Below, one piece after another: positions 1-64,000 of a DNA stretch of 64,000 bases (position 1 is its first letter; the number at the start of each line of letters is the position of its first letter). The position numbers and the translations under genes are program-made. Below the pieces are notes generated by a model, which did not search any database, was not told the DNA's origin, and saw only the letters and a list, made by a program, of their open reading frames with translations. This DNA is from Hymenobacter pini (lineage in GTDB: Bacteria; Bacteroidota; Bacteroidia; Cytophagales; Hymenobacteraceae): the NCBI RefSeq assembly GCF_020421205.1, contig NZ_JAIZZH010000006.1, positions 1-64,000 of the forward strand, given 5' to 3'.

Positions 1-141
1 CAACTGGACCTGAACAAAGAAATCATTGCCAACCTGAGCGAAGAGCAGCTGCAGGAAATTGAAGGTGGCGCCGCTGCCGGCGACTTCACCTCTTGCTGGT
101 CCACCTCGTGCAATGGCCAGGTATCGGTTGAGGCAGAATAG
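1..141 (+). CDS. Class I lanthipeptide precursor 1 (5' end outside window)
   Basis: The window opens inside this gene; 46 residues remain before the TAG at 139-141. The visible leader reads LDLNKEIIANL then SEEQLQEIEGG, a textbook double-glycine export leader preceded by the LxLxKE-type box that class I LanB enzymes of Bacteroidota recognise. After EGG comes AAAGDFTSCWSTSCNG and an acidic tail. The core has two Cys and several Ser/Thr just before them, as expected for lanthionine rings. It is nearly identical in the leader to the next gene, and both lie upstream of a LanB dehydratase and a C39-peptidase exporter, so it is probably dehydrated by the former and cut after GG by the latter. The ring pattern is not predictable from sequence. 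Confidence 0.85.
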   Translation, partial: QLDLNKEIIANLSEEQLQEIEGGAAAGDFTSCWSTSCNGQVSVEAE

Positions 142-155
142 TTTTCTGGTTTTCA

Positions 156-192
156 TTTCAGGAAAACGTGCCCGTGGCGCGTTTTCCTGAAA
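156..192 (+). terminator. Hairpin between the two precursor genes
   Basis: A 13-bp perfect stem (156-168 with 180-192, arm TTTCAGGAAAACG) with an 11-nt loop sits 14 nt after the stop of precursor 1. There is no U-run after it. It is therefore either a weak terminator or an mRNA 3'-end stabiliser that uncouples precursor 1 from precursor 2, as is common in RiPP operons. Which of these it does is inference. Confidence 0.5.
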
Positions 193-248
193 CCCACCAG
201 CCTATCATTTCCTCCTTTCCAATTTTCAACTTTTAATTTCTTACCACT

Positions 249-416
249 ATGAAAAAGGTACAATTCAACGAGCAGCTGAATCTCGACAAAGAAATCATTG
301 CCAACCTGAGTGACGAGCAGCTGCAGGAAATTGAAGGTGGCGCTGCTGCCGGTGGCATGACCTCGTGCTGGTCGACGACCTGCAATGGTAATGTAGCCAA
401 CGAAATTGACGAATAA
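249..416 (+). CDS. Class I lanthipeptide precursor 2
   Basis: A 55-residue peptide too short for standard ORF calling. It begins MKKVQFNEQLNLDKEIIANL and continues SDEQLQEIEGG. Residues 1-31 form the leader, with an FN..LNLDKE box for LanB binding and an LS-xx-EQL-xx-I-x-GG double-glycine site for the C39 exporter. The core AAAGGMTSCWSTTCNG is followed by VANEIDE. It has two Cys (40, 45) and Thr/Ser at 38, 39, 42, 43 and 44. Compared with precursor 1, the leader and the TSCWST.CNG block are conserved while the extreme C-terminus differs. That suggests a duplicated pair, possibly a two-component product. It precedes lanB1 by 254 bp. Confidence 0.9.
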   Translation: MKKVQFNEQLNLDKEIIANLSDEQLQEIEGGAAAGGMTSCWSTTCNGNVANEIDE

Positions 417-670
417 GCCCGTCGTACTCAGCCGATATTCTATTCTGTCAGCGTTAGGCATTTAGTTGACTATTTGTTAGGCCAGGAGCTACCTGGCAAC
501 TACCCGCAGTCCGGCGTCGCCCGGCCGATTGAGCGCCAACCCCACTTTCCGGTTCAGCCCACCTTCAACCTGAATTTTCAGGCTGCCGGATGCTCAGTGC
601 CTTCATCTTCCCGGCGCGACGCCCGCCACAGCGCCTCATCAGAGTTCCTCACCGTCTGACCGTCTGAATC

Positions 671-3600
671 ATGCATAGCGCCACAACGCCTTTTGATTTT
701 TACCTGCTGCGCCTGCCGCTTCTGCCCATTAGTGAGCTGCTGCGACTCCACGCTTCCTGGCAGCAATCAGAAGACATTGCTGGCGCTATGCATGCGCTGT
801 ATCAGGCCCCCGACCTGCAGGAAGCCATTTACCTGGTAAGCCCCGAGCTATACCAGGAGATGCGCAAATGGCTGGCCCGCCCCGCCGACAGCCAGCAGCC
901 CGATGATAAGCGCCTACTGCTCACCCTCTACAAATACCTGCTGCGCATGAGCAGCCGCTGCACGCCCTACGGCCTGTTTGCCGGCTTCAGCACCGGCCGC
1001 GTGGCTAGCCAGCCCACGCACTTGCAGCTGGCGCCGCCGGCAAGCCGCCACTACAAGCATGCCCGCCTGGATATGAACTATATCACGGAGCTCAGCAAGC
1101 AGGTAGTAGCGGATGCCGAGCTGCGCACCCGGTTATCCTTCTTCGTTAATACCAGCCTCTACAAAACCCGCGACGCGTACCGCTACTACGAGTACCGCAT
1201 CCGCAACAAGCAACGCTATTATTACCTCGTGGCCGTGAAGGCTTCCCGCTACCTGGAGCTGATACTGGCCGCTGCCGCCACCGGGGCCACCTACGCGCAC
1301 CTGCTGCAGGTGCTCACGCAGGCCGGCGCCGCCCCGGATAGTGCCCAACGCTATCTGAACCAGCTCATTGACGGGCAGATCCTGCTCTCGGAGCTGGAGC
1401 CCACAGTAACGGGTCCGGAATTCTTTAACGTACTGGTAGAGAAAGTACAGGCCATTGGCCCGCAGCATCCTAGCCTGCAGCAACTGCAGCAAATTCAGGC
1501 GCTGCTGCAAGGCCCCACCATTGGCACGGGTACCTACCAAGCCGTGGAGCAGATTATCCGCCAGGCTTTCCCTTCTGCTACCAGCAAAGACTTGATTCAG
1601 ACCGATCTGCGCCTGAACATGAGCGCCAACACCCTGAACAAGGAGGCGGTAACGGAGCTGAGTCAGAACCTGAACGCGCTGACGCACCTGTTCAAAGCGG
1701 CCCTGCCCCCCGATTTGCAGACGTTCATCAAGAACTTCTACGAGCGGTACGAGGAACAGGAAATTCCGCTGCTGGAAGCCCTTGACAGTGAAGCCGGCCT
1801 GGGGTATGGCAAAGCCACCGGCGCGCGCGTGAACCACACCCCGCTGGTAGACGATGTGCGCACACCGGGCAAGCCCGGCATCCGCAAAATCAACTGGTCG
1901 GAGTACCGGCAGCTGATTGTGGGCAAGTTCCTGGAGAGTCAGGCCCGGCAGCTCACCACCATCACGCTTACTGATGACGACCTGGCTCCGCTGGCCGCTG
2001 ATAACCCGGTGCAACTGCCCTCTACGCTTTTCGCCATCGGTAGCCTGGTGGCCGCTTCGGCCGAGGCCCTGGATGCCGGCGAGTTCAAATTCAACCTGAT
2101 GTCGTACAGTGGGCCGGGGGCTATGTCGTTGCTGGCTCGCTTTGCCCACGCCGAGCCGGCCCTGGCCGAGAAGCTGGCCGCCTGCGCGGAGCACGAGCAG
2201 GCTACCTACGGCGAGGCCCTGCTGGCCGAAATTGTCCACCTCCCCAATGCTCACACCGGTAACGTTATTCAGCGCAGCAAGCTGCGGGAATACGAAATTC
2301 CGTTCCTGGGTAACGCTTCCGTGCCACTGGATAAACAGCTACCCGCTTCCGACCTGCTGGTGTCGGTGCGCAACGGTAAGGTAGTGCTCCGCTCGAAGCG
2401 CCTGAACAAGCAGGTGCTGCCCCGCCTCACCACGGCCCACAACTACAACCACGGCCTGTCTATCTATAAGTTTCTCTGCGACTTGCAGGCCCAGCAAAAC
2501 CCCTTTACAGTGGTGTGGGACTGGGACTTTCTGCGGCAACAGGCCTACCTGCCGCGCGTGGAGTACAAGCACGTTATTCTGAGCCGGGCCCGCTGGCATT
2601 TGCCGGCCACTGCCCATCCGGTGGTAGCCGCCGTGCGCACGCCGGAGCAGCTCCGGGCTTTCCGGGAGCAGTACCACCTACCGGAGCAAGTAGTGCTGGC
2701 CGATTTCGACAATGAGTTGCTGCTGGATTTTGCCTGCCCGCTGGCTATTGAAATTCTGGCTCAGCAGCTGAAAAAAGGCCCGGTTATCCTGCTCGAGTTT
2801 GTGCACCGCCCCGATACCACCCTGGTAGGTGGCGAAGGACTGGCCAGCTACGTGAACGAAGTTATTGTTCCGTTTGCGCATACCGCGCCGGCACCGGCTC
2901 CCAAGCGCCTGCCCACGCGGCCCGCCACTACCGTGCAGCGCACCTTTGCGCTAGGGAGCGAATGGACGTACCTGAAAGTGTATTGCGGGGCCAAATGGGC
3001 CGACCGAATCCTGACGGAACACCTGCTGCCCTGCATCCAGGAGTTGGAGGCGCAGCACGGCCTGCGGCGGTGGTTTTTCATCCGCTACAACGACCCCAAA
3101 CCTCACCTGCGCCTGCGCCTGCAGCACGATGCCGAGCCTGGCCAACTGGCCGCCATCATTGCCCGCCTCCACCAGGCCCTGGCCCCGCTGCAGCAGGAGC
3201 GCGTGGTGCAAAGCATCCAATACGACACCTACCACCGCGAGTTGGAACGCTACGGTACGGCTACCATCGGCTTCAGCGAAACCTTTTTCCACTACGACAG
3301 CAAGGCGGTGGCGGGCTTCCTGAACCTGATTGAGGGCGACGAAGGAGAGCATTTCCGCTGGCTGTTTGCCGTGCGCGGCGTGGATCAGCTGCTGTCGGAT
3401 TTCAACCTGAGCCTGCCGGATAAGCTAGCCCTCACCGAGCACATCTACCAAGCGTTCTTCCAGGAGTTCAACGGCAACGCCCAGCTGAAGCACCAACTCA
3501 ACGACAAGTACCGGGAGGTAAGCCGCACGCTCACCAGCTTCCTGGACCCGGCCAACGACACGCCCTATATCCAGGAGGCTGTGGACCTGTTCAACAACCG

Positions 3601-3853
3601 CTCAGTAGCTCTCCGCGCCGCTTACGATGAGCTGCAGAGTACCTGGGCTACGCACTACCCCGGCCGCAACGTAGCTGCCAGCATCAGCGAGCTGCTACCC
3701 AGCTACCTGCACATGTTCCTGAACCGCATCTTCATTGCCGATCAGCGCCTGCACGAGCTGGTGGTGTACCACTACCTCACTAAGTATTATGCCTCGGCCC
3801 TGGCCCGCACCAAGCAGCGCCAACCGGTAGCGCAACCCGCCTCAACCCTGTAG
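671..3853 (+). CDS. LanB-type lantibiotic dehydratase 1 (full length)
   Basis: A 1060-residue class I lanthipeptide dehydratase, the full NisB-like length. The N-terminal glutamylation domain (about 1-740) uses Glu-tRNA to glutamylate Ser/Thr of the precursor; its signature RMSSRCTPYGLFAG lies at 92-105. The C-terminal elimination domain (about 755-1050, thiopeptide-type) starts near RTFALGSEW. It keeps the E-x-E-R-Y-G block at 857-862 and the HMFLNR histidine at 1014, so both half-reactions look intact. It is cytoplasmic. The gene heads a run of closely spaced + strand genes (7 nt to the next) and follows two precursor genes, its likely substrates. The start at 671 keeps the usual short N-terminus (FDFYLLRLP). 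Sure of family; substrate pairing is inferred from position. Confidence 0.93.
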   Translation: MHSATTPFDFYLLRLPLLPISELLRLHASWQQSEDIAGAMHALYQAPDLQEAIYLVSPELYQEMRKWLARPADSQQPDDKRLLLTLYKYLLRMSSRCTPYGLFAGFSTGRVASQPTHLQLAPPASRHYKHARLDMNYITELSKQVVADAELRTRLSFFVNTSLYKTRDAYRYYEYRIRNKQRYYYLVAVKASRYLELILAAAATGATYAHLLQVLTQAGAAPDSAQRYLNQLIDGQILLSELEPTVTGPEFFNVLVEKVQAIGPQHPSLQQLQQIQALLQGPTIGTGTYQAVEQIIRQAFPSATSKDLIQTDLRLNMSANTLNKEAVTELSQNLNALTHLFKAALPPDLQTFIKNFYERYEEQEIPLLEALDSEAGLGYGKATGARVNHTPLVDDVRTPGKPGIRKINWSEYRQLIVGKFLESQARQLTTITLTDDDLAPLAADNPVQLPSTLFAIGSLVAASAEALDAGEFKFNLMSYSGPGAMSLLARFAHAEPALAEKLAACAEHEQATYGEALLAEIVHLPNAHTGNVIQRSKLREYEIPFLGNASVPLDKQLPASDLLVSVRNGKVVLRSKRLNKQVLPRLTTAHNYNHGLSIYKFLCDLQAQQNPFTVVWDWDFLRQQAYLPRVEYKHVILSRARWHLPATAHPVVAAVRTPEQLRAFREQYHLPEQVVLADFDNELLLDFACPLAIEILAQQLKKGPVILLEFVHRPDTTLVGGEGLASYVNEVIVPFAHTAPAPAPKRLPTRPATTVQRTFALGSEWTYLKVYCGAKWADRILTEHLLPCIQELEAQHGLRRWFFIRYNDPKPHLRLRLQHDAEPGQLAAIIARLHQALAPLQQERVVQSIQYDTYHRELERYGTATIGFSETFFHYDSKAVAGFLNLIEGDEGEHFRWLFAVRGVDQLLSDFNLSLPDKLALTEHIYQAFFQEFNGNAQLKHQLNDKYREVSRTLTSFLDPANDTPYIQEAVDLFNNRSVALRAAYDELQSTWATHYPGRNVAASISELLPSYLHMFLNRIFIADQRLHELVVYHYLTKYYASALARTKQRQPVAQPASTL

Positions 3854-3860
3854 CTCAGCC

Positions 3861-4538
3861 ATGGAAAACCGCCCTTTGTACTCTGCTGAAATCACCGAAA
3901 TAATTGGTACGCCGCCCAGTTGGAACATTCGGGTGGGAGGTGGCGTGCTGCTGCTGGTGCTGGCCCTGCTGCTGACTGGGGCCAGTGTGATAGGCGTGCC
4001 GCAGCACAACAGTACGCCGGTTTCTATCCGGAGCACTGCCCAGCCGCACTACCTGGTACAGCCCGCCGGTACCCTGCAGCTGCTGGTAGAAGCCGGGCAG
4101 GCAATACAGCCCGGCCAAGCCCTGGCCCGCGTGGCTACCGATACGGTACGCGCCCCCTTCGCCGGCACGCTGCAACTACTGCACTTGGCGGGTACTCCGG
4201 TTAGCCCCGGCGATACGCTAGGCATGCTGGTCCCGCTGCACAACGCCTATCAGTTTAGCGGCCGCCTGGATATTGGTCAGGTAGCCGAGCTCCGCCGCAA
4301 CAATGCTTTCCCGATTCAGGTGCTGCTGGACAGCCGTACCGAAACCAGCCTGCACTTGCAGGGCCGTCTGGGCTACGTGAACCCCGTGGTGCGTAACGGC
4401 CAGGTTTCCTACACCGGCCAGCTCGACAGCGCCTCCAATACGGCCTTGGCCCAGCACGTGGCTACCATTAACAACCTTACGGGCACCCTGCACCTGAGCA
4501 GCCGCCGCACCCCCATCCTAACCCGACTTTTCAACTAA
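3861..4538 (+). CDS. Short HlyD/biotinyl-lipoyl-like secretion adaptor
   Basis: A 225-residue inner-membrane protein with one N-terminal transmembrane segment (about 25-45, GGGVLLLVLALLLTGAS) and a periplasmic part. The latter carries a lipoyl/HlyD-like beta barrel repeat (VRAPFAGTLQLL at about 95-106, VSPGDTLGML just after). Membrane-fusion proteins normally run 350-480 residues because of a long coiled-coil hairpin, which is missing here. The protein probably pairs with the C39-peptidase ABC exporter encoded three genes downstream rather than reaching a TolC channel. It lies 7 nt after lanB1 in the same operon. Family assignment is by motif pattern only. Confidence 0.7.
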   Translation: MENRPLYSAEITEIIGTPPSWNIRVGGGVLLLVLALLLTGASVIGVPQHNSTPVSIRSTAQPHYLVQPAGTLQLLVEAGQAIQPGQALARVATDTVRAPFAGTLQLLHLAGTPVSPGDTLGMLVPLHNAYQFSGRLDIGQVAELRRNNAFPIQVLLDSRTETSLHLQGRLGYVNPVVRNGQVSYTGQLDSASNTALAQHVATINNLTGTLHLSSRRTPILTRLFN

Positions 4539-4613
4539 CTGCTCCTCTTCCCATGCCCTGCCGCAACCATCTCCAGCAAACTCCAAACCTCCAGTTCTAC
4601 TATCCCAGCTGCC

Positions 4614-7046
4614 ATGAAACACTCTTCCTCCTCTAATCTTCGGCTCGTTGTAGCCATCCTGGGCCTGCTCCTGGCCTGGCACTCCCCGGCCCTGGCCCAG
4701 ACGACCGTAACCGGTCGTGCCCTCGACCAGGATAAAAAAGAAGCCCTGAGCTTTGCTACCGTGGTGCTGAAAGCACCCGGCGCAGAAGGCAAAGTAGTGC
4801 AGTCGACGCTGGCGGATGATGCGGGCGCGTTTTCGATGAAAGCCCCCGCCGGCAGCTACCAGTTGAACGTGCTGATGGTGGGCTACACGACCCTAGTGAA
4901 GGAAGTACAGGTGGCACCCGGTACGCCCACCCTGGACCTGGGTACCCTGGGACTGAGCACGGCCGCTCATAACCTGGGTGAAGTTGTAGTAACGGCCCGC
5001 CGCCCGGTAATTGAGCAGAAGCTGGACCGGGTGACGATGAACGTAGGCGAGAGTGTGCTGGCTGCCGGCAATGATGGCTACAGCCTGCTGGCCATGGCCC
5101 CCTCAGTACAGCTTATTGATGGTCGCCTCTCCTTTCGGGGCAAAAGCAACGTGCTGATTTTGCTGAACGGCAAGCGCCTGCCCGGCGCTAACCTGGAGAG
5201 CGTGCTGGCTAGCATCCCCGGCGACCAGATTGAGCGGATTGAGCTCATCAGCAACCCCTCCGCCAAGTACGATGCTGATGCCTCGGGCGGAGTAATTGAA
5301 ATCTACACCAAGCGCAGCAAAGAACTGGGCTGGACGGCCAACGTGGGCACCAACGTAAGCCAGGGCTACCGCACTGCCGGCGGCCTCAACGGTGGGCTGC
5401 GCGTGAGCACTGCCAAAATTGACTTTACGGCTACGCTGGGCTATACCCGCCGCGGCAATCTGGAGCGGGGCTACCAAAACCGCACATTGTACCAGGGCCT
5501 GACGCCCGTGGGCCGCTTTGCCCAGGATGTAAACCTGGACGACGAAACCATTCAGAACCGCAACGTGAGCGGTAGCCTCAACTACCACTTCAACAAGCGC
5601 AACACGGTGGGCGTGGATGTCAGCCAGGTGCTGTCCCGCCTCGATGGCTCGGGCCGCGTGAAGGCCGTCATCGACCAGCCCCAGGGCACCACCTTCTCCA
5701 ACAGTTTCAACAACATGCGGCTACGGGTTGATTTTGCCAACTACAACCTGTTCTACCGCCGCGTACTGGACAGCCTAGGCTCCAGTGTGCTGGTATCGGG
5801 CAACTACGCCAACTACATCAGCAGCCAGCAGCAGACCTTCGACCAAGAGTTGCTGACGCCCCAGGCCACGGAGCCGACCAAAGCGTACTTCCGCAACTCG
5901 GCCCCGGCCAACTACGACATCTACACCGCCGCCGCCGACTATACCAAGGTGTTCTCGCCGACGCTGCGCCTGGAAGCCGGCGCCAAGCTGACCCGCACCG
6001 GCAACAGCAGCCGCCAAGTAGTGGAAACCATGAACGACGGAACCTGGTACGAGCAGCCCGCCGGCCCCCTCTCCCGCCTGGGCTACCAGGAGCGCATTGC
6101 GGCCGGCTACGTGAGCGTGAACCGGACCAGCGGTAAGCTCGGCCTGCAAATGGGCCTGCGCGCCGAGCAGACGCACTACCGGGTAATCGGGGGTATCGAC
6201 TCCAGCTACTTCAGCCTGTTCCCGAACCTGCGCGCCGACTATAAGGTGTCGGATCAGTACTCTACGGCCCTGGCCTACGCCAAGAATATCAACCGGCCCT
6301 CCTACGCCAGCCTGATTCCGTACGAGCTGTTCTTGGACAACTACACCTCCCAGAAGGGCAATGCCTACCTGCGGCCGGAGTATGTGCACACCTTCTCCTG
6401 GAATCACCTCTACAAAGGTTTCGGCCTGCAGCTGGCCTACACCCAAACGACTAATGCCATGTCGACGGTGTACCTCTATGACCCGGCTACGCTGCGCCTG
6501 ATCATGACCCAGCGCAACTTCCGCCAGCGTCACCAGAGCAGCGCCACCTTCACGGCCCCCCTCACGCCGGCCAAGTGGTGGACGATGAACAACAACGTGA
6601 GCCTGCTGTACCAGGAGCTGACCTACCCAACGCTGCTCAACGAAACCAGCCGCTTCGACACCAAGAGCAAGTTTTACTACACGGCTTCCTCGGACAACAC
6701 CTTCACGCTGGGCAAGGGCTGGACGGCCCAGCTCTACGCGGCCTACAACTCGCCCTCCTTCACCGGTCTGCTCGATTACAGCGCCTACTCTTACGTATCG
6801 ACGGGGATAAAAAAGACCTTCTGGGATAAGAAAGCCTTCCTGAAGCTGGACGTAGCCGACTTGTTCTACCAAGCCAACATCCGGGTATCCTCCAACGTGG
6901 CCCCGGCCGTGACGGATGGCATCCTGCGCAACGACACCCGCCGCGTCCGCCTGGCCTTCAGCTACAAGCTGGGCAAAACGGACCTGAAGAGCAAGCGGGT
7001 TCAATCCAACGGCAACGCAGCCGAGCTGAACCGCCTGGGCATGTAA
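4614..7046 (+). CDS. Outer-membrane beta-barrel / TonB-receptor-like protein of the lanthipeptide operon
   Basis: An 810-residue outer-membrane protein. Signal peptide 1-29 (ending SPALAQ), a carboxypeptidase-regulatory-like beta-sandwich at about 30-115, a TonB plug-like domain at about 125-235 (RRPVIEQKLDRVTMNV, LNGKRLPG, RIELISNPSAKYDADASGG), then a large barrel of the OMP_b-brl_3 type ending in a tail after FSYKLGK. It sits between the HlyD-like gene and LanC1 (14 nt to the latter). In Gram-negative Bacteroidota the peptide must cross a second membrane, so this barrel may be the outer-membrane exit or a self-uptake/immunity receptor. Neither role is shown by sequence. No TonB box was confidently identified. 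Confidence 0.85.
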   Translation: MKHSSSSNLRLVVAILGLLLAWHSPALAQTTVTGRALDQDKKEALSFATVVLKAPGAEGKVVQSTLADDAGAFSMKAPAGSYQLNVLMVGYTTLVKEVQVAPGTPTLDLGTLGLSTAAHNLGEVVVTARRPVIEQKLDRVTMNVGESVLAAGNDGYSLLAMAPSVQLIDGRLSFRGKSNVLILLNGKRLPGANLESVLASIPGDQIERIELISNPSAKYDADASGGVIEIYTKRSKELGWTANVGTNVSQGYRTAGGLNGGLRVSTAKIDFTATLGYTRRGNLERGYQNRTLYQGLTPVGRFAQDVNLDDETIQNRNVSGSLNYHFNKRNTVGVDVSQVLSRLDGSGRVKAVIDQPQGTTFSNSFNNMRLRVDFANYNLFYRRVLDSLGSSVLVSGNYANYISSQQQTFDQELLTPQATEPTKAYFRNSAPANYDIYTAAADYTKVFSPTLRLEAGAKLTRTGNSSRQVVETMNDGTWYEQPAGPLSRLGYQERIAAGYVSVNRTSGKLGLQMGLRAEQTHYRVIGGIDSSYFSLFPNLRADYKVSDQYSTALAYAKNINRPSYASLIPYELFLDNYTSQKGNAYLRPEYVHTFSWNHLYKGFGLQLAYTQTTNAMSTVYLYDPATLRLIMTQRNFRQRHQSSATFTAPLTPAKWWTMNNNVSLLYQELTYPTLLNETSRFDTKSKFYYTASSDNTFTLGKGWTAQLYAAYNSPSFTGLLDYSAYSYVSTGIKKTFWDKKAFLKLDVADLFYQANIRVSSNVAPAVTDGILRNDTRRVRLAFSYKLGKTDLKSKRVQSNGNAAELNRLGM

Positions 7047-7060
7047 GGCCCGCACCCGCT

Positions 7061-8269
7061 ATGCAAACCCAGACACTCACTGCAACTACCGTGGAGCTGG
7101 ACGTGCTACTGCACGCCATAGCCGCCCAGCTCCACGGGCCCCAGGCCGGGCAGCTCACTACCTTGGGCGTAGGCCTGGGGCTGGGAGGCTCCATCCTCTT
7201 CAACTGCCACTACGCCGCCTACACTGGCCAAACTGAGTACTACACCCTAGCCCAGGAGCAGCTGGAGCAGGTACTCGGGCAGCTTAACCCCGGCAGCTAC
7301 AAATCGGATTTTGGCACCAATTACTACCAGGAGCTGGCCGAGCTGGGCAACCTGATTTGCCACCTCATCCGCAACGGCCACCTGGAATGGGATGCTGAGC
7401 GCCTGCTCGGGCAGTTTGATACCATTCTGGACCAACGCCTGCGCTACCTGCTGGAGCAGAAAAACCTGGAGCGCATCAATGGTGCGGTGGGTATCGGTAC
7501 CTACTTCCTGCGGCGGGTGCAGCACTCCGAAAAGGCCCGGCAGACAATGGATATGATGCTGGAAGCCCTGCAGGACCAGCGCGAAGGCAACGAGGAAACG
7601 GGCTACTACTGGGTGTGCCGGCAAATTGTGGAGCCCCGCGTGTACACCGGCCTGGCCCACGGCAGCGCCCTGGTTATCAACTTTCTGACCTCACTTTATG
7701 AGGTTGGGTTTCGGCAGGCTGAGTGCGCCGTGCTGATGCATTACGCCATCAAGTTCCTGCTCAACACCCGCCTCGACCCGCAGCAGTACCTCTCGTCGTT
7801 TCCGCTGTGGCGGGGCAAGCAGGACCGCACCAACAACCTCTCCCTGCCCTACGGCGACCTGGGCACGGCCTACGCCATTCTGCGGGCCGCCGACGCGCTG
7901 GGCAACCTGGAGTACTGGGCCGAAGCCGCGGCCATTGCCCTGCGCACCACCCACCGCACCTCCCTCCCCGACACGTACCTGCACGACGCGTCCATCTTTT
8001 ACGGAGTATCGGGGGCGCACCTGGTGTACGCGGCTTTTTACCAGCGCACGGGCCTGGCCGAGTTCAACGCTGCCGCCCGCTACTGGCTGGAGCAGATTCC
8101 CGCCCGGGCCAACCAGCCCAACGAGTATCTGAATTTCAGCTCCTTCTTCTTCCAGCACCCTACGGCCCAGGTAGGGTTCAATTTGGGCCTCACGGGCATC
8201 GGCCTCACCTTGCTGCAGGCCCTGTCCGGGGGTACGTACGCCCTGGATGAGTTCATCTGGCTGGCATAA
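7061..8269 (+). CDS. LanC-like protein 1, zinc ligands missing
   Basis: A 402-residue LanC-family alpha/alpha-toroid protein. Seven-repeat signatures are visible: GVGLGLGGSI (36-45), GAVGIG (141-146), LAHGSAL (198-204), LPYGDLGTA (262-270), IFYGVSGAH (312-320) and GFNLGLTGIGL (372-382). True LanC cyclases need Cys of W-C-Y-G and Cys-His of C-H-G to bind zinc and activate the precursor thiol. Here these positions are Pro263 (LPYG) and Phe313-Tyr314 (FYG); only the general acid/base His200 of AHG remains. The fold is likely kept while zinc-dependent thioether synthesis is likely lost. It may act as a chaperone or scaffold for LanB. It is in the middle of the lanthipeptide operon, 26 nt before the exporter gene. 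Confidence 0.8.
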   Translation: MQTQTLTATTVELDVLLHAIAAQLHGPQAGQLTTLGVGLGLGGSILFNCHYAAYTGQTEYYTLAQEQLEQVLGQLNPGSYKSDFGTNYYQELAELGNLICHLIRNGHLEWDAERLLGQFDTILDQRLRYLLEQKNLERINGAVGIGTYFLRRVQHSEKARQTMDMMLEALQDQREGNEETGYYWVCRQIVEPRVYTGLAHGSALVINFLTSLYEVGFRQAECAVLMHYAIKFLLNTRLDPQQYLSSFPLWRGKQDRTNNLSLPYGDLGTAYAILRAADALGNLEYWAEAAAIALRTTHRTSLPDTYLHDASIFYGVSGAHLVYAAFYQRTGLAEFNAAARYWLEQIPARANQPNEYLNFSSFFFQHPTAQVGFNLGLTGIGLTLLQALSGGTYALDEFIWLA

Positions 8270-8295
8270 TCACCCTAGTAAATCCGGTATCGGCC

Positions 8296-10494
8296 ATGGC
8301 TACCCTCAGCTTCCCCCACTATCAGCAGCACGATGTAATGGACTGCGGGCCTACCTGCCTGCAGATTATAAGCAAGTTCTATGGCAAAATCTTCAACATT
8401 GAGAAAATCCGCTCCTTTAGCCAGATAGGCAAAACCGGCGTTTCATTGCTGGGCATCAGCAAGGCCGCTGAAACCCTGGGCATTCAGGCCGTGGGTGGCA
8501 ACATGACCTTTGAGAAGCTGGAGCAGCAGGCGCTGCTGCCCTGCATCATTCACTGGCGCCGCAACCACTTTGTGGTGCTCTACAAAATCAAGCGCAACAA
8601 AGTATATATCTCCGACCCCGCCAGTGGTCTGCATACTTACACCCGCGAGGAGTTTCTGGCCAACTGGGCCTATACCAACATCCACAACAAGGCCGCCGGC
8701 ATTGTGATGCTGCTCACGCCCACGCCCTCCTTCTATAAGGCTGAGGACGATGAAGCCACCCGCCACATTGGCGTAACGCAGCTGCTGGACCACATTCTGC
8801 ACTACAAAGCTCTCCTGAAGCAGCTTATGGCCGGGCTGGTGGTGGGAGCCGCCATTCAGCTGCTGCTGCCGTTCCTCACCAAAGGCCTGGTAGATATCGG
8901 CATCAAGGGGCACGACCTGAACTTCGTGTACATCATTCTGCTGGGGCAGCTGCTGTTTACGCTGGGCCAGACCTCGGTGGAGCTGATTCGGGGGTGGATT
9001 CTGCTGCACATTACGGCCCGCGTAAACGTGGCGGTGCTGTCGGAGTTCCTGCACAAGCTGCTGCGCCTGCCCCTGTCGTTCTTTGATACCAAGCTCACCA
9101 GCGACATTCTGCAGCGCATTGAGGACCACAAGCGCATTGAAGCCCTGCTGACCAGCAGCTCGCTGAACACGCTGTTCTCCATGATAACCTTCAGCGTGTT
9201 CGGGGCCATCCTGTACGCTTACAATCCGCTTATCTGCGGCGTATTCCTAGGGGGCAGCGCCCTGTACTGCGGCTGGATTTACCTGTTTCTGGAGCGCCGC
9301 AAAAAGCTGGATTTCAACCGCTTTGAAATAGCCGCCCAGAACCGCGCCAAAACCCTGCAGCTCATCAACGGCATCTACGAAATCAAGATTAATGACTGCG
9401 GCACCCAGAAAATCTGGGAGTGGGAGGGTATTCAGGCCAAGCTATTCCGGTTCAACGTCCGCTCCCTGGCCCTGAGTCAGTACCAGCAGGTAGGCTCCAC
9501 TTTCCTTAACCAAGCCAAAAATATCTTCATCCTGTTTCTGGCAACCCGCCAAGTAATGGCCGGCCAGATGACCCTGGGCGACATGATGGCCATCCAGTTC
9601 ATTGTGGGTCAGATGAACGGCCCAATTGCCCAACTGGCCCTGTTTCTGCAGACCTATCAGGATGCCCGCATCAGCATGGAGCGCCTGGGCCAGGTACAGG
9701 TGCTGGAAGAAGAAGAGGCCCCCAGCAAAGATTACGTGCACGACTTGCCCACGGGCCGTAGTATTACACTCCAAAACGTATCGTTCGTGTACCCAGGGGC
9801 CGGCAACAAGCCTACGCTGAAGAACATCAGCTTCCGAGTACCCGAAGGCCAGACTACCGCCATTGTGGGCTCCAGCGGCAGCGGCAAAACTACCTTGCTC
9901 AAGCTCCTGCTCCGCATCTGCACCCCCACCGACGGCCAACTGCTGGTAGAAGACATGCCGCTGGAGCGCATCAGCCCTCAGCACTGGCGCCAGCACTGCG
10001 GCATTGTGATGCAGGACGGGTTTATCTTCTCCGATACCATTGGCAACAACATTGCCATCAACGCCGAGCACCGCAGCCAGCCGGCCATCGAAAAAGCCCT
10101 GCATATTGCCAACCTGGAGCAGTACATCCGCAGTCTGCCGTTGGGGTTGCACACCAAAATTGGGGAAGATGGCAAAGGCTTGAGCGGGGGGCAGCGCCAG
10201 CGGGTGCTCATCTCGCGCATGGTGTACAAAAACCCCGATTACATCTTCCTGGACGAGGCCACCAGCGCCCTGGACGCCCACAATGAGAAGGTGATTATGG
10301 AGCGCCTCAACGAGTTTTTCCAAGGCAAAACCGTGGTAATTGTGGCCCACCGCCTCAGCACCGTTAAAAACGCCGACAACATTATCGTGCTCAACAACGG
10401 CGAAGTAACAGAGCAGGGCAGCCACGAAGAGCTGGTGCGCAAGCGGGGCTACTACTACGAGCTGATTAAAAACCAGCTGGAACTCGGTAACTGA
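8296..10494 (+). CDS. Peptidase-containing ABC exporter (C39 peptidase-TMD-NBD)
   Basis: A 732-residue LanT/PCAT-type exporter. The N-terminal C39 cysteine peptidase (about 1-135) has the HDVMDCGPTC motif with catalytic Cys17, His91 (RRNHFVVL) and Asp107 (ISDPASG). A six-helix membrane domain follows at about 165-450. The nucleotide-binding domain has Walker A GSSGSGKTT (525-533), ABC signature LSGGQRQR (629-636), Walker B YIFLDEATS and the H-loop AHR. It should cut the leader after the EGG of precursors 1 and 2 and move the core peptide to the periplasm, with the HlyD-like protein as partner. All catalytic residues are present. Confidence 0.93.
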   Translation: MATLSFPHYQQHDVMDCGPTCLQIISKFYGKIFNIEKIRSFSQIGKTGVSLLGISKAAETLGIQAVGGNMTFEKLEQQALLPCIIHWRRNHFVVLYKIKRNKVYISDPASGLHTYTREEFLANWAYTNIHNKAAGIVMLLTPTPSFYKAEDDEATRHIGVTQLLDHILHYKALLKQLMAGLVVGAAIQLLLPFLTKGLVDIGIKGHDLNFVYIILLGQLLFTLGQTSVELIRGWILLHITARVNVAVLSEFLHKLLRLPLSFFDTKLTSDILQRIEDHKRIEALLTSSSLNTLFSMITFSVFGAILYAYNPLICGVFLGGSALYCGWIYLFLERRKKLDFNRFEIAAQNRAKTLQLINGIYEIKINDCGTQKIWEWEGIQAKLFRFNVRSLALSQYQQVGSTFLNQAKNIFILFLATRQVMAGQMTLGDMMAIQFIVGQMNGPIAQLALFLQTYQDARISMERLGQVQVLEEEEAPSKDYVHDLPTGRSITLQNVSFVYPGAGNKPTLKNISFRVPEGQTTAIVGSSGSGKTTLLKLLLRICTPTDGQLLVEDMPLERISPQHWRQHCGIVMQDGFIFSDTIGNNIAINAEHRSQPAIEKALHIANLEQYIRSLPLGLHTKIGEDGKGLSGGQRQRVLISRMVYKNPDYIFLDEATSALDAHNEKVIMERLNEFFQGKTVVIVAHRLSTVKNADNIIVLNNGEVTEQGSHEELVRKRGYYYELIKNQLELGN

Positions 10495-10530
10495 TTTATT
10501 CTCACTCTCCCTTCTTTATTCCCTACCGCT

Positions 10531-11544
10531 ATGAGCAGCTTTATTCCCGCCTTTGTTGAGCAACTCACCGCCCTGCGCTACTCGCGCACCACTCCTGAGC
10601 AGTTGCGCACCCCCGATACACAGGCTTTGTTCACGGCCCTGTTCAACAACCAGCTCAAAGCGCAGGTAGGGCCCGAGGTGGCCGAACAGGCCAGCCAGTT
10701 GGTAGCGCATTACTACAAAGCCGTGCAGCTGTGCCGCAAAAACGAGCTAACGGCGGCCCTGGCCCAGCTGCATCTCACGGATGCGCGCCAGGCTGGCCTG
10801 CCCGCCCCGGCCGTTGAGTTTGTGACGCTGTTCCAGCTCTCGGCCTGGGGTAATTACTACTACAAAAACGGGGAAGGCACGCGGGGCATTGATACGCTGC
10901 TACATGGGCTGAGCATCAGCGCCCGGCTGGAGCAGGAGGGCTACGAGGTGTTTATCCACCGGCGCATTGAGCAGCTGCACAATATTGCGACCATCTACCT
11001 CAAGCAGCAGCAGTATGAGCAGGCCCACGCCCTGATAAAAAACACGCTCACCTTCGTGCACTCAGGCCAGGCCAGCGGGCTGTTTATTGCGGATTGGGAT
11101 GGAGCCCTGCTCGGGCGGGTGAAGCTGTTTCAGGAAGCTACTCTGGAAGACAGCCTGGGCCGCATGGCCGGCCACAACACCCAGCTCATGGACCACCCCA
11201 CCTACGGCAACGAGTTCTACTACCAGCACTATCTGCGCGACTTGCTCCGCGACCTGGCCACCACTACCTACAACCGCCTGGTGCTGCACAACTGGCTGTA
11301 CGCCAAAGCATCTTACTTTGAGCAAGGGCCCGAGGCATTCTTCCGGAACGTGCTGGAGTTCCTCTCCGACCCCGACATTACGCCTAACTACGACGTATTC
11401 CGGGCTAACCTGCTGGCGCAGGCTATTTGGGCTATTCGCCAGCAGCCGGTGCCGCAGCAAGCTGAGCTCATTGCCACCATCCAGCAGTTTTCTGATGCCC
11501 ACCTGCTCGACCGCATGGGCAAGGTGATAAAGCTGGCCGCCTGA
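10531..11544 (+). CDS. Unknown TPR-like helical protein at the end of the lanthipeptide operon
   Basis: A 337-residue protein with no signal peptide or membrane segment; not recognised as any named family. The middle (about 100-180) has the spacing of tetratricopeptide repeats (SAWGNYYYKNGEGTRGIDTL, then HNIATIYLKQQQYEQAHAL), and the C-terminal half is Tyr/Leu-rich and predicted helical. It starts 36 nt after the exporter and ends before a terminator, so it is the last gene of the operon. By position it could be a cytoplasmic adaptor, an immunity factor or a precursor-binding scaffold; the sequence does not choose between them. Confidence 0.7.
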   Translation: MSSFIPAFVEQLTALRYSRTTPEQLRTPDTQALFTALFNNQLKAQVGPEVAEQASQLVAHYYKAVQLCRKNELTAALAQLHLTDARQAGLPAPAVEFVTLFQLSAWGNYYYKNGEGTRGIDTLLHGLSISARLEQEGYEVFIHRRIEQLHNIATIYLKQQQYEQAHALIKNTLTFVHSGQASGLFIADWDGALLGRVKLFQEATLEDSLGRMAGHNTQLMDHPTYGNEFYYQHYLRDLLRDLATTTYNRLVLHNWLYAKASYFEQGPEAFFRNVLEFLSDPDITPNYDVFRANLLAQAIWAIRQQPVPQQAELIATIQQFSDAHLLDRMGKVIKLAA

Positions 11545-11548
11545 TACT

Positions 11549-11579
11549 GCAAGCAGGCCGCTTTTCGCCGCCTGCTTGC
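11549..11579 (+). terminator. Perfect hairpin at the end of lanthipeptide module 1
   Basis: A 10-bp perfect stem GCAAGCAGGC (11549-11558) with GCCTGCTTGC (11570-11579) begins 5 nt after the stop of the TPR-like gene. No strong U-tract follows. It is the first of two hairpins in this gap. Confidence 0.55.
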
Positions 11580-11611
11580 TCCGATACCTATAGCGTAGGG
11601 CCTATTGCAAC

Positions 11612-11665
11612 CCGGTAGCCCGTTTGGCACTTCTCTTTCAGGAGGAGCGCCGGACGGGCTACCGG
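11612..11665 (+). terminator. Second hairpin downstream of module 1
   Basis: A 12-bp perfect stem (11612-11623 CCGGTAGCCCGT with 11654-11665) around a 30-nt loop, followed by TTTTGGTTTG. With the preceding hairpin it separates module 1 from lanB2. The rest of the gap (to 11811) contains no convincing gene and no clear TAnnTTTG promoter. Confidence 0.5.
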
Positions 11666-11811
11666 TTTTGGTTTGCTGGTTATTTTCTATATCGTAGGGG
11701 AATAATCTGATGGTCAGCAGCTACTTCGTGAAGCATACTGCCGGATTACGCGGAATTACCGCAGTTAGTGCCTAGTGTTATCCACCCCAGTAAATCCAGT
11801 AACCCGGTTGT

Positions 11812-14800
11812 ATGGCCCACGCCTACCAGTTTCATCCGCATGTAGTATTACGCACGCCGGCCGCTCCTTTTACCTTAGCTGTTGATGCTGCCACCATCCA
11901 AGCCGCCCTGCACGACGAGCAGTTTCGGGAGGCCATCTACCTGGCCTCACCTTCCTTGCTGGAGGAGTGCGAGAAATGGCGCTTGGGCGAGCTGACGGAA
12001 CCGCGCAAGTTGGAACGCTTGCAGAGCACGCTAACCCGCTACTTCATGCGGCGCAGCAGCCGCTGTACGCCGTTCGGGCTGTTTGCGAGCTGTACGTTGG
12101 TGAAATGGGGCGCCCACAGCCACATTCAGTTGAACACGGCCCGTAACGGCCGCCACACGCGCCTGGATATGCATTACCTCTGCGCCCTAGCTCAGCATCT
12201 GGCGGCGCATCCGACCGTTCGGCCTCACCTGCGCTATTGGCCCTCTACCAGCCTTTATCAGGCCGGGCAGGAGATTCGCTACGTTGAGTACATACACACC
12301 CCCACCACGCGCGTGCACCAAATCAGCGCGGTAGGGGCCTCCGAAGCGTTGGCACAAGTGCTGAGCGCCGCCCGCGAGGGGGCCACCATTCTACAGTTGG
12401 CCGCCACTCTGGTGGAGGATGAAGCCGACCAACCCGAAGCGGCTGCCTTTGTGGAGGCGCTAGTGGAGGCTCAGCTGCTAGTGAGTGAGCTGGAGCCTAC
12501 CGTTACTGGCGACGAGTATTTTCAGCATATCCGGCAGGTACTGCAACAGCTCGCTACCCAGCATCCGGAGCCGGCCCTGCAAGCGGTAGCACAAACTCTG
12601 GCACACGTGCACCAGCAGCTTGTGGCGCTGGATGCGGCTCCCATGAATTCGGCCAGCGCCTACCAGCGCATTGCCGACAGCCTGCAGCCGTTGGGCGTAC
12701 CCGTGGAAGCAGGCAAGCTATTCCAAACGGACGCTGTGTGTGGGCTGGCCGAGGCAACCACGCCTACGCTGGATGTTGCCCACCAGGCCCACTTGCTGGA
12801 GGCCCTGGAGGTGCTGACTTACCTGACGCCCAGCGCCGAAAACCCGCGCCTCGCCGACTTTATGCGCCGGTTTCAGGACCGCTACGAGGAGCAGGAAGTA
12901 CCGCTGCTGGAGGCCCTCGATAACGAAAGTGGCCTGTCGTATTCCAGCTACGGCAAGAGCCGTTTCTCGGAGTTGGTGCACGACTTGGTGCTAGAAGAAC
13001 CCGGACACCACCGGACGCCCGCGCACAACCGTACCCAGCACTATATGCGGCAGCGCCTGCAGGCCGCGGAGCGCCACCGCCAGTATACCGTGGAGATTAG
13101 CCTGGCTGAGCTGCGCAGTCAGGGCTTCGAACCCGAAACCCGCTCCCTGCCGCCTTCCGTGCCACTGCTGTTCCGGCCAACCGGTGCCAGCCAGCTACTT
13201 CTGGAAAGCGTGGGTGGCTCCAGCGCCGTCAACCTGCTGGGGCGCTTTGCCCACGCGCAGCCGGCCGTGCAAAGCCTTATCCAGGATATAACCCGCCAGG
13301 AGCAGGCACATAACCCCGACGTGGCATTTGCCGAAATATGCCATCTTCCGGCCAGCCGCACCGGCAACCTGCTGCAAAGACCCCACTTCCGGGCGCTGGA
13401 AATTCCCTACCTGGCCCAATCAACCTTGCCGCCCGATGCGCAGGTGCGGGTGCAAGACCTAACCTTATCGGTGCGGGCGGGCCAACTGGTGCTGCGCTGC
13501 CGACGCCGCAACCAGGTAATTGTGCCGCGCCTGAGCACGGCGCACAATTTTGCCGGCGACATGCTACCCGTGTACCAGTTTCTGTGCGACCTGCAAACGC
13601 AGGGCGTACAGCCCAGTCTGGGGTTCAGCTGGCAGGCAGTGGCCGGCTCCGCTACCTTTCTGCCACGCCTGAGCTGCGGCGCGGTGGTGCTGGCTCCGGC
13701 CACCTGGCAATTCACCCAAGCCGATTTGCACGACCTGCTGGCAGCCAGCCCGGCTGAGTTACCGCACCAACTGGCGGCTTTCCGGCATCAGTGGCAGCTC
13801 CCGCGCTTCTTCACCCTGGCCGATGGCGACAACGAGTTACTCATTGACCTCGAAAATCAGCTACTGGTGAGCGTTTGGTTATCGGCCGTGCGTGGCCGCG
13901 CATCCAGTAAGCTCAAGGAATTTCTGTTTGACCCCGCCGCCAGCCCGGTTCGGGACATAGCCGGCCAGCCGTTTGTACCGCAGTGCATTGCCCTGCTTGT
14001 GCGCCAGACGCCCTGCTATTTTGCGGCCGGCGCCCCGCTGACAGCCGAAGCGCCGATTGCCGTCATCCGGAGCTTTTCGCTGGGCTCTGAGTGGCTGTAT
14101 TACAAGCTATACTGCGGTCAGCTGGTAGCCGACCGGGTATTGCTGGAGGCCCTTGCCCCACTAACTGCGGAGCTCCGCGAGCAGGGGCTGATTGACAACT
14201 GGTTTTTTGTGCGGTATTCTGACCCCGATATGCACCTGCGGGTGCGCTGGCACCTGCCTGAGCCGGGCCGCATTGGAGAGGTGGTGCGCTTGGTGAGCGA
14301 GTATCTGGCTCCTTTTATAGCCACCCAATCCGTCTGGAAGCTCCAGACGGACACGTACCGCCGGGAGCTGGAGCGGTACGGCTCTCGCAGCATCGAAGCC
14401 ACCGAGCAGCTGTTCTGCTACCAGACCGACGCTCTATTGGCCCGCATGGCACAAGCCGCCGAGGAAGAAGCCCCTGGAGAGCTGTGGCCGTGGGGGCTCA
14501 GTGCCATCGAGGAGCTGCTCACCGCCTTCAACTATTCGCTGCCGCGCAAACTTATCCTGACGAAACGCCTCAAGGAATCATTTGCGCGGGAGTTCGGCAA
14601 CACCAAGGCGCTGAAGCTGCAGCTCGATGATAAATACCGCAGTGCCCGGCCGCTGGTACAGCAAGCCATCAGTTCCGTAACCAACTCCGCCCTGCCACTG
14701 CCAGCCGAATTGTTGGCTATTGCGGCCCGCATTACGGAACTGGAGCAGCAGGGCGGCCTGGAAATAGCCAAAGACCAGCTGCTGGCCAGCTACCTGCATA

Positions 14801-14925
14801 TGCTCCTGAACCGGCTGCTACCCGCCGAAGCCCGCCTGCACGAGCTCGTGCTGTACGACTTCCTGTTCCGGCACTATCAATCGTGCCTGGCCCGGCAGCA
14901 GAAACAGGAGCAGGTACCACTGTAA
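11812..14925 (+). CDS. LanB-type lantibiotic dehydratase 2 (full length)
   Basis: A 1037-residue second class I dehydratase, clearly paralogous to the first but divergent. The glutamylation domain has RRSSRCTPFGLF at 80-91. The elimination domain starts near RSFSLGSEW (753) and keeps the E-L-E-R-Y-G block (852-857) and HMLLNR His996. Both catalytic halves are therefore plausible. It is flanked by terminators on both sides and appears monocistronic. No double-glycine precursor lies next to it; the nearest peptide is the Cys-free one at 16933. It may serve that peptide, or share precursors 1 and 2 with LanB1. The substrate assignment is inference. Confidence 0.92.
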   Translation: MAHAYQFHPHVVLRTPAAPFTLAVDAATIQAALHDEQFREAIYLASPSLLEECEKWRLGELTEPRKLERLQSTLTRYFMRRSSRCTPFGLFASCTLVKWGAHSHIQLNTARNGRHTRLDMHYLCALAQHLAAHPTVRPHLRYWPSTSLYQAGQEIRYVEYIHTPTTRVHQISAVGASEALAQVLSAAREGATILQLAATLVEDEADQPEAAAFVEALVEAQLLVSELEPTVTGDEYFQHIRQVLQQLATQHPEPALQAVAQTLAHVHQQLVALDAAPMNSASAYQRIADSLQPLGVPVEAGKLFQTDAVCGLAEATTPTLDVAHQAHLLEALEVLTYLTPSAENPRLADFMRRFQDRYEEQEVPLLEALDNESGLSYSSYGKSRFSELVHDLVLEEPGHHRTPAHNRTQHYMRQRLQAAERHRQYTVEISLAELRSQGFEPETRSLPPSVPLLFRPTGASQLLLESVGGSSAVNLLGRFAHAQPAVQSLIQDITRQEQAHNPDVAFAEICHLPASRTGNLLQRPHFRALEIPYLAQSTLPPDAQVRVQDLTLSVRAGQLVLRCRRRNQVIVPRLSTAHNFAGDMLPVYQFLCDLQTQGVQPSLGFSWQAVAGSATFLPRLSCGAVVLAPATWQFTQADLHDLLAASPAELPHQLAAFRHQWQLPRFFTLADGDNELLIDLENQLLVSVWLSAVRGRASSKLKEFLFDPAASPVRDIAGQPFVPQCIALLVRQTPCYFAAGAPLTAEAPIAVIRSFSLGSEWLYYKLYCGQLVADRVLLEALAPLTAELREQGLIDNWFFVRYSDPDMHLRVRWHLPEPGRIGEVVRLVSEYLAPFIATQSVWKLQTDTYRRELERYGSRSIEATEQLFCYQTDALLARMAQAAEEEAPGELWPWGLSAIEELLTAFNYSLPRKLILTKRLKESFAREFGNTKALKLQLDDKYRSARPLVQQAISSVTNSALPLPAELLAIAARITELEQQGGLEIAKDQLLASYLHMLLNRLLPAEARLHELVLYDFLFRHYQSCLARQQKQEQVPL

Positions 14926-14985
14926 CACTCCAGGAAAAAGTAATGGGCGGCTATTTTTTGCCGCCCATTACTTTTTCCTGGAGTG
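14926..14985. terminator. 25-bp perfect bidirectional terminator
   Basis: A perfect inverted repeat (14926-14950 with 14961-14985, loop CTATTTTTTG) directly follows the stop of lanB2. It also contains the last codons and stop of the convergent response-regulator gene (GGKK-stop is encoded within the right arm). One hairpin thus serves both convergent genes, and the regulator's C-terminus is fixed by the hairpin sequence. Confidence 0.75.
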
Positions 14986-15682
14986 CCTCAAAAAACGCGT
15001 TCCGGTAAGTGTCGCCCAGCGGCACGTAGGCTTTCATATCCTTGAACATGATCTGGTTACCATCCAGCGCTTTAATTTTATCCATGGATACGACGTAGCT
15101 TTTGTGCACCCGCATGAAGTTTTTGGGTGGCAGCCGGTCTTCCAGATCTTTGATATTGAGCAGCGTGACGATGCGCTCCTCCGCCGTGTGGATGGCCAGG
15201 TAATTCTTCATCCCTTCCACGTATACAATCTCATCGAAGTTCACCTTCGTCATCTTGCCTTTGCTTTCCGTCTTCACAAAAATGTAGTCGTCGGGCTTTT
15301 CGGCGGGTTGCCAGCGGGCAGAGGGCTCAATAGATGTGTTCAGGGCTTTCTGCGCGGCTTTCAGAAACCGCTCGAAGGCAATGGGTTTCAGCAGGTAATC
15401 CAGGGCCTCCAGCTCGAAGCCTTCCACGGCAAACTCGCTGTAGGCTGTGGTCAGAATAACCTTGGTTTTGCCCTGAATAAGGCGCATGAAATCCAGCCCC
15501 GACAGCTGCGGCATATGAATATCCAGAAACAGCAGGTCCACGGGCTGCCGTTGCAGTAGGCTCAGCGCCTCTACGGGGTTGGTGCTGCTGCCCACCAGCG
15601 TGAGAAAGGGCGTTTTCTCAATAAAGGTGCGCAAAATGTCAATGGCACCTTGTTCATCATCCACTATCAGGCAGGAAATCAT
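14951..15682 (-). CDS. LytTR-family response regulator
   Basis: A 243-residue response regulator. The receiver domain (about 1-120) has VDDE (Asp8, Asp9), phospho-acceptor Asp54 in LLFLDIHMP, the T..S region (ILTTAYSE) and Lys in YLLKPI. The C-terminal LytTR DNA-binding domain (about 135-240) carries IVYVEGMKNYLAIHT and RVHKSYVV. It is transcribed with the adjacent LytS-type kinase (3-nt gap) and points away from the Cys-free peptide gene. By context it is likely to control the lanthipeptide modules. Its 3' end lies in the bidirectional terminator shared with lanB2. Confidence 0.9.
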   Translation of the reverse strand: MISCLIVDDEQGAIDILRTFIEKTPFLTLVGSSTNPVEALSLLQRQPVDLLFLDIHMPQLSGLDFMRLIQGKTKVILTTAYSEFAVEGFELEALDYLLKPIAFERFLKAAQKALNTSIEPSARWQPAEKPDDYIFVKTESKGKMTKVNFDEIVYVEGMKNYLAIHTAEERIVTLLNIKDLEDRLPPKNFMRVHKSYVVSMDKIKALDGNQIMFKDMKAYVPLGDTYRNAFFEALQEKVMGGKK

Positions 15683-15685
15683 GGA

Positions 15686-16723
15686 TTATAGCTCGATGTT
15701 CAGGGTACAAGTATAGTAATCTGGCTCATCATTTATCAGCAGCGTATACCGGTCTTTGTAGAGCATTTCCAGGCGTTGCCGGGTGTTTACTAAACCGATT
15801 CCCGTGCTCCGCTCTTTGGGGCCCAGCCGCTTCTTGTTGCGCGTCTGAAAGGTAAGCTGGTTCTGTACCGTGGTCAGGCGAATAACCAGCGGATTTTGTG
15901 CGTCGGCCAGCTCGCCGTGCTTAAAGCAGTTTTCCACAAAGGTGATGAGCACCAGGGGCAAAATCATCAGAAACTGCACGTTTCCGCTTATGACAAAGTC
16001 AATCTGGAGCTGGTTGTTGTAGCGCAGCTGGTTGATGGCAATATAATTCTGCAGGTGCTTGACTTCCTGGCTCAGCATCACCTTGCCGTTGTTGTCTTCG
16101 TGCAGGGCGTAGCGCATGGTTTCCGAAAGCAGCAGAATGGCTTTGGCCGCATTTTCGGAGTGTGGGTACACCTGGGCGTACAGAAAATTGAGTGAATTGA
16201 ACAGGAAATGCGGGTTAATCTGGCTTTTGAGGAAGGCAATATTGGCCTCCAGCAGGCTTTTCTCGGTAGCCCGCAGCTGCTCCTCCTGCTGGCGGCGCTG
16301 CTTTTCCAGGCGCACCGCATTCAGGGCAAACCAATACCCGGTACTCACCAGCTGAAAAAACATGCCCCGGTACACCGCCAGCACCCAAAAGCGCCCATAG
16401 GAATACGCCGGACCCGTAACCGGGTATCCCACAGCTGGTAGCCAGGTGGTATACAGCTCGGCGCGCAGCAACCCGTAAAGCGCCAGCAGCAACACGGCCG
16501 CGGCGGCATACCCGGTGTACTGCCGCCGGCCGTACAGCTTGGGCAGCAGCACGTTGCTGTTGGTGTAGAACAAGGCTATGTTCAACCCATAGTTTAGAAT
16601 CAGCGGCAGTATGGTAATCTGGGAAGCATCGGTAAAGAAGAACACCGACTGCTCGTACAGGGCAAAGCCCAGCCAAACCAGCACATGCGGCAAATAGGAG
16701 GAGCGCTTGAAGCGGAATTGCAT
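15686..16723 (-). CDS. LytS/YehU-type sensor histidine kinase
   Basis: A 345-residue membrane histidine kinase, with start chosen at MQFRFKRSSYLP; an upstream in-frame Met at 16777 adds 18 poorly plausible residues. About four transmembrane helices lie in residues 8-150. A short coiled coil (QRRQQEEQLRATEKSL) follows, then the His_kinase H-box SQINPHFLFNSLNFLYAQ and an HATPase domain (N-box TFVENCFKHG, G-box STGIGLVNTRQRL). It partners the LytTR regulator encoded just downstream. The sensor part has no large periplasmic domain, so the ligand is probably membrane-associated or hydrophobic, for example a modified peptide. That is inference. Confidence 0.9.
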   Translation of the reverse strand: MQFRFKRSSYLPHVLVWLGFALYEQSVFFFTDASQITILPLILNYGLNIALFYTNSNVLLPKLYGRRQYTGYAAAAVLLLALYGLLRAELYTTWLPAVGYPVTGPAYSYGRFWVLAVYRGMFFQLVSTGYWFALNAVRLEKQRRQQEEQLRATEKSLLEANIAFLKSQINPHFLFNSLNFLYAQVYPHSENAAKAILLLSETMRYALHEDNNGKVMLSQEVKHLQNYIAINQLRYNNQLQIDFVISGNVQFLMILPLVLITFVENCFKHGELADAQNPLVIRLTTVQNQLTFQTRNKKRLGPKERSTGIGLVNTRQRLEMLYKDRYTLLINDEPDYYTCTLNIEL

Positions 16724-16837
16724 GCAACGAATGTAGAAGAGTTGCCGGCAGCAAGCCAGCATACTCCGCCCAGGCACCCAAGTTTAGTGCAGAAAGCCCC
16801 GTTTGGTACCGGGCAACAGGGCGTTGGTGTAATAGTT

Positions 16838-16868
16838 TTTGGTTGAGGCTGGGCGTGGGTTACGTTTG
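16838..16868 (+). promoter_or_regulatory. Bacteroidota-type promoter for the Cys-free peptide gene
   Basis: TTTG (16838-16841), a 19-nt spacer and TACGTTTG (16861-16868) match the Bacteroidota sigma-70 pattern TTTG-N19-TAnnTTTG. The predicted start is about 16875, giving a leader of roughly 60 nt to the ATG at 16933. GGGCGT occurs at 16819-16824 and 16851-16856, 32 bp apart, bracketing the -33 element; this may be an operator. Confidence 0.55.
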
Positions 16869-16932
16869 TTTCAAGCAAGGCCGCTAGAGCTGCTGCGCAT
16901 CGTTCCACTCACTTCTTACCAACCCAAACGCT

Positions 16933-17082
16933 ATGAAAAACCTCAACACGTCCGCCAAATTCAAGCTCAACAAAACCATCGTGGTGCGCTTCACCAAGCC
17001 CGGCTCCGCCGACAGCTTCGGCAGCACGTCCGTTATTCAAACGACGGTTTCCAGCATCATCGGGCCCGACTTTAGCTTCTAG
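16933..17082 (+). CDS. Cysteine-free Ser/Thr-rich RiPP precursor-like peptide
   Basis: A 49-residue peptide, absent from ordinary gene calls. It starts MKNLNTSAKFKLNKTIVVRF and continues TKPGSADSFGSTSVIQTTVS, ending SIIGPDFSF. The FKLNKTIVVRF stretch resembles the LxLNKxTI box of class I lanthipeptide leaders. The C-terminal half contains nine Ser/Thr but no Cys, and there is no double-glycine site. It has its own good promoter upstream and a hairpin downstream, and lies between the kinase gene (divergent) and a LanC-like gene. It may be a substrate for LanB2 giving a dehydro-amino-acid peptide without thioether rings, or a non-modified signal peptide for the two-component system. Confidence 0.65.
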   Translation: MKNLNTSAKFKLNKTIVVRFTKPGSADSFGSTSVIQTTVSSIIGPDFSF

Positions 17083-17132
17083 CAGCGCCCGCCCGCTCCG
17101 GCCGCGGCGCAGTATGTACAAGCTACTAGTTG

Positions 17133-17162
17133 AATACCCGGTGGCACTTGCCGCCGGGTATT
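17133..17162 (+). terminator. Hairpin after the Cys-free peptide gene
   Basis: A 9-bp stem AATACCCGG (17133-17141) pairs with CCGGGTATT (17154-17162), starting 50 nt after the stop codon, with partial read-through into the LanC-like gene possible. High peptide and low LanC expression from one promoter is the usual RiPP logic. Confidence 0.5.
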
Positions 17163-17222
17163 TGCTTATCTGAGCGTACCGTGTTTTGAGCATTCACAGA
17201 GGTATCCTTATTCACCACGAGA

Positions 17223-18422
17223 ATGACCGGGCTCCATCACTTCCACACCGCATCATCGGGCGAGCATCGGCCCGATTTCACACCTGCACCGCCTGCTACA
17301 TATGCACCTGCTGAAACCTGGCAACACGTTCATTATACCATTGCTACTACCCTCGATGCTTTATTAACAACGGAGGAGCTGACGGGGGCCGCCATATACT
17401 ATTTCTGCACCTACCAGGTTTTTGGGCAACCCGCCGATGCAGCCTTAGCGCAGCACCTTTTTAGTCAAGCACTTGCGCAGATTATTAAACCCTGCACGCC
17501 TGGCCATTTGGCACACGTATGCCAAGTGGCGTGGCTGCATGCGCAGCTTATAGCCACCAACCTGGCACTACCCGAGGCAGAAGTGGTACTGGAGCAACTG
17601 GACAGGCAGATATTTGCCGCCGCCGATCAACTGCTGACTCAGCCATCAGACGCGCATACCGGCTCTATCGTGCACGTTCTTCGTTATTTTTATCTGCGGC
17701 TGCCGGCACCGGCTGCCACCGCTCACCTTGAGTACCTGTTGGCCAGGCAAACTACGCTTACCCGGCCCTGGCTGTCAGCGGAGCCCCATGCGCCGAGACT
17801 ACCACTGGGCCTGGATGATGGTCTGGCCGCCAAACTATTGGTGCTGCTCCATATTCATAAGGCCGGCGTTACCAGCCAGCCGATTCAGCAGTACGTGCGG
17901 TACGGTATCCGGCTGCTGCTAGGTGTCAAGCGGGAAGTGGATTTTCTGGACCAGCGCTATTCCGTATTCCCCGATTGGCTGGAAGCCGGTAGTGGAAAGG
18001 CCATCTTCAGCGACGAAATAAGCTGGCCCCGAGGCGACATAGGCCAGTCATTGCTGCTGTATGAAGCCCACCAGTTTTTGCAGGACGCGGAACTAGCCAA
18101 CGTGGCCGAGTTAGTAGGTCTCAACACGCTGCTACGTGTCAGCATGCAATCAACTCAGGTTACCACTGCTCAATTTTATCAGGGTGCCGCCGGGGTAGCC
18201 TACCTCTACCTCAAGCTTAGCGCCATCAGTGGCCAGCCGGCGTACCAGAAAGGCTACGCGTTCTGGCTTCATCGGCTGCAACACCACGTCCATCAGGAGC
18301 TTGCAACCGGTTTTTACCAGGGCTGCACAGCACAGATACAGCACGGCCTGACTGGTGTAGGGCTGGTATTACTGTCGGCCGTTACGGCCAAGCCGCTCCA
18401 CTGGGACAAGATGCTGGTGTAG
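17223..18422 (+). CDS. LanC-like protein 2, zinc ligands and catalytic His missing
   Basis: A 399-residue divergent LanC-family protein. Repeat signatures are recognisable but degenerate: LPLGLDDGLAAKLL (193-206) replaces the AHG repeat, so the His becomes Asp; SWPRGDIGQSLL (267-278) replaces WCYGDxG, so Cys becomes Pro269; FYQGAAGVAYLY (318-329) replaces CHGxxG, so Cys-His becomes Tyr319-Gln320; and IQHGLTGVGLVLL (372-384) is the last repeat. None of the three zinc ligands is present, in line with the neighbouring precursor-like peptide having no Cys. A scaffold or leader-binding role is more likely than cyclisation. It follows the peptide gene by 140 nt and precedes a strong terminator. Confidence 0.68.
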   Translation: MTGLHHFHTASSGEHRPDFTPAPPATYAPAETWQHVHYTIATTLDALLTTEELTGAAIYYFCTYQVFGQPADAALAQHLFSQALAQIIKPCTPGHLAHVCQVAWLHAQLIATNLALPEAEVVLEQLDRQIFAAADQLLTQPSDAHTGSIVHVLRYFYLRLPAPAATAHLEYLLARQTTLTRPWLSAEPHAPRLPLGLDDGLAAKLLVLLHIHKAGVTSQPIQQYVRYGIRLLLGVKREVDFLDQRYSVFPDWLEAGSGKAIFSDEISWPRGDIGQSLLLYEAHQFLQDAELANVAELVGLNTLLRVSMQSTQVTTAQFYQGAAGVAYLYLKLSAISGQPAYQKGYAFWLHRLQHHVHQELATGFYQGCTAQIQHGLTGVGLVLLSAVTAKPLHWDKMLV

Positions 18423-18477
18423 CTGACGGGGGCACTGACCGCACAACTCAGCTGAGTTTGACAACTCTATAATCCTT

Positions 18478-18526
18478 ACCTCCCTGCTCCCTGGGCCACG
18501 CAGGCTGGCCCAGGGAGCAGGGAGGT
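18478..18526 (+). terminator. 20-bp terminator hairpin ending lanthipeptide module 2
   Basis: A 20-bp perfect stem (18478-18497 ACCTCCCTGCTCCCTGGGCC with 18507-18526), 9-nt loop, followed by ATTTAATAT. It closes the + strand module and may also stop transcription from the convergent sulfoxide-reductase gene. Nothing else recognisable lies between 18423 and 18606. Confidence 0.7.
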
Positions 18527-18606
18527 ATTTAATATCCGTTGCCCGGCCTGCCAGCAGCGTACAAGCTTCCAGCAGACCGAAAAAAACAGGTAGTGTTTAA
18601 GCAGCG

Positions 18607-19089
18607 CTAAAACCAGGAGGCCACCAGCGGCATCAGCTGCTCCAGGGCCTGCTGGTCGTCGTGGTCGAAGTCGTTGAGTTGGTCACTGTCTACATCGAGT
18701 ACGGCCACCACTTGTCCATCTTTGAGAATGGGCACCACTATTTCTGATTTCGATTCCGAGCTGCAGGCAATGTGCCCAGGAAACTGCTCTACATCAGGCA
18801 CCAGCAGCGTGGCGGCCTGGGCCCAACTGCTGCCGCACACGCCCTTACCCCGCCGGATGCGGGTGCAAGCAATGGGTCCTTGGAACGGGCCCAGCACCAG
18901 CTCGTCGCCCTTCACCAGGTAAAAACCCACCCAGAAAAACCCAAAGGCTTGCCGTAGAGCGGCCACGGTATTCGCGAGGTTGGCCACCAAGTCCGGCTCA
19001 CCAGTGGTGAGGGCGTCAATCTGGGGTAGCAGTTGGCGGTATTGTTCGGCTTTGCTGAGGGTAGTATCGAGGTGCAGTTCTTCGGCCAT
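18607..19089 (-). CDS. Free methionine-(R)-sulfoxide reductase (GAF domain)
   Basis: A 160-residue GAF-domain protein with start chosen at MAEELHLD, which gives the usual fRMsr length. It reduces free methionine-R-sulfoxide in the cytoplasm, using a disulfide cascade recharged by thioredoxin. Three cysteines, Cys75 (IACTRIRRG), Cys85 (GVCGSSWA) and Cys109 (HIACSSESKSE), have exactly the 10- and 24-residue spacing of E. coli YebR/MsrC Cys84, 94 and 118. The SESKSEIVVPI and VLDVDSD motifs are also typical. A TACCTTTG -7 element lies 70 nt upstream. It is not obviously connected to its neighbours. Confidence 0.9.
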   Translation of the reverse strand: MAEELHLDTTLSKAEQYRQLLPQIDALTTGEPDLVANLANTVAALRQAFGFFWVGFYLVKGDELVLGPFQGPIACTRIRRGKGVCGSSWAQAATLLVPDVEQFPGHIACSSESKSEIVVPILKDGQVVAVLDVDSDQLNDFDHDDQQALEQLMPLVASWF

Positions 19090-19413
19090 ATTGGAAAAAG
19101 CAAGGAGTAATGGTACGCAACAGCCCGGCGGCGGCAAGGTTGAGCCGGCTGGCTGAGTCAAAGGTACGGCCGCATTTTTTCCCGGCATTCCTGAGCCAAG
19201 AGGCTTTGCAGGGCAGAAAGATGTTGTATTTTACAGCCGCAGATACTGGCTATTGTTCAGCCAGTTATCTGCGCACCCACCCGCTTTCTTGCTGCTGTCT
19301 GATGTCAACGCCCGTTCGGTACCGGGCAGGCTCCCGTATGCAGCAACCTTATGGCCTACCAGCCATTGCTACGCTCTGTTCTTTCTCACCTCCCAACCAT
19401 CCCACCCACGTTC
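19090..19413. other. Divergent intergenic region
   Basis: A 324-bp gap between the divergent sulfoxide-reductase and RibD-like genes. On the minus strand TACCTTTG (19159-19166) is a good -7 element for the reductase. No matching element was found for the + gene, and no convincing small gene. Confidence 0.4.
19159..19166 (-). promoter_or_regulatory. TACCTTTG -7 element upstream of the sulfoxide reductase
   Basis: Matches TAnnTTTG on the minus strand, 70 nt before the start codon. No clear -33 TTG is present at the right distance, so this is a partial match. Confidence 0.35.
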
Positions 19414-19962
19414 ATGCGTAAAGTTGTTCTCTACATTGCCACCAGCCTCGACGGGTACATTGCCTCACCCGATGGCTCAGTGGAATGGTTGCCCACGCCC
19501 CCACCGGGCGAAGATTACGGGTATGCCGACTTTCTGGCCTCCGCCGACGCTACCCTACTGGGCCGCGCCACCTACGAGCAGATTACTACCTTCGGCGAGT
19601 GGCCTTACCCCACCCTCACCAACTACGTGTTCACCCGCCGCCCACCCTACGAGGCCGCGCACCCTTCGGTACAGTTCATTACCGACGACTCCACGCGCTT
19701 TGTGCAGGAGCTGCGCCAGCAGCCCGGTGGCACCATCTGGCTGATTGGAGGTAGTACGCTGGCCTCGCCCTTGCTGGCCGCGGGGCTAGTTGATGAGCTC
19801 ATGCTGTTTGTGGTACCGCGGGTGCTGGGGGCGGGTATTCCGCTGTGGCGCCACCAAGACCATGCCCAGCCCCTGCACCTGCTGCGCAACCAAGCCTGGC
19901 CCGATGGTATGATACTGCTGCACTACCGGTTATCAGAGGAAGCACCGGAAACTGCCGGCTAA
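19414..19962 (+). CDS. Dihydrofolate-reductase/RibD C-terminal-like reductase
   Basis: A 182-residue protein starting MRKVVLYIATSLDGYIA; the in-frame Met 21 codons upstream is less likely because family members begin right at this beta strand. The RibD_C/DHFR fold is shown by SLDGYIASPDG, LLGRATYEQ, the NADPH-binding IWLIGGSTLASPLLAAGLVDEL (given here in outline) and LGAGIPLW near the C-terminus. Such proteins bind NADPH, but the substrate of this stand-alone group is unknown. It is monocistronic, with a 33-bp hairpin downstream. Confidence 0.85.
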   Translation: MRKVVLYIATSLDGYIASPDGSVEWLPTPPPGEDYGYADFLASADATLLGRATYEQITTFGEWPYPTLTNYVFTRRPPYEAAHPSVQFITDDSTRFVQELRQQPGGTIWLIGGSTLASPLLAAGLVDELMLFVVPRVLGAGIPLWRHQDHAQPLHLLRNQAWPDGMILLHYRLSEEAPETAG

Positions 19963-20037
19963 TGCCCATTGCTCACTGTGGTAGGTTGCTGATACAGCTA
20001 GCTTTCCATTGAAAGCCACTTTCTGGAGCCTTCTTAC

Positions 20038-20106
20038 GGTTCTACCAATAACGCAGCACGGCCGCTCCAAATGTTGGAGCGGCCGTGCTGCGTTATTGGT
20101 AGAACC
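20038..20106. terminator. 33-bp perfect bidirectional terminator
   Basis: A perfect inverted repeat with 33-bp arms (20038-20070 and 20074-20106) and a 3-nt loop lies between the convergent RibD-like and psd genes. Both strands start the arm with GGTTCTACC and contain the AACGCAGCACGG block. Its length greatly exceeds a minimal intrinsic terminator. Confidence 0.7.
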
Positions 20107-20144
20107 AAATTCCTGGAATCCGGTTAGCCTGCTTGTTCCTTTGA

Positions 20145-20825
20145 CTAGAAGAGGCTGGGGGCGCTGGTTTTAAGCTGGGCAATAACCGTTTGCCCACCTT
20201 TCACCTTCTCTCCAATCTGCACTTTTACCTCGGTATCCACCGGCACGAAAATATCCACGCGGGAGCCGAACTTGATGAAGCCGAACTCCTCGCCTTGGCT
20301 TACCTCGTCGCCCTCGTTCACATACCACACAATGCGGCGGGCCATAGCGCCGGCAATCTGACGGAACAGCACGAACGGGCCGGCTTCCGACTCCACTACC
20401 ACGGTGGTACGCTCGTTTTTGGTGCTGCTTTTGGGGTGCCAAGCCACCAGGTAGTTGCCGGGATGATACTTGAAGTAGCGCACAATACCCGAAATAGGAT
20501 TGCGCGTGATGTGCACGTTAATCGGCGACATGAAAATGCTGATCTGCTTGCGCTGGTCGTCGAAATACTCCGGCTCGTGCACGTCCTCAATTACCACCAC
20601 TTTACCATCGGCGGGGGCAATTACTAGGTCCTCATGAGTAAACAGGCGGCGGGCCGGGCTGCGGAAAAACTGCAGCAGCGTGAGGAATACGATGACGGAA
20701 ACACCGGCGAAAACCTTGTTGAAACCGCCGTTTTCAGCGTTGTAACGAAACAGGAGCAGGTTCACGGCCAGCAGGGCCAGCAGGGTAAAGAACAGAATTC
20801 GTCGTCCTTCTTTGTGGATCTTCAT
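20145..20825 (-). CDS. psd: Phosphatidylserine decarboxylase (short, archaeal/Bacteroidota type)
   Basis: A 226-residue proenzyme that decarboxylates phosphatidylserine to phosphatidylethanolamine at the inner membrane. N-terminal membrane segments are at 9-27 and 38-53. The catalytic residues are visible: Asp73 (PADGK), His105 (PINVHITRN) and the self-cleaving Gly187-Ser188 in FGSRVDIF, where Ser188 becomes the pyruvoyl group. The short length and GS site (not LGST) are normal for Psd of this phylum. A TATATTTG element is found 150 nt upstream on the same strand. Confidence 0.92.
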   Translation of the reverse strand: MKIHKEGRRILFFTLLALLAVNLLLFRYNAENGGFNKVFAGVSVIVFLTLLQFFRSPARRLFTHEDLVIAPADGKVVVIEDVHEPEYFDDQRKQISIFMSPINVHITRNPISGIVRYFKYHPGNYLVAWHPKSSTKNERTTVVVESEAGPFVLFRQIAGAMARRIVWYVNEGDEVSQGEEFGFIKFGSRVDIFVPVDTEVKVQIGEKVKGGQTVIAQLKTSAPSLF

Positions 20826-20945
20826 GTATCGCAGATTTGCGCTGATTACGTTGATTTCGCTGATTCAGACGACTTTCTGAGAATAAAAGTGCCCGCCTGT
20901 TTCTGCGCTTGCCCCTTTACCCAGCGGGCACAGCAGGCATAAAGA

Positions 20946-20970
20946 TAGCCCGAGCCACCGGCCCGGGCTA
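20946..20970 (-). terminator. Hairpin downstream of glutamate dehydrogenase
   Basis: A short GC-rich stem TAGCCCG (20946-20952) with CGGGCTA (20964-20970), followed on the minus strand by TCTTTATG. It lies between gdhA and psd, both on the minus strand. The flanking 20990-21064 also holds an imperfect inverted repeat of AGGAG-rich words. Confidence 0.4.
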
Positions 20971-20978
20971 TTCAAAAG

Positions 20979-20986
20979 CAAATATA
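20979..20986 (-). promoter_or_regulatory. TATATTTG -7 element upstream of psd
   Basis: A TAnnTTTG match on the minus strand 154 nt before psd. No -33 TTG at the expected spacing. Confidence 0.3.
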
Positions 20987-21068
20987 AGGAGGAGTTAGGA
21001 GACAGAATGCAGGAGCTAGCGGCAAACGCCGATACTTTCTCCAAGCTACTCCATCCTCACTCCTGGTA

Positions 21069-22358
21069 TTAGAAGCCGCCGCGGAACTTGTACGTCTGGG
21101 CTACTTTATCAATGGCTACTACGTAGGCCGCAATACGCATCGGAATGTTGTACTTCTGGCTGGTAGCGTACACTTTCTCGAAGGCGTCAGTCATAATACG
21201 GTCGGCGCGCTCGGTTACCATGTCCTCGCTCCACTTGAAGCCTTGGCGGTTCTGCACCCACTCGAAGTAGGATACCGTTACCCCGCCCGAGTTGGCCAGG
21301 ATATCGGGCACTACCATAATGCCCTTCTCATTGATGATAGGGTCGGCGGAGGCCGAAGTGGGGCCGTTGGCACCTTCCACAATCAGCTTGGCCTTAATGG
21401 CGTGGGCGTTGTGCTCGGTAATTACGTCTTCCACGGCGGCAGGCACAAGCAGGTCCACATTGGAGGTCAGCAGGTCGTCGGCGTTGTCCATGAGGGTGGC
21501 ACCGGTGAACCCGTCCAGACGGCCGCTGTGGGCATTTTTGTAGGCTACGGCTTCGTCGATGTTGATGCCGTTCTCATTCCAGTACGCGCCCGACACGTCG
21601 GATACGCACTTGATTTTCACGCCCTGTTCGCTCAGCAGCTTGGCGGCCCAGGAGCCCACGTTGCCGAAGCCTTGCACGGCAGCCGAGGTTTGGGCGGGGT
21701 CCATGCCCAGCTTCTTCATGGCAGCCAGCGCCGATACCATTACACCGCGGCCGGTAGCCTCAGTGCGGCCCAGCGAGCCACCCATTACCAGGGGTTTGCC
21801 GGTTACCACGGCCGGCGAAGTAGCGCCTACCGTTTTGCTGAATTCATCCATCAGCCAGGCCATTTCGCGGGGGCCGGTACCCATGTCGGGAGCCGGAATG
21901 TCCCGGTCGGGTCCGAACACATCCTTCATGGCCAGCGTGTAGCCCCGGGTGAGACGCTCAATTTCGCCGGCGCTCATCTTGGTCGGGTCGCAGATGATAC
22001 CGCCTTTGGCACCGCCGTAGGGAATATCCACCACGGCGCACTTCCAGGTCATCCAGGCGGCCAGGGCCTTCACCTCATCGAGGTGCACGTTTTTATCGTA
22101 GCGGATACCGCCTTTCGAGGGGCCCAGAATGGTGTTGTGCACCACGCGGTAGCCCTCAAACACGCGCACTTTGCCATTGTCCATCGTCACGGGAATGTGC
22201 ACGATAACCTGCTTGTCAGGGGCTTTCAGTACGTCGTAGGTTTCTTCGTCTAGACCCAGGATTTCGGTGGCCACGTTGAAGCGCGACATCATCGATTCCA
22301 GGGGATTCTCGGCATCCACGCGGGGAGCCGGTTCTTTGTACACCGTGGTGGCAGCCAT
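21069..22358 (-). CDS. gdhA: Glutamate dehydrogenase (Glu/Leu/Phe/Val family)
   Basis: A 429-residue enzyme for reversible oxidative deamination of glutamate to 2-oxoglutarate. The substrate-binding motif LGPSKGGIRY has the Lys that contacts the gamma-carboxylate. The catalytic IPYGGAKGGI motif has the second Lys, PAPDMGTG has the catalytic Asp, and the Rossmann motif is GFGNVGSWAA. It is full length for the hexameric class, and all key residues are present. It is monocistronic, with a TACCTTTG element about 90 nt upstream. A second family member with a changed substrate pocket lies at 47834. Confidence 0.95.
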   Translation of the reverse strand: MAATTVYKEPAPRVDAENPLESMMSRFNVATEILGLDEETYDVLKAPDKQVIVHIPVTMDNGKVRVFEGYRVVHNTILGPSKGGIRYDKNVHLDEVKALAAWMTWKCAVVDIPYGGAKGGIICDPTKMSAGEIERLTRGYTLAMKDVFGPDRDIPAPDMGTGPREMAWLMDEFSKTVGATSPAVVTGKPLVMGGSLGRTEATGRGVMVSALAAMKKLGMDPAQTSAAVQGFGNVGSWAAKLLSEQGVKIKCVSDVSGAYWNENGINIDEAVAYKNAHSGRLDGFTGATLMDNADDLLTSNVDLLVPAAVEDVITEHNAHAIKAKLIVEGANGPTSASADPIINEKGIMVVPDILANSGGVTVSYFEWVQNRQGFKWSEDMVTERADRIMTDAFEKVYATSQKYNIPMRIAAYVVAIDKVAQTYKFRGGF

Positions 22359-22447
22359 ACGGGGTAAGGGTTTGGGGTGGGTGAGAAATAAACTACGGCA
22401 ACTCAGCTGGTGGGCAACCGGGCCGCGCGCGGAACTTTTTGGGTGGT

Positions 22448-22455
22448 CAAAGGTA
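22448..22455 (-). promoter_or_regulatory. TACCTTTG -7 element for gdhA
   Basis: A TAnnTTTG match on the minus strand, 90 nt before the gdhA start. No good TTG at -33. Confidence 0.4.
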
Positions 22456-22612
22456 AGCGGTTTGTGGCATACGCGCGGGGCCTTGAATCGGCCTACCTTT
22501 CGGTATTAGCGGGGCTGATACTTTCCCTACGAAATATTGGGGCGGTTCGTATTGTTTGCGCGAAAATCCTGCCATTTCGCACAGTTTTCGGCGACAACTT
22601 TTCTTGAAATAA

Positions 22613-22643
22613 AACGGGCCGCCCCCGTTAGAAGCTGCCCGTT
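22613..22643 (-). terminator. Intrinsic terminator of cdsA
   Basis: On the minus strand AACGGGC / GCCCGTT form a 7-bp stem (22637-22643 with 22613-22619), directly followed by TTATTTC. It lies 30 nt after the cdsA stop. Confidence 0.5.
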
Positions 22644-22672
22644 GATGTAGTGGTAGTTGCGTACGCTCGACT

Positions 22673-23614
22673 CTAGCTCAGCAGCAGTTGCAGCAAGGCC
22701 AGCACCGGCAGGATAAACAGGAAGGCATCGAACCGGTCGAGCAGGCCGCCGTGGCCGGGCATGATGCGGCCGGAGTCCTTCACGCCCACGCTGCGCTTGA
22801 GCATGGACTCGGCCAAATCACCGAGCGGGCCGAACACGGCAACTACCCCGGCCGCTACCAGTCGGTAGGTTAGGGAGAGTTCGGGCAGCAGGTAGCCCAG
22901 GGCCCAGCCCATACCCAGTGTGAGCAGGAAGCCGCCCACGGCACCTTCCCAGGTTTTGCCGGGCGAGATTTTAGGGGCCAGCTTGTGCTTGCCAAAGGTT
23001 TTGCCCGCCGCATACGCCCCAATATCCGAGGACCACACCAGCAGCAGCAGCGCGAAGATGCGGCGGTAGTCGTACCCCGTATTGGTAAAAGCCACTACGC
23101 TCAATAGGCTCATCGGCAAGCTCACGTACAGTAGTCCCAGCAGGGCTACCCCCACGTTGGCAAAGGGCGACAGTTCTTTATTCTCGCGAGGCCAGGCCAT
23201 CATTTCCCGCAGGATGAGGATGGTGGGCAGCAGTAGCAGGATGCCCATCAGTATGATGCCGGCCGAACGGGCATCACCTACTATGACATGCATACCGTGA
23301 CCGATGGAATCGGAAACGTTGTTCACTACAACCACGCCCAGTACACCGGCAAAAATCAGCGCGCTAATTCCCCCACCCAACAAGGCAGCGGGCTTATACC
23401 CAGCCTGCCGCATCATGCGGTAGAACTCCCACAGCATACGCATCTGTACGGCCCCGAAGAAGAGGGCAAACGTCCAGGCGCTGTACCACACGCTGCCCAG
23501 CAGCAGCGCGGCCCCAATCAGCCCGAAAATGATGCGCTGGGACAAGTTGGACATACCGGGCTTATCAGCGGGGGGCTCGGTGGTGGCGGGCGCGGGGGCG
23601 GGAGAGGTAGTCAA
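22673..23614 (-). CDS. cdsA: Phosphatidate cytidylyltransferase
   Basis: A 313-residue integral membrane enzyme that makes CDP-diacylglycerol from phosphatidate and CTP. About eight transmembrane helices are present. The C-terminal CdsA signature S-V-G-V-K-D-S-G-R-I-M-P-G-H-G-G-x-x-D-R-x-D is intact (about 273-295). The first 20 residues are Pro/Ala-rich and non-conserved; MSNLSQRIIF at residue 21 is an alternative start. It is transcribed downstream of a CPBP protease gene and, with psd nearby, belongs to phospholipid synthesis. Confidence 0.92.
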   Translation of the reverse strand: MTTSPAPAPATTEPPADKPGMSNLSQRIIFGLIGAALLLGSVWYSAWTFALFFGAVQMRMLWEFYRMMRQAGYKPAALLGGGISALIFAGVLGVVVVNNVSDSIGHGMHVIVGDARSAGIILMGILLLLPTILILREMMAWPRENKELSPFANVGVALLGLLYVSLPMSLLSVVAFTNTGYDYRRIFALLLLVWSSDIGAYAAGKTFGKHKLAPKISPGKTWEGAVGGFLLTLGMGWALGYLLPELSLTYRLVAAGVVAVFGPLGDLAESMLKRSVGVKDSGRIMPGHGGLLDRFDAFLFILPVLALLQLLLS

Positions 23615-23651
23615 GGGAGGGTAAAAGGAAAGCGAAAGAAAAATACAGCCG

Positions 23652-24698
23652 TTAATTGGCGCGGGTGGCGTCTACGCCGTCGTGGCTGAGGGTACGGGCG
23701 GCCGGAATGGTAGCCTCGGGCTGATGCACGGCTACGCCTCGGCTGCCGAGCGTGTGCATTTCGGTGGGCAAATCGGTGAGGCGGGGCGTTTGGGTTTGCT
23801 GGTAGAGGTAGCGCAGCAGCAAGGCGCACAGCAGCAGCGAGGTCAGCACCCAGTACCAGGGCAATGCCTCGGTGGAATCGGGGTCAAACTCGGAGGCCGT
23901 CCACTCCCGCTGCTGCACGTACAGGAGCACCAATTGAAAGGCGTTTTGGGTAAAGTGCGCGGCCATAGGCACCAGAATGTTGCCGCTCCACTCATATAAG
24001 TAGCCCAGCACCAGCCCCAGCACAAAGCGCGGTACGAAGCCAAAAAACTGGAAGTGAATGGCACTAAACAGGGCCGCTGCCAACCACACGCCCACGTGCC
24101 GCCCGGCCCACTGCACCAAATTGCGCTGTACTACGCCCCGGAAAAACAGCTCCTCGCTGATGGCCGGCACCACGGCAATAACCAGCAAGGCCACCACAAA
24201 CCGCAGCGGCGTAGAGAACTGGGTGAGGTAGCGGGTAATTTTCTGGGCCCGGTCTTCCATTTCGCGAGCCGCCTCCTCCCAGCCGCTCAGGGCAGCCGGC
24301 AAGTGGGCCTTGGCGTTCCAGGCAATCAGCACCGACATGGCCGGCAAACTCACAATGATGAGCACCGCTGCCACCAGCAGCCAGTTGGCCGGCACCGGGC
24401 GACGGGGGGCGAAATACTCCTTCAACCGGTTGCCGGTGAGGGCGGCCAGCGCCAGCGCGGCCCCACCCAGGCCCCCAAACAGCAGCACGCCCTGACTCAT
24501 CATGGATACTCCCCAGCCGTTGGGGTAGTCGGCGGGGCGCTGGGTGATGTTGCCCAGATCCTGCATGCCCACCCCGAAAAACAGGTAGTTGCATACCATT
24601 ACCAGGAAGCTGGCCACGCAGAACGTAGCCAGCAGCAGCACGGCCAGCAACCCCAGATTTGCTATCGGGTGTAATCGACTGGAAACGAAACCTTTCAT
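23652..24698 (-). CDS. CPBP-family intramembrane glutamic protease
   Basis: A 348-residue, eight-helix membrane protein. The CAAX-protease/bacteriocin-processing (ABI) motifs are visible: EELFFRGVVQRN (motif 1, EExxxR), AIHFQFFGFVPRFVLG (motif 2, His) and MAAHFTQNAF (motif 3, His-x3-N). Family members cleave prenylated or other membrane peptides; some act in bacteriocin self-immunity. The distance from the lanthipeptide locus argues against a special link here. A 37-nt gap separates it from cdsA, so the two are probably co-transcribed. Confidence 0.9.
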   Translation of the reverse strand: MKGFVSSRLHPIANLGLLAVLLLATFCVASFLVMVCNYLFFGVGMQDLGNITQRPADYPNGWGVSMMSQGVLLFGGLGGAALALAALTGNRLKEYFAPRRPVPANWLLVAAVLIIVSLPAMSVLIAWNAKAHLPAALSGWEEAAREMEDRAQKITRYLTQFSTPLRFVVALLVIAVVPAISEELFFRGVVQRNLVQWAGRHVGVWLAAALFSAIHFQFFGFVPRFVLGLVLGYLYEWSGNILVPMAAHFTQNAFQLVLLYVQQREWTASEFDPDSTEALPWYWVLTSLLLCALLLRYLYQQTQTPRLTDLPTEMHTLGSRGVAVHQPEATIPAARTLSHDGVDATRAN

Positions 24699-24817
24699 TG
24701 CGTTTTGGGCTTAGTGCCTGGATTATAGTGCTTAGCAGTAGGGGCGCATGCGCACACCCTGCCGCTGAATAGCCTAAGCACCAGGCACAACGCACCAAGC
24801 ACTAAATCCTATTGTCG

Positions 24818-24825
24818 TAAATTTG
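24818..24825 (+). promoter_or_regulatory. TAAATTTG -7 element upstream of dusB
   Basis: A TAnnTTTG match 24 nt before the GTG start of dusB; the -33 element is poor. The rest of this 151-bp divergent gap is an imperfect inverted repeat built from TTAGTGC/GCACTAA words (about 24710-24807). Confidence 0.35.
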
Positions 24826-24849
24826 CGCAAAATACTAGAATAGCCTGCC

Positions 24850-25839
24850 GTGGTACACATCCGCAACATTGCCCTGCCCGATTTTCCGCTCTTACTCGCG
24901 CCCATGGAGGACGTGTCGGACCCGCCGTTCCGGGCCGTGTGCAAGCAGGGTGGGGCCGATTTGATGTACACCGAGTTCATTTCCTCGGAAGGCCTCATCC
25001 GGGCCGCCGCCAAAAGCCGGCAGAAGCTAGACGTGTTCGACTACGAGCGGCCCATCGGCATCCAGCTGTTCGGCTCCGACGTGGAGACGATGGGCGAGTG
25101 TGCCCGCATCAGCACCGAAGCCGGACCCGACCTCATCGACATCAACTACGGCTGCCCCGTGAAGCAGGTGGCCTGCCGGGGCGCCGGCGCGGCCCTGCTG
25201 CGCGACATCCCGAAGATGGTGGAAATGACGGCCGCCGTGGTGCGCAACACCCACCTGCCCGTAACGGTAAAAACCCGTTTGGGCTGGGACGACTCCACCA
25301 AGAACGTGGAGGACGTGGCCGAGCGCCTGCAGGACATTGGCATTGAAGCCCTCACGGTACACGGCCGCACCCGCGTGCAGATGTACAAGGGCGAGGCTGA
25401 CTGGGAGATGATTGGCCGCATCAAGAACAACCCCCGCATCAAAATCCCCATCTTCGGCAACGGCGACATTGACTCGCCCCAGAAGGCGGTGGAGTACAAA
25501 AACCGCTACGGCGTGGACGGCGTGATGATTGGCCGCGCTGCCATTGGCTACCCTTGGATTTTCCGGGAGGTGAAACACTACGCCGCCACCGGCGAGCTAC
25601 TGGCTCCGCCCACTGTGGAGGAGCGGGTGCAGGCCTGCCGCATGCACTTCGAGAAAAGTCTGGAATGGAAGGGCCCGCGGGCCGGCATCTTTGAGATGCG
25701 CCGCCACTACGCGCAGTACTTCCGCGGCTTGGAAGGGGCCCGGCAGTGGCGCACCCGCCTCGTGGACAGCAACGACCCGGCGGAAATCCACGCCATCATG
25801 GACGAAATCATTGCCGCCGAGCCGGTTTTGGTAGGCTAG
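24850..25839 (+). CDS. dusB: tRNA-dihydrouridine synthase (DusB type)
   Basis: A 329-residue FMN enzyme that reduces uridines in the tRNA D-loop using NADPH. It starts at GTG (VHIRNIALP). FMN-binding LLLAPMEDVSDPPFR lies at the N-terminus, catalytic Cys109 is in NYGCPVKQVACRGAGAALL, and HGRTRVQMYKG and GNGDIDSP follow. GVMIGRAAIGYPWIF carries the phosphate-binding loop. It is full length. A TAAATTTG promoter element is close upstream, and a 103-bp palindromic repeat follows. Confidence 0.93.
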   Translation: MVHIRNIALPDFPLLLAPMEDVSDPPFRAVCKQGGADLMYTEFISSEGLIRAAAKSRQKLDVFDYERPIGIQLFGSDVETMGECARISTEAGPDLIDINYGCPVKQVACRGAGAALLRDIPKMVEMTAAVVRNTHLPVTVKTRLGWDDSTKNVEDVAERLQDIGIEALTVHGRTRVQMYKGEADWEMIGRIKNNPRIKIPIFGNGDIDSPQKAVEYKNRYGVDGVMIGRAAIGYPWIFREVKHYAATGELLAPPTVEERVQACRMHFEKSLEWKGPRAGIFEMRRHYAQYFRGLEGARQWRTRLVDSNDPAEIHAIMDEIIAAEPVLVG

Positions 25840-25857
25840 CGCAGTAAGGATTGTCGC

Positions 25858-25960
25858 ACGTCATGCAGAGGCGCAGCCGAAGCATCTCGCCCGTTTCTTT
25901 GTTGGGTTACTGGCTCAACATCAGCAGGCAGGATGCTTCGGCTGCGCCTCTGCATGACGT
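25858..25960. repeat. REP-like palindromic element A
   Basis: Perfect 29-bp inverted arms (25858-25886 and 25932-25960; arm starts ACGTCATGCAGAGGCGCAGC and ends CGAAGCATC) with a 45-nt loop, between dusB and the EamA gene. The arm is related to the inner half-element of repeat B (27026-27055) and to repeat C at 58506, with compensatory differences. It is probably a non-autonomous palindromic repeat mobilised by a RAYT such as the one at 27126. Confidence 0.7.
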
Positions 25961-25990
25961 TCTTATGGTTCCCTTTTTACTCCCACCCGC

Positions 25991-26953
25991 ATGCCCATTG
26001 ACACCCCCGCGCCGGCCGTTACGGCGGCTCCCGAAACGCCGCCGGTAGCGCCGCCCCCGCCCCACCGCATTCCAGCCTCAGCCTGGGGGCTGCTGGTGCT
26101 GCTGGCTACCATCTGGAGCACATCATTTATTCTGATGAAGAAGGGGCTGGCGGTGTTTTCGGCGGTGGAGCTGGGTGCCACCCGCGTAACAGTAGCAGCT
26201 TTGATTTTGCTGCCATTCGCCCTGCGCCATGTGCGGCAGGTGGAGCGCAGCCGCTTTAAGTGGCTACTGCTAAGCGGGGTGATTGGCACCTTGCTACCAG
26301 CCTTCCTGTTTGCCTACGCCGAAACCAAAATGGCCTCGGGGCTGGCTGGGGTGCTCAATGCTCTCACGGTGGCTTTCACCCTGCTAATGGGCGCCCTGTT
26401 TTTCGGGCAGCGCATTACGGGGCTGCGGCTGGCGGGCATTGCGGTGGGGCTACTAGGCACGGTGGTGCTCATTGCCGTGGGTGGCAGCGGGGGCACGGCT
26501 ACGCCCACCGGGGAGGGCAACGCCTGGTACGGGCTCTACATTGTGCTGGCTACCATGGGCTACGGCGTGAGCATCAACATGATCAAGCACCACTTCCAGG
26601 GCATTCCGGCGGTGGCGGTAACGGCGCTGCTGCTCATGCTCATTGGTGGGCCGGCGGTGCTGTACCTGCTGCTGGGTACCGAGTTTCTGTACAAGCTGCA
26701 GCACGTGCCCAGGGCCTGGACGGCCTTTGGCTACATTGCCCTGCTGGCCACTATGAGCACGGCCGTGGCTATGGTACTGTTCAATAAGCTCATTCAGCAG
26801 TCTACGGCCTTGTTTGCTTCCTCCAATACCTACCTCGTGCCCGTTATGGCGCTGGCCTGGGGCGTGCTGGACGGGGAAGTTATCAATGGCTGGCACCTGC
26901 TGGGCATGGGCATCATTCTGCTCAGCGTGTTCATCATCAACCGGGCGAAGTAG
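25991..26953 (+). CDS. EamA/DMT-family permease
   Basis: A 320-residue inner-membrane transporter with about ten helices and two EamA repeats (about 28-165 and 185-318). It starts MPIDTPAPAVTAAPETPPVA, a Pro/Ala-rich cytosolic tail. Hallmarks are IWSTSFILMKKGL in helix 1, ASGLAGVLNALTVAFTLL and SSNTYLVPVMALAWGVLDGE. Family members export amino acids or metabolites; the substrate cannot be read from sequence. It is flanked on both sides by palindromic repeats. Confidence 0.88.
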   Translation: MPIDTPAPAVTAAPETPPVAPPPPHRIPASAWGLLVLLATIWSTSFILMKKGLAVFSAVELGATRVTVAALILLPFALRHVRQVERSRFKWLLLSGVIGTLLPAFLFAYAETKMASGLAGVLNALTVAFTLLMGALFFGQRITGLRLAGIAVGLLGTVVLIAVGGSGGTATPTGEGNAWYGLYIVLATMGYGVSINMIKHHFQGIPAVAVTALLLMLIGGPAVLYLLLGTEFLYKLQHVPRAWTAFGYIALLATMSTAVAMVLFNKLIQQSTALFASSNTYLVPVMALAWGVLDGEVINGWHLLGMGIILLSVFIINRAK

Positions 26954-26970
26954 TACTTGGGGAATGGGAT

Positions 26971-27123
26971 AGAACGTCATTCCGAGCTTGCGAGGAATCT
27001 CGCGTACTGATGTTGCCAACCTATCCGTCATGCTGAGCGAAGTCGAAGCATCTCTACCGCTTCGTTGAATAACTATCCCAACGTCAGCACGCGAGATTCC
27101 TCGCAAGCTCGGAATGACGTTCT
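26971..27123. repeat. REP-like palindromic element B abutting the RAYT gene
   Basis: Perfect 35-bp arms (26971-27005 AGAACGTCATTCCGAGCTTG... and 27089-27123) around an 83-nt centre. The centre contains a half-copy of the element-A arm (CGTCATGCTGAG then CGAAGCATCTC, about 27026-27055). The right arm ends 2 nt before the stop codon of the REP-associated transposase gene. This nesting and the gene proximity are typical of REP/BIME-type elements and their RAYT. Confidence 0.75.
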
Positions 27124-27125
27124 TT

Positions 27126-27719
27126 CTAGTCCATCACCTTCAACAAAACCCTCTCACCCCGCAAAAACACGTACGGCCATTCCTGGAACCGCTTGGGCAA
27201 ACCCAGGCGCTGCGGATGAGCCAACAAATACCTCTGCATGCGGGACTGTTCTTCGGCGTCCAGCACGGGCAGCTCATGGAAGCCGGTTTGCCAGAAGTCG
27301 GCCTCGGGCGGAAGTTGGCCGCGCAGCAGGCGGCGGGCCTGGGTGGCGGTGCGCTGGTGCAATAGTTCCACGGCTTTGTAGAGCGAAAGGCCCGAGCCGG
27401 CCGGCAGGCGCAATATGGCGTGCAGGTGGTTGGGCAGCAGCACGAAGCACGGCACTTGCAGCCCCTGTTCCTCCAGCATCAGCAGCTCTCCGGCTACCAT
27501 TTCGGCCAGCTTTTCCCGTTCCAGGTACACTGGCCCCACCGTGCGGGCATCCAGCAAGGCGTCGAAACCGGCAAAGAACTGCTTAGCGGCGCGGCGGTGC
27601 GCCTCCGGAGAGTCGGCGGTTTGCTGGGCGGCTACGCGCCGGGCGTGCAGCTCCCGGCCGGCCCGCGCCGGGATGGAGCCGGCCAGGCGCAGGGTGAGCA
27701 GGATGGTTTCAGTTGACAT
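27126..27719 (-). CDS. REP-associated tyrosine transposase (RAYT, Y1_Tnp/IS200-like)
   Basis: A 197-residue single-strand DNA transposase with start chosen at MSTETILLTL; a longer GTG frame would overlap the next gene and is not conserved-looking. The HUH motif is in FVLLPNHLHAILRLP (His98, His100). The catalytic Tyr is probably Tyr164 in MQRYLLAHPQRLGL, which matches the Y-x3-[NH]P-x3-GL motif of the family. RAYTs are single-copy domesticated relatives of IS200/IS605 transposases that cut and join REP hairpins. The adjacent 153-bp palindrome and the related repeats at 25858 and 58506 are likely substrates. No IS ends or accessory gene are seen. Confidence 0.85.
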   Translation of the reverse strand: MSTETILLTLRLAGSIPARAGRELHARRVAAQQTADSPEAHRRAAKQFFAGFDALLDARTVGPVYLEREKLAEMVAGELLMLEEQGLQVPCFVLLPNHLHAILRLPAGSGLSLYKAVELLHQRTATQARRLLRGQLPPEADFWQTGFHELPVLDAEEQSRMQRYLLAHPQRLGLPKRFQEWPYVFLRGERVLLKVMD

Positions 27720-27787
27720 ACTGTTCTGGTGAGGGTTCCCGCAGAGGATGCAGAAAGTTTCGCAGAGGAGCGCAGAGTTGTTCTGAA

Positions 27788-30700
27788 TTAGGCCGGGCGC
27801 AGCACCCCATTCAACTCCACCACTTCTCCACGTTCCAGCAGCCCAACCAATGCAGGTTCCAACTGCTGCCGCATATCGTCGCTGAGGCGACTGAAGCCCA
27901 GCAGGCGCACAGCGGGCAGAAACACGGCTTCCCGGGGCAGGGCAAAACTCTGCTCCACCACCGTGCGCAGGGCCAGGGCTAGTTCTTCGGGTGCCACGAA
28001 GGTGAGCTTGCGGGAAATGGCCGGCAGTTGGCTTCGGTCGCGCAGGGGCGGCTGTTGCATAGTGTTGTCCCACAGAAAATCACCTTGCTGGCGCAGGTGG
28101 CGCAGGTTGGAAGCCAGCAGGGCCGCGTCGCGGCCGGTTTTGCGCATACGGGCTCCTACCTGCGTGGCCCCGCTGGCCTGGGCCAGGCGGCGGGTGGCCT
28201 CATCCAGATGAATCGGGCTTTCGATGCGTACAATCTGGGTGAGCCAGTTGGCGAGCTGGCCCAGGCTGTGCTGATGCAGCTCGCGGTGCCCCACGGCAGC
28301 CGGCAGCTGAGCCACCTGGTAGGGTACCACCGCCGGGTTGCTATCGGGCGCGGCGGGTTCTTCGCGCTCCAGCGTAGCGGGCTCGGGTAGCAGCTCCTCT
28401 TCCACCTCGTCGGGCTCGTCGAGGGCGGCCAGGCGGCGGGCTTCTTTGATGGCCTGCACCGCCCGTTCGGTTTCGCGCGCCGGGTCCCGAAACCAGTCGG
28501 TGCTCCAGATGCGGTGCAGGCGCCAGCCTACGGCCTCCAGCACTTGCTGACGCAGCCGGTCCCGGTCCCGGGCCGAGCGGGCCGAGTGGTACATGGCCCC
28601 GTCGCACTCAATGCCCAGCACGTAGCGGCCCGGCTGGTCGGGGTCCACCACGGCCAGGTCGATGTAGAACCCTTGGCTGCCAATTTGTGGGCGCAGTTGG
28701 TAGCCCCGGGCCGTGAGGGCGCGGTATACCGCCTCCTCGAAGGGTGAATCCATGTTGCGGCCGGTTTCCTCATTTTGGTTGAGGCGGCCGTGCTGGGCAA
28801 AGTTCAGGAAGGTTTTCAGCGCGGCCACGCCCCGGGCGCGGGTCCGGCTCAGGTCCAGGTCGTCGGCCGTGAGGTTGGTAAAAACTTCACAACGCTGCTT
28901 GGCGCGGGTAATCAGCACGTTGAGGCGCCGCTCCCCCCCTTCCCCGTTCAGCGGTCCGAAGCTCATACTCAGGTAGCCCTCTTTGGTACGGCCGTAGCCG
29001 ATGCTGATGAGAATCACGTCCCGCTCGTCGCCCTGCACATTTTCCAGGTTCTTGATAAAGAAAGGCTCGTGGCGGTGCGCGGCAAAGAACGCCTCCGTTT
29101 CGGGGTGCTGGCGGCGTAACACTTCCAGCGCATCCTGAATGGCCTGGCGCTGCACCGTACTAAAAGCCACCACCCCCAGCGTGAGCCGGGGCGTGGTGCG
29201 GGCATGATGCAGCACCGCCTCGGCCACCGCCCGGGCCTCCTGCGGATTGGTACGCGTGGTGCCCCGCTCGTAGTAGGTTTCGGGCAGATGATGGTACACC
29301 AGGCCCAACTGACCCTGGCCGCCAGGGCTCGGGAAAATCACCAGCTTGTCTTCGTAAAACAGGTGGTTGGAAGCGGCAATCAGCGACTGGTGCAGGCTGC
29401 GGTAGTGCCAGCGCAGCATCCGTTCGGGCATCTGCCGGGCCTTGCACAGCTCCAGGATGCTCTGGATGTCGGCCGTCACGTTTTCCTCGTCGGCGGCCTC
29501 GCCGGTGCCGGTCAGCGAGTCGAAAAACGAGGTGGGCGGCAGCTGCTTGGAGTCGCCGACTACCACCAGCTTCCGGCCCCGGGCCACGGCCCCCAGCGCG
29601 TCCACCGGCTTCACCTGCGAGGCTTCATCGAACACCACCAGGTCGAACTCCACCGCGCCGGGCGGCAGAAAGCTGGCTACCGACAGCGGCGACATCATAA
29701 ACACCGGCTTGATGGCCTGCACCACCCGCCCGGCCCGCTGCATGAGCTGACGAATGGGCAGGTGGCGGGTTTTCTTGGCAAACTCGTTTTTGAGGATGCT
29801 CATTTGGCCGCCGGCCTGGGCGTGCGGCAGCCCCTCGTGGTGGCGGCGCATCGCCCGGATGCGGTTGTGGTAGAGCGAATCCTGGTCGGCTTGGCGGAAG
29901 CGGGCGGCCAGCTCCTCGTGGCTAGCCCGCTCGAACTGCCGCAGCGCTGGGTGCTGCTCGTGGGCCTGGCGCTGGAGGTATTCCAGCCAGGTTTGGCGCA
30001 CTGCGGCCGCCAGGAAGTGCGGAGCATGCGGCCAGCTTTCGGCCAGCAGCAACAGCTCCGGCAGCTGCTCCTGCTGCACAGTGGCGGCCACGTTGTTCCA
30101 CTCTGTCGTCAGGTGCAGGGCGGGCACGTCGGCCGCCCAGGCGGCCAGGGTTTTCTGCTGAGCGTCGAAAGACTGAAACTGCAACCGCCCATCAGGCCCA
30201 AAGCGGCGGGCCTCGTTAAGCTGCAGAGCATCGACGACGGCCTGGAGGGCGGCACGGTGCTGCGTGAGGGCGGTTTCGAGGGAAGCCCCCCCCCCGGCGA
30301 GGCTGTGCGGGTGTGCCTCACCCCCCGGTTCCCGGTGAAATGCCTGCTGCATATCTCCCGTCGTAGAGGAGGCCGATGCTTGATTGTTAGCCAGATACGT
30401 CAGCAGCTCCTTCGGCAATTCGCCGCGGCTGATGCGCTGATGGGTCAGGATCAGGTATTCCTGCGTTTTGGTCAATGCCGGCCAGTTGGAGCGCAGCCCT
30501 TGCCAGGCAGAACCGAATAGGGCACCTGCCCAGGTGGTGGCTTCGGTCAGGGTTTGCTGGTGGCGAGCGGCGTCATAGATGGCGTCGATAACGGGTAGCA
30601 GTTCGGCGGCATCCTTGGGCAGGGGGCCACGCCACAGGCTTTGCAGGCGCTGCCGGGCGCGGCGGTAGTCGCCGCTCAGGAATTTCCACCATTTGTTGCC

Positions 30701-32746
30701 GTAGGAGAGCAAGGCGGCACGCTCCGCGAATAGCGGCTGGTTCCAGGCTTCGGGCAGCAAGGTGGCGTCGTGCTGCTGGTGCAGCGCCGCGTAAGCAGTC
30801 CCGGCATGCAGAACTTCGTTTAGGCGGCTGGCTTGCTGAACCCACGCTGGGTCGGCCACGGCCACGCCAGCCAAGGGCGGGGCCAGCTGGGCGTGGCGGG
30901 CGGCGGGCAGGAGCCGCTCGGCGGCGGCCCGGTCGGGCGGGGCAGCCACACCCAGCTGCGCCGCCACCGCTTCTGCCTGCGCTTGCAGCGCCTGCACGGC
31001 GGCCTGAGCAGCTGTGAACTGGGCGGTGAGGCTGGACTGGTCGGCGGGCAACACCACTGTCCGCTCGCTCCCCCAAAAAAGCAACGATTTGGGCGCGCCG
31101 GTTTTTTGCAAGGTGGCTTGCAGGCGGGCAGCCAGGGCTTCGGCGTGGGCCGCGTCGGCGTCGGTCCAGGCGGCCAGGTTGGGGAAAGCCAGGCGCGGCA
31201 GCTCCACCGCACCACGTTCTACGGTCAGGCGCAGCAGCTCGCCGGCCACTTGCTGGGCCGTGCGGCGGCTGCGGCCAATGGGCACATTTACGGCCAGGGC
31301 GTAGTCGTTGAGGGTTTGGCGGTAGCGGGGTAGCTGGGCTATCTGCTCGTCCAGCACGGTGGATGCGCTGGGCCGGCCCAGGGCCAGGGTGTGGCGCAGC
31401 TCGTCGTGAAGGGTTTTCTTGTTGGCTTTGTTGCTGTGCAGCTCCAGGCAGGCGGCGCCCAGGCCCAGCGCGTCGAGGCGGCGCTTTACCACCTCCAATG
31501 CGGCCATTTTCTCGGCCACGAACAGCACCTTTTTCCCCGCCCCGATGGCCTCGGCCAGCAGGTTGGCAATGGTCTGCGACTTGCCGGTACCGGGTGGCCC
31601 CTGAATTACGAGGTTGCGGCCTTCCTGCACGGCCAGCAGCGCCAGCAGCTGCGACGAGTCGGCGTCGAGCACCTGGTGCAGCTCGTGGGCCGGGCTTTCG
31701 GTATCCAGAAACGCCTGCTCGCTCATGCTTGGCGCGGCGTCATCGAAGCCGGTTTCCTGGTCGAGCAGGGCGCGAATGGCCGGATGGTCGAGCAGCGTGG
31801 AGGTACCGGTGGCCGAGGCGGGCCAGGTGGCCGGGTCCAGGTCCCGGTAGAGCATCAGCTTGCTGAACGAGAAAAAGCTCAACGCAATGGCATTGGCCTC
31901 CACGGCCCAGCGGCGGCGGCCGCCCAGGGCCTCACGCACGGCGGCAAAGTACTCCGACAGGGGCTGGTTGTCGGGGTCGGGCAGGGGCAGGCTGATACCG
32001 AAATCCGCTTTCAAACGGGCCTGCAGGCTGAGGTTGCCTTCCACCTCGGCCCCGGAGTGCGTGAGCTTAAATCGCTCGGCCACGGTGCCGCGCTCCAGCA
32101 CTACCGGCACCAGCACCAGCGGGGCCTGGCGCGGCTCCGCACTGTTTTCGGCCTCGTACCAGCTGAGCTGGCCGAGCGCCAGGTACAGGATATTGACGCC
32201 GGTTTCTTCCAGACTGGTGCGGGCGGTGTAGTAAGTATTGAGCAGCCGCGTTTCCAGCTTGGCCAGCGGCTCGGCCGTTTGCAGTCTGTTGTCGGTTAAC
32301 AAGGCCTGCTGCTCGGCCTCGGAAAGCGCTGCGGGCGGATGCTCCTCCAGGTAGTCTTCCAGCGGCGAGTGGGCTTCGGCGGCAGCGGCATCCTGAACGT
32401 CAACCAACTCATCTTCCGGCACCTGCTCCACTCCAGACCCAACGTCACTCGTCTTCGTTGCCAAGGCCAGCGCCGGCCCCGGAACTTCGGCAGCCGTTTC
32501 AGCTTCGGTATTCTTTTTCCAGTGCGGCTCCGGCGCGGCGGAGAAGTACATGGTTTTACCCTGACGCACCAGAATATCGAGCACCTGCGCCGATTCTTCG
32601 CGCACTACCGCCACGCCCTGGGCTTTCGATAAGCGGAAATTCAGCAGCGGGTTGCGCAGGCCCAGATCCAGCAGTTCCTGGCGGGAAGCGTCGAGGCGGG
32701 TAGTAAGAGTAGCAGCAACTGCGGATGAATCGGTACCGGATTCCAT
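27788..32746 (-). CDS. DUF4011 - SF1 helicase - Vsr/DUF559-like endonuclease - DUF3320 protein
   Basis: A 1652-residue multidomain protein (start MESGTDSSAV; a Met 14 codons upstream is possible). The order is: N-terminal DUF4011 (RQELLDLGLRNPLLNFRL); superfamily-1 helicase with Walker A QGPPGTGKSQT at about 380-390, Walker B FDEASQ at about 1040, VVGDSKQLPPTSF, and a C-terminal helicase half with VQGDERDVILISIGYG and NVLITRAK; a PD-(D/E)XK/Vsr-like nuclease at about 1340-1410 (GIECDGAMYH, RDRLRQQVLEAVGW, HRIWSTDWF); and DUF3320 near the C-terminus. This architecture matches what I recall as the single-gene phage-defence factor Hhe. The neighbouring RAYT and repeats suggest a plastic region. 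Confidence 0.88.
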   Translation of the reverse strand: MESGTDSSAVAATLTTRLDASRQELLDLGLRNPLLNFRLSKAQGVAVVREESAQVLDILVRQGKTMYFSAAPEPHWKKNTEAETAAEVPGPALALATKTSDVGSGVEQVPEDELVDVQDAAAAEAHSPLEDYLEEHPPAALSEAEQQALLTDNRLQTAEPLAKLETRLLNTYYTARTSLEETGVNILYLALGQLSWYEAENSAEPRQAPLVLVPVVLERGTVAERFKLTHSGAEVEGNLSLQARLKADFGISLPLPDPDNQPLSEYFAAVREALGGRRRWAVEANAIALSFFSFSKLMLYRDLDPATWPASATGTSTLLDHPAIRALLDQETGFDDAAPSMSEQAFLDTESPAHELHQVLDADSSQLLALLAVQEGRNLVIQGPPGTGKSQTIANLLAEAIGAGKKVLFVAEKMAALEVVKRRLDALGLGAACLELHSNKANKKTLHDELRHTLALGRPSASTVLDEQIAQLPRYRQTLNDYALAVNVPIGRSRRTAQQVAGELLRLTVERGAVELPRLAFPNLAAWTDADAAHAEALAARLQATLQKTGAPKSLLFWGSERTVVLPADQSSLTAQFTAAQAAVQALQAQAEAVAAQLGVAAPPDRAAAERLLPAARHAQLAPPLAGVAVADPAWVQQASRLNEVLHAGTAYAALHQQHDATLLPEAWNQPLFAERAALLSYGNKWWKFLSGDYRRARQRLQSLWRGPLPKDAAELLPVIDAIYDAARHQQTLTEATTWAGALFGSAWQGLRSNWPALTKTQEYLILTHQRISRGELPKELLTYLANNQASASSTTGDMQQAFHREPGGEAHPHSLAGGGASLETALTQHRAALQAVVDALQLNEARRFGPDGRLQFQSFDAQQKTLAAWAADVPALHLTTEWNNVAATVQQEQLPELLLLAESWPHAPHFLAAAVRQTWLEYLQRQAHEQHPALRQFERASHEELAARFRQADQDSLYHNRIRAMRRHHEGLPHAQAGGQMSILKNEFAKKTRHLPIRQLMQRAGRVVQAIKPVFMMSPLSVASFLPPGAVEFDLVVFDEASQVKPVDALGAVARGRKLVVVGDSKQLPPTSFFDSLTGTGEAADEENVTADIQSILELCKARQMPERMLRWHYRSLHQSLIAASNHLFYEDKLVIFPSPGGQGQLGLVYHHLPETYYERGTTRTNPQEARAVAEAVLHHARTTPRLTLGVVAFSTVQRQAIQDALEVLRRQHPETEAFFAAHRHEPFFIKNLENVQGDERDVILISIGYGRTKEGYLSMSFGPLNGEGGERRLNVLITRAKQRCEVFTNLTADDLDLSRTRARGVAALKTFLNFAQHGRLNQNEETGRNMDSPFEEAVYRALTARGYQLRPQIGSQGFYIDLAVVDPDQPGRYVLGIECDGAMYHSARSARDRDRLRQQVLEAVGWRLHRIWSTDWFRDPARETERAVQAIKEARRLAALDEPDEVEEELLPEPATLEREEPAAPDSNPAVVPYQVAQLPAAVGHRELHQHSLGQLANWLTQIVRIESPIHLDEATRRLAQASGATQVGARMRKTGRDAALLASNLRHLRQQGDFLWDNTMQQPPLRDRSQLPAISRKLTFVAPEELALALRTVVEQSFALPREAVFLPAVRLLGFSRLSDDMRQQLEPALVGLLERGEVVELNGVLRPA

Positions 32747-32821
32747 ACTAACAGAAGAATAGACGAGGCAGTAAGCGCCCCTTATCAAGTATAAGGTGCA
32801 GCGCCTACCTCTGCAAGAAAA

Positions 32822-32863
32822 AGCCCGGCACCCCGACGACTGGCGTGTCGGGCGTGCCGGGCT
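32822..32863 (-). terminator. Intrinsic terminator of the amino-acid permease gene
   Basis: On the minus strand an 18-bp stem with one mismatch (32846-32863 with 32822-32839, AGCCCGGCAC arm) is followed by TTTTTCTTGC. It ends the permease transcript before the helicase gene's upstream region. Confidence 0.7.
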
Positions 32864-32882
32864 ACTCTAAAGGCGTCGGGTG

Positions 32883-34649
32883 CTAGTGGGCGGCCTTCTT
32901 CAGGGCCAGCTTGCTGTGCTTCACCCCATAGTTGAAGTACAGCGCCAGCCCGATAATCAGCCAACCGAAGAACAGCAGCCAGTTGTTGATGCCCAGCTGC
33001 GTCATCAGATACAGGTTGGTGAGCAGGCCCAGCACCGGCAGCAAGCTCAGCTTCCGGCTAAACGAAAGCCAGGCCAGCGCCAGGCAGAACCCAAAAAATA
33101 CCAGCATCGGAATGTAGTGGCGGGCTTCCTCGTAGCCACTACCCAGGGCCGTGGTGAACTCCTGAATGCCCGTCTGGTTGTACACCAGCAGCAGCACCGC
33201 GCCCACCAGCAGCACCAGCGGCACCAGAAACTGCCCGTTGATGTAGGGCACCTTGAAACGGGCGTCGCTTTGGCCGTGGGGGTCGATGATGAGGATGCCG
33301 CCGCACACCAGGGCAAAGGCAAACAGCGTCCCGATAGAGGTCAGATCAATTACCAGATCCATGTTCAGAAGCATGGCCGGCACACCCACGAAGAAGCCCG
33401 TGACGATGGTGCTGAACGAAGGCGTGTGGAACTTAGGGTGCACCTTGGAAAACACTGGGGGCAAGAGCCCGTCCCGGCTCATCGTCATCCAGATACGGGG
33501 CTGCCCGATCTGAAACACCAGCAGCACCGAGGCCATGGCCAGCACCGCTGATACGGCCACCACGCCGCCCAGCCACTTCACGCCCACTTTGTTGAACACG
33601 TAGGCCAGCGGGTCGCCCACGGCCAGCTCCTTGTAGTTTACCATACCGGTGAGCACCAGCGTGATAATCACGTACAGAATCGTGCAGATGATGAGGGCGT
33701 AAATCATGGCCCGGGGCAGGTCGCGCTGGGGGTTTTTGCACTCCTCGGCCGTCGTCGAAATGGCATCAAACCCGATGTAGGCGAAGAACACCGCCGACAC
33801 GCCTTTCAGCACGCCGCCAATGCCGTTGGGGGCGAAGGGGCTCCAGTTTTCGGGCTGCACGTAGAACGCACCCACCAGAATCACCACGGCTACTACCACC
33901 AGCTTCAGGGCCACCAGCAGGTTGCTGGCATTCTTGCTTTCCTTGATGCCCACGTACACCAACGCTGTAATAGCCAGCGTGATAAGCCCGGCCGGCAGGT
34001 CCAGCACCAGCCGCAGGCCACCGCCCAGCTCGGGGGCGGCGCTCCAGGCGTTGTAGCCTTCCAGCTGCGCCGCCGAGGCCTCACTCAGGGGTTTGCCAGC
34101 CTGCATCAGGGCCAGTACCTCGTTGTAGTATTTGTGGGCGCTCTGCATGCCCATGGTCAGCCACACCGGCAGGTTAATGCCGACCCCGCTCAGCAGCCCG
34201 GTAAAGTAATCCGACCAGCTGATGGCCACCACAATGTTGCCCACGGCGTACTCCATAATCAGGGCCCAGCCGATAATCCAGGCGGCCAGCTCCCCGAAGG
34301 AGGCGTAGGCATAGGTGTAGGCCGAGCCGCTCACCGGAATAGTGGCCGCAAACTGCGCGTAGCACAACGCTGAGAAGGCGCAGGCAATGGCCGTAAACAC
34401 AAACAGCAACGACACGGCCGGCCCCCCATCGTGGGAGGCGTTGCCGATGGTGCTGAAAATACCGGCCCCAATAACGGCGGCAATGCCCAGAGCCGTTAGG
34501 TCGCGCACGGTGAGGTGGCGGGCCAGCCCCCCTTCGCCGGGGTGGGAGCCGTGCAGGTCTTCGTCGGCAGGCGGGTTGGAAAGCAGGTCGTCGAGGCTCT
34601 TGCGGCGGAACAAGCCGCTGGAGCGGGTAGGGGGAATCTGAGTAGACAA
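32883..34649 (-). CDS. APC-family amino-acid permease (cationic amino-acid transporter type)
   Basis: A protein of about 588 residues if it starts at TTG 34649 (STQIPPTRSSGLFRRKSLDDL). An ATG at 34748 would add 33 unlikely residues. The N-terminal motif GLFRRKSLDDLL, then LTALGIAAVIGAGIFSTIG (helix 1), SALCYAQFAATIPVSGSAYTY and FFAYIGFDAISTTAEECKNPQRDLP are typical of CAT/YfnA-like transporters with 12-14 helices. They move amino acids across the inner membrane; substrate is not deducible. It is monocistronic with its own terminator. Confidence 0.9.
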   Translation of the reverse strand: MSTQIPPTRSSGLFRRKSLDDLLSNPPADEDLHGSHPGEGGLARHLTVRDLTALGIAAVIGAGIFSTIGNASHDGGPAVSLLFVFTAIACAFSALCYAQFAATIPVSGSAYTYAYASFGELAAWIIGWALIMEYAVGNIVVAISWSDYFTGLLSGVGINLPVWLTMGMQSAHKYYNEVLALMQAGKPLSEASAAQLEGYNAWSAAPELGGGLRLVLDLPAGLITLAITALVYVGIKESKNASNLLVALKLVVVAVVILVGAFYVQPENWSPFAPNGIGGVLKGVSAVFFAYIGFDAISTTAEECKNPQRDLPRAMIYALIICTILYVIITLVLTGMVNYKELAVGDPLAYVFNKVGVKWLGGVVAVSAVLAMASVLLVFQIGQPRIWMTMSRDGLLPPVFSKVHPKFHTPSFSTIVTGFFVGVPAMLLNMDLVIDLTSIGTLFAFALVCGGILIIDPHGQSDARFKVPYINGQFLVPLVLLVGAVLLLVYNQTGIQEFTTALGSGYEEARHYIPMLVFFGFCLALAWLSFSRKLSLLPVLGLLTNLYLMTQLGINNWLLFFGWLIIGLALYFNYGVKHSKLALKKAAH

Positions 34650-34822
34650 GGCGTTGGGGAGGGGTTGAAAGAGGGGCAAAAGATACAGAATAATGCCGGG
34701 CGGCTGCACGGTACAGCCATAGCGGCAGATAATCCGCCGGCGGCTCACCCCTTTTTTAGTGTAGCGGCGTGTGGAATCCGACGCGGTTTGGCATCAAGTC
34801 ATAGAGCTTCACCTGACATGCC

Positions 34823-35536
34823 ATGCCCCACGCCCTCACCGTTACAATTCCCCTGCCCTGCCATGAAAACTGGGCTGATATGGCGCCCACCGCCCAGGGC
34901 CGCCACTGCGCCGCTTGCGCCAAAGTAGTGGTGGACTTCACCCGTCTGACCGACGCCGAAATAGTAGCCTATCTCAGCCAGGCCAGCAGCCGAAGCTGCG
35001 GGCGGTTTCGGGCAGAGCAACTACAACGGCCTTTGCGGATAACAACTGAAGCACCAGCTTCGCGGCAGTGGCTGGCCGCTGCGCTGGCGGTGCTGGGGCT
35101 GGGAGCCGCCACGCCGGTTGCGGCGCAAACTCGCTCCACCCCTCCGCAGGAGCAACGGATGCTGCAGGGGGAGCCCGCGGCACCAACGCCTGCCCTCCCT
35201 GACCGGGTTATTCGGGGAAGGGTGACAGATTCCCGCAGCGGCGAGGGACTACCGTGGATAACAGTATTGCTGAAGGATACCCAAGTTGGGGTCAGCACCA
35301 ATTCGGATGGCACGTTTGAGTTACGCAGTACATTAGCTGTCGATGCTCCTATCGAGTTCTTTTCAATTGGTTACAAACGGCAAACCATTATACTAAGTGG
35401 TAGTCAGCCGCTTACTGTTGCTCTGGTAGCCGAAAGCCAAAGGCTCACCGGGGAAGTGGTTGTCGTGAAATCGTACCGCACCGCTTGGTGCACCCCGCGT
35501 GGTGTGTGGCAGCGGCTAACAGGCTTGTTCCGGTAG
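34823..35536 (+). CDS. Four-Cys N-terminal domain / carboxypeptidase-regulatory-like membrane protein 1
   Basis: A 237-residue protein. A roughly 55-residue N-terminal domain has four conserved Cys: PCHENWADM, then GRHCAACAKVVVDFTRLTD and SCGRFRAEQL. A membrane segment or signal-anchor follows at about 74-96 (WLAAALAVLGLGAATPVAAQ). The periplasmic CarboxypepD_reg-like beta-sandwich (about 128-205, VIRGRVTDSRSGEGLPWITV) comes last. Proteins of this make-up are common in Bacteroidota with unknown role. It is directly followed by a paralogue (44 nt). Confidence 0.75.
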   Translation: MPHALTVTIPLPCHENWADMAPTAQGRHCAACAKVVVDFTRLTDAEIVAYLSQASSRSCGRFRAEQLQRPLRITTEAPASRQWLAAALAVLGLGAATPVAAQTRSTPPQEQRMLQGEPAAPTPALPDRVIRGRVTDSRSGEGLPWITVLLKDTQVGVSTNSDGTFELRSTLAVDAPIEFFSIGYKRQTIILSGSQPLTVALVAESQRLTGEVVVVKSYRTAWCTPRGVWQRLTGLFR

Positions 35537-35580
35537 GTACAGCCTTTTATCTTGCCCCATTAGCTTATCCGTTATTGCCA

Positions 35581-36252
35581 ATGCCTACTCCTCTGATACT
35601 ACAGATACCCTCACCCTGCTCCGAGGATTGGGCCGCCATGACGCCCGCTGCTCAGGGCCGCTACTGCGCCGCCTGCCAGGAAACGGTTATTGATTTCACC
35701 AGTATGAGCGACCCGGAAATTCTGGCTTTCCTGAAGCTGCGGCCAGACGTTTCGTGCGGGCGGTTCCAGCGTACACAGTTGGCGCGGCCGCTGGTGCCGC
35801 TGCCGCCAGCATCTGCCCGGTGGCGCACGTGGGTGGCGGCTACAGCTTCACTATTGGCTCTTCGAGAAATAGCCGCCGCTGATGCAGCTGCCCAACAGAA
35901 AATACCAGACGTTGCTTTGCCACAACTGGCCCGCCGACCCGACCCAGCCGTGGCTGACGAACGGACGCCACCTGCTGCTGTGGACAGCCTACATATCAGT
36001 GGAACCGTTCATAGCTGGTGGGGACGCCCGTTGTCTCATGCCCGGGTGACGTTGAACGGCCGACGGACTTATACCAACGCGCTAGGATATTTTTCGCTCA
36101 CCGTGCCCGCTCGCCTCGTTGAAGCCGGATACAGTCTATCAGCCTCTTTACCCATGCACGGCAGCAAGCGGGTACTACTTGAAGAGCAACGACATACATA
36201 TATTATTCGCCTGAGAAAGTATCAGCGGTTTGTTGGCGGCAAGTTTCGGTAA
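35581..36252 (+). CDS. Four-Cys N-terminal domain / carboxypeptidase-regulatory-like membrane protein 2
   Basis: A 223-residue tandem paralogue of the preceding gene; start at MPTPLILQIPSPC. The same four-Cys block is present (PCSEDWAAM, GRYCAACQETVIDFTSMSD, SCGRFQRTQL), followed by a hydrophobic stretch at about 80-95 and a degenerate beta-sandwich (LHISGTVHSWWGRPLSHARV). Only about the first 60 residues are strongly conserved between the two, so the Cys domain is what selection holds. Function unknown; metal or redox binding by the CxxC is plausible. Confidence 0.75.
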   Translation: MPTPLILQIPSPCSEDWAAMTPAAQGRYCAACQETVIDFTSMSDPEILAFLKLRPDVSCGRFQRTQLARPLVPLPPASARWRTWVAATASLLALREIAAADAAAQQKIPDVALPQLARRPDPAVADERTPPAAVDSLHISGTVHSWWGRPLSHARVTLNGRRTYTNALGYFSLTVPARLVEAGYSLSASLPMHGSKRVLLEEQRHTYIIRLRKYQRFVGGKFR

Positions 36253-36414
36253 ACAGAGAGGAATGCCAGAACAAACTTTTCTGCCCCGAAAAACCATATT
36301 CCAGCAGTATGAAGAACATCCTGCTGGCTACTACAGTGTCTCTATTTATAGCCTCAGATCCCAGCCTAAATATTTACAAATGAATAAAGTGAAGCCAACT
36401 AAGATGTAACCACG

Positions 36415-36444
36415 TTGCATTTGCAAGTTATACGTCTACCTTTG
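36415..36444 (+). promoter_or_regulatory. Bacteroidota-type promoter of the His-rich/TonB receptor locus
   Basis: TTG (36415-36417), a 19-nt spacer and TACCTTTG (36437-36444) match the TTG-N19-TAnnTTTG consensus. The predicted transcript starts near 36450, about 20 nt before the GTG at 36471. Confidence 0.55.
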
Positions 36445-36470
36445 CCGCTCATCAACTGAGGCGGTGAAGC

Positions 36471-36821
36471 GTGCTGAACAAGCGTAAACTGGTTGCCTGG
36501 TGGCTATTGCTGCTGTTACTGCGGGTGCTCACCCCCGAGGCAGCCCTGTTGCGTGCGCACTTTCACCAGCACACCGACGACACCGCTACCGCGCGGTACG
36601 CTGCTAAGGCGGGAGCAAAAGCCGTCGTTTCGGCCGAGCACCAGCACTGCCAGACCGAGCACCTGTTTGACGCCCCGTTTCAGCCGGCTGGGCCGGTGCT
36701 GCTGCCCGCGCCCCTGAAGCTGCGGGCGTATGCCGTGTACCGGCCGCAGGCTCCGGTGTGCCGGGCCTCCCACCTCCTGGATGGCGCTTCCCTGCGCGGT
36801 CCGCCCGCCGGCCGGGCTTAA
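36471..36821 (+). CDS. Small His-rich exported protein
   Basis: A 116-residue protein starting at GTG (MLNKRKLVAWWLLLLLLRVL), with a signal peptide or anchor of about 25 residues. A His/Cys-rich stretch follows (HFHQHTDD, then EHQHCQTEHLFDAPF). The rest is Pro/Ala/Arg-rich. Not a named family that I recognise. It is the first gene behind a good promoter and precedes a TonB-dependent receptor by 277 nt. The His clusters suggest periplasmic metal (Cu, Zn or Fe) binding or sensing. Not proven. Confidence 0.6.
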   Translation: MLNKRKLVAWWLLLLLLRVLTPEAALLRAHFHQHTDDTATARYAAKAGAKAVVSAEHQHCQTEHLFDAPFQPAGPVLLPAPLKLRAYAVYRPQAPVCRASHLLDGASLRGPPAGRA

Positions 36822-37098
36822 CCGGCTCCAATGTACTTTCTGGCTTACTCGTGCTCTGCCCCTGGCTTATCGCCTGCGGAGCCGGCGCAGCTTATCGTTC
36901 CGGGTAGCTGGTACCTACCATGCCAGGCGTAGCCGCTTATGACCTGTCAATCTGCTAATTGCGCAGATTGGATTGTCGGTCATTGCGCCGTTACGCGCCC
37001 GCGCTCAGCCGCCTACTGGGGCGCATCTCCTCTCATTTTCCTGACTTCAACCCACCCGGCGGCTTTGTGGCTCCGGGCCTGGGTACGCGCATTTTTTC

Positions 37099-39561
37099 AT
37101 GCAACGAATTCTATTCTGTCTGCTGCTGCTCTGGCCTTTGCTGGGGGCGGCACAATCTTCCACGGGCCACCTTGACGGGCACGTAACCGGGCCGAACGGG
37201 CACGGGTTGGAAGGCATTTCGGTGGTGGAAGCCACCGGCCGCTTCTCCGCCTTGACCGGAGCCGACGGCCACTTTGCCCTCACGCTGCCATTAGGCGAAT
37301 ACACGCTCATCACCCGCAGCCTGAGCTACCAGGAGCAGCGCCGCACGGTGGTGCTGACCACTGAAACACCCGCGCTGACGGTGGATTTCACCCTGCACCC
37401 TACTACCACGGCCTTGCAGGAAGTGGAGGTGCTGGGCCGCAACGAGAAAACCTATAAGAGCGACTACAGCTTTGTGGGCACGCGCACGGCCACCGAACTC
37501 CTTGACGTGCCGCAGTCGATTTCGACGGTGACCAAGGAGCTGATGGAGGACCGCCAGGCGCTGCGCCTCACCGAAACGGTGAAGAATGTGGCCGGTGTAG
37601 CGCAGTACTCGCACTACGATGACTTCACGATTCGGGGATTTCGCAATGGCTACGAGAGCGGCTTCCGGCTGCTGAATGGGTTGCGCTCGGGCTTCAGCTA
37701 CGGTAACGCATTCACCCAGGCCCCGCTCACGGTGAACCTGGAGCGGGTGGAGGTGCTGAAAGGGCCCGGCGCAGCCCTGTTCGGCGACATCAACCCCGGC
37801 GGCACCATCAACATGGTGACCAAAAAGCCCCTGCAGACCAACCGCAAGGCCCTCACGTTTTCCACGGGCAGCTTCAACACCACCCGCGCCACCGCCGACT
37901 TTACCGGTCCGCTCACGGAGCAGAAAAACGTGCTCTACCGCTTCAATGCCGGCTACGAGAAGAGCAACACGTTCCGCGACGTGAACGATACCCGCTCCCT
38001 GATGCTGGCCCCCACCGTCACGTTTCTGGTATCGGACAAAACTACGCTCAACGCGGAACTGGTGTACACGGCCATCGACGGCTTCCTGGACCGGGGCCTG
38101 CCCATCAAGAGCAACAACCTGTACGGGGTGCCCCGCTCCTTTACGCTGAGCCAGCCGAGCGACTATTTCCGCACGAAAACCTATTACCTCAACGCCTCGC
38201 TCAACCACCGCTTCACCGACTGGCTCTCGTTCAACGCCTCCTACCTGGATTTTACCTTCAACGAGGGGCTGAGTGAGCACCGCACCCTCAACTCCTACGA
38301 CAACTCCGACCCCACCAAGCCCACCAACTCGGTGATGAACCTGCGCTACTTTGACCGCCGCGTGGAAGAGTACACTAAGAATCTGTCGGCCTACTTCGTG
38401 CTGAACCGCAGCACCGGCCCGATGGCCCACAAAGTGGTAGCGGGGGCCGACTACATCCGCTTCCACACCGATAAGGAAAGCGCCATGTTTGAGGCGCGGC
38501 AGCGGGTGGTAACCAGCGTGAGCAACGGCGTAGTCAGCCAGCGGGTGGTGCCATTGCAGTTCGACCTGAACAACCCAACCTACGAAATCCGCGACCCGAG
38601 CACCTACGTGCGCCGACCCACCCCGGCGTTTTTCCTTGACTACCTCAACGCCGTGTACCACACCACCGGCCTGTACGTGCAGGACCAGCTGGAGCTGACG
38701 CCCCGCCTGGGCCTGCTGCTAGGGGCGCGCTACGAGCTGTTTGCCGATGAGCGGGACTACGGCGACGGCTCGACGAACATTCCGCAGACCAGGTTTCTGC
38801 CCCGGGCGGGCCTCACCTACTCCCTGCGCCGCAACCTGAACTACTTTGCCAGCTACAGTGCAGGCTTCCGACCGCTGCGGCCCGAGCTGATCCGCTTTCC
38901 GCAGCGCTACGGCCGCTCGGAGCCTTTCAGCCCCGAGACCAGCTACCAGCTGGAAACCGGCCTGAAAGGCGAGTTTTTCCAGAAGGCGCTGTTTGCCACC
39001 GTGGCCGTTTACCAGATTGAGCGCCGCAACCAGCTGGTGAATACCGGCTCGCTCACGGCCGAGGGGGCCGCCATTTACCGCCAGAACCAGGCCCGCTCGC
39101 GCGGGGTGGAGGTGGAGCTGACGGGCAATATCCTGCCCAACTTCAGCCTGAACACCAGCTACGCCTTCAACCACACCGCGGTAACCAAAGCCGACCTCGC
39201 GGCCGAACTGGGCCAGCCCTTGGCCAACGCGCCCCGCAACTCCGGCGGCCTGTGGGCCAAATACACCTTCCTCTCACCGACGCTACGCGGCCTGGGCGTG
39301 GCCGTGGGCGGCAACTTCGTAACGCGCCGCCGCTTCGAAAACCAGGTGAAACCCCTGGACGGCGGCCCCGACGAGTGGGCCTACTGGCCCGGCTACGCCG
39401 TGGCCGATGTGGCTCTGTTCTACACCGTCAACCGCTTCAACTTCCACGTGAACCTGAACAACGTGCTGAACACCTACTACTTCGTGGGCGGCTACGATTA
39501 CTTCCGGGCCAGCCCCGGTGCCCCCCGCAACTTCATGGCCACGCTGGGCTACACGTTTTGA
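37099..39561 (+). CDS. TonB-dependent siderophore-type receptor
   Basis: An 820-residue outer-membrane receptor. Signal peptide 1-19 (ILFCLLLLWPLLGAAQ), a CarboxypepD_reg-like domain at about 23-103, the plug at about 125-240 (LLDVPQSISTVTKELMEDR, FTIRGFRNGYESG, VEVLKGPGAALFGDINPGGTINMVTKKP) and a 22-strand barrel ending FMATLGYTF. The VPQSI/GPGA.LFG signature is that of the siderophore receptor subfamily (FhuA/FpvA-like). With the His-rich protein and the ABC genes it probably forms a metal-chelate uptake locus. An inverted repeat follows its stop. Confidence 0.9.
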   Translation: MQRILFCLLLLWPLLGAAQSSTGHLDGHVTGPNGHGLEGISVVEATGRFSALTGADGHFALTLPLGEYTLITRSLSYQEQRRTVVLTTETPALTVDFTLHPTTTALQEVEVLGRNEKTYKSDYSFVGTRTATELLDVPQSISTVTKELMEDRQALRLTETVKNVAGVAQYSHYDDFTIRGFRNGYESGFRLLNGLRSGFSYGNAFTQAPLTVNLERVEVLKGPGAALFGDINPGGTINMVTKKPLQTNRKALTFSTGSFNTTRATADFTGPLTEQKNVLYRFNAGYEKSNTFRDVNDTRSLMLAPTVTFLVSDKTTLNAELVYTAIDGFLDRGLPIKSNNLYGVPRSFTLSQPSDYFRTKTYYLNASLNHRFTDWLSFNASYLDFTFNEGLSEHRTLNSYDNSDPTKPTNSVMNLRYFDRRVEEYTKNLSAYFVLNRSTGPMAHKVVAGADYIRFHTDKESAMFEARQRVVTSVSNGVVSQRVVPLQFDLNNPTYEIRDPSTYVRRPTPAFFLDYLNAVYHTTGLYVQDQLELTPRLGLLLGARYELFADERDYGDGSTNIPQTRFLPRAGLTYSLRRNLNYFASYSAGFRPLRPELIRFPQRYGRSEPFSPETSYQLETGLKGEFFQKALFATVAVYQIERRNQLVNTGSLTAEGAAIYRQNQARSRGVEVELTGNILPNFSLNTSYAFNHTAVTKADLAAELGQPLANAPRNSGGLWAKYTFLSPTLRGLGVAVGGNFVTRRRFENQVKPLDGGPDEWAYWPGYAVADVALFYTVNRFNFHVNLNNVLNTYYFVGGYDYFRASPGAPRNFMATLGYTF

Positions 39562-39563
39562 GT

Positions 39564-39653
39564 AAGGTGGGCAGGTAAGCGGGTATGGGGGTAGGAGGGT
39601 GGAAAGAAGCCGCCTTCCCTTCCTATCCCCATACCCGCTTACCCGCCCACCTT
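39564..39653 (+). terminator. 27-bp near-perfect hairpin between receptor and ABC genes
   Basis: Arms 39564-39590 and 39627-39653 pair with one mismatch; both are made of GGGTA/GGTGGG-like words. It lies directly after the receptor stop and may uncouple the receptor from the ABC operon. Confidence 0.55.
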
Positions 39654-39675
39654 CTTACCCTCCTACCCTAACTAC

Positions 39676-40383
39676 ATGACCTACCTTCTCGAAGCCCGGG
39701 AGCTACGCAAGCAGTACGCCGATAAGCTGGCCCTGCGCGGGCTGAACCTGCAGATTGCGCCCGGCGAAATTTTCTGTTTGCTGGGCCAGAACGGGGCCGG
39801 CAAAAGCACCACCATCAACCTGTTTCTGGGCTTTGTGGCGCCTACCTCGGGCGCAGCCTTCGTGAACGGGCTGGAAGTGGCCGCCAATCCGCTCGAAATC
39901 AAGAAACACCTGGCCTACATCCCGGAAAACGTGCTGCTCTACCCGCACTTGTCGGGGCTGGAAAACCTGGCGCTGTTCAGCAGCTTGGCGGGCTTCAAGT
40001 ATTCGGAAAGCGAATTGCTAAACTACCTCACCGAGGCCGGGCTGCCGGCGGAGGCCGTGCGGCGACGGGTGGGCACCTACTCCAAGGGCATGCGCCAGAA
40101 GGTGGGTATTGCCATTGCGGTGGCCAAGCACGCCACGGTGCTGCTGCTCGATGAGCCCACCTCCGGCCTCGACCCCAAGGCCAGCAACGAGTTTTCGGAG
40201 CTGCTGCGGCGGCTCAGCGGGCAGGGCACGGCCGTGCTCATGGCCACCCACGACATCTTCCGGGCCAAGGAAGTGGGCACCCGCGTGGGCATCATGCGCG
40301 AGGGCGAGCTGGTGGACGTGCGCCCCACTGCCGCCCTCAACGCCCAGGAGCTGGAGCAGCTCTACCTCACCTACATGCACTAG
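39676..40383 (+). CDS. ABC transporter ATP-binding protein
   Basis: A 235-residue ATPase. Walker A GQNGAGKST, Q-loop AYIPENVLLYP, signature YSKGMRQK (degenerate LSGGQ, common in NosF/GldA-like exporters), Walker B VLLLDEPTSGLD and the H-loop MATHD are present. It is followed after 3 nt by a permease and then a second permease, all + strand, making a three-gene ABC-2-type exporter. Confidence 0.93.
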   Translation: MTYLLEARELRKQYADKLALRGLNLQIAPGEIFCLLGQNGAGKSTTINLFLGFVAPTSGAAFVNGLEVAANPLEIKKHLAYIPENVLLYPHLSGLENLALFSSLAGFKYSESELLNYLTEAGLPAEAVRRRVGTYSKGMRQKVGIAIAVAKHATVLLLDEPTSGLDPKASNEFSELLRRLSGQGTAVLMATHDIFRAKEVGTRVGIMREGELVDVRPTAALNAQELEQLYLTYMH

Positions 40384-40386
40384 CCG

Positions 40387-41805
40387 ATGATCCGGAGCAT
40401 TGCCCGAAAAGAATTTATCAGCACCCTGCGCGACCGGCGCTTTGCGGTGCTCAGCGGCCTGGTACTACTACTGTTGCTGGCCGCCACGCTGGTGGGCCGG
40501 GCCTCGTTCCGCACCCTGCAGCAGGAGCGGCAACTGGCCCAGCAAACCGTCAATGATAAGTTTCGGAACCAGCCGGCCCGGCACCCGCACCGCGTGGCCC
40601 ACTACGGCTCGTTTGCGTTCCGGCCGAAATCGGGGCTGAGCTTGCTGGACGGCGGCGTGGACTCGTTTACGGGCAGCGCCGTGTACCTGGAAGCCCACCA
40701 GCAGAACAGCATCAACTTCAGCCAGGCCCAGCAGGCCGGCTCCCTTATCCGGTTCGGGGAGATGACCGTAGCCTTCGTGCTGCAGCTGCTAGTACCGCTG
40801 CTCATCATTTTCCTGTGCTTCGGGGCCTTCTCGGAGGAGCGCGCTACGGGCACGCTCAAGCTGTTGCTCAGCCAGGGCCTCACGCTGCGGCAGGTAGCCT
40901 GGGGCAAGATTCGGGGCTATAGCCAGGCCGTGGCGCTGGTGGTAGCACCGGCCCTGGCCCTAGCGGCGGCGTTGCTGTTTACGGGTGAGGAGTTTGCCGG
41001 CGGCCTTGATCTGGCAGTCCGGCTGGTACTGTTCGTAGTGAGCTACGCGGTGTACTTTTTCCTGTTTGTAGTGGGCGCGGTGGTGGTATCGGCCTGGCAG
41101 GCCAGCTCCCGCGCGGCCTTGGTTACGCTGCTGGGCCTCTGGATTCTGGGCTGCATCATCTTGCCCAAAGCCACGGCCAACCTGGGCGCCACACTCTACC
41201 CCACCATTACCAAAGCCCAGCTAGACGCCGAGGTGCACGACGAGGCCCAGCACGGCATCAACGGCCACGACCCGCACGACCAGCGCGCCGCAGCTCTGAA
41301 AGCCGACCTGTTGAAAAAGTACGGGGTTGACTCCGAGGAGAAGCTGCCGGTGAGTCTGGCCGGGGTGCAGATGGCGGCCGGGGAGGAGTATTCGGCCAAA
41401 GTGTATCAGCGGCATTTCGCCGCGCTGAATGCCACCTACGAGCAGCAGAACCGCCTGTCGGAGTGGGCCGGCTTGCTGAATCCCTACCAGGCCATCCGGC
41501 CGCTGTCAATGGGACTGGCCGGCTCTGATTTTGCCCACTACGTGCACTTCCAGCAGGCCGCCGAAACCTACCGCTACGGGCTGGTGCAACGCCTGAACGG
41601 CCTGCAGGCCAGCATGGGCTACGGCGACAAAGAGCGGCGCCTGGATGCCAGCACCTGGCGGAAGCTGCCGGTATTTTCTTATCAGGCCCCGCCGCTGGGC
41701 TGGGCGCTGCCGCGCCTGTTACTGCCAGTAGCGGCGCTGCTGCTGTGGGCCGTATGGTTGTGCTGGCTGGGGCTGCGGCTGATTTCTAACACGTCTGTTT
41801 CCTGA
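40387..41805 (+). CDS. ABC-2/DUF3526-type permease 1
   Basis: A 472-residue membrane protein with an N-terminal helix (about 18-36), a long periplasmic loop, a central cluster of five helices (about 130-285) and a C-terminal helix (about 445-465). DUF3526-type features include FSEERATGTLKLLLSQGLTLRQVAWGK, the coupling region typical of ABC-2 exporters (SEER.TGTL). It starts 3 nt after the ATPase and ends 4 nt before the second permease. Often found next to TonB receptors in Bacteroidota. Confidence 0.87.
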   Translation: MIRSIARKEFISTLRDRRFAVLSGLVLLLLLAATLVGRASFRTLQQERQLAQQTVNDKFRNQPARHPHRVAHYGSFAFRPKSGLSLLDGGVDSFTGSAVYLEAHQQNSINFSQAQQAGSLIRFGEMTVAFVLQLLVPLLIIFLCFGAFSEERATGTLKLLLSQGLTLRQVAWGKIRGYSQAVALVVAPALALAAALLFTGEEFAGGLDLAVRLVLFVVSYAVYFFLFVVGAVVVSAWQASSRAALVTLLGLWILGCIILPKATANLGATLYPTITKAQLDAEVHDEAQHGINGHDPHDQRAAALKADLLKKYGVDSEEKLPVSLAGVQMAAGEEYSAKVYQRHFAALNATYEQQNRLSEWAGLLNPYQAIRPLSMGLAGSDFAHYVHFQQAAETYRYGLVQRLNGLQASMGYGDKERRLDASTWRKLPVFSYQAPPLGWALPRLLLPVAALLLWAVWLCWLGLRLISNTSVS

Positions 41806-41809
41806 GCTA

Positions 41810-43192
41810 ATGCGCATATTCTCAATACTGTTTGCCGCCGAGTGGCGTCACTTCCGGGCCGCTAAAGGGCTGGTATTGCTCTGCAGCCTGCTGCTGGCCA
41901 CCGGCCTCTACGGCATCTACTACGGCACCACCGAAATAGCCCGGCAGCGCCAGCAGCTGGCCGCGCTGCCCGAGCTGACCCGCCGCAACGTGGCGGAAAT
42001 GAAGGAGAAGTTTCCCGGCCCGGCCGACGCCGGCGACATCGGCTATTTTCACTCCACCTTCGCCGTCCACCACCCCGATGCGTGGGCGGCCCTCTCCCTA
42101 GGCTTGCGCGACGTGAACCCCAGCTACGTGAAGCTGCGCCTGCTGGGCCTGCAAAACCAGCTCTACGCCACCGATAATACCAACCCCCTGAAGCTGCTCA
42201 GCGGCAACTTCGACCTGGCCTTTGTGCTGGTGTATTTGCTGCCGCTGCTCATCATTGCCCTGAGCTTCAACTTGCTATCCAGTGAGCGGGAAGAAGGCAT
42301 TTTGCCCCTGCTACTGGCCCAGCCCATCCGGCCGGCCACGGTTATCGGGGCCAAGCTCGCCTTTCGGATGGCCCTGGTGTTCGGGCTGGTGGGGCTGCTG
42401 TCGGGGGTGGGGATGGTGTGGGCCGGGGTACCGCCGGATGGCCGCGTGCTGAGCTGGCTGGCGCTGAGCACCCTGTATTGTTTGTTCTGGTTTGGGGTGG
42501 TGCTGGTGGTCACGGCTTTGCAGCGCACTTCGGCGGTGAATGCCGTGGCCTTGCTGGGCGTGTGGCTTTTGCTGGTGGTGCTGGTGCCCAGCCTGCTGAG
42601 CCTGGGCGTAGCCGCGGCCCGTCCGTTGCCCCAGGGCATCGAGCTGACCATCAGGCAGCGCGAGGAAATCCACGGGGGCTGGGACCGGCCCAAAATGGAA
42701 ACCATGAGCCGCTTCTTCGCCCTCTACCCGCAGTTCCGCGACACGGCCACCATCCGGGAGCGGTTTGTGTGGCGCTGGTACTACGCCTTCCAGCACCTCG
42801 GCGACCTGGCCGTGGCCCCGCAGGCGGCCGCCTACGCCACCGGTTTGCAGGCGCGCCACAACCTGGCCGAAAGCTTCAACCTGTTGTCCCCGGCCGTCAA
42901 CGCCCAAACCAGCTTCAACGCCCTGGCCGGCTCCGACCTGCCCACTCACCTGGCGTTCCAGCGCAGCGCCACCCGCTACCACGATGCGCTGCGGGCCTTC
43001 TACTACCCGTTCCTGTTCCGCAGAGTCGCCTTCACCCACGCCGATTTTGCCCGGGAGCCCCAGCATTCCTTTACCAGCCAACCCGAACTGGCCACCGCCC
43101 AACGCGGCTTGCTGAAGCTGCTGCTGAGCGTGGTAGCGGTATTCGGGCTGGGTCTGGCGCTGCTGGGGGTGCGCCCGGTGCTGCCGCGCTAG
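41810..43192 (+). CDS. ABC-2/DUF3526-type permease 2
   Basis: A 460-residue paralogue of the previous permease with the same layout: N-terminal helix at about 17-36, NLLSSEREEGILPLLLAQPI coupling motif, central helices at about 135-275 and a C-terminal helix (LLSVVAVFGLGLALLGV). The two permeases probably form a heterodimer driven by the upstream ATPase. A hairpin follows the stop. Confidence 0.87.
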   Translation: MRIFSILFAAEWRHFRAAKGLVLLCSLLLATGLYGIYYGTTEIARQRQQLAALPELTRRNVAEMKEKFPGPADAGDIGYFHSTFAVHHPDAWAALSLGLRDVNPSYVKLRLLGLQNQLYATDNTNPLKLLSGNFDLAFVLVYLLPLLIIALSFNLLSSEREEGILPLLLAQPIRPATVIGAKLAFRMALVFGLVGLLSGVGMVWAGVPPDGRVLSWLALSTLYCLFWFGVVLVVTALQRTSAVNAVALLGVWLLLVVLVPSLLSLGVAAARPLPQGIELTIRQREEIHGGWDRPKMETMSRFFALYPQFRDTATIRERFVWRWYYAFQHLGDLAVAPQAAAYATGLQARHNLAESFNLLSPAVNAQTSFNALAGSDLPTHLAFQRSATRYHDALRAFYYPFLFRRVAFTHADFAREPQHSFTSQPELATAQRGLLKLLLSVVAVFGLGLALLGVRPVLPR

Positions 43193-43228
43193 GGCCGAAA
43201 GGTTTGACAAGGAATAAACCTTTCGGCC
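43193..43228 (+). terminator. Hairpin after the ABC permease genes
   Basis: A 13-bp perfect stem GGCCGAAAGGTTT (43193-43205) with AAACCTTTCGGCC (43216-43228), loop 10 nt, followed by TTAAAA, 23 nt before the next ATG. Partial termination or processing within an operon is likely. Confidence 0.55.
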
Positions 43229-43251
43229 TTAAAACGGCTTATTCCGGCAGT

Positions 43252-44334
43252 ATGAAGAACTACCTGCTGGCTATCTTTTTGCTGTTTGCGGCGGCGGGCT
43301 GCGCGCTGAAGCCGACCAACAAGTACGACGTGTTCACGGAGCGGGCCCAGCTGCCGCAGGAGGAAGCCGTGCACAAGCAGAATTCCCTGGAGTGGTGGTA
43401 CTTCACCGGCCACCTGCGCGACGTGAAAACCGGTGAGCAGTTCGGGGTGGAGTACGTGTTTTTCCATTTCAACCTGAACGGCAAGCGGGATTGGCAGATG
43501 GTCAACTTCGCCCTCACCGATCCGCAAGCCCGGCAGTTCCACTACGACTACAAGGTGGAGCGCCTGCCGCAATTGCTGGAGCCACAGCTACCCATCAGCC
43601 TGCAGACCAAGAAGAAGGATCAAACCTGGACCCTGGACGGGCAGGAAGGTCGCTACCACTTGCAGGGCCGCATGGCCGCCCGCCAGGGCCACGCCCTCGA
43701 CCTGCGTACCACCCCCGCCAAGCCCGTGCTGCTGCACAGCAGCACCGGCTACGAAAACTACGGCGACGTGGCCAAAGCCGGCTATTACAGCTACCCCCGC
43801 CTCACAGCTTCCGGCACGCTGGAAGTGAACGGCCAGGTGCACGAGGTGGAAGGTGAGTTATGGTACGACCGGCAATGGAACTGCAACAGCGTCACCAACA
43901 AAGGCATCGGCTGGGACTGGTTTTCCCTGCAGCTGAACGAACCCGCACCCGGCGCCGCAGCGCCCACCCGCCACGATATTATGACGTACCTACTGTTCGA
44001 CCGAAACTCCGACCGGAGCGTGAGCGGCGGCACCTACAGCGCCCCCACCCAGAACGTAGACCTCAAAGCCCAGGATTTCCAGCTCGAAGTTCTCGACTAT
44101 TGGACCAGCCCGCATTCTAAACTGCGCTACCCCAGCAAGTGGCGCCTACGCATCCCCAGCCAGGAGTACGACCTCACCATCACCCCGCTGGTAGCCGACC
44201 AGGAGCTGACGCTCAAGCTCTTCGCGGGCATCAAGATGCACTACTGGGAAGGCATGTGCCGGGTAGAAGGCACCCACCACGGCCGCCCCGTGCAGGGCAA
44301 CAGCTACGTAGAGCTAACCAACCGGGGCAAGTAG
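43252..44334 (+). CDS. CrtC/AttH-type lipocalin-like lipoprotein
   Basis: A 360-residue lipoprotein; start MKNYLLAIFLLFAAAGC with a lipobox ending at Cys17. The mature part has the carotenoid-1,2-hydratase/hydroxyneurosporene-synthase pattern: QNSLEWWYFTGHL, GVEYVFFHFN, ELWYDRQWN, GWDWFSLQL and a C-terminal KMHYWEGMCRVEG. Two lipocalin-like barrels are expected. Most such bacterial lipoproteins do not make carotenoids, and the ligand is unknown. Its position after a DUF3526 ABC exporter is reminiscent of AttH encoded with ABC transporters. The end overlaps a small hairpin shared with the convergent kinase gene. Confidence 0.85.
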   Translation: MKNYLLAIFLLFAAAGCALKPTNKYDVFTERAQLPQEEAVHKQNSLEWWYFTGHLRDVKTGEQFGVEYVFFHFNLNGKRDWQMVNFALTDPQARQFHYDYKVERLPQLLEPQLPISLQTKKKDQTWTLDGQEGRYHLQGRMAARQGHALDLRTTPAKPVLLHSSTGYENYGDVAKAGYYSYPRLTASGTLEVNGQVHEVEGELWYDRQWNCNSVTNKGIGWDWFSLQLNEPAPGAAAPTRHDIMTYLLFDRNSDRSVSGGTYSAPTQNVDLKAQDFQLEVLDYWTSPHSKLRYPSKWRLRIPSQEYDLTITPLVADQELTLKLFAGIKMHYWEGMCRVEGTHHGRPVQGNSYVELTNRGK

Positions 44335-44357
44335 CGCGTAGCTCCGCTTCGCGCTAC
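44331..44357. terminator. Small hairpin spanning the stops of two convergent genes
   Basis: GTAGCGCG (44331-44338) pairs with CGCGCTAC (44350-44357). The left arm contains the TAG of the lipoprotein gene and the right arm begins the stop of the kinase gene. No U-tract. Confidence 0.4.
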
Positions 44358-45550
44358 TACCCGTTCAGAATTACCCGGAAGGTGGTGCCGCGGCCTACTT
44401 CGCTCCATTTCACGAAAAGCTTACCCTTGTGGTAGTTTTCGATGATGCGCTTGGCCAGAGCTAGGCCCAGGCCCCACCCCCGCTTTTTGGTGGTGAAGCC
44501 CGGCTGAAACACCCGCTCCATTTTGCTCTTGGAAATGCCCTTGCCGGTATCCGTTATATCAATGGCAATCTGCGACTTGTTGCGGATGGGGCGGCGCAGG
44601 TGAATGGTAATGCTGCCCTTGCCGTCCATGGCGTCCACCGCGTTTTTGCAGATGTTTTCAATCACCCAGTCGAACAGCGGAATGTTCACCTGGGCGGGCG
44701 TATCGGTAGGCAGGTCGGTTTTCACCTCGAAGGTTACTTTCCGGGAAACCCGGCTTTGCAGGTAGGCAATGGCATTCTGGGTTACCCGCAGGATATTTTC
44801 GTCCTTGAGCACCGGCACCGAACCAATGTTGCTGAACCGCTCGGTAATGATTTCCAGCCGCCGGATGTCCTTGCCCAGCTCCTCCACAATGGGCTCGTCC
44901 CGGAACCGCTCCGACTCCCGCAGGTAGGCCTGCCAGCCCACTAGGCTGCTGAGCGGCGTACCTAGCTGGTGGGCCGTTTCCTTGGCCAGGCCCACCCACA
45001 CGCGGTTCTGCTCGGCCCGGCGGGAGTAGCTGAAGGCGAAGTAAGCAATAACCCCCAGGCACCCGATAATGGCCAGCTGCACCAACGGGTACAGCCGCAG
45101 CTGCGTAAGCAAATCCGACTCCTTATAATAGATGTAGTTGCGTAGCCCGGCCCCGATTTCGATGATGATGGGCGGGTGCTGTTCCTTCATCAGCTCAATT
45201 TCCTTGCGCAGCAGCTTAATGGAGGCTTGCTCGGAGGCGCCCTTGGGCACGTTCACATTGCGGGCATCCACAATATTGCCCTCCCCATCCGTCACAATTA
45301 CCGGAATAGTAGTGTTGGCCCCGATAATCTCATCCATCAGAAACGACAGATTGGAGGTTTCCTCGGTGTTGATGATGTAGCGCTGGGTTTTGGCGTACAG
45401 GTCAATCTGCTCCTGTTCCCGCTCCGAGAGGCGCTGTACCAGCACGTTGGTGTAGATAACGGTGGCCGCCCCAATCAGCAGGGCCACGGCCACAATAACG
45501 AGCTTGATGCGGGACTTTTGGTCGTAGATGGGAATGGGCAGCACGGGCAC
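44357..45550 (-). CDS. Orphan sensor histidine kinase
   Basis: A 397-residue kinase. A transmembrane helix lies at about 15-38, a periplasmic sensor at about 40-155 (IGANTTIPVIVTDGEGNIV) and a second helix at about 157-177. The H-box is KETAHQLGTPLSSL (phospho-His about 195) and the HATPase domain has N-box IENICKNAVDAM and G-boxes DTGKGI and GWGLGLALAKRII. No response regulator is adjacent; this conserved kinase type usually stands alone. It is divergent from hemA. Confidence 0.9.
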   Translation of the reverse strand: MPVLPIPIYDQKSRIKLVIVAVALLIGAATVIYTNVLVQRLSEREQEQIDLYAKTQRYIINTEETSNLSFLMDEIIGANTTIPVIVTDGEGNIVDARNVNVPKGASEQASIKLLRKEIELMKEQHPPIIIEIGAGLRNYIYYKESDLLTQLRLYPLVQLAIIGCLGVIAYFAFSYSRRAEQNRVWVGLAKETAHQLGTPLSSLVGWQAYLRESERFRDEPIVEELGKDIRRLEIITERFSNIGSVPVLKDENILRVTQNAIAYLQSRVSRKVTFEVKTDLPTDTPAQVNIPLFDWVIENICKNAVDAMDGKGSITIHLRRPIRNKSQIAIDITDTGKGISKSKMERVFQPGFTTKKRGWGLGLALAKRIIENYHKGKLFVKWSEVGRGTTFRVILNG

Positions 45551-45772
45551 AAAAATTCGGAAGTCAGCAGGGCCGGATACGGCCGCCGCCCCGGCGAAGA
45601 TACGTTTCCGGCCTCCGCCAGGACCGGGCCAGCAACGCCGGCCGAATGATTTTCGTCAGTTTCAGCCGGAATAATCGTGTATTAGCCGGTTTAAACCCGG
45701 TTTCTGTCCCAATTTCGGCTACCTCCGAACCCCAAGCACGTTCCAGCTGTTTTTACCTAGCAATTTGTAACG

Positions 45773-45780
45773 TATTTTTG
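45773..45780 (+). promoter_or_regulatory. TATTTTTG -7 element upstream of hemA
   Basis: A TAnnTTTG match 28 nt before the hemA start. The -33 region is only T-rich (GTTTTTACC). Partial match. Confidence 0.35.
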
Positions 45781-45808
45781 CCCCCTGATTTCCGCACTAG
45801 CAACCGCT

Positions 45809-47080
45809 ATGCTTCAACCTTTCAAGGCCCTAAGTCTGTCCTTCAAAAAAGCTCCCCTCGAAATACGGGAGCTGATTGCCCTGGATGAGGCTGCCTGCCG
45901 GCGTTTCCTGCACACCTTGCACCACGAGCTGGGCCTCTCCGACCTGCTGGTGCTCAGTACCTGTAACCGCACGGAGGTCTATTACTCCGCCGACCGAGAC
46001 CAGAGCCCGGCCATCATCGAAGCCCTGGGTCAGTTGAAAAACCTGCCCGAGGTAACCGAATACTTCCCGTACTTCGATGTACTGGACGACCAGACGGAAG
46101 CCGTGCGCCACCTGTTTGAAGTGGCCATGGGCCTTGATGCCCAGGTAGTGGGCGACCTGCAGATTAGCAACCAGGTAAAACAGGCCTACCAATGGTCGGC
46201 CGATGAGGACGCCGCTGGCCCTTTCCTGCACCGCTTGCTGCACACGGTGTTCTTCACCAACAAGCGCGTACAACAGGAAACCTCCTTCCGCGACGGCGCC
46301 GCTTCTACCTCTTACGCCGCGCTGGAGTTGGTGGAGGAACTCACCGCCGACGTAGCCAACCCGCGCGTGCTGGTAGTAGGCCTGGGCGAAATCGGGGCCG
46401 ACGTTTGCCGCCACCTCGGCGACAGCAAGGTGTTCAGCGACGTAACTATTTGCAACCGCACCCGCTCTAAGGCCGATGAACTGGCCGAGGAATGTGGCCT
46501 GCAGGTACTGGATTTCGAGAACCTGGTGCAGGGCATGAAGGACGCTGATGTCATCATCAGCAGCATCTCCCGCCAAGACCCGTTCTTCACCCGCGACATG
46601 GTGGAGCGGCTGGAGGTGCTGAGCTACAAGTTCTTTATCGACCTTTCCGTGCCGCGCAGCATTGCCACCGATGTGGAGCAGGTGCCCGGCGTGCTGATCT
46701 ACAACATCGACGCCATTCAGAGTAAAGCTTCGGCGGCGTTGGAGCGCCGCTTAGCCGCCGTGCCGCAGGTGCGCGCCATCATCGAGGAAAGTATGGTGGG
46801 CCTGCAGGACTGGAGCAAGGAAATGCTGGTGTCGCCCACCATTCAGAAGCTGAAGAATGCCCTGGAGCAGATTCGGCTGGAAGAAATGGACCGCTACCAG
46901 AAGAAGATGAGCCCCGAGGAAATCAAGCGCATGGACGACATTACCCGCTCCCTGATGCAGAAAATCCTCAAGCAGCCGGTGCTGCAGCTGAAAGCCGCCT
47001 GCAAGCGCGGCGAGGCCGATCAGCTCATCGACGTACTCACCGACTTATTCGATTTGGAGCGCCAGCCCAACGTGGCGTAA
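45809..47080 (+). CDS. hemA: Glutamyl-tRNA reductase
   Basis: A 423-residue NADPH enzyme making glutamate-1-semialdehyde, the first step of tetrapyrrole synthesis. Catalytic Cys52 is in LSTCNRTEVYY. MGLDAQVVGDLQISNQVK, the NADPH loop VVGLGEIGADVCRHL and the dimerisation helix near the C-terminus (EEIKRMDDITRSLMQKIL) are all present. Normal length. It is not followed by other hem genes; a 52-bp palindrome ends the transcript. Confidence 0.95.
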   Translation: MLQPFKALSLSFKKAPLEIRELIALDEAACRRFLHTLHHELGLSDLLVLSTCNRTEVYYSADRDQSPAIIEALGQLKNLPEVTEYFPYFDVLDDQTEAVRHLFEVAMGLDAQVVGDLQISNQVKQAYQWSADEDAAGPFLHRLLHTVFFTNKRVQQETSFRDGAASTSYAALELVEELTADVANPRVLVVGLGEIGADVCRHLGDSKVFSDVTICNRTRSKADELAEECGLQVLDFENLVQGMKDADVIISSISRQDPFFTRDMVERLEVLSYKFFIDLSVPRSIATDVEQVPGVLIYNIDAIQSKASAALERRLAAVPQVRAIIEESMVGLQDWSKEMLVSPTIQKLKNALEQIRLEEMDRYQKKMSPEEIKRMDDITRSLMQKILKQPVLQLKAACKRGEADQLIDVLTDLFDLERQPNVA

Positions 47081-47096
47081 CCATTCACTTCTGATA

Positions 47097-47148
47097 CAGA
47101 AAAGCCGAAGCCCGATCCTACTAGTAGGATCGGGCTTCGGCTTTTCTG
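47097..47148. terminator. 52-bp perfect palindrome, bidirectional terminator
   Basis: A perfect palindrome centred on CTAG (arm CAGAAAAGCCGAAGCCCGAT, then CCTA) lies between convergent hemA and the ArsR-type gene. On both strands the arm ends in GGCTTTTCTG, giving a U-rich tail. Confidence 0.75.
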
Positions 47149-47179
47149 AGCTATGGCGCTGGTGAAGGCCGCGCAGCTA

Positions 47180-47488
47180 TTAAATCGTGTCGCAGCAGTC
47201 CTCCAGTGAGTCAATGACGTCGAGAAGTTTGGGGATGGACAGGGAGTAGTAGATTTTGGTACCCACTTTGAACGACGACAGAATGCCCCGGTCTTTCAGC
47301 GTGATAAGGTGCTGGGAAGCAATGGCTTGTGGCAAATCCAGAGAACGGTAAATTTCCGTGACGGTCATTTTTTCCTCCTTGCCCAGCAGGTCCACAATGG
47401 CCAGCCGCTTGGGGTGGGCCAGCACTTTCAGCATAGCGGCGGCCTTATCTACTTTTTTGGATTCTACTCGGGAAAGCAAAGGTTTCAT
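47180..47488 (-). CDS. ArsR-family winged-helix regulator
   Basis: A 102-residue repressor-type protein. The ArsR/SmtB core runs from about 15 to 90: MLKVLAHPKRLAIVDLLGKEEKM (in outline), TVTEIYRSLDLPQAIASQHLITLKDRGIL as helix-turn-helix, and a beta hairpin SFKVGTKIYYSLS. A CysCys pair occurs in the C-terminus (LEDCCDTI), which might bind metal or sense redox, but the classic CVCD motif is absent. No partner gene is adjacent. Confidence 0.9.
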   Translation of the reverse strand: MKPLLSRVESKKVDKAAAMLKVLAHPKRLAIVDLLGKEEKMTVTEIYRSLDLPQAIASQHLITLKDRGILSSFKVGTKIYYSLSIPKLLDVIDSLEDCCDTI

Positions 47489-47833
47489 ATGTCGTTACAA
47501 CGGTGGTGGTACCAGTGGGTGGATATGCAGGAATATGGGTAATACGATATTCGAACCCCGCAAAGTTCCTCCCAACGTACCAGGGGCAAAAAAAAGTTAT
47601 AAAAGTGCCGAAATTGTACCCGCAGGCCCTCTTACGGCTCTCGGTTACCTACAGACGAGCCTGGACCGGCAAGGCTGCGCAATGGCAACATGGGGCATGA
47701 TGATTCTATTAAGCATATAATTTATTCTATACGAATTACCACTCAGCGAGGTAGCCGAATGAATGCGTCTTGGCCGCCGGGGCTGCTTACCTTTGCGGCA
47801 CTGAGTTCCACCCCACCCCATCTACTACCCCCG
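47489..47833. other. Divergent intergenic region between the ArsR-type gene and the second dehydrogenase
   Basis: A 345-bp gap. It contains an AT-rich stretch with ATTCTAT twice (about 47703 and 47724, 21 bp apart) and, for the + gene, TACCTTTG at 47788-47795. In-frame ATGs at 47690 and 47759 lie upstream of this -7 element and are therefore unlikely starts. Confidence 0.4.
47788..47795 (+). promoter_or_regulatory. TACCTTTG -7 element of the second dehydrogenase
   Basis: A TAnnTTTG match 38 nt before the ATG at 47834; TTG at 47770-47772 gives a short 15-nt spacer. It supports the 47834 start. Confidence 0.4.
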
Positions 47834-49063
47834 ATGAAAGACCTGCTGGCCAAGTTTGAGAACAAGCGCCCCGAAATTGTATTTGAATGGAAAGACGCCG
47901 AAACCGAAGCCGAGGGCTGGGTGGTAATCAACTCCTTGCGGGGCGGGGCGGCCGGCGGCGGCACCCGCATGCGCAAGGGCCTGGATAAGCGGGAGGTAGA
48001 AAGCCTGGCCAAAACCATGGAGGTGAAGTTCACCGTGTCGGGGCCGGCCATTGGCGGCGCGAAATCAGGCATCAACTTCGACCCCCAGGACCCGCGCAAA
48101 CGCGGCGTGCTAGAGCGTTGGTACAAAGCCGTTATTCCGCTGCTCAAGAACTACTACGGCACTGGCGGCGACCTGAACGTGGACGAAATTCACGACGTGA
48201 TTCCGATTACGGAGGATTACGGCCTGTGGCACCCGCAGGAGGGCATTGTGAACGGCCACTACCGCGCCACCGAGCCCCAGAAGATTCAGAAGCTAGGCCA
48301 GTTGCGCCAGGGCGTGGTGAAGGTGCTGGAAGACGCCACGTTCACGCCCGACCTGAGCCGCAAATACACCGTGGCCGACCTGATTACCGGCTACGGCGTG
48401 GCCGAGGCCGTGCGCCATTATTATGAGCTGTGGGGCGGCCGCACGGTACAAGGCAAGCGGGCCATTGTGCAGGGCTGGGGCAACGTGGGCGCGGCAGCCG
48501 CCTACTACCTGGCCAGCCAGGGCGCGCGCATCACCGGCATTATCGACCGGGCCGGCGGCCTGATCAAGGAAGATGGCTTTACGCTGGAGGAAATTCGGGA
48601 GCTGTTTCTGCGCCGCGAAGGCAACGCGCTTACGGCCGACAATCTGCTGTCGTTTGACGAGGTAAACCAGCGCATCTGGTCGTCGGGCGCTGAGATTTTC
48701 ATTCCGGCGGCGGCTTCCCGGTTGGTTACGCGCCAGCAGGTGGAGCAGCTTGTGGCGGGTGGTCTGGAGGTGATTAGCTGCGGAGCCAACGTACCGTTCC
48801 AAGACCCGGAAATCTTCTTCGGCCCCACCGGCGAGTTTGCCGACGAGCATACCAGCGTTATCCCCGATTTTATTGCCAACTGCGGCATGGCCCGGGTATT
48901 TGCCTACCTGATGGAATCCAACGCCGAAATTACCGACCAGGCCATTTTCCAGGATACCTCCCGCGTGATTCGGGCGGCCCTGGAGCGCACCCGCCACCAA
49001 AGCGACGCCACCAGTGGCATTGCCCAGAAGTCGTTTGAAATGGCGTTGCGGCAGTTGGTATAA
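47834..49063 (+). CDS. Glu/Leu/Phe/Val-family dehydrogenase with altered substrate pocket
   Basis: A 409-residue amino-acid dehydrogenase; start MKDLLAKFENKRP chosen because a promoter element lies just upstream and earlier in-frame Mets give an unlikely extension. Catalytic Lys in SGPAIGGAKSGINFDP, Asp in GTGGDLNVDE and Rossmann GWGNVGAAAAY are present. The first glycine-rich motif is GGAAGGGTRM, where glutamate dehydrogenases have GPxKGG. The Lys that binds the gamma-carboxylate is therefore missing, as in leucine dehydrogenase (GPALGGTRM). The substrate is probably not glutamate. An inverted repeat follows. Confidence 0.85.
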   Translation: MKDLLAKFENKRPEIVFEWKDAETEAEGWVVINSLRGGAAGGGTRMRKGLDKREVESLAKTMEVKFTVSGPAIGGAKSGINFDPQDPRKRGVLERWYKAVIPLLKNYYGTGGDLNVDEIHDVIPITEDYGLWHPQEGIVNGHYRATEPQKIQKLGQLRQGVVKVLEDATFTPDLSRKYTVADLITGYGVAEAVRHYYELWGGRTVQGKRAIVQGWGNVGAAAAYYLASQGARITGIIDRAGGLIKEDGFTLEEIRELFLRREGNALTADNLLSFDEVNQRIWSSGAEIFIPAAASRLVTRQQVEQLVAGGLEVISCGANVPFQDPEIFFGPTGEFADEHTSVIPDFIANCGMARVFAYLMESNAEITDQAIFQDTSRVIRAALERTRHQSDATSGIAQKSFEMALRQLV

Positions 49064-49067
49064 TCGG

Positions 49068-49146
49068 GACTCAGGGACTTGGTTGATGTTCTGCTGGTGC
49101 ACCCATGTGCTAGTGACCATCTAACCGTAAACTAAGTCCCTGAGTC
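49068..49146 (+). terminator. Inverted repeat after the second dehydrogenase
   Basis: GACTCAGGGACTT (49068-49080) pairs with AAGTCCCTGAGTC (49134-49146) around a 53-nt loop. The AAGTCCCT word recurs at about 49150. Terminator-like but with a long loop. Confidence 0.4.
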
Positions 49147-49163
49147 TCCTAAGTCCCTCATTC

Positions 49164-50273
49164 ATGACCCTTCAGGAAATCCTTAATTACCGCTTCCTGG
49201 GCAATAACGTGGCGGCGTACCTGTGGTGCGCGGGCATTTTGCTATTTGGATACATCTTCAAAACGCTGCTTTCCCGACTGCTCTCAAAGCTGGTGTTCCG
49301 GTTTATTCGCAAGCGGACCGAGGGCGTATCGGAGCAGCAGTTTCAGGCGTTGCTGATTCAGCCGCTGTCCGTGGTTATCTTCCTGATTACGGCCTACTTC
49401 GCGTTTCAGGTGCTGGATTATCCGGTGCGCAGCTCCGAGCTTGAGCATAACGAGCCCTGGGCGAAACGCTTATTATTCCGGCTGTTTCAGATGGCCGTTA
49501 TCTGGGGTATTGGCTGGGTGTGGCTGCGCATTATTGATTTTCTGGTGCTGGTGTTCCAGCGCCGCTCCGAAAGCAGCCATTCCCGCCTCAGCAACCAACT
49601 TATTCCCTTCGCCAAGGATTTACTGAAGGTGCTGGTGCTTACCATCACATTTCTGGTGATGCTAAGCAAAGTGTTTGGGGTAAACGTAACGGCCCTTATC
49701 GGCGGCCTGGGTATCGGGGGGCTGGCCGTGGCCTTCGCCGCCAAGGAAAGCCTGGAAAACCTGATTGCCTCGTTTACCATCTTCCTCGACCGGCCCTTTG
49801 CCGTGGGTGATTTGGTGGAAGTGGGCGGCGTGACGGGCACCGTGGAAAAAGTGGGCTTCCGCAGCACCCGCCTGCGCACCGCCGAGAAAAGCTACGTAAC
49901 GGTGCCCAATAAAAGCATGATTGACAAGCCGCTGGACAACCTGAGCCTGCGCACGGCCCGGCGCGTGAACTTCACCCTGGCCCTAAGCCACGCCACCACC
50001 AGCCAGCAGCTCCACCGCATTGTGCAGGAGGGCAAGCGCCTGATTGAGGACAACCCTTTAGTAACCAAAGAAGTACAGATGCAGTTCTCAGCCCTCACAC
50101 CCGCCGCCAAGGAGGTTACGGTACAGTACTTTGTGGAAACCACCAATTACGACGAGTACCTGGAGGTGAAAGAAGAGCTGAATTACCGCTTGGTGGAAAC
50201 TGTGGAGCAGGCCGGCGGCACCTTCGCCAGCACCGGCACCACCATTGTGCAGGTGAACGGCTTGCCGAGTTAA
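49164..50273 (+). CDS. MscS-type mechanosensitive ion channel
   Basis: A 369-residue inner-membrane channel. Four or five helices lie in residues 18-190. The pore helix and beta domain signature is GGLGIGGLAVAFAAKESLENLIASF (in outline), then FLDRPFAVGDLVEVGGVTGTVEKVGFRSTRLRT. The C-terminal alpha/beta domain is complete. It releases solutes on hypo-osmotic shock. Monocistronic, ending at a strong terminator. Confidence 0.93.
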   Translation: MTLQEILNYRFLGNNVAAYLWCAGILLFGYIFKTLLSRLLSKLVFRFIRKRTEGVSEQQFQALLIQPLSVVIFLITAYFAFQVLDYPVRSSELEHNEPWAKRLLFRLFQMAVIWGIGWVWLRIIDFLVLVFQRRSESSHSRLSNQLIPFAKDLLKVLVLTITFLVMLSKVFGVNVTALIGGLGIGGLAVAFAAKESLENLIASFTIFLDRPFAVGDLVEVGGVTGTVEKVGFRSTRLRTAEKSYVTVPNKSMIDKPLDNLSLRTARRVNFTLALSHATTSQQLHRIVQEGKRLIEDNPLVTKEVQMQFSALTPAAKEVTVQYFVETTNYDEYLEVKEELNYRLVETVEQAGGTFASTGTTIVQVNGLPS

Positions 50274-50299
50274 GAAACCTTACCCTGAAGCTACACACA

Positions 50300-50337
50300 A
50301 AAAGCCCCTGACGTTGCGCTGAACGTCAGGGGCTTTT
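50300..50337. terminator. Bidirectional terminator, 16-bp stem
   Basis: AAAAGCCCCTGACGTT (50300-50315) pairs with AACGTCAGGGGCTTTT (50322-50337); loop GCGCTG. It lies between convergent mscS and the TerB-like gene, with a U-run on both strands. Confidence 0.8.
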
Positions 50338-50392
50338 GCCTTTCTGTGATGTGCAGCCAGTTCGCTGTTTACACCGGCTGCGGCACTATAGT

Positions 50393-51292
50393 TTACCGCC
50401 CGCCGAACAAGCCACCCAGCAGGCCGCCCATGCCGCCGTTCATGAGGCCGCCGAGGCCGCCGCCGCCGTTGCTGCGGGGCTGGGAGTTAGGCTGACCACC
50501 CAGACCGCCCAAAATAGACATCAGGGAGCCTAGCCCGCCGCTGCCCACGTGCGAGCCCTGCTGCGGATAGTTGCCATAGGTATCAGTAGACTGCTGCTGA
50601 CCGCCACCCAGCACACCGCTGAGCAAGCCGCCGCCCAGCAGACCACCGAGCAAGCCACCCATGCCGCTATTGGCGGCGCCTCCTAATAGGCCACCCATGG
50701 AGCCACCCATCATGCCGCCACCCATACCGGAGCTTTGACCCCGGCCGCCCATCACCTTCGAGATAACCATGGGGGCCACCACGCCCAGCAGACCGGCCAT
50801 CAGAGCACCTTTGGGAATGCCAGCGTTATCGAGCTTGTCGGAGATACCGCTGAAAAAGCCCTGCTTGGCCGGGTCGCTGGCCGAGTGGGGCACCTGAGCA
50901 GCCTGGTCCACTACCTGGTTCAGGGTTTGGGTTTGCTGGGGCGTGATGCCGAGGTAGGAGGCAATTTTATTTACCATGGCCTCTTCGTCGTTGGCATACG
51001 CTCCATCGGCGCGGGCGAAGCTGATCAGGTCGGTTACCAACGAAAAGCGCAGGTCGCTGCCCTTCAGCGCATCCAAGTTGGCTTTGATGCTTTCGTTAGT
51101 AGCATCTTTGGCGGAAGCCAGTACCTGCTGGGTGGCTCCACCGCTCAGGCCGGCCTGGTGGGCCAGCTGCTGCAGAAACTCTATTTCGGCGGCCGAAGCT
51201 TCCCGGTCGGCGGAGGCCAGGCTGGCAATAACGCTAAGGTAAGCGGCTTTTTCCTGGTCAGAGTAATTCTGAAGTAACTGCGTATCGTTCAT
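50393..51292 (-). CDS. TerB-like protein with Gly/Met-rich tail
   Basis: A 299-residue protein. Residues 1-150 are helical and TerB-like (EKAAYLSVIASLASADREAS, then SFARADGAYANDEEAMVNKI), with acidic residues typical of the putative metal-binding TerB fold. From about 165 the sequence is low-complexity Gly/Met/Leu with many GGLLGG repeats (about 190-299). That resembles bacterial glycine-zipper or membrane-inserting tails. No ter operon is nearby; function unknown. Confidence 0.8.
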   Translation of the reverse strand: MNDTQLLQNYSDQEKAAYLSVIASLASADREASAAEIEFLQQLAHQAGLSGGATQQVLASAKDATNESIKANLDALKGSDLRFSLVTDLISFARADGAYANDEEAMVNKIASYLGITPQQTQTLNQVVDQAAQVPHSASDPAKQGFFSGISDKLDNAGIPKGALMAGLLGVVAPMVISKVMGGRGQSSGMGGGMMGGSMGGLLGGAANSGMGGLLGGLLGGGLLSGVLGGGQQQSTDTYGNYPQQGSHVGSGGLGSLMSILGGLGGQPNSQPRSNGGGGLGGLMNGGMGGLLGGLFGGR

Positions 51293-51381
51293 GGCGAGAG
51301 GAGAAAAGAGAAAAGGAATGCACTCTCGGGTCTTAACGCAGGGGCAGCGGCTGAGGTTGGAGCAAAGCGGCCCCTCTTCAC

Positions 51382-53889
51382 CTAAAATTCGAAGTACTCG
51401 CCGGGCTGGGGCAGGGCTGGCTGCTTTGTCGGCTTTTTCAGCTCAAAGGAAGGCTTGGAGGCTGGCCGGGGTCCTGCATTGGCGGGCGGCACGTGGGCTG
51501 GCGCAGTGACGGCCGGTCCTGCGGCGGTTCGCTCCGGAGTAGTCCCCGATTCGTAGCGCACCGTAAACCGGTCCTCGGTGCCCTGAATAGCCAGGCGCAG
51601 ACCCGGCCCGTCGGCGCGGGCGGCGGCCCGGGGCAACAGGCCGGGCAGCAGCGGAATCTGCACGTGGTAGTCCATTTGCTGGTCGAAGGTGTGCGTGCCC
51701 GTCACTCGGATAAGCGAGGCCGCCCGCACATTGGAACGGATTTCCATCTGCGGAATGTAAACGGTGCGGCTCTGCACGTACAGGCTATTGCGCAGCTCCG
51801 CAAAGCGCAAGTGCCGGAGCGTAGCCCGGTCGGCCACTAGGCTCAGCCGCTGCAGGGGCTCAAAGTTGAGTAGTTGCCCGTCGTGGATGGTGGCGTGCAC
51901 CTCGGCCTCCAGCCGCTCCGTCAGCGGGGTCAGGTGCCCATCAAAATACGTATCCGACTCGGCCGTGGCGGTAAGGTGGCCGCGCAAGTGGCGGGCGGTG
52001 AGAAAGTGCTGGCCAAAGTCCTCAAACACGTAAAACAAACTATCCAGCGGCAGCTGCTGGCAACTGGCCACCGTACTGGCCTTCAGCAAATTGCTCCGAC
52101 GAGCATCTACCTTACCCCGCACGCTTACCAGCCCCCCGGCCGCCCGCAATGCCACGCCCGACGAGCTGAATACCTGGTTACGCAGCTGCAGATTGCCACG
52201 CAGCTCCCGGCCCTGCAGCCGCCGGAACCGCACGTGCCGCGCCTGAACCTGCAGATTCAGGGCCACGGTAGCCGGCACGTGCAGGCCCGGCTCCTTAGCA
52301 CCCGCAGCCGCGCCGGGCGCCGGCTTGCCCGCAGGCTGATACACATATAACAGTTGGTTGAACTCAAGCAGGTTCGAGGTTATGGCAGCCTCTACGCTGA
52401 GCGGCTGACCGGCGCGGGTGGCCCAGCCAGCCACGTTGCGCAGTGTGCCGTTGGCCTGAAAATCAGAGCTACCCAGCCGGCCACGCACGTTTTGCAGGGC
52501 CACATCGGCCCCACGCAGCTGCAGTTGGCCGCTCAGCCTAGTGAATGACTGCCGGAAGTCGCGCAGGTGCAGACTCACGTTGCGGAACGTGAGCTCCCCC
52601 GTTGCCTGCCGGGCGGTGGGCCGCTGCCGGATTGCCTGCCACGGCCCATCCAGGTGCAAATTCAGCTGTGCCTCGCCCTGGCCCGCGCGTACGGCCGACA
52701 CCGGAAAAAACTGCAGGGCTCGGCTTACGTCTACCGCCGCCTGCACGTGCGCCTTCAGCCGGGGATTTTCGAAGTTTTCCAGGCGCAGCTCACCGGCCAG
52801 CTTACGCCCCGCCAGCTGCCCTTGCACATTGCGGAGCGTGAGTACCGCCGAGCGGGCCGCGTGAGCCGGGCCGTTGCTGAACGTGCCGGTCAGGCTTACG
52901 TGGTCCAGCGTCTGCCGGTATTTCGGGTGAAAAAAGGAAGCGTCCCGGCACCCAAACTCCACCTGCACCCCCGGCTGCCGCTGCCCCGACCACTCGCCGC
53001 GCACCGTACCCCCGAAATACACCTGCCCCCGGCTGCGGTAGCCCGCCAACGGGCGCGAAAGGCGCGGCGGCAACAGCGCCAGCACCGATTGTACATCGGC
53101 CCCGGTAGCCCGGTACCGTAGCTGCAATACTGGTGCGGTCTGGTACGCAATGGTGCCGGCCAGTTCATAGCGAGCTAGCCCGATACCAATAGAGGAAGGC
53201 TGAATGGTCAGCTGCTGCCGCGCCCGGTTAATACGGACGGCAGCCCGCAGCTGCACTTGTTTCTGCTGAAAGTAGTCGTCGGAACCCAGGCGCACGGCTT
53301 GTACCTCGGCAGCGCCGGTGGCCGCTAGGGTCACTATCGGCCCGGCAATACTTACCTGCGCCTGCAGATTCGGCGCGAAAAAGGCTACCTTCTGCTGCCG
53401 GCCGGCATCTTCGTACTCTACCCGCACGCGCTCCAGCCGAATGCCTTCCAGGGCCAATTCGAAAGGGGCTTCGCCAGACCGGGGCATGGCCGTATCGGGG
53501 CAGATGACGTGGTAATTGCCTACGCCCTGCTGGTTGCGCCGCACCCGCACCCGCGCATCCGACAGGGTAATTTCCCGAATACGATAGTGCCCGCTCACCA
53601 CATCCCAGGCATTGAAGGCGCAATACAGCCGCCGAGCCTGGGCCAGCCGCACGGTATCCGTGGGCAACGAACCTTGCACCGTTACATCGTGCAGCGTTAC
53701 GGAAAGCCGCGGAAACTGATCCAGCGCCGATACCTCCAGCCGGCGGGCGTGGACCGGCACACACAGGTAACGGTTGAGGCCATTTACGAATAGACGGATT
53801 ACTGCATCCTGCCCCACCAGCAACCCCAGCCAGGCTACCCCAACCACAGCCAATAACGAAAAACTGAAAATTTTCAGAAACCGACGCAC
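51382..53889 (-). CDS. AsmA-family protein
   Basis: An 835-residue protein with an N-terminal signal anchor (about 8-27, FSFSLLAVVGVAWLGLLVG) and a very long beta-rich periplasmic part. AsmA hallmarks are the start domain (LEVSALDQFPRLSVTLHDVTVQG) and the C-terminal AsmA_2-like portion (LKASTVASCQQLPLDSLFYVFEDFG, VTGTHTFDQQMDYHVQIPLLPG). AsmA-like proteins are thought to bridge the periplasm for lipid transfer. A Pro/Ala/Thr-rich C-terminal tail ends in a Phe-Glu-Phe. Monocistronic. Confidence 0.88.
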   Translation of the reverse strand: MRRFLKIFSFSLLAVVGVAWLGLLVGQDAVIRLFVNGLNRYLCVPVHARRLEVSALDQFPRLSVTLHDVTVQGSLPTDTVRLAQARRLYCAFNAWDVVSGHYRIREITLSDARVRVRRNQQGVGNYHVICPDTAMPRSGEAPFELALEGIRLERVRVEYEDAGRQQKVAFFAPNLQAQVSIAGPIVTLAATGAAEVQAVRLGSDDYFQQKQVQLRAAVRINRARQQLTIQPSSIGIGLARYELAGTIAYQTAPVLQLRYRATGADVQSVLALLPPRLSRPLAGYRSRGQVYFGGTVRGEWSGQRQPGVQVEFGCRDASFFHPKYRQTLDHVSLTGTFSNGPAHAARSAVLTLRNVQGQLAGRKLAGELRLENFENPRLKAHVQAAVDVSRALQFFPVSAVRAGQGEAQLNLHLDGPWQAIRQRPTARQATGELTFRNVSLHLRDFRQSFTRLSGQLQLRGADVALQNVRGRLGSSDFQANGTLRNVAGWATRAGQPLSVEAAITSNLLEFNQLLYVYQPAGKPAPGAAAGAKEPGLHVPATVALNLQVQARHVRFRRLQGRELRGNLQLRNQVFSSSGVALRAAGGLVSVRGKVDARRSNLLKASTVASCQQLPLDSLFYVFEDFGQHFLTARHLRGHLTATAESDTYFDGHLTPLTERLEAEVHATIHDGQLLNFEPLQRLSLVADRATLRHLRFAELRNSLYVQSRTVYIPQMEIRSNVRAASLIRVTGTHTFDQQMDYHVQIPLLPGLLPRAAARADGPGLRLAIQGTEDRFTVRYESGTTPERTAAGPAVTAPAHVPPANAGPRPASKPSFELKKPTKQPALPQPGEYFEF

Positions 53890-53984
53890 GCTTTTCCTTC
53901 TGCTGAAATTTCTGATTGGCAGTTAGTTGCCGATAAGCAAACGAACAACTGCAAAAAATCTTCAGCCAAAGATGGGGGAAAGAG

Positions 53985-54015
53985 TTGCGTTTTCGAAAAC
54001 AGCCCCCCATATTTG
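53985..54015 (+). promoter_or_regulatory. Probable promoter of the tRNA-Val pair
   Basis: TTG (53985-53987), a 20-nt spacer and CATATTTG (54008-54015, one mismatch to TAnnTTTG), 26 nt before the first tRNA. Confidence 0.4.
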
Positions 54016-54040
54016 CCATCCCAAACAGGACACGCCCATT

Positions 54041-54115
54041 GGGAGATTAGCTCAGCTGGTTCAGAGCATCTGCCTTACAAGCAGAGGGTCACTGGTTCGA
54101 ACCCAGTATCTCCCA
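54041..54115 (+). tRNA. tRNA-Val (anticodon UAC), copy 1
   Basis: 75 nt. Acceptor GGGAGAT/ATCTCCC, D-arm GCTC...GAGC, anticodon stem TCTGC/GCAGA with loop CTTACAA (anticodon TAC), T-arm ACTGG-TTCGAAC-CCAGT, discriminator A. CCA is not encoded (next bases CTT). Confidence 0.95.
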
Positions 54116-54141
54116 CTTTTTTAGAGTACGCTTACCCCCTC

Positions 54142-54216
54142 GGGAGATTAGCTCAGCTGGTTCAGAGCATCTGCCTTACAAGCAGAGGGTCACTGGTTCG
54201 AACCCAGTATCTCCCA
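54142..54216 (+). tRNA. tRNA-Val (anticodon UAC), copy 2
   Basis: An exact copy of the previous tRNA, 26 nt downstream. Here the genome encodes CCA directly after the discriminator base (54217-54219). A terminator follows within 7 nt, so the two are co-transcribed. Confidence 0.95.
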
Positions 54217-54222
54217 CCAATT

Positions 54223-54250
54223 AAAGGACTGCCACAAGTGGCAGTCCTTT
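54223..54250 (+). terminator. Strong terminator of the tRNA-Val pair
   Basis: A 12-bp stem AAAGGACTGCCA / TGGCAGTCCTTT (54223-54234, 54239-54250), tetraloop CAAG, followed by TTTTGTTTTT. It may also stop the convergent glycosyltransferase transcript. Confidence 0.85.
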
Positions 54251-54262
54251 TTTGTTTTTCAG

Positions 54263-55549
54263 CTACTGCCGCGCCCGGTGGTGGCCGGGTAGCCAGCCCA
54301 GCCGCCCAACCACTACCAGCGGGAACAGCAGCAGGGCTGGCTCGGCGAAGAACCGCCACCGGAACCCCACAAAAAACACCAGGCTCAGCAGCCACACGGC
54401 CACCAGCGGCGTGAGCAGTAGCCAATCGGCCGACTGAAAGCGCAGGCCCCGGTAGCCCACCACCGTCAGCAGCAGGGCCATGCCGAAGGCCAGCAGCGTG
54501 AGGGCCGTGAAGGGGTTCCACGGGGTGCGGGGGGCATCGGCAATGAAGTTTTCGGGGGAGAAGAACAGCAGGGTTTTGCGCAGCATCAGCCGGGCTTCCG
54601 CTCCGGGGTGCCCGGCCACCCACTGCCGGGCCAGCCGGGCCCGGGCCTGGCTTTCCTGGTACTGGTTCAGGGAATCGAGCTGCGGAATATGCCGGCGCAC
54701 AAACCGGTCGAACGGGCCCTGCCGGTCGTCCCAGTCGAACATAAACCGCCCTTGGGTAACGCCGTTGTGGCCCTGCAGCAGCTCAAACCCGGCCTGGTTG
54801 CTGAGCGTGTAGGCCCCAAACATGCGGTGGTTTTTCAGGAAGATGGGCGTGTGCGCCGCTACCAGGGCCAGCAGCAGCCCCAGGCTGAGGGCCCAGGCTG
54901 TTAGCCGGGACCGGGCCGGCTGCCGCGTCATCAACCCCAGCCACACGGCAAATAGCAGCCCGTACACCGCCAGCAGATACCCCCGCAACAGGCACGAGAG
55001 TACCACAGCCCCGGTAATAAGCAGGGCATCGGGCCAGCGCAAGGGCCGGCCACCGTGCAGGCGTAACAGCTTGTACACCACCAGAATCAACAGGGGCAGG
55101 GCTAGGTTTTCAAACCACCAGAACGCCCCGATGTAGTACACTACCCCCGGCGACACGGCCCAGAGCAACGCCCCCAGCCAGCCCACCTCCAACCGCAGCC
55201 CCAGGTACTGCAAGGTGCGCTGCACGTACAGCCCGCCCACCAGATACAGCCCCGCGGCGGCGGCGTACACCAGCAGCGTAAGGTAGTGCCGCGGCAGCCC
55301 GGCCCGGCTCCAGCCCACGTACACGAACACCGGGAAGCTGGCGTGGAAGGCATCGGGCCGGAGTTGCTGGCGCTCGGGGTCCAAGCTCACGTAGCCGCGG
55401 CCGGCCAGGTAGTTATCGGCAATGCGGCCGTTGCGGCGCTCATCGTAGTTCCACTCCAGGCCGGGATTCAGGCCCAAATTGAGCGCCAGCCGAAGCACCA
55501 GCAGCAAAGCGGCCACCGGCCATACGTATCGAGGAATGGAGCGCAGCAC
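54263..55549 (-). CDS. GT39-like membrane glycosyltransferase 1
   Basis: A 428-residue polytopic protein (about 10-11 helices). It resembles ArnT/PMT-like dolichyl-phosphate-mannosyltransferase family proteins: an N-terminal helix, then a first periplasmic loop with acidic residues (LEWNYDERRNGRIADNYLAGRGY) where the catalytic Asp/Glu lie, further helices and a C-terminal helix bundle. It would transfer a sugar from a polyprenyl phosphate to a periplasmic acceptor. It is divergent from a second enzyme of the same type (66 bp), suggesting a joint role in cell-surface glycosylation. Confidence 0.75.
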   Translation of the reverse strand: MLRSIPRYVWPVAALLLVLRLALNLGLNPGLEWNYDERRNGRIADNYLAGRGYVSLDPERQQLRPDAFHASFPVFVYVGWSRAGLPRHYLTLLVYAAAAGLYLVGGLYVQRTLQYLGLRLEVGWLGALLWAVSPGVVYYIGAFWWFENLALPLLILVVYKLLRLHGGRPLRWPDALLITGAVVLSCLLRGYLLAVYGLLFAVWLGLMTRQPARSRLTAWALSLGLLLALVAAHTPIFLKNHRMFGAYTLSNQAGFELLQGHNGVTQGRFMFDWDDRQGPFDRFVRRHIPQLDSLNQYQESQARARLARQWVAGHPGAEARLMLRKTLLFFSPENFIADAPRTPWNPFTALTLLAFGMALLLTVVGYRGLRFQSADWLLLTPLVAVWLLSLVFFVGFRWRFFAEPALLLFPLVVVGRLGWLPGHHRARQ

Positions 55550-55615
55550 GAGCAGCGGGATAAGGTTGCGGATGAATTGCCGAATTTAGCGGCGTTTCCT
55601 GAGCATACGACGCCG

Positions 55616-57241
55616 ATGAGCTTTTTCCCCACCTTGTGGCGCCCCCGCCGGTTCAGCTGGGTGGTGGGCGCATTTTTTGGATTGCTGACGCTGCTGGGCG
55701 TGGCCCTGTACCGCGACTACGGCGTAGGCTGGGATGAGCAGCTGGACCGGCTCAACGGCATCATCAACGCCAAGTACGTAGCCCTGCAGCTAGCCCCCGA
55801 GCTGGCCCGCCGTCAGGCTACCTTCGCCCAGATACCCGACATGCGCGACAACCAGGACGCCGACCACGGGGTGCTGTATCAGTTGCCGCTGGTGGTGCTG
55901 GAGAAGGTGGTGGGCGTGGAGGACTCGCGGGACGTGTACTTTTTTCGGCACCTGGTTATCTGGCTTACCTGCGTGGCGGGCACCTACGTGGTGTACCGGG
56001 TGGCGGCCCGCTACCTAGGCAGCCGGCCCTGGGGGCTGCTGGTGGCCGGGGCGCTGGTCCTGTCGCCGAGGCTGTTTGCTGAGTCGTTCTACAACTATAA
56101 GGACCTGGTGTTCATCGGGTTTTTCGCGTTGGGCATTGGCACGCTGTGGTGGTGGCTGCGGCGGCCGGGCTGGGGGCGGGCCGCCGTGCACGGTGCCGTC
56201 GTGGGGGCGGCCATTGATGTACGTACTATGGCGGTGCTGCTGGTGGGCTTCACGGTGGGATTTGCCGTGCTGGAAGGCTGGGCCCGGCCCGCCATCCGGC
56301 GGCAACTGTTCGGTAGCTTTCTGCTGCTGGTGTCGGTGCTGGCGGTGGTTATCGTGATGGGGTGGCCGTATCTGTGGGAAGCCCCGGTGCAGCACTTCGT
56401 AGCCGCCTTTACCAGCTTCAGCCGCTACCGGGCCGATATGCTGACGGTATACATGGGCCAGGAACTATCGGTGCGGGACCTGCCCTGGCACTACCTGCCC
56501 GTGTGGATGCTGGTCACGACGCCCCTGCCCTACGTAGCCCTGCTGCTGGCCGGGCTGGCCGTGGTGGGCCGGCAGGCCATGCGGGGCCTGAGCACCTGGC
56601 TGCACACTACCGCCGGCCGGCAGGATGCCCTGGTGCTGGCGTGGCTGCTGGGGCCGCTGGTAGCCATTGTGGTGCTGCGCTCAGTGGTGTACGATGGGTG
56701 GCGACACGTGTACTTCGTGTATCCGGCGCTGCTGCTGCTGGCTGGCCGGGGCGCACAGGCGTTGTGGCGCGGCTGGCATGCTACCTCGCGCCCGGCCCTG
56801 CGCCGGGGGGGCTACGGGGCCGTGGCGGTGCTTGCTCTGGGCCTGGGCCACACGCTGCTGCGCATGGTGCTCGACCACCCCTACCAGAACGTGTATTTCA
56901 GCTTTCTACCGGGCCCGGTGGCGGAGCGCCTGTTTGAGCGCGACTACTGGGGCCTGTCGGGGCGGGAGGGAGTGGAGTGGATACTGGCCCACGACTCCAG
57001 CGCCGTGGTGCCGGTGGCTACCGAGCCCCGCACCGCCCTGATGCTGCACAACGCCCAACTGCTGCTGCCTCCCACCGAGCGGGCCCGCTTGCGCATGGTG
57101 CCGGTGGCCCAGGCCCGGTATTTCCTCACCACCTACCGCTGGCACCCCGGCCCCTACCCCGACTCTGTGGGCCGGCCCGTGTACTTTCGGCGGGTAAATG
57201 GCCTTACCTTGCTGTCGGTGCTACGCCGGCCCACGCGGTAA
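55616..57241 (+). CDS. GT39-like membrane glycosyltransferase 2
   Basis: A 541-residue polytopic protein; start MSFFPTLWRPRRF chosen because the upstream frame runs antisense to the divergent gene. The first loop has RDYGVGWDEQLDRLNG, with the catalytic-type Asp-Glu pair. FFRHLVIWL and LSPRLFAESFYNYKDLVF follow, with about 11 helices. The C-terminal soluble part (about 430-541) is periplasmic. Substrate unknown. Confidence 0.78.
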   Translation: MSFFPTLWRPRRFSWVVGAFFGLLTLLGVALYRDYGVGWDEQLDRLNGIINAKYVALQLAPELARRQATFAQIPDMRDNQDADHGVLYQLPLVVLEKVVGVEDSRDVYFFRHLVIWLTCVAGTYVVYRVAARYLGSRPWGLLVAGALVLSPRLFAESFYNYKDLVFIGFFALGIGTLWWWLRRPGWGRAAVHGAVVGAAIDVRTMAVLLVGFTVGFAVLEGWARPAIRRQLFGSFLLLVSVLAVVIVMGWPYLWEAPVQHFVAAFTSFSRYRADMLTVYMGQELSVRDLPWHYLPVWMLVTTPLPYVALLLAGLAVVGRQAMRGLSTWLHTTAGRQDALVLAWLLGPLVAIVVLRSVVYDGWRHVYFVYPALLLLAGRGAQALWRGWHATSRPALRRGGYGAVAVLALGLGHTLLRMVLDHPYQNVYFSFLPGPVAERLFERDYWGLSGREGVEWILAHDSSAVVPVATEPRTALMLHNAQLLLPPTERARLRMVPVAQARYFLTTYRWHPGPYPDSVGRPVYFRRVNGLTLLSVLRRPTR

Positions 57242-57315
57242 CGCTGGCCGCCACGGCTAGCCTTTTCTTTTCCGGCCTGAGCGGCTCTTGTTCCGCCTTT
57301 CTGATACTCAGCCTC

Positions 57316-58488
57316 ATGCCCCTGCTCGAAGTAACTTCCCCCGCGCTGGTCCGGCAGTTTCTGGACCTGCCTGCCCGCCTCTACCAGAATCAACTCCAGT
57401 GGATTTCACCCCTCGACCACGAAATTGAGGCAGTGTTCGACCCAAAGAAGAACCCTAACTTTGCCCACGGCGAGGCCATCAGGTGGGTGCTGACCGATGC
57501 GGCCGGTACGGTTATCGGCCGGGTGGCGGCGTTCATCAACCGCCACACGCCCCAAACCGACCCCACCCAGCCGGTGGGCGGCATGGGCTTTTTTGAGTGC
57601 ATCGACGACCAGGCGGCGGCCAACGAGCTGTTTGACGTCTGCCGCCAATGGCTGGCCGCGCGGGGCATGGCGGCCATGGACGGGCCCATCAACTTCGGCG
57701 AGCGGGACCGGTTCTGGGGCCTGCTCACTGATGGCTTCACCGAGCCCAACTACGGCATGTTCTACCACCAGCCTTACTACCAACGGCTGTTTGAGACGTA
57801 CGGATTTCAGCTCTATTTCAAGCAGTATACCTGCTACCGGGAGGTGGCCACGCCCCTGCACCCGGCCTTCGATAAGGCGGCGGAGCGCTACGCCCAGGAG
57901 CATCCCGAGTTCAGCTTCCGCCACGCCAACAAGCGCGATACTGAGAAGCTGGCCCGCGACTTTCACCACGTATACAACCTGGCCTGGGCCAACCACAGCG
58001 GCGTAAATCCCATGAGCCTGGATAAGGCCCGCGACCTGGTGAAGCAGATGAAGCCCGTGCTGGACGAGCGGATTCTGTGGTTTGCCTACGCCGGCGAGGA
58101 GCCCGTGGCCTTCTTCGTGAGCCTGCCCGAGCTCAACCAGATTTTCAAACATGTGGGCCGCAACTTTAACCTGTGGGGTAAGCTGCGTTTCCTGTGGGAG
58201 AAGCACAAGTACGAGCAGCGCACCGATAAAAAGCTGTTCGGGGTGATTTTTGGGGTGGTACCGGCCTGGCAGGGCAAGGGCGTGGAAAGTGCCCTGATGG
58301 TGCACGCCCGGCAAGAGTTTCTGCGGGCGGGCTACGCCGACATCGAAATGAACTGGATTGGCGACTTCAACCCCCGCATGCTGGCCCTCACCCGGTCCAT
58401 CGGGGCGCGCATCTACAAAACCCACGTCACCTACCGCTACCAGTTTGACCGTACCCGCCCCTTTGAACGGAGCCCCATTATTCGGTGA
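57316..58488 (+). CDS. GNAT-like protein of unknown substrate
   Basis: A 390-residue soluble protein starting MPLLEVTSPALVRQFLDLP, 74 nt after the glycosyltransferase gene. It seems to hold two acyltransferase-like halves: residues about 1-190 (IGRVAAFINRHTPQT, GMGFFECIDDQAAANELFD) and about 200-390 (ILWFAYAGEEPVAFFVSLPEL, GVVPAWQGKGVESALMVHA). The latter contains the Q/RxxGxG/A acetyl-CoA loop as QGKGVE. Conserved in Bacteroidota; substrate unknown. Confidence 0.7.
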   Translation: MPLLEVTSPALVRQFLDLPARLYQNQLQWISPLDHEIEAVFDPKKNPNFAHGEAIRWVLTDAAGTVIGRVAAFINRHTPQTDPTQPVGGMGFFECIDDQAAANELFDVCRQWLAARGMAAMDGPINFGERDRFWGLLTDGFTEPNYGMFYHQPYYQRLFETYGFQLYFKQYTCYREVATPLHPAFDKAAERYAQEHPEFSFRHANKRDTEKLARDFHHVYNLAWANHSGVNPMSLDKARDLVKQMKPVLDERILWFAYAGEEPVAFFVSLPELNQIFKHVGRNFNLWGKLRFLWEKHKYEQRTDKKLFGVIFGVVPAWQGKGVESALMVHARQEFLRAGYADIEMNWIGDFNPRMLALTRSIGARIYKTHVTYRYQFDRTRPFERSPIIR

Positions 58489-58505
58489 AGGCACCACTTG
58501 TACGC

Positions 58506-58749
58506 CATTGCGAGGCAGAGCCGAAGCAATCCGTCCTTGTCAGCGTGATACGCCTCGAATAACCGACAAACCCTTGTTATTCGGCTGTATAGATACTTCT
58601 TACCAGCTTCCGAATAAATAATATTGAGTCACAAAAATACATCCCAACCTATTCAAAAGCCCCAGCCGTTTCGCACGTCTGGGGCTTTTGAATAGAGCAA
58701 CGTTTCGCGCACAGAAGAGGAAAGATTGCTTCGGCTCTGCCTCGCAATG
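58506..58749. repeat. REP-like palindromic element C, arms split by a terminator
   Basis: Perfect 26-bp arms CATTGCGAGGCAGAGCCGAA... (58506-58531) and the inverse (58724-58749) are 192 nt apart and enclose the bidirectional terminator at 58650-58694. The arm belongs to the same family as repeats A and B (CGTCAT/CGCCATT...GAAGC-AT-C). The right arm ends 4 nt before the coaE stop. Confidence 0.65.
58650..58694. terminator. Bidirectional terminator inside repeat C
   Basis: A 16-bp stem TATTCAAAAGCCCCAG (58650-58665) with CTGGGGCTTTTGAATA (58679-58694), 13-nt loop, U-rich on both sides. It lies between the convergent GNAT-like gene and coaE. Confidence 0.75.
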
Positions 58750-58753
58750 ACCG

Positions 58754-59347
58754 CTACGCCCGGAACCCCGCATCTAGCCGTAATACCTGCGGGATGAGCA
58801 GGTGCTCGTCGTCGTTGTGGACCACATGCTGGGCGCGGACCATTTTTTCCTCTTCGCCCATCTGCTTGCCGATGATATTCTGCACATCATCGGGGGTACG
58901 GTGCGGGTCGCGGCGTAGCACGCGGGCCTGGCGCAGGGCCTGGGGGGTAAACACGGTAATTACCTCATCGAGCTGCTGGTACGCGCCCGATTCGTAGAGC
59001 AGGGCGGCTTCCTTGAGCACGTAGGCGTGGCCCTCGGCCCGGCGGGCAGCGGCCCACTGGGCAAAGTCGCGGCCCACGTGGGGGTGCACCAGGGCGTTGA
59101 GGCGGGCCAGCTGGACCGGGTCGGGAAAGGCCACGCGGGCCAGGTACGTGCGGTTAAGCTGGCCTTCGGCAGTAAAGGTTTCGGGGCCGAAGGCGGCCGT
59201 CAGCTCGTCGCGCAGCTGCGCATCGTGGGCCATAACCCACTTGGCCCGGGCGTCCGAATCGTACACCGGCACGCCCAGCACCTGAAACAGGCGGCACACT
59301 ACGCTTTTACCCGAGCCGATTCCGCCCGTAATTCCAATCAGCCGCAT
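58754..59347 (-). CDS. coaE: Dephospho-CoA kinase
   Basis: A 197-residue kinase for the last step of CoA synthesis (phosphorylates the ribose 3'-OH of dephospho-CoA). The P-loop GGIGSGKS is at 8-15, with VYDSDARAKWVM (Asp catalytic), HPHVGRDFAQW and the LID region RVLRRDPHRTPDDVQNII. Normal length. It is last in the nusB-to-coaE series; a 164-bp gap with an imperfect inverted repeat of GAGTTGAG/ATGAATG words separates it from the ybbR-like gene. Confidence 0.94.
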   Translation of the reverse strand: MRLIGITGGIGSGKSVVCRLFQVLGVPVYDSDARAKWVMAHDAQLRDELTAAFGPETFTAEGQLNRTYLARVAFPDPVQLARLNALVHPHVGRDFAQWAAARRAEGHAYVLKEAALLYESGAYQQLDEVITVFTPQALRQARVLRRDPHRTPDDVQNIIGKQMGEEEKMVRAQHVVHNDDEHLLIPQVLRLDAGFRA

Positions 59348-59511
59348 GTTTTGTTGAGAGTTGAGTTATGAATGATGCGTTATTAAGCAGGACATAAGCC
59401 TATTATACAGACACTTACCAGGCAAGAAAGTAGAAAGAATGGTGTAGCGTTGCTAGGTACGCCAACGCAGCACCCCTATTTCATCATTCAGCACTCATCA
59501 CTCAACTCTCT

Positions 59512-60540
59512 TTACTCGCTGTGCACCCGTACACCGCGCGTAAGCACCAGGTAGCCGCGGGCCTGGGCGGGCTTCTCGGCCAGGAAGGGCCGCAGGCTGG
59601 AATCCTGATTGATGAACTGCCCGAAATGCAGCTGCACCCGCACCTGCTGAGGCCGGAACCCCACCGTGTCTTCCGGGAAAAACTGCAGCCGCACGCGCAC
59701 TCTGGCCGGCGAAAAACGGTACGCGCGGCCCGGCGGCGCATCCAGCAGCTCGGGCACCACCTCCACGGGCACCGTTACCATGGGCCGGCGCAGCAGCCGC
59801 ACCCGCACGTCCTGCACGTTGGTTTGCACCAGCTCAGGCCCGCCAATGGGCACCCGGATGTCGCCGGTAGAGGAGCCCGCCGGAGCCGTAGGCAGGTGTA
59901 CCGGGTATGGGTTGGGGAGGGTGCTGATTTTGCTTTCCGGTCCCCGAAATACAATCTGGGCCGGCTCAAACTTGGCATCGTAGGGCAGCGCCAGACCGTT
60001 GGTGGCCGGGCTCAGGCACAGGGGCAACCGGCGGCTCACCAGCCGGTCCAGTTCCACCCACAGGGTATCGGAGAGTAGGTAGTTGAACTGCAGGCCTTCC
60101 ATGGCCTGCTGCATAGCGGGCCGCAGGGTGCGCGCCGTGAGGTAGCGCGTGGTTGCCGGGGTGCTTAGCGTCAGCTCGGCGGGCTTCACGTCCAGCAGCA
60201 GCTGGCGGCGCAGCAGCTTCCAGCCCCGGCCGGTTACATTTACCGGTACCTCGGTGGGTAACGGTTGCACCGGAATAAACCGGCTTTCATCGTAACGCCA
60301 GGCCAGCGGATAAGTAATGCGGGTGGTGTACGTTTTGTTGAGGGCATTAAGCAGCCAAAACGTACTGGCAATCAGAAAGCACGCCGTTACAGCCCGCCAA
60401 TAGCTCCGCTCCTGCCCAAGAAATGGGTCCACGAACCAGCGCAGCCAACGGGTAGGAACAGATGACACGGCAACAAGCAGCTTGATGAGTTGCCGGCAAG
60501 GTACTAACCCAGCGGTTAAAGAACGAGTACCCCGAAGCAC
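59512..60540 (-). CDS. YbbR/CdaR-like domain protein
   Basis: A 342-residue protein with one N-terminal membrane helix (about 52-69) and an extracytoplasmic region of YbbR-type beta repeats (LPTEVPVNVTGRGWKLLRRQLLLD, in outline, and VTVPVEVVPELL). In Bacteroidota this gene typically lies next to yajC and coaE, as here. In Firmicutes YbbR (CdaR) regulates diadenylate cyclase, but no cdaA is adjacent. Role in this phylum unknown. Confidence 0.82.
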   Translation of the reverse strand: MLRGTRSLTAGLVPCRQLIKLLVAVSSVPTRWLRWFVDPFLGQERSYWRAVTACFLIASTFWLLNALNKTYTTRITYPLAWRYDESRFIPVQPLPTEVPVNVTGRGWKLLRRQLLLDVKPAELTLSTPATTRYLTARTLRPAMQQAMEGLQFNYLLSDTLWVELDRLVSRRLPLCLSPATNGLALPYDAKFEPAQIVFRGPESKISTLPNPYPVHLPTAPAGSSTGDIRVPIGGPELVQTNVQDVRVRLLRRPMVTVPVEVVPELLDAPPGRAYRFSPARVRVRLQFFPEDTVGFRPQQVRVQLHFGQFINQDSSLRPFLAEKPAQARGYLVLTRGVRVHSE

Positions 60541-60635
60541 GGCTTCGGCCTTGCGGCAAAAGGCGGGTAGCCTCTCACGCGGGCCAGAGCTACGCTCCGG
60601 GGTACTAATCCTGGGGGCAGGCTAAGCAGCCCTGC

Positions 60636-60953
60636 TTAGCTGGCGGGTGTGGCGTTTTTGCCGGCTACTTCGCGGGCAATGGCCGAGCGGTCGAAGCGCA
60701 GGCGCACGCCTTTATCCACTTCCACTGTCACAGTTTCTTCGCTCAGGTCCACCACTTTGCCGTGCAGGCCACCGATGGTTACCACGTTGGAGCCTTTGGC
60801 CAAGCCAGCTCGAAGCTTCTTGGCATCCGCCTGCCGCTTCTGCTGCGGCCGGATCATGAAGAAGTACATTACAATCACCATCCCCACAATGAAGATGATT
60901 TGGGTGTAGCCGCCACTGGCCGGGGCAGCTTGCAGCAGGAGAGTTGTCAGCAT
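60636..60953 (-). CDS. yajC: Preprotein translocase subunit YajC
   Basis: A 105-residue Sec accessory protein; start MLTTLLLQAAPASGG chosen since the upstream 20 codons are atypical. One transmembrane helix (IIFIVGMVIVMYFFMI, about 17-33) is followed by RPQQKRQADAKKL and the YajC core (KGSNVVTIGGLHGKVVDLSEETVTVEV, in outline). It is transcribed between the DUF1573 gene and the ybbR-like gene. Confidence 0.93.
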   Translation of the reverse strand: MLTTLLLQAAPASGGYTQIIFIVGMVIVMYFFMIRPQQKRQADAKKLRAGLAKGSNVVTIGGLHGKVVDLSEETVTVEVDKGVRLRFDRSAIAREVAGKNATPAS

Positions 60954-61055
60954 ACAGGTAAAAACGGGAAACCGATAAAAAACCGAAAGTTGAAGCCCGG
61001 CCCATGCGGCCACGCCTCAACTTTCGGCTGAAAAAGTGCGCAGGGCGCGGCGGGC

Positions 61056-61583
61056 TTAGCGCGTGGGGCCGTTCTGGCCGTCGCTCAGCACGTTGGCCTT
61101 AATCACCACTTTGGTGATGCTGGGCTGGGTGTTGGCCTGAATGGCAACTTCTTTGTTTTGCATGCCCATTTTCCCGTGCGAGTCAAACTGCACGTCAATG
61201 GTGCCTTTGCCGCCCGGTTGAATGGGCTCTTTCGTCCAGTTGGGCGTGGTGCAGCCGCAGCTGGCCGTGGCATTCTCAATCAGCAGCGGCGACTTGCCGG
61301 TGTTGGTGAACTCGAAGGTGTGCTTTACCACTTCGCCGGGCTTAATATCACCGAAATCATGCTCCGATACGGCGAAGCTCATCACCGGGGCATTTGGGTT
61401 CGGAGCCTCCGTTTCGTTGGTCACGTTGGGGTTGTCAACGGTGGGGTTGGCAGCGGCCTCGTTGGCGTTGGCGGCGGCGGCATTCATGCCCTCGGTGCCT
61501 ACCTCAGCGGTTTTGTTGTTGTTGCAGGCGCCCATCAGCAGCGCGCCGGAAAGCAGAACGGCAGAAAACAGCGTACGTTTCAT
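61056..61583 (-). CDS. DUF1573 lipoprotein
   Basis: A 175-residue lipoprotein starting MKRTLFSAVLLSGALLMGAC (lipobox Cys20), an Asn/Ala-rich linker (about 21-65) and a DUF1573 immunoglobulin-like domain: FAVSEHDFGDIKPGEVVKHTFEF, then ASCGCTTPNW. Members sit in the nusB-yajC region in Bacteroidota; function unknown. A 32-bp hairpin lies just upstream. Confidence 0.9.
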   Translation of the reverse strand: MKRTLFSAVLLSGALLMGACNNNKTAEVGTEGMNAAAANANEAAANPTVDNPNVTNETEAPNPNAPVMSFAVSEHDFGDIKPGEVVKHTFEFTNTGKSPLLIENATASCGCTTPNWTKEPIQPGGKGTIDVQFDSHGKMGMQNKEVAIQANTQPSITKVVIKANVLSDGQNGPTR

Positions 61584-61637
61584 AAGAATCAGGAAAAGAA
61601 GTCCGTCGGTGGTCTTCAGGGCGTTAAAGGTAACAAT

Positions 61638-61714
61638 GAGTTGCCAGTTGTGAGTTGCCGGTTGCCAGTATTCTGAAACAACACTGGCAACCGGCAACTC
61701 ACAACTGGCAACTC
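61638..61714 (-). terminator. 32-bp perfect hairpin downstream of the isocitrate dehydrogenase gene
   Basis: Arms 61638-61669 and 61683-61714 pair perfectly around a 13-nt loop. Each arm is itself repetitive, made of GAGTTGCC and GTTGCCAGT words. It starts 3 nt after the stop of the dehydrogenase gene on the minus strand. Confidence 0.6.
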
Positions 61715-61716
61715 CC

Positions 61717-62721
61717 TTATTTGCCCAGGTTGTCGATGATGGCTTGGGCAAACTCCGAGGTGGAAGCCGAGCCACCCAGGTCGCCGGTGCACTTGGCTTT
61801 GTCCTGCAGGGTCAGCTCCAGCGCCTTCTCGATTTTGTTGGCCTGCTCATGCTCGCCAATGTGGTGCAGCATCATCAGGGCCGAGCGCAACAGGGCGGTG
61901 GGGTTGGCTTTGCCCTGGCCGGCAATGTCGGGGGCCGAGCCGTGCACGGCCTCAAAAATGGCCATGTCGTCGCCGATGTTGGCACCCGCTACCACACCCA
62001 GACCGCCTACCAGACCGGCGCACAGGTCGGAGAGGATGTCGCCGAACAGGTTGGTGGTCACAATCACATCGAACTGCTCCGGCTTGCCTACCAGCTGCAT
62101 GCACATGTTGTCGATGATTTTGTCTTCGTACTGAATCTGGGGAAACTCGCGGGCAGCCTCCTGGGCGGCATCCAGCATGATCTTGCCGGGCACTTTCAGG
62201 ATGTTGGCTTTGTGGGCCAGCGTCACCTTTTTGCGGCCGTGCTTGGCAGCGTAGGCAAAGGCGGCGCGGCAGATTTTGCGGGCCCCAGCTACCGATACAC
62301 GGGCAATAGAGTCGCCGATACCGTGGTGTTCATCCCACGTTTCGAGGCCGGCGTACAGGCCTTCCGTGTTCTCGCGGAACAGTACCAGGTCAATGCCCTC
62401 GTAGCGGGTTTTGATGCCGGCCGTAGTTTTGCTGGGACGCACGTTCTGGTACAGGTCGTACTTCTGGCGCAGCGTTACGTTGATGCTGCGGAAGCCCTTC
62501 CCTACCGGCGTGGTGATGGGGCCTTTCAGGGCTACTTTGTTCTTCTCCAGCGAGGTCAGCAGGGCCTGCGGAATTAGCTCGCCCGATTGGTCGAAGGTCG
62601 TCTGGCCCGCGTTCTGTTCTTCCCACTGCACCGGTACCTGGGCCGCCGCGAAAATATCGGTTACTGCTTTCGTGATTTCGGGGCCGATGCCGTCGCCGGG
62701 GATGAGCGTGATGAGATGCAT
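61717..62721 (-). CDS. NAD-type isocitrate dehydrogenase (isopropylmalate/isocitrate dehydrogenase family)
   Basis: A 334-residue beta-decarboxylating dehydrogenase. [32 protein letters not shown] (the S/N-x-N-V-x-L-R substrate site of isocitrate enzymes), [33 protein letters not shown] and [18 protein letters not shown] (NAD-binding) are present. The NAD preference is inferred from similarity to the short IDH group. The gene interrupts the usual ytxH-DUF1573 order. A TACCTTTG element lies about 120 nt upstream. Confidence 0.9.
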
Positions 62722-62837
62722 GCTATTGAGTTGGGGTTAATGGGCTACTGAAGGCGAGCCGGGCAGACGGAGGGGAGAGCAGCTCGCAGAAAATGGGAGG
62801 TTTGAGAGGCCAGGCAGGCCACTCCCATAATTTTGCA

Positions 62838-62845
62838 CAAAGGTA
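62838..62845 (-). promoter_or_regulatory. TACCTTTG -7 element of the isocitrate dehydrogenase gene
   Basis: A TAnnTTTG match on the minus strand, 117 nt before the start codon; no clear -33 TTG. Confidence 0.4.
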
Positions 62846-62882
62846 CCGCCTACCGGCGGGTGCTGAAAATGAAGAAAATGAA

Positions 62883-62927
62883 AATGTGCTGACGTGCCCC
62901 GAAAGTTTCAGGTCACATCAGCACATT
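62883..62927 (-). terminator. Terminator of the YtxH-like gene
   Basis: A 14-bp stem with one mismatch (62883-62896 with 62914-62927, AATGTGCTGA arm) followed on the minus strand by TTTCATTTTCTTCATTTTC. Confidence 0.6.
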
Positions 62928-62946
62928 CTTACCAGAGTCGCATTAC

Positions 62947-63258
62947 TTAAACTGTTTTGCGGGAGTTAATCTGGTTGATGAGCTGGTCCACGTCGCCGAG
63001 CAGCTGTTCGGCCTTGCTCTTGGCGTCCTGAATCACGCGCTGGCCTTCGCTCTTAGCCGAGCTAGGACCCTGGTCGGCACGGCTGGTCACCAGGTTCTCG
63101 GTGAGGTCGGCCAGGGTTTCGCGGTATTTCTCCAGCTGATAGCTCAGCCAGCTGCGGGTTTCACGGCCTTTCTCGGGCGCGTACAGAAGTCCGATTACGG
63201 CCCCGGTGAGGGCGCCGCCGGCGAAGCACAGAATGCCGGTAGTGGTCTTGCTACTCAT
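62947..63258 (-). CDS. YtxH-domain protein
   Basis: A 103-residue protein with one N-terminal Gly-rich membrane helix (GILCFAGGALTGAVIGLLYA) directly followed by PEKGRETR, the YtxH signature, then a charged helical coiled-coil region (about 30-100). A general-stress-type protein of unknown function; small and usually next to nusB in this phylum. Confidence 0.88.
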   Translation of the reverse strand: MSSKTTTGILCFAGGALTGAVIGLLYAPEKGRETRSWLSYQLEKYRETLADLTENLVTSRADQGPSSAKSEGQRVIQDAKSKAEQLLGDVDQLINQINSRKTV

Positions 63259-63355
63259 ATTTCTTGCTTAGAAGTGAGTACAGGTGGATGATGACGTGAG
63301 AATTGGGAGTGCCCAATACTACGTAAAAAAGCGCCGGAAGATATGGGGCCACCTC

Positions 63356-63401
63356 TAGCTATTGGCTGTTAGCTGCTGGCCAAGCTGATAGCCAATAGCT
63401 A
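63356..63401 (-). terminator. Hairpin between nusB and the YtxH-like gene
   Basis: TAGCTATTGGCT (63356-63367) pairs with AGCCAATAGCTA (63390-63401). The 22-nt loop again contains TTAGCTG/CAAGCTG words. Confidence 0.5.
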
Positions 63402-63407
63402 AACATA

Positions 63408-64000
63408 CTACTGGTTGTCCAGCAACCCGCGGCCCGATTTGCGGATGGCACCGTTGGCCGTCAGGTCCTGGGCCAGCTTGTCCAGAATACCGTTCACGAA
63501 CTGCTTGCTCTTGGGCGTGGAGTACATCTTGCTGATTTCGATGTACTCGTTGATGGTCACCTTCACCGGAATGGCCCGGAACAGGTGCATCTCGCAGAGG
63601 GCCATCTTCAGCAGAATCTTGTCGGTGAGGGCCACGCGCTCCACGTCCCAGTTCTGCACCGATTCGGCAATCAGCTGCTCGTACTTCTCGTCGTCAGCCA
63701 GGGTTTGCTGGTAGAGGCTTTCAGCAAACTCCTTGTCCTCCTGCCAGTTGGCCGACAGGGACATCAGCACCATGTTTTCATCGGCCGCCTCGTCCAGCAT
63801 CTTGATGGTTTTCACCACTAGGTTTTTCACCACGGGGCGGTTTTCCTCCCAGTTCAGGTCGTCTTCCTCGATGTAGGCCGGCAGGCTTTCGCCCTTGAAC
63901 ACGTAGGTTTTGTAGATGTACTTCAGGATTTCCTGGTCTTCCTCGTAGGTGTGGCTGGGGGCAGCCAGGTAGCTGAGGATTTCCGCGTCCTGTTTCATCT
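63408..64000 (-). CDS. nusB: Transcription antitermination factor NusB, C-terminal part (cut by the window edge)
   Basis: About 197 residues are visible up to the window end. NusB of this phylum is a longer protein (about 300 or more residues) starting with an RRxLRIKVMQ-type motif, so the N-terminus is outside and the Met near 63998 is internal. The RNA-binding NusB domain is recognisable: DKILLKMALCEMHLFRAIPVKVTINEYIEISKMYSTPKSKQFVNGILD (in outline). It binds boxA RNA with NusE in rRNA antitermination. Confidence 0.9.
   Translation of the reverse strand, partial: MKQDAEILSYLAAPSHTYEEDQEILKYIYKTYVFKGESLPAYIEEDDLNWEENRPVVKNLVVKTIKMLDEAADENMVLMSLSANWQEDKEFAESLYQQTLADDEKYEQLIAESVQNWDVERVALTDKILLKMALCEMHLFRAIPVKVTINEYIEISKMYSTPKSKQFVNGILDKLAQDLTANGAIRKSGRGLLDNQ

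Follow-up and report, generated by a model that had tools for sequence, protein, structure and literature searches.

What is the function of a 49-residue peptide that is encoded between a sensor kinase and a LanC-like protein? The peptide gene lies at 16933..17082 (+) in a 64,000-nucleotide stretch of the Hymenobacter pini genome, which we call the window, flanked by genes for a kinase (15686-16723, -), transcribed divergently, and for a LanC-like protein (17223-18422, +). The original prediction described a peptide with an FKLNKTIVVRF box, without cysteine or a Gly-Gly site, and rich in serine and threonine. The translation agrees: there are 49 residues, no Cys, and no Gly-Gly, the box is present, and nine Ser/Thr lie within the final 23 residues. 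It went on to propose either a dehydrated peptide without rings or an inducer for the adjacent kinase. From the sequences we favor both proposals, which are mutually compatible, because the dehydratase residues are kept, the zinc ligands of the LanC-like protein are lost, the promoter has a LytTR-type site, and peptide cores covary with the kinase's sensor. We put at roughly one half the probability that the peptide is a LanB-modified, probably thioether-free inducer that is sensed by the adjacent kinase, with chemistry, export, and sensing as we infer them.

Is the ORF a gene at all? It is short, and no family in NCBIfam or Pfam matches it at E <= 1, as might be expected of a chance ORF or a decayed lanthipeptide gene. 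A profile of the LanC-like protein (LanC2) matched 30 of 120 genomes of the genus at E <= 1e-20; 26 of these were of the full LanC2 type (E <= 1e-52) and 4 were weaker. Among the weaker ones, we inspected the neighbors in G006, which is of another kind, and left out G074, G093, and G125. A homologous small ORF lies near LanC2 in 25 of the 26 genomes (in G120 it is a weak match, E 0.01). In the 26th, G132, the homologue (L220 238-441) follows a strong copy of the promoter site described below and is some 54 kb away from LanC2, so the module can be split. The named hosts include Hymenobacter siberiensis, elongatus, rubripertinctus, nitidus, negativus, metallilatus, metallicola, cavernae, terrestris, crusticola, lucidus, and persicinus.

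In most of these peptides the leader reads K-F-x-x-x-K-T-x-[VI]-x-R-F, and the core is variable and Ser/Thr-rich (mean identity 0.52 for the leader and 0.20 for the core). For all 21 pairs of non-identical peptides that are at least 55% identical (pairs that are not mutually independent), dN/dS was 0.04-0.57, saturated ones apart; in three saturated pairs, pN/pS was 0.32-0.36. The third codon position takes 50 of the 77 substitutions in three close pairs, and the core itself is also under coding selection. The ORF is a real gene under purifying selection. A lack of conservation or of coding selection had been named in advance as what would count against the prediction; instead, all 26 LanC2 genomes have homologues, under purifying selection and with a conserved promoter. 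We reject a chance ORF on these grounds, and chance or decay together is hardly credible.

One trait of the window peptide is not general. Of 27 distinct peptides in the family, 18 have no cysteine, and the other nine, among them a Cys-bearing subclade, have one or two, so we have dropped the absence of cysteine as a family-defining trait. The window peptide itself has no core Cys from which the (methyl)lanthionine of a class I lanthipeptide could be made. We note some oddities among the copies. The G082 module has three tandem peptide copies (L059 11557-12237), with a site of its own only at the first. Contig C11 of G059 has a second, identical peptide copy behind a strong site (L235 5520-5720, -), followed by what by eye are transposase-like ORFs and then a LanB; LanC2 of G059 is interrupted by an in-frame TAA. 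A search for plasmid-borne copies gave no match.

What surrounds the peptide is also conserved. The divergent gene (15686..16723, -) encodes a LytS-type sensor histidine kinase (PF06580), and its AlphaFold2 model (pTM 0.45) has four N-terminal helices, more than a simple hydropathy scan picks out. Beyond it are a response regulator with a LytTR domain (14951..15682, -) and a full-length class I dehydratase, LanB2 (11812..14925, +). A membrane histidine kinase with a LytTR regulator is what an Agr/ComDE-like system would have. The order, with LanB2 forward, the regulator and kinase reversed, and the peptide and LanC2 forward, is unbroken in 21 of those 25 genomes in which the peptide is near LanC2, and in 24 of the 25 the peptide adjoins the kinase divergently. 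As for the exceptions, LanB is at the other side in G120, G059 is rearranged, and in G029 and G108 there is a lanthipeptide operon between the parts or the parts run past the fetched stretch. Outside the genus, G145 (from the same family) and G389 have the same order, while in Pedobacter cryoconitis and Pedobacter sp. PAMC26386, the kinase, regulator, and LanB genes form one divergent run that faces the peptide and LanC2. The peptides of these four are all Cys-free; the match is strong for G145 (E 4.6e-11) and weak for G389 and the two Pedobacter strains (E 0.05-0.44). Looser versions of the module occur in G310 and G475. In a sample of the phylum, at least 3 of 395 genomes had a LanC2 match at E <= 1e-30 (two Hymenobacter and G803); these searches of the order and the phylum scored at most four candidates per genome and may miss cases. 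We rejected the LanC of G803 as a LanC2: its zinc site is intact, and it is a different protein. Separately, in two genomes of the order a peptide with one Cys, a leader of this style, and no Gly-Gly (L136 1569-1742; L139 1647-1844) is encoded beside the kinase of larger Gly-Gly lanthipeptide clusters.

Could LanB2 modify the peptide? Both LanB Pfam domains match it, it aligns with NisB, and by inspection all 24 of the module LanBs have the equivalents of NisB Y80/R83/R87/T89, R784/R786, and H961 (this count is without G132 and G108, whose LanB lies past the fetched stretch). The H961 equivalent is outside the NisB alignment, and we placed it by the motif that we take to mark it. The E823/R826 pattern is found in 23 of the 24 and is missed by both Pedobacter LanBs and the G310 LanB; E823 is counted here among the catalytic residues of NisB. 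The roles of the other catalytic residues in NisB are those given in passages of PMC4341554 and PMC4979651. So the module has the LanB, with catalytic residues, that a class I lanthipeptide system requires.

The LanC-like partner is another matter. A profile, a structural model, and inspection of motifs all bear on LanC2 (17223..18422, +), which has the LanC fold (pLDDT 87.8; TM 0.72 to NisC and 0.70 to MadC). It had been noticed that the zinc site was missing from the window's protein, and this is true of all 25 LanC2 proteins: none has the Cys of WCYG and none has the His of CHG, although two have a Cys at the CHG position. The Cys/Cys/His zinc site of a class I LanC is thus absent. LanC2 does have invariant residues of its own, among them D240-F241, F249-P250, and those of an AELVGLNTLLR stretch. 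Loss of the zinc ligands is not, by itself, proof that LanC2 is inactive, because the cyclase domains of LanKC proteins also lack them and yet are part of working synthetases (from passages of PMC7268733 and PMC4979651). Given this precedent, the preserved fold, and the particular invariant residues, one could argue that LanC2 cross-links the peptide without zinc, as in LanKC, through a nucleophile other than Cys, or through Cys in the subclade that has it. But we see no conserved nucleophile among the cores, and 18 of the 27 peptides have no cysteine, so we consider this improbable. An intact dehydratase and a zinc-less LanC suggest a dehydrated peptide, which in most species lacks the Cys for ring closure.

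What of the promoter? The prediction of a consensus promoter stood only in part: we found no sigma-70 promoter between 16700 and 17300, but there is a direct repeat, TTGGT-N16-TTGGTGTAA, at 16803..16832 (+), and 28 nt past it a Bacteroidetes-type -7 box (TAnnTTTG), TACGTTTG, at 16861..16868 (+). (We take TAnnTTTG to be the Bacteroidetes -7 consensus.) The second half-site is found by pattern at 24 of the 27 Hymenobacter peptide copies. It is missing from G017, whose site is recovered by the profile R1 described below (E 6.7e-7), and from the two internal tandem copies in G082. In these 24 promoters the first half-site, 21 bp before the second (start to start), reads TTGGT in 19 and differs from it at one base in five, and TAnnTTTG lies at exactly N28 in 19. 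The site is shared by G145, with weaker forms in G389 and Pedobacter. The repeats are separated by 12 bp, which matches the LytTR-bound repeats described in passages of PMC6193735, where the separation is mostly 12 bp. This suggests that the module's regulator would bind the peptide promoter, and a peptide gene whose promoter carries direct repeats of this predicted kind is another feature of Agr/ComDE-like systems. We found no Rfam element between 16600 and 17300. The predicted hairpin after the peptide is there, at 17132..17163 (+), between the peptide and LanC2 (folding z -4.3 for 17083-17180), and it may be a transcript end or an attenuator. However, a stem beyond that of shuffled sequences is present in only 10 of 25 modules, so we do not use the hairpin to define the module.

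Does the kinase sense the peptide? We compared the variation of the parts across 23 of the 25 genomes with the peptide near LanC2. (We left out G108, whose peptide is identical to that of G029, and G094, whose LanC2 is below our 30% BLAST threshold.) Mean identity is 0.39 in the sensor half of the kinase and 0.73 in the kinase half. In Mantel tests, which ignore the tree, the distance between peptide cores correlates with that between sensors (r 0.59), and the partial correlation given the kinase half, regulator, LanB, LanC2, and leader is 0.37 (p 0.001, the lowest value that 1000 permutations allow). The other partial correlations with the core are -0.10 for the kinase half, -0.21 for the regulator, 0.09 for LanC2, 0.12 for LanB, and 0.17 for the leader. 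Among the 16 Cys-free genomes alone, the core-sensor value is 0.42. When we ranked 92 sixty-residue windows by their correlation with the core, the top five were all in the sensor. The sensor windows range from r 0.48 to 0.56, and the lowest is below the best of LanC2 (0.52) and LanB2 (0.50); 13 fast-evolving windows of LanB and LanC2 reach r 0.52, with a mean of 0.45. We consider it suggestive that the cores covary with the sensor above the other proteins of the module, and no stronger than that, because the tests ignore the tree and the two genes are adjacent. Shared recombination of these neighbors could add to the signal.

The main rival to our reading is that the peptide is an effector, such as an antimicrobial or some other dehydrated RiPP, while the kinase senses something else and the two-component system merely regulates production along with other metabolites. 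Biosynthetic loci often carry regulators of their own, and such a regulator may serve the product instead of sensing it. Also, variable cores would fit peptides in an arms race. On the other hand, the core follows the sensor, and not LanB or LanC2, once the other parts are accounted for. Furthermore, in the 25 genomes with the peptide near LanC2, the module has no exporter, protease, or immunity gene of its own. Inside the fetched stretch, a C39 exporter gene occurs in 7 of the 25, and G085 and G108 have one at or past the edge; in the remaining 16, none was seen within the 14-32 kb fetched. (The same lack counts against our own reading too, and that of a dedicated exporter or processing protein sets the module apart from Agr/ComDE-like systems.) We find the effector explanation unlikely on balance, yet it deserves to be taken seriously, and the sites elsewhere in these genomes bear on it too.

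A genome scan with the exact pattern, allowing two mismatches, was near background (in the window genome, 56 matches versus 47 for a reversed control), so we relied instead on R1, a profile built from 24 promoters (23 from Hymenobacter and that of G145). Its training set left out G017, the two internal G082 copies, the G108 duplicate, G389, and the two Pedobacter sites. We ran R1 on 27 genomes of the genus with the module and 27 without it, scoring 150 first-look candidates per genome. Peptide promoters apart, at E<1e-6 there were 43 sites in 14 of the 27 module genomes, as compared to 4 sites in 4 of the 27 module-less genomes; the promoters set aside include those of the G132 peptide and the second G059 copy. 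We examined 33 of the 43, and 15 have a clear downstream gene while 18 do not have a clear target ORF. The window genome has extra sites on its contigs C13 (E 5.5e-10) and C11 (E 1.1e-8), and R1 gives a fourth, weaker match there. Downstream of the C11 site is a lipoprotein gene; G103 has a site before a visibly related lipoprotein, and another lipoprotein gene follows sites in G001, G060, and G091. TonB receptors follow strong sites in G002, G004, G017, and G120 and weaker sites, just above the cut-off, in G103 and G134. Genes for NusG, a nitroreductase, a hydrolase, and an aminotransferase have sites ahead of them in G001, G060, and G091, as do formyltransferase and AMP-binding/carrier genes in G001 and G091 (gene calls in this metabolite cluster are from Pfam for G091 and from visible similarity for G060 and G001). 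Next to a hydrolase gene in G084, G082, G069, G068, and G067 (L202, L203, L204, L206, and L207) we also saw conserved tandem sites that no clear ORF follows; the equivalent place in G091, G060, and G001 has a lipoprotein gene.

That some of these targets are other specialized-metabolite genes is in keeping with the effector explanation, as is the presence of sites in genomes without the module. Of the sites in module-less genomes, two precede a kinase/regulator pair (regulator 74-75% identical; G007 and G013, L231 and L233) and two precede a TonB receptor, so such a network of sites exists without the peptide. A peptide inducer circuit would show what we see here: a kinase gene next door, a LytTR-type site in the promoter of the peptide gene itself, further sites elsewhere, and a variable core that is matched to a variable sensor.

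In the window genome, the circuit might include the neighboring lanthipeptide operon. Near the start of the window is a Gly-Gly lanthipeptide precursor that has two Cys (249..416, +), followed by genes for LanB1, HlyD, a TonB receptor, LanC1, a C39 ABC exporter, and a TPR protein (671..11544, +), which we predict to be a target of the regulator. The operon's head is probably on C13, where the site precedes a small acidic GGGG-bearing ORF and then Gly-Gly lanthipeptide precursors. Because the final 77 bases of C13 are the first 77 of the window's contig, this site is very probably at the head of the operon whose remainder lies in the window. A similar operon head, with a related acidic ORF, is found in G071 and G085, and G029 and G108 have a site before the LanB1 cluster; these four sites score weakly (E 6.6e-5 to 0.0035). 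We also observed that the operon is split at the contig boundary by tandem precursor repeats (window 1-416; L171); that the acidic GGGG ORF heads a lanthipeptide operon in three genomes (L171 ~9818-9985, L229 1159-1320, and L228 8726-8908 (-)); and that LanC1 (7061-8269) is without zinc motifs as well (it has LPYGDLG and FYGVSG), though the operon's precursors carry two Cys.

The leader of the window peptide is in the style of the precursor at 249-416, and here, as in some relatives, a lanthipeptide cluster lies next to the module. These facts raise another possibility: the peptide might stay inside the cell as a helper for Gly-Gly lanthipeptides, either as a leader in trans or as a regulator of LanB2 or of the kinase. 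But for 16 of the 25 modules the fetched stretch shows no cluster with a C39 exporter, and the coding selection on the core also speaks against a helper. We think that this is quite improbable.

If the peptide is indeed an inducer, how would the circuit work? The product of the ORF at 16933-17082 would be the precursor of a small peptide signal. LanB2 would bind the conserved leader and dehydrate Ser/Thr of the core, and LanC2, without its zinc ligands, might be a partner, a scaffold, or the maker of a non-standard link. The leader would then be removed and the mature peptide exported. Adjacency and covariation suggest that the divergently encoded membrane kinase senses the mature peptide. It would activate the LytTR regulator, which would bind the direct repeat and raise expression of the peptide gene, giving positive feedback. 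Judging from the sites, the regulator would also activate the Gly-Gly lanthipeptide operon and the lipoprotein gene in the window genome.

More broadly, these modules may represent a family of LanB-dehydrated, thioether-free pheromones, each with its own kinase and regulator, that form a quorum-type circuit over lanthipeptide, TonB-receptor, and metabolite genes, with LanC2 re-used. We offer this tentatively, as something that we would not quite wager on. If it is true, then Bacteroidota have a gene-encoded peptide signal whose chemistry, with dehydroamino acids but no rings, is new, there is a role for zinc-less LanC proteins, and silent lanthipeptide clusters could be switched on by adding or expressing the peptide. 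A self-inducing signal that also switches on other clusters would be unusual for Bacteroidota.

How does the module compare with known systems? We found no description of a module of this peptide, LanB2, LytTR regulator, kinase, and LanC2 in the open-licence PMC literature, which was the scope of our search and does not take in subscription papers. The individual parts are of known kinds, and within that literature it is their combination that is new. Peptides of this kind may have been passed over: as described in part of PMC7268733, a large genome-mining study set aside LanM-associated precursors without Cys as not being lanthipeptides. The module resembles the class I lanthipeptides of Bacteroidetes, which have an LxLxKx5L leader and include the pinensin family (PMC7268733, in part), in having LanB- and LanC-type enzymes and a Lys-containing LxLxK-type leader. 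It differs from them in that the peptide is often Cys-free and has no Gly-Gly at the end of its leader, there is no exporter, the LanC lacks zinc ligands, and a kinase/LytTR pair is attached.

The resemblance to Agr and ComDE lies in the small peptide gene beside a membrane kinase, the LytTR regulator with direct repeats 12 bp apart, the predicted positive feedback, and the variability of both the peptide and the sensor. However, our module is in Bacteroidota, its kinase is of the PF06580 type, and it has no export gene. Where Agr and ComDE use AgrB or Gly-Gly processing, the module has a LanB dehydratase. As in nisin autoinduction by NisK/NisR, a peptide that is modified by LanB (here, by prediction) is encoded beside its two-component system. 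But NisR is of the OmpR type (according to part of PMC8895600) while our regulator is a LytTR protein, and our peptide, which usually lacks Cys, is distinct from the Gly-Gly lanthipeptide. Finally, goadsporin and the dehydrazoles share with our peptide's predicted product the dehydrated residues without thioether rings; they have azole-forming enzymes, whereas the module has a link to a kinase instead.
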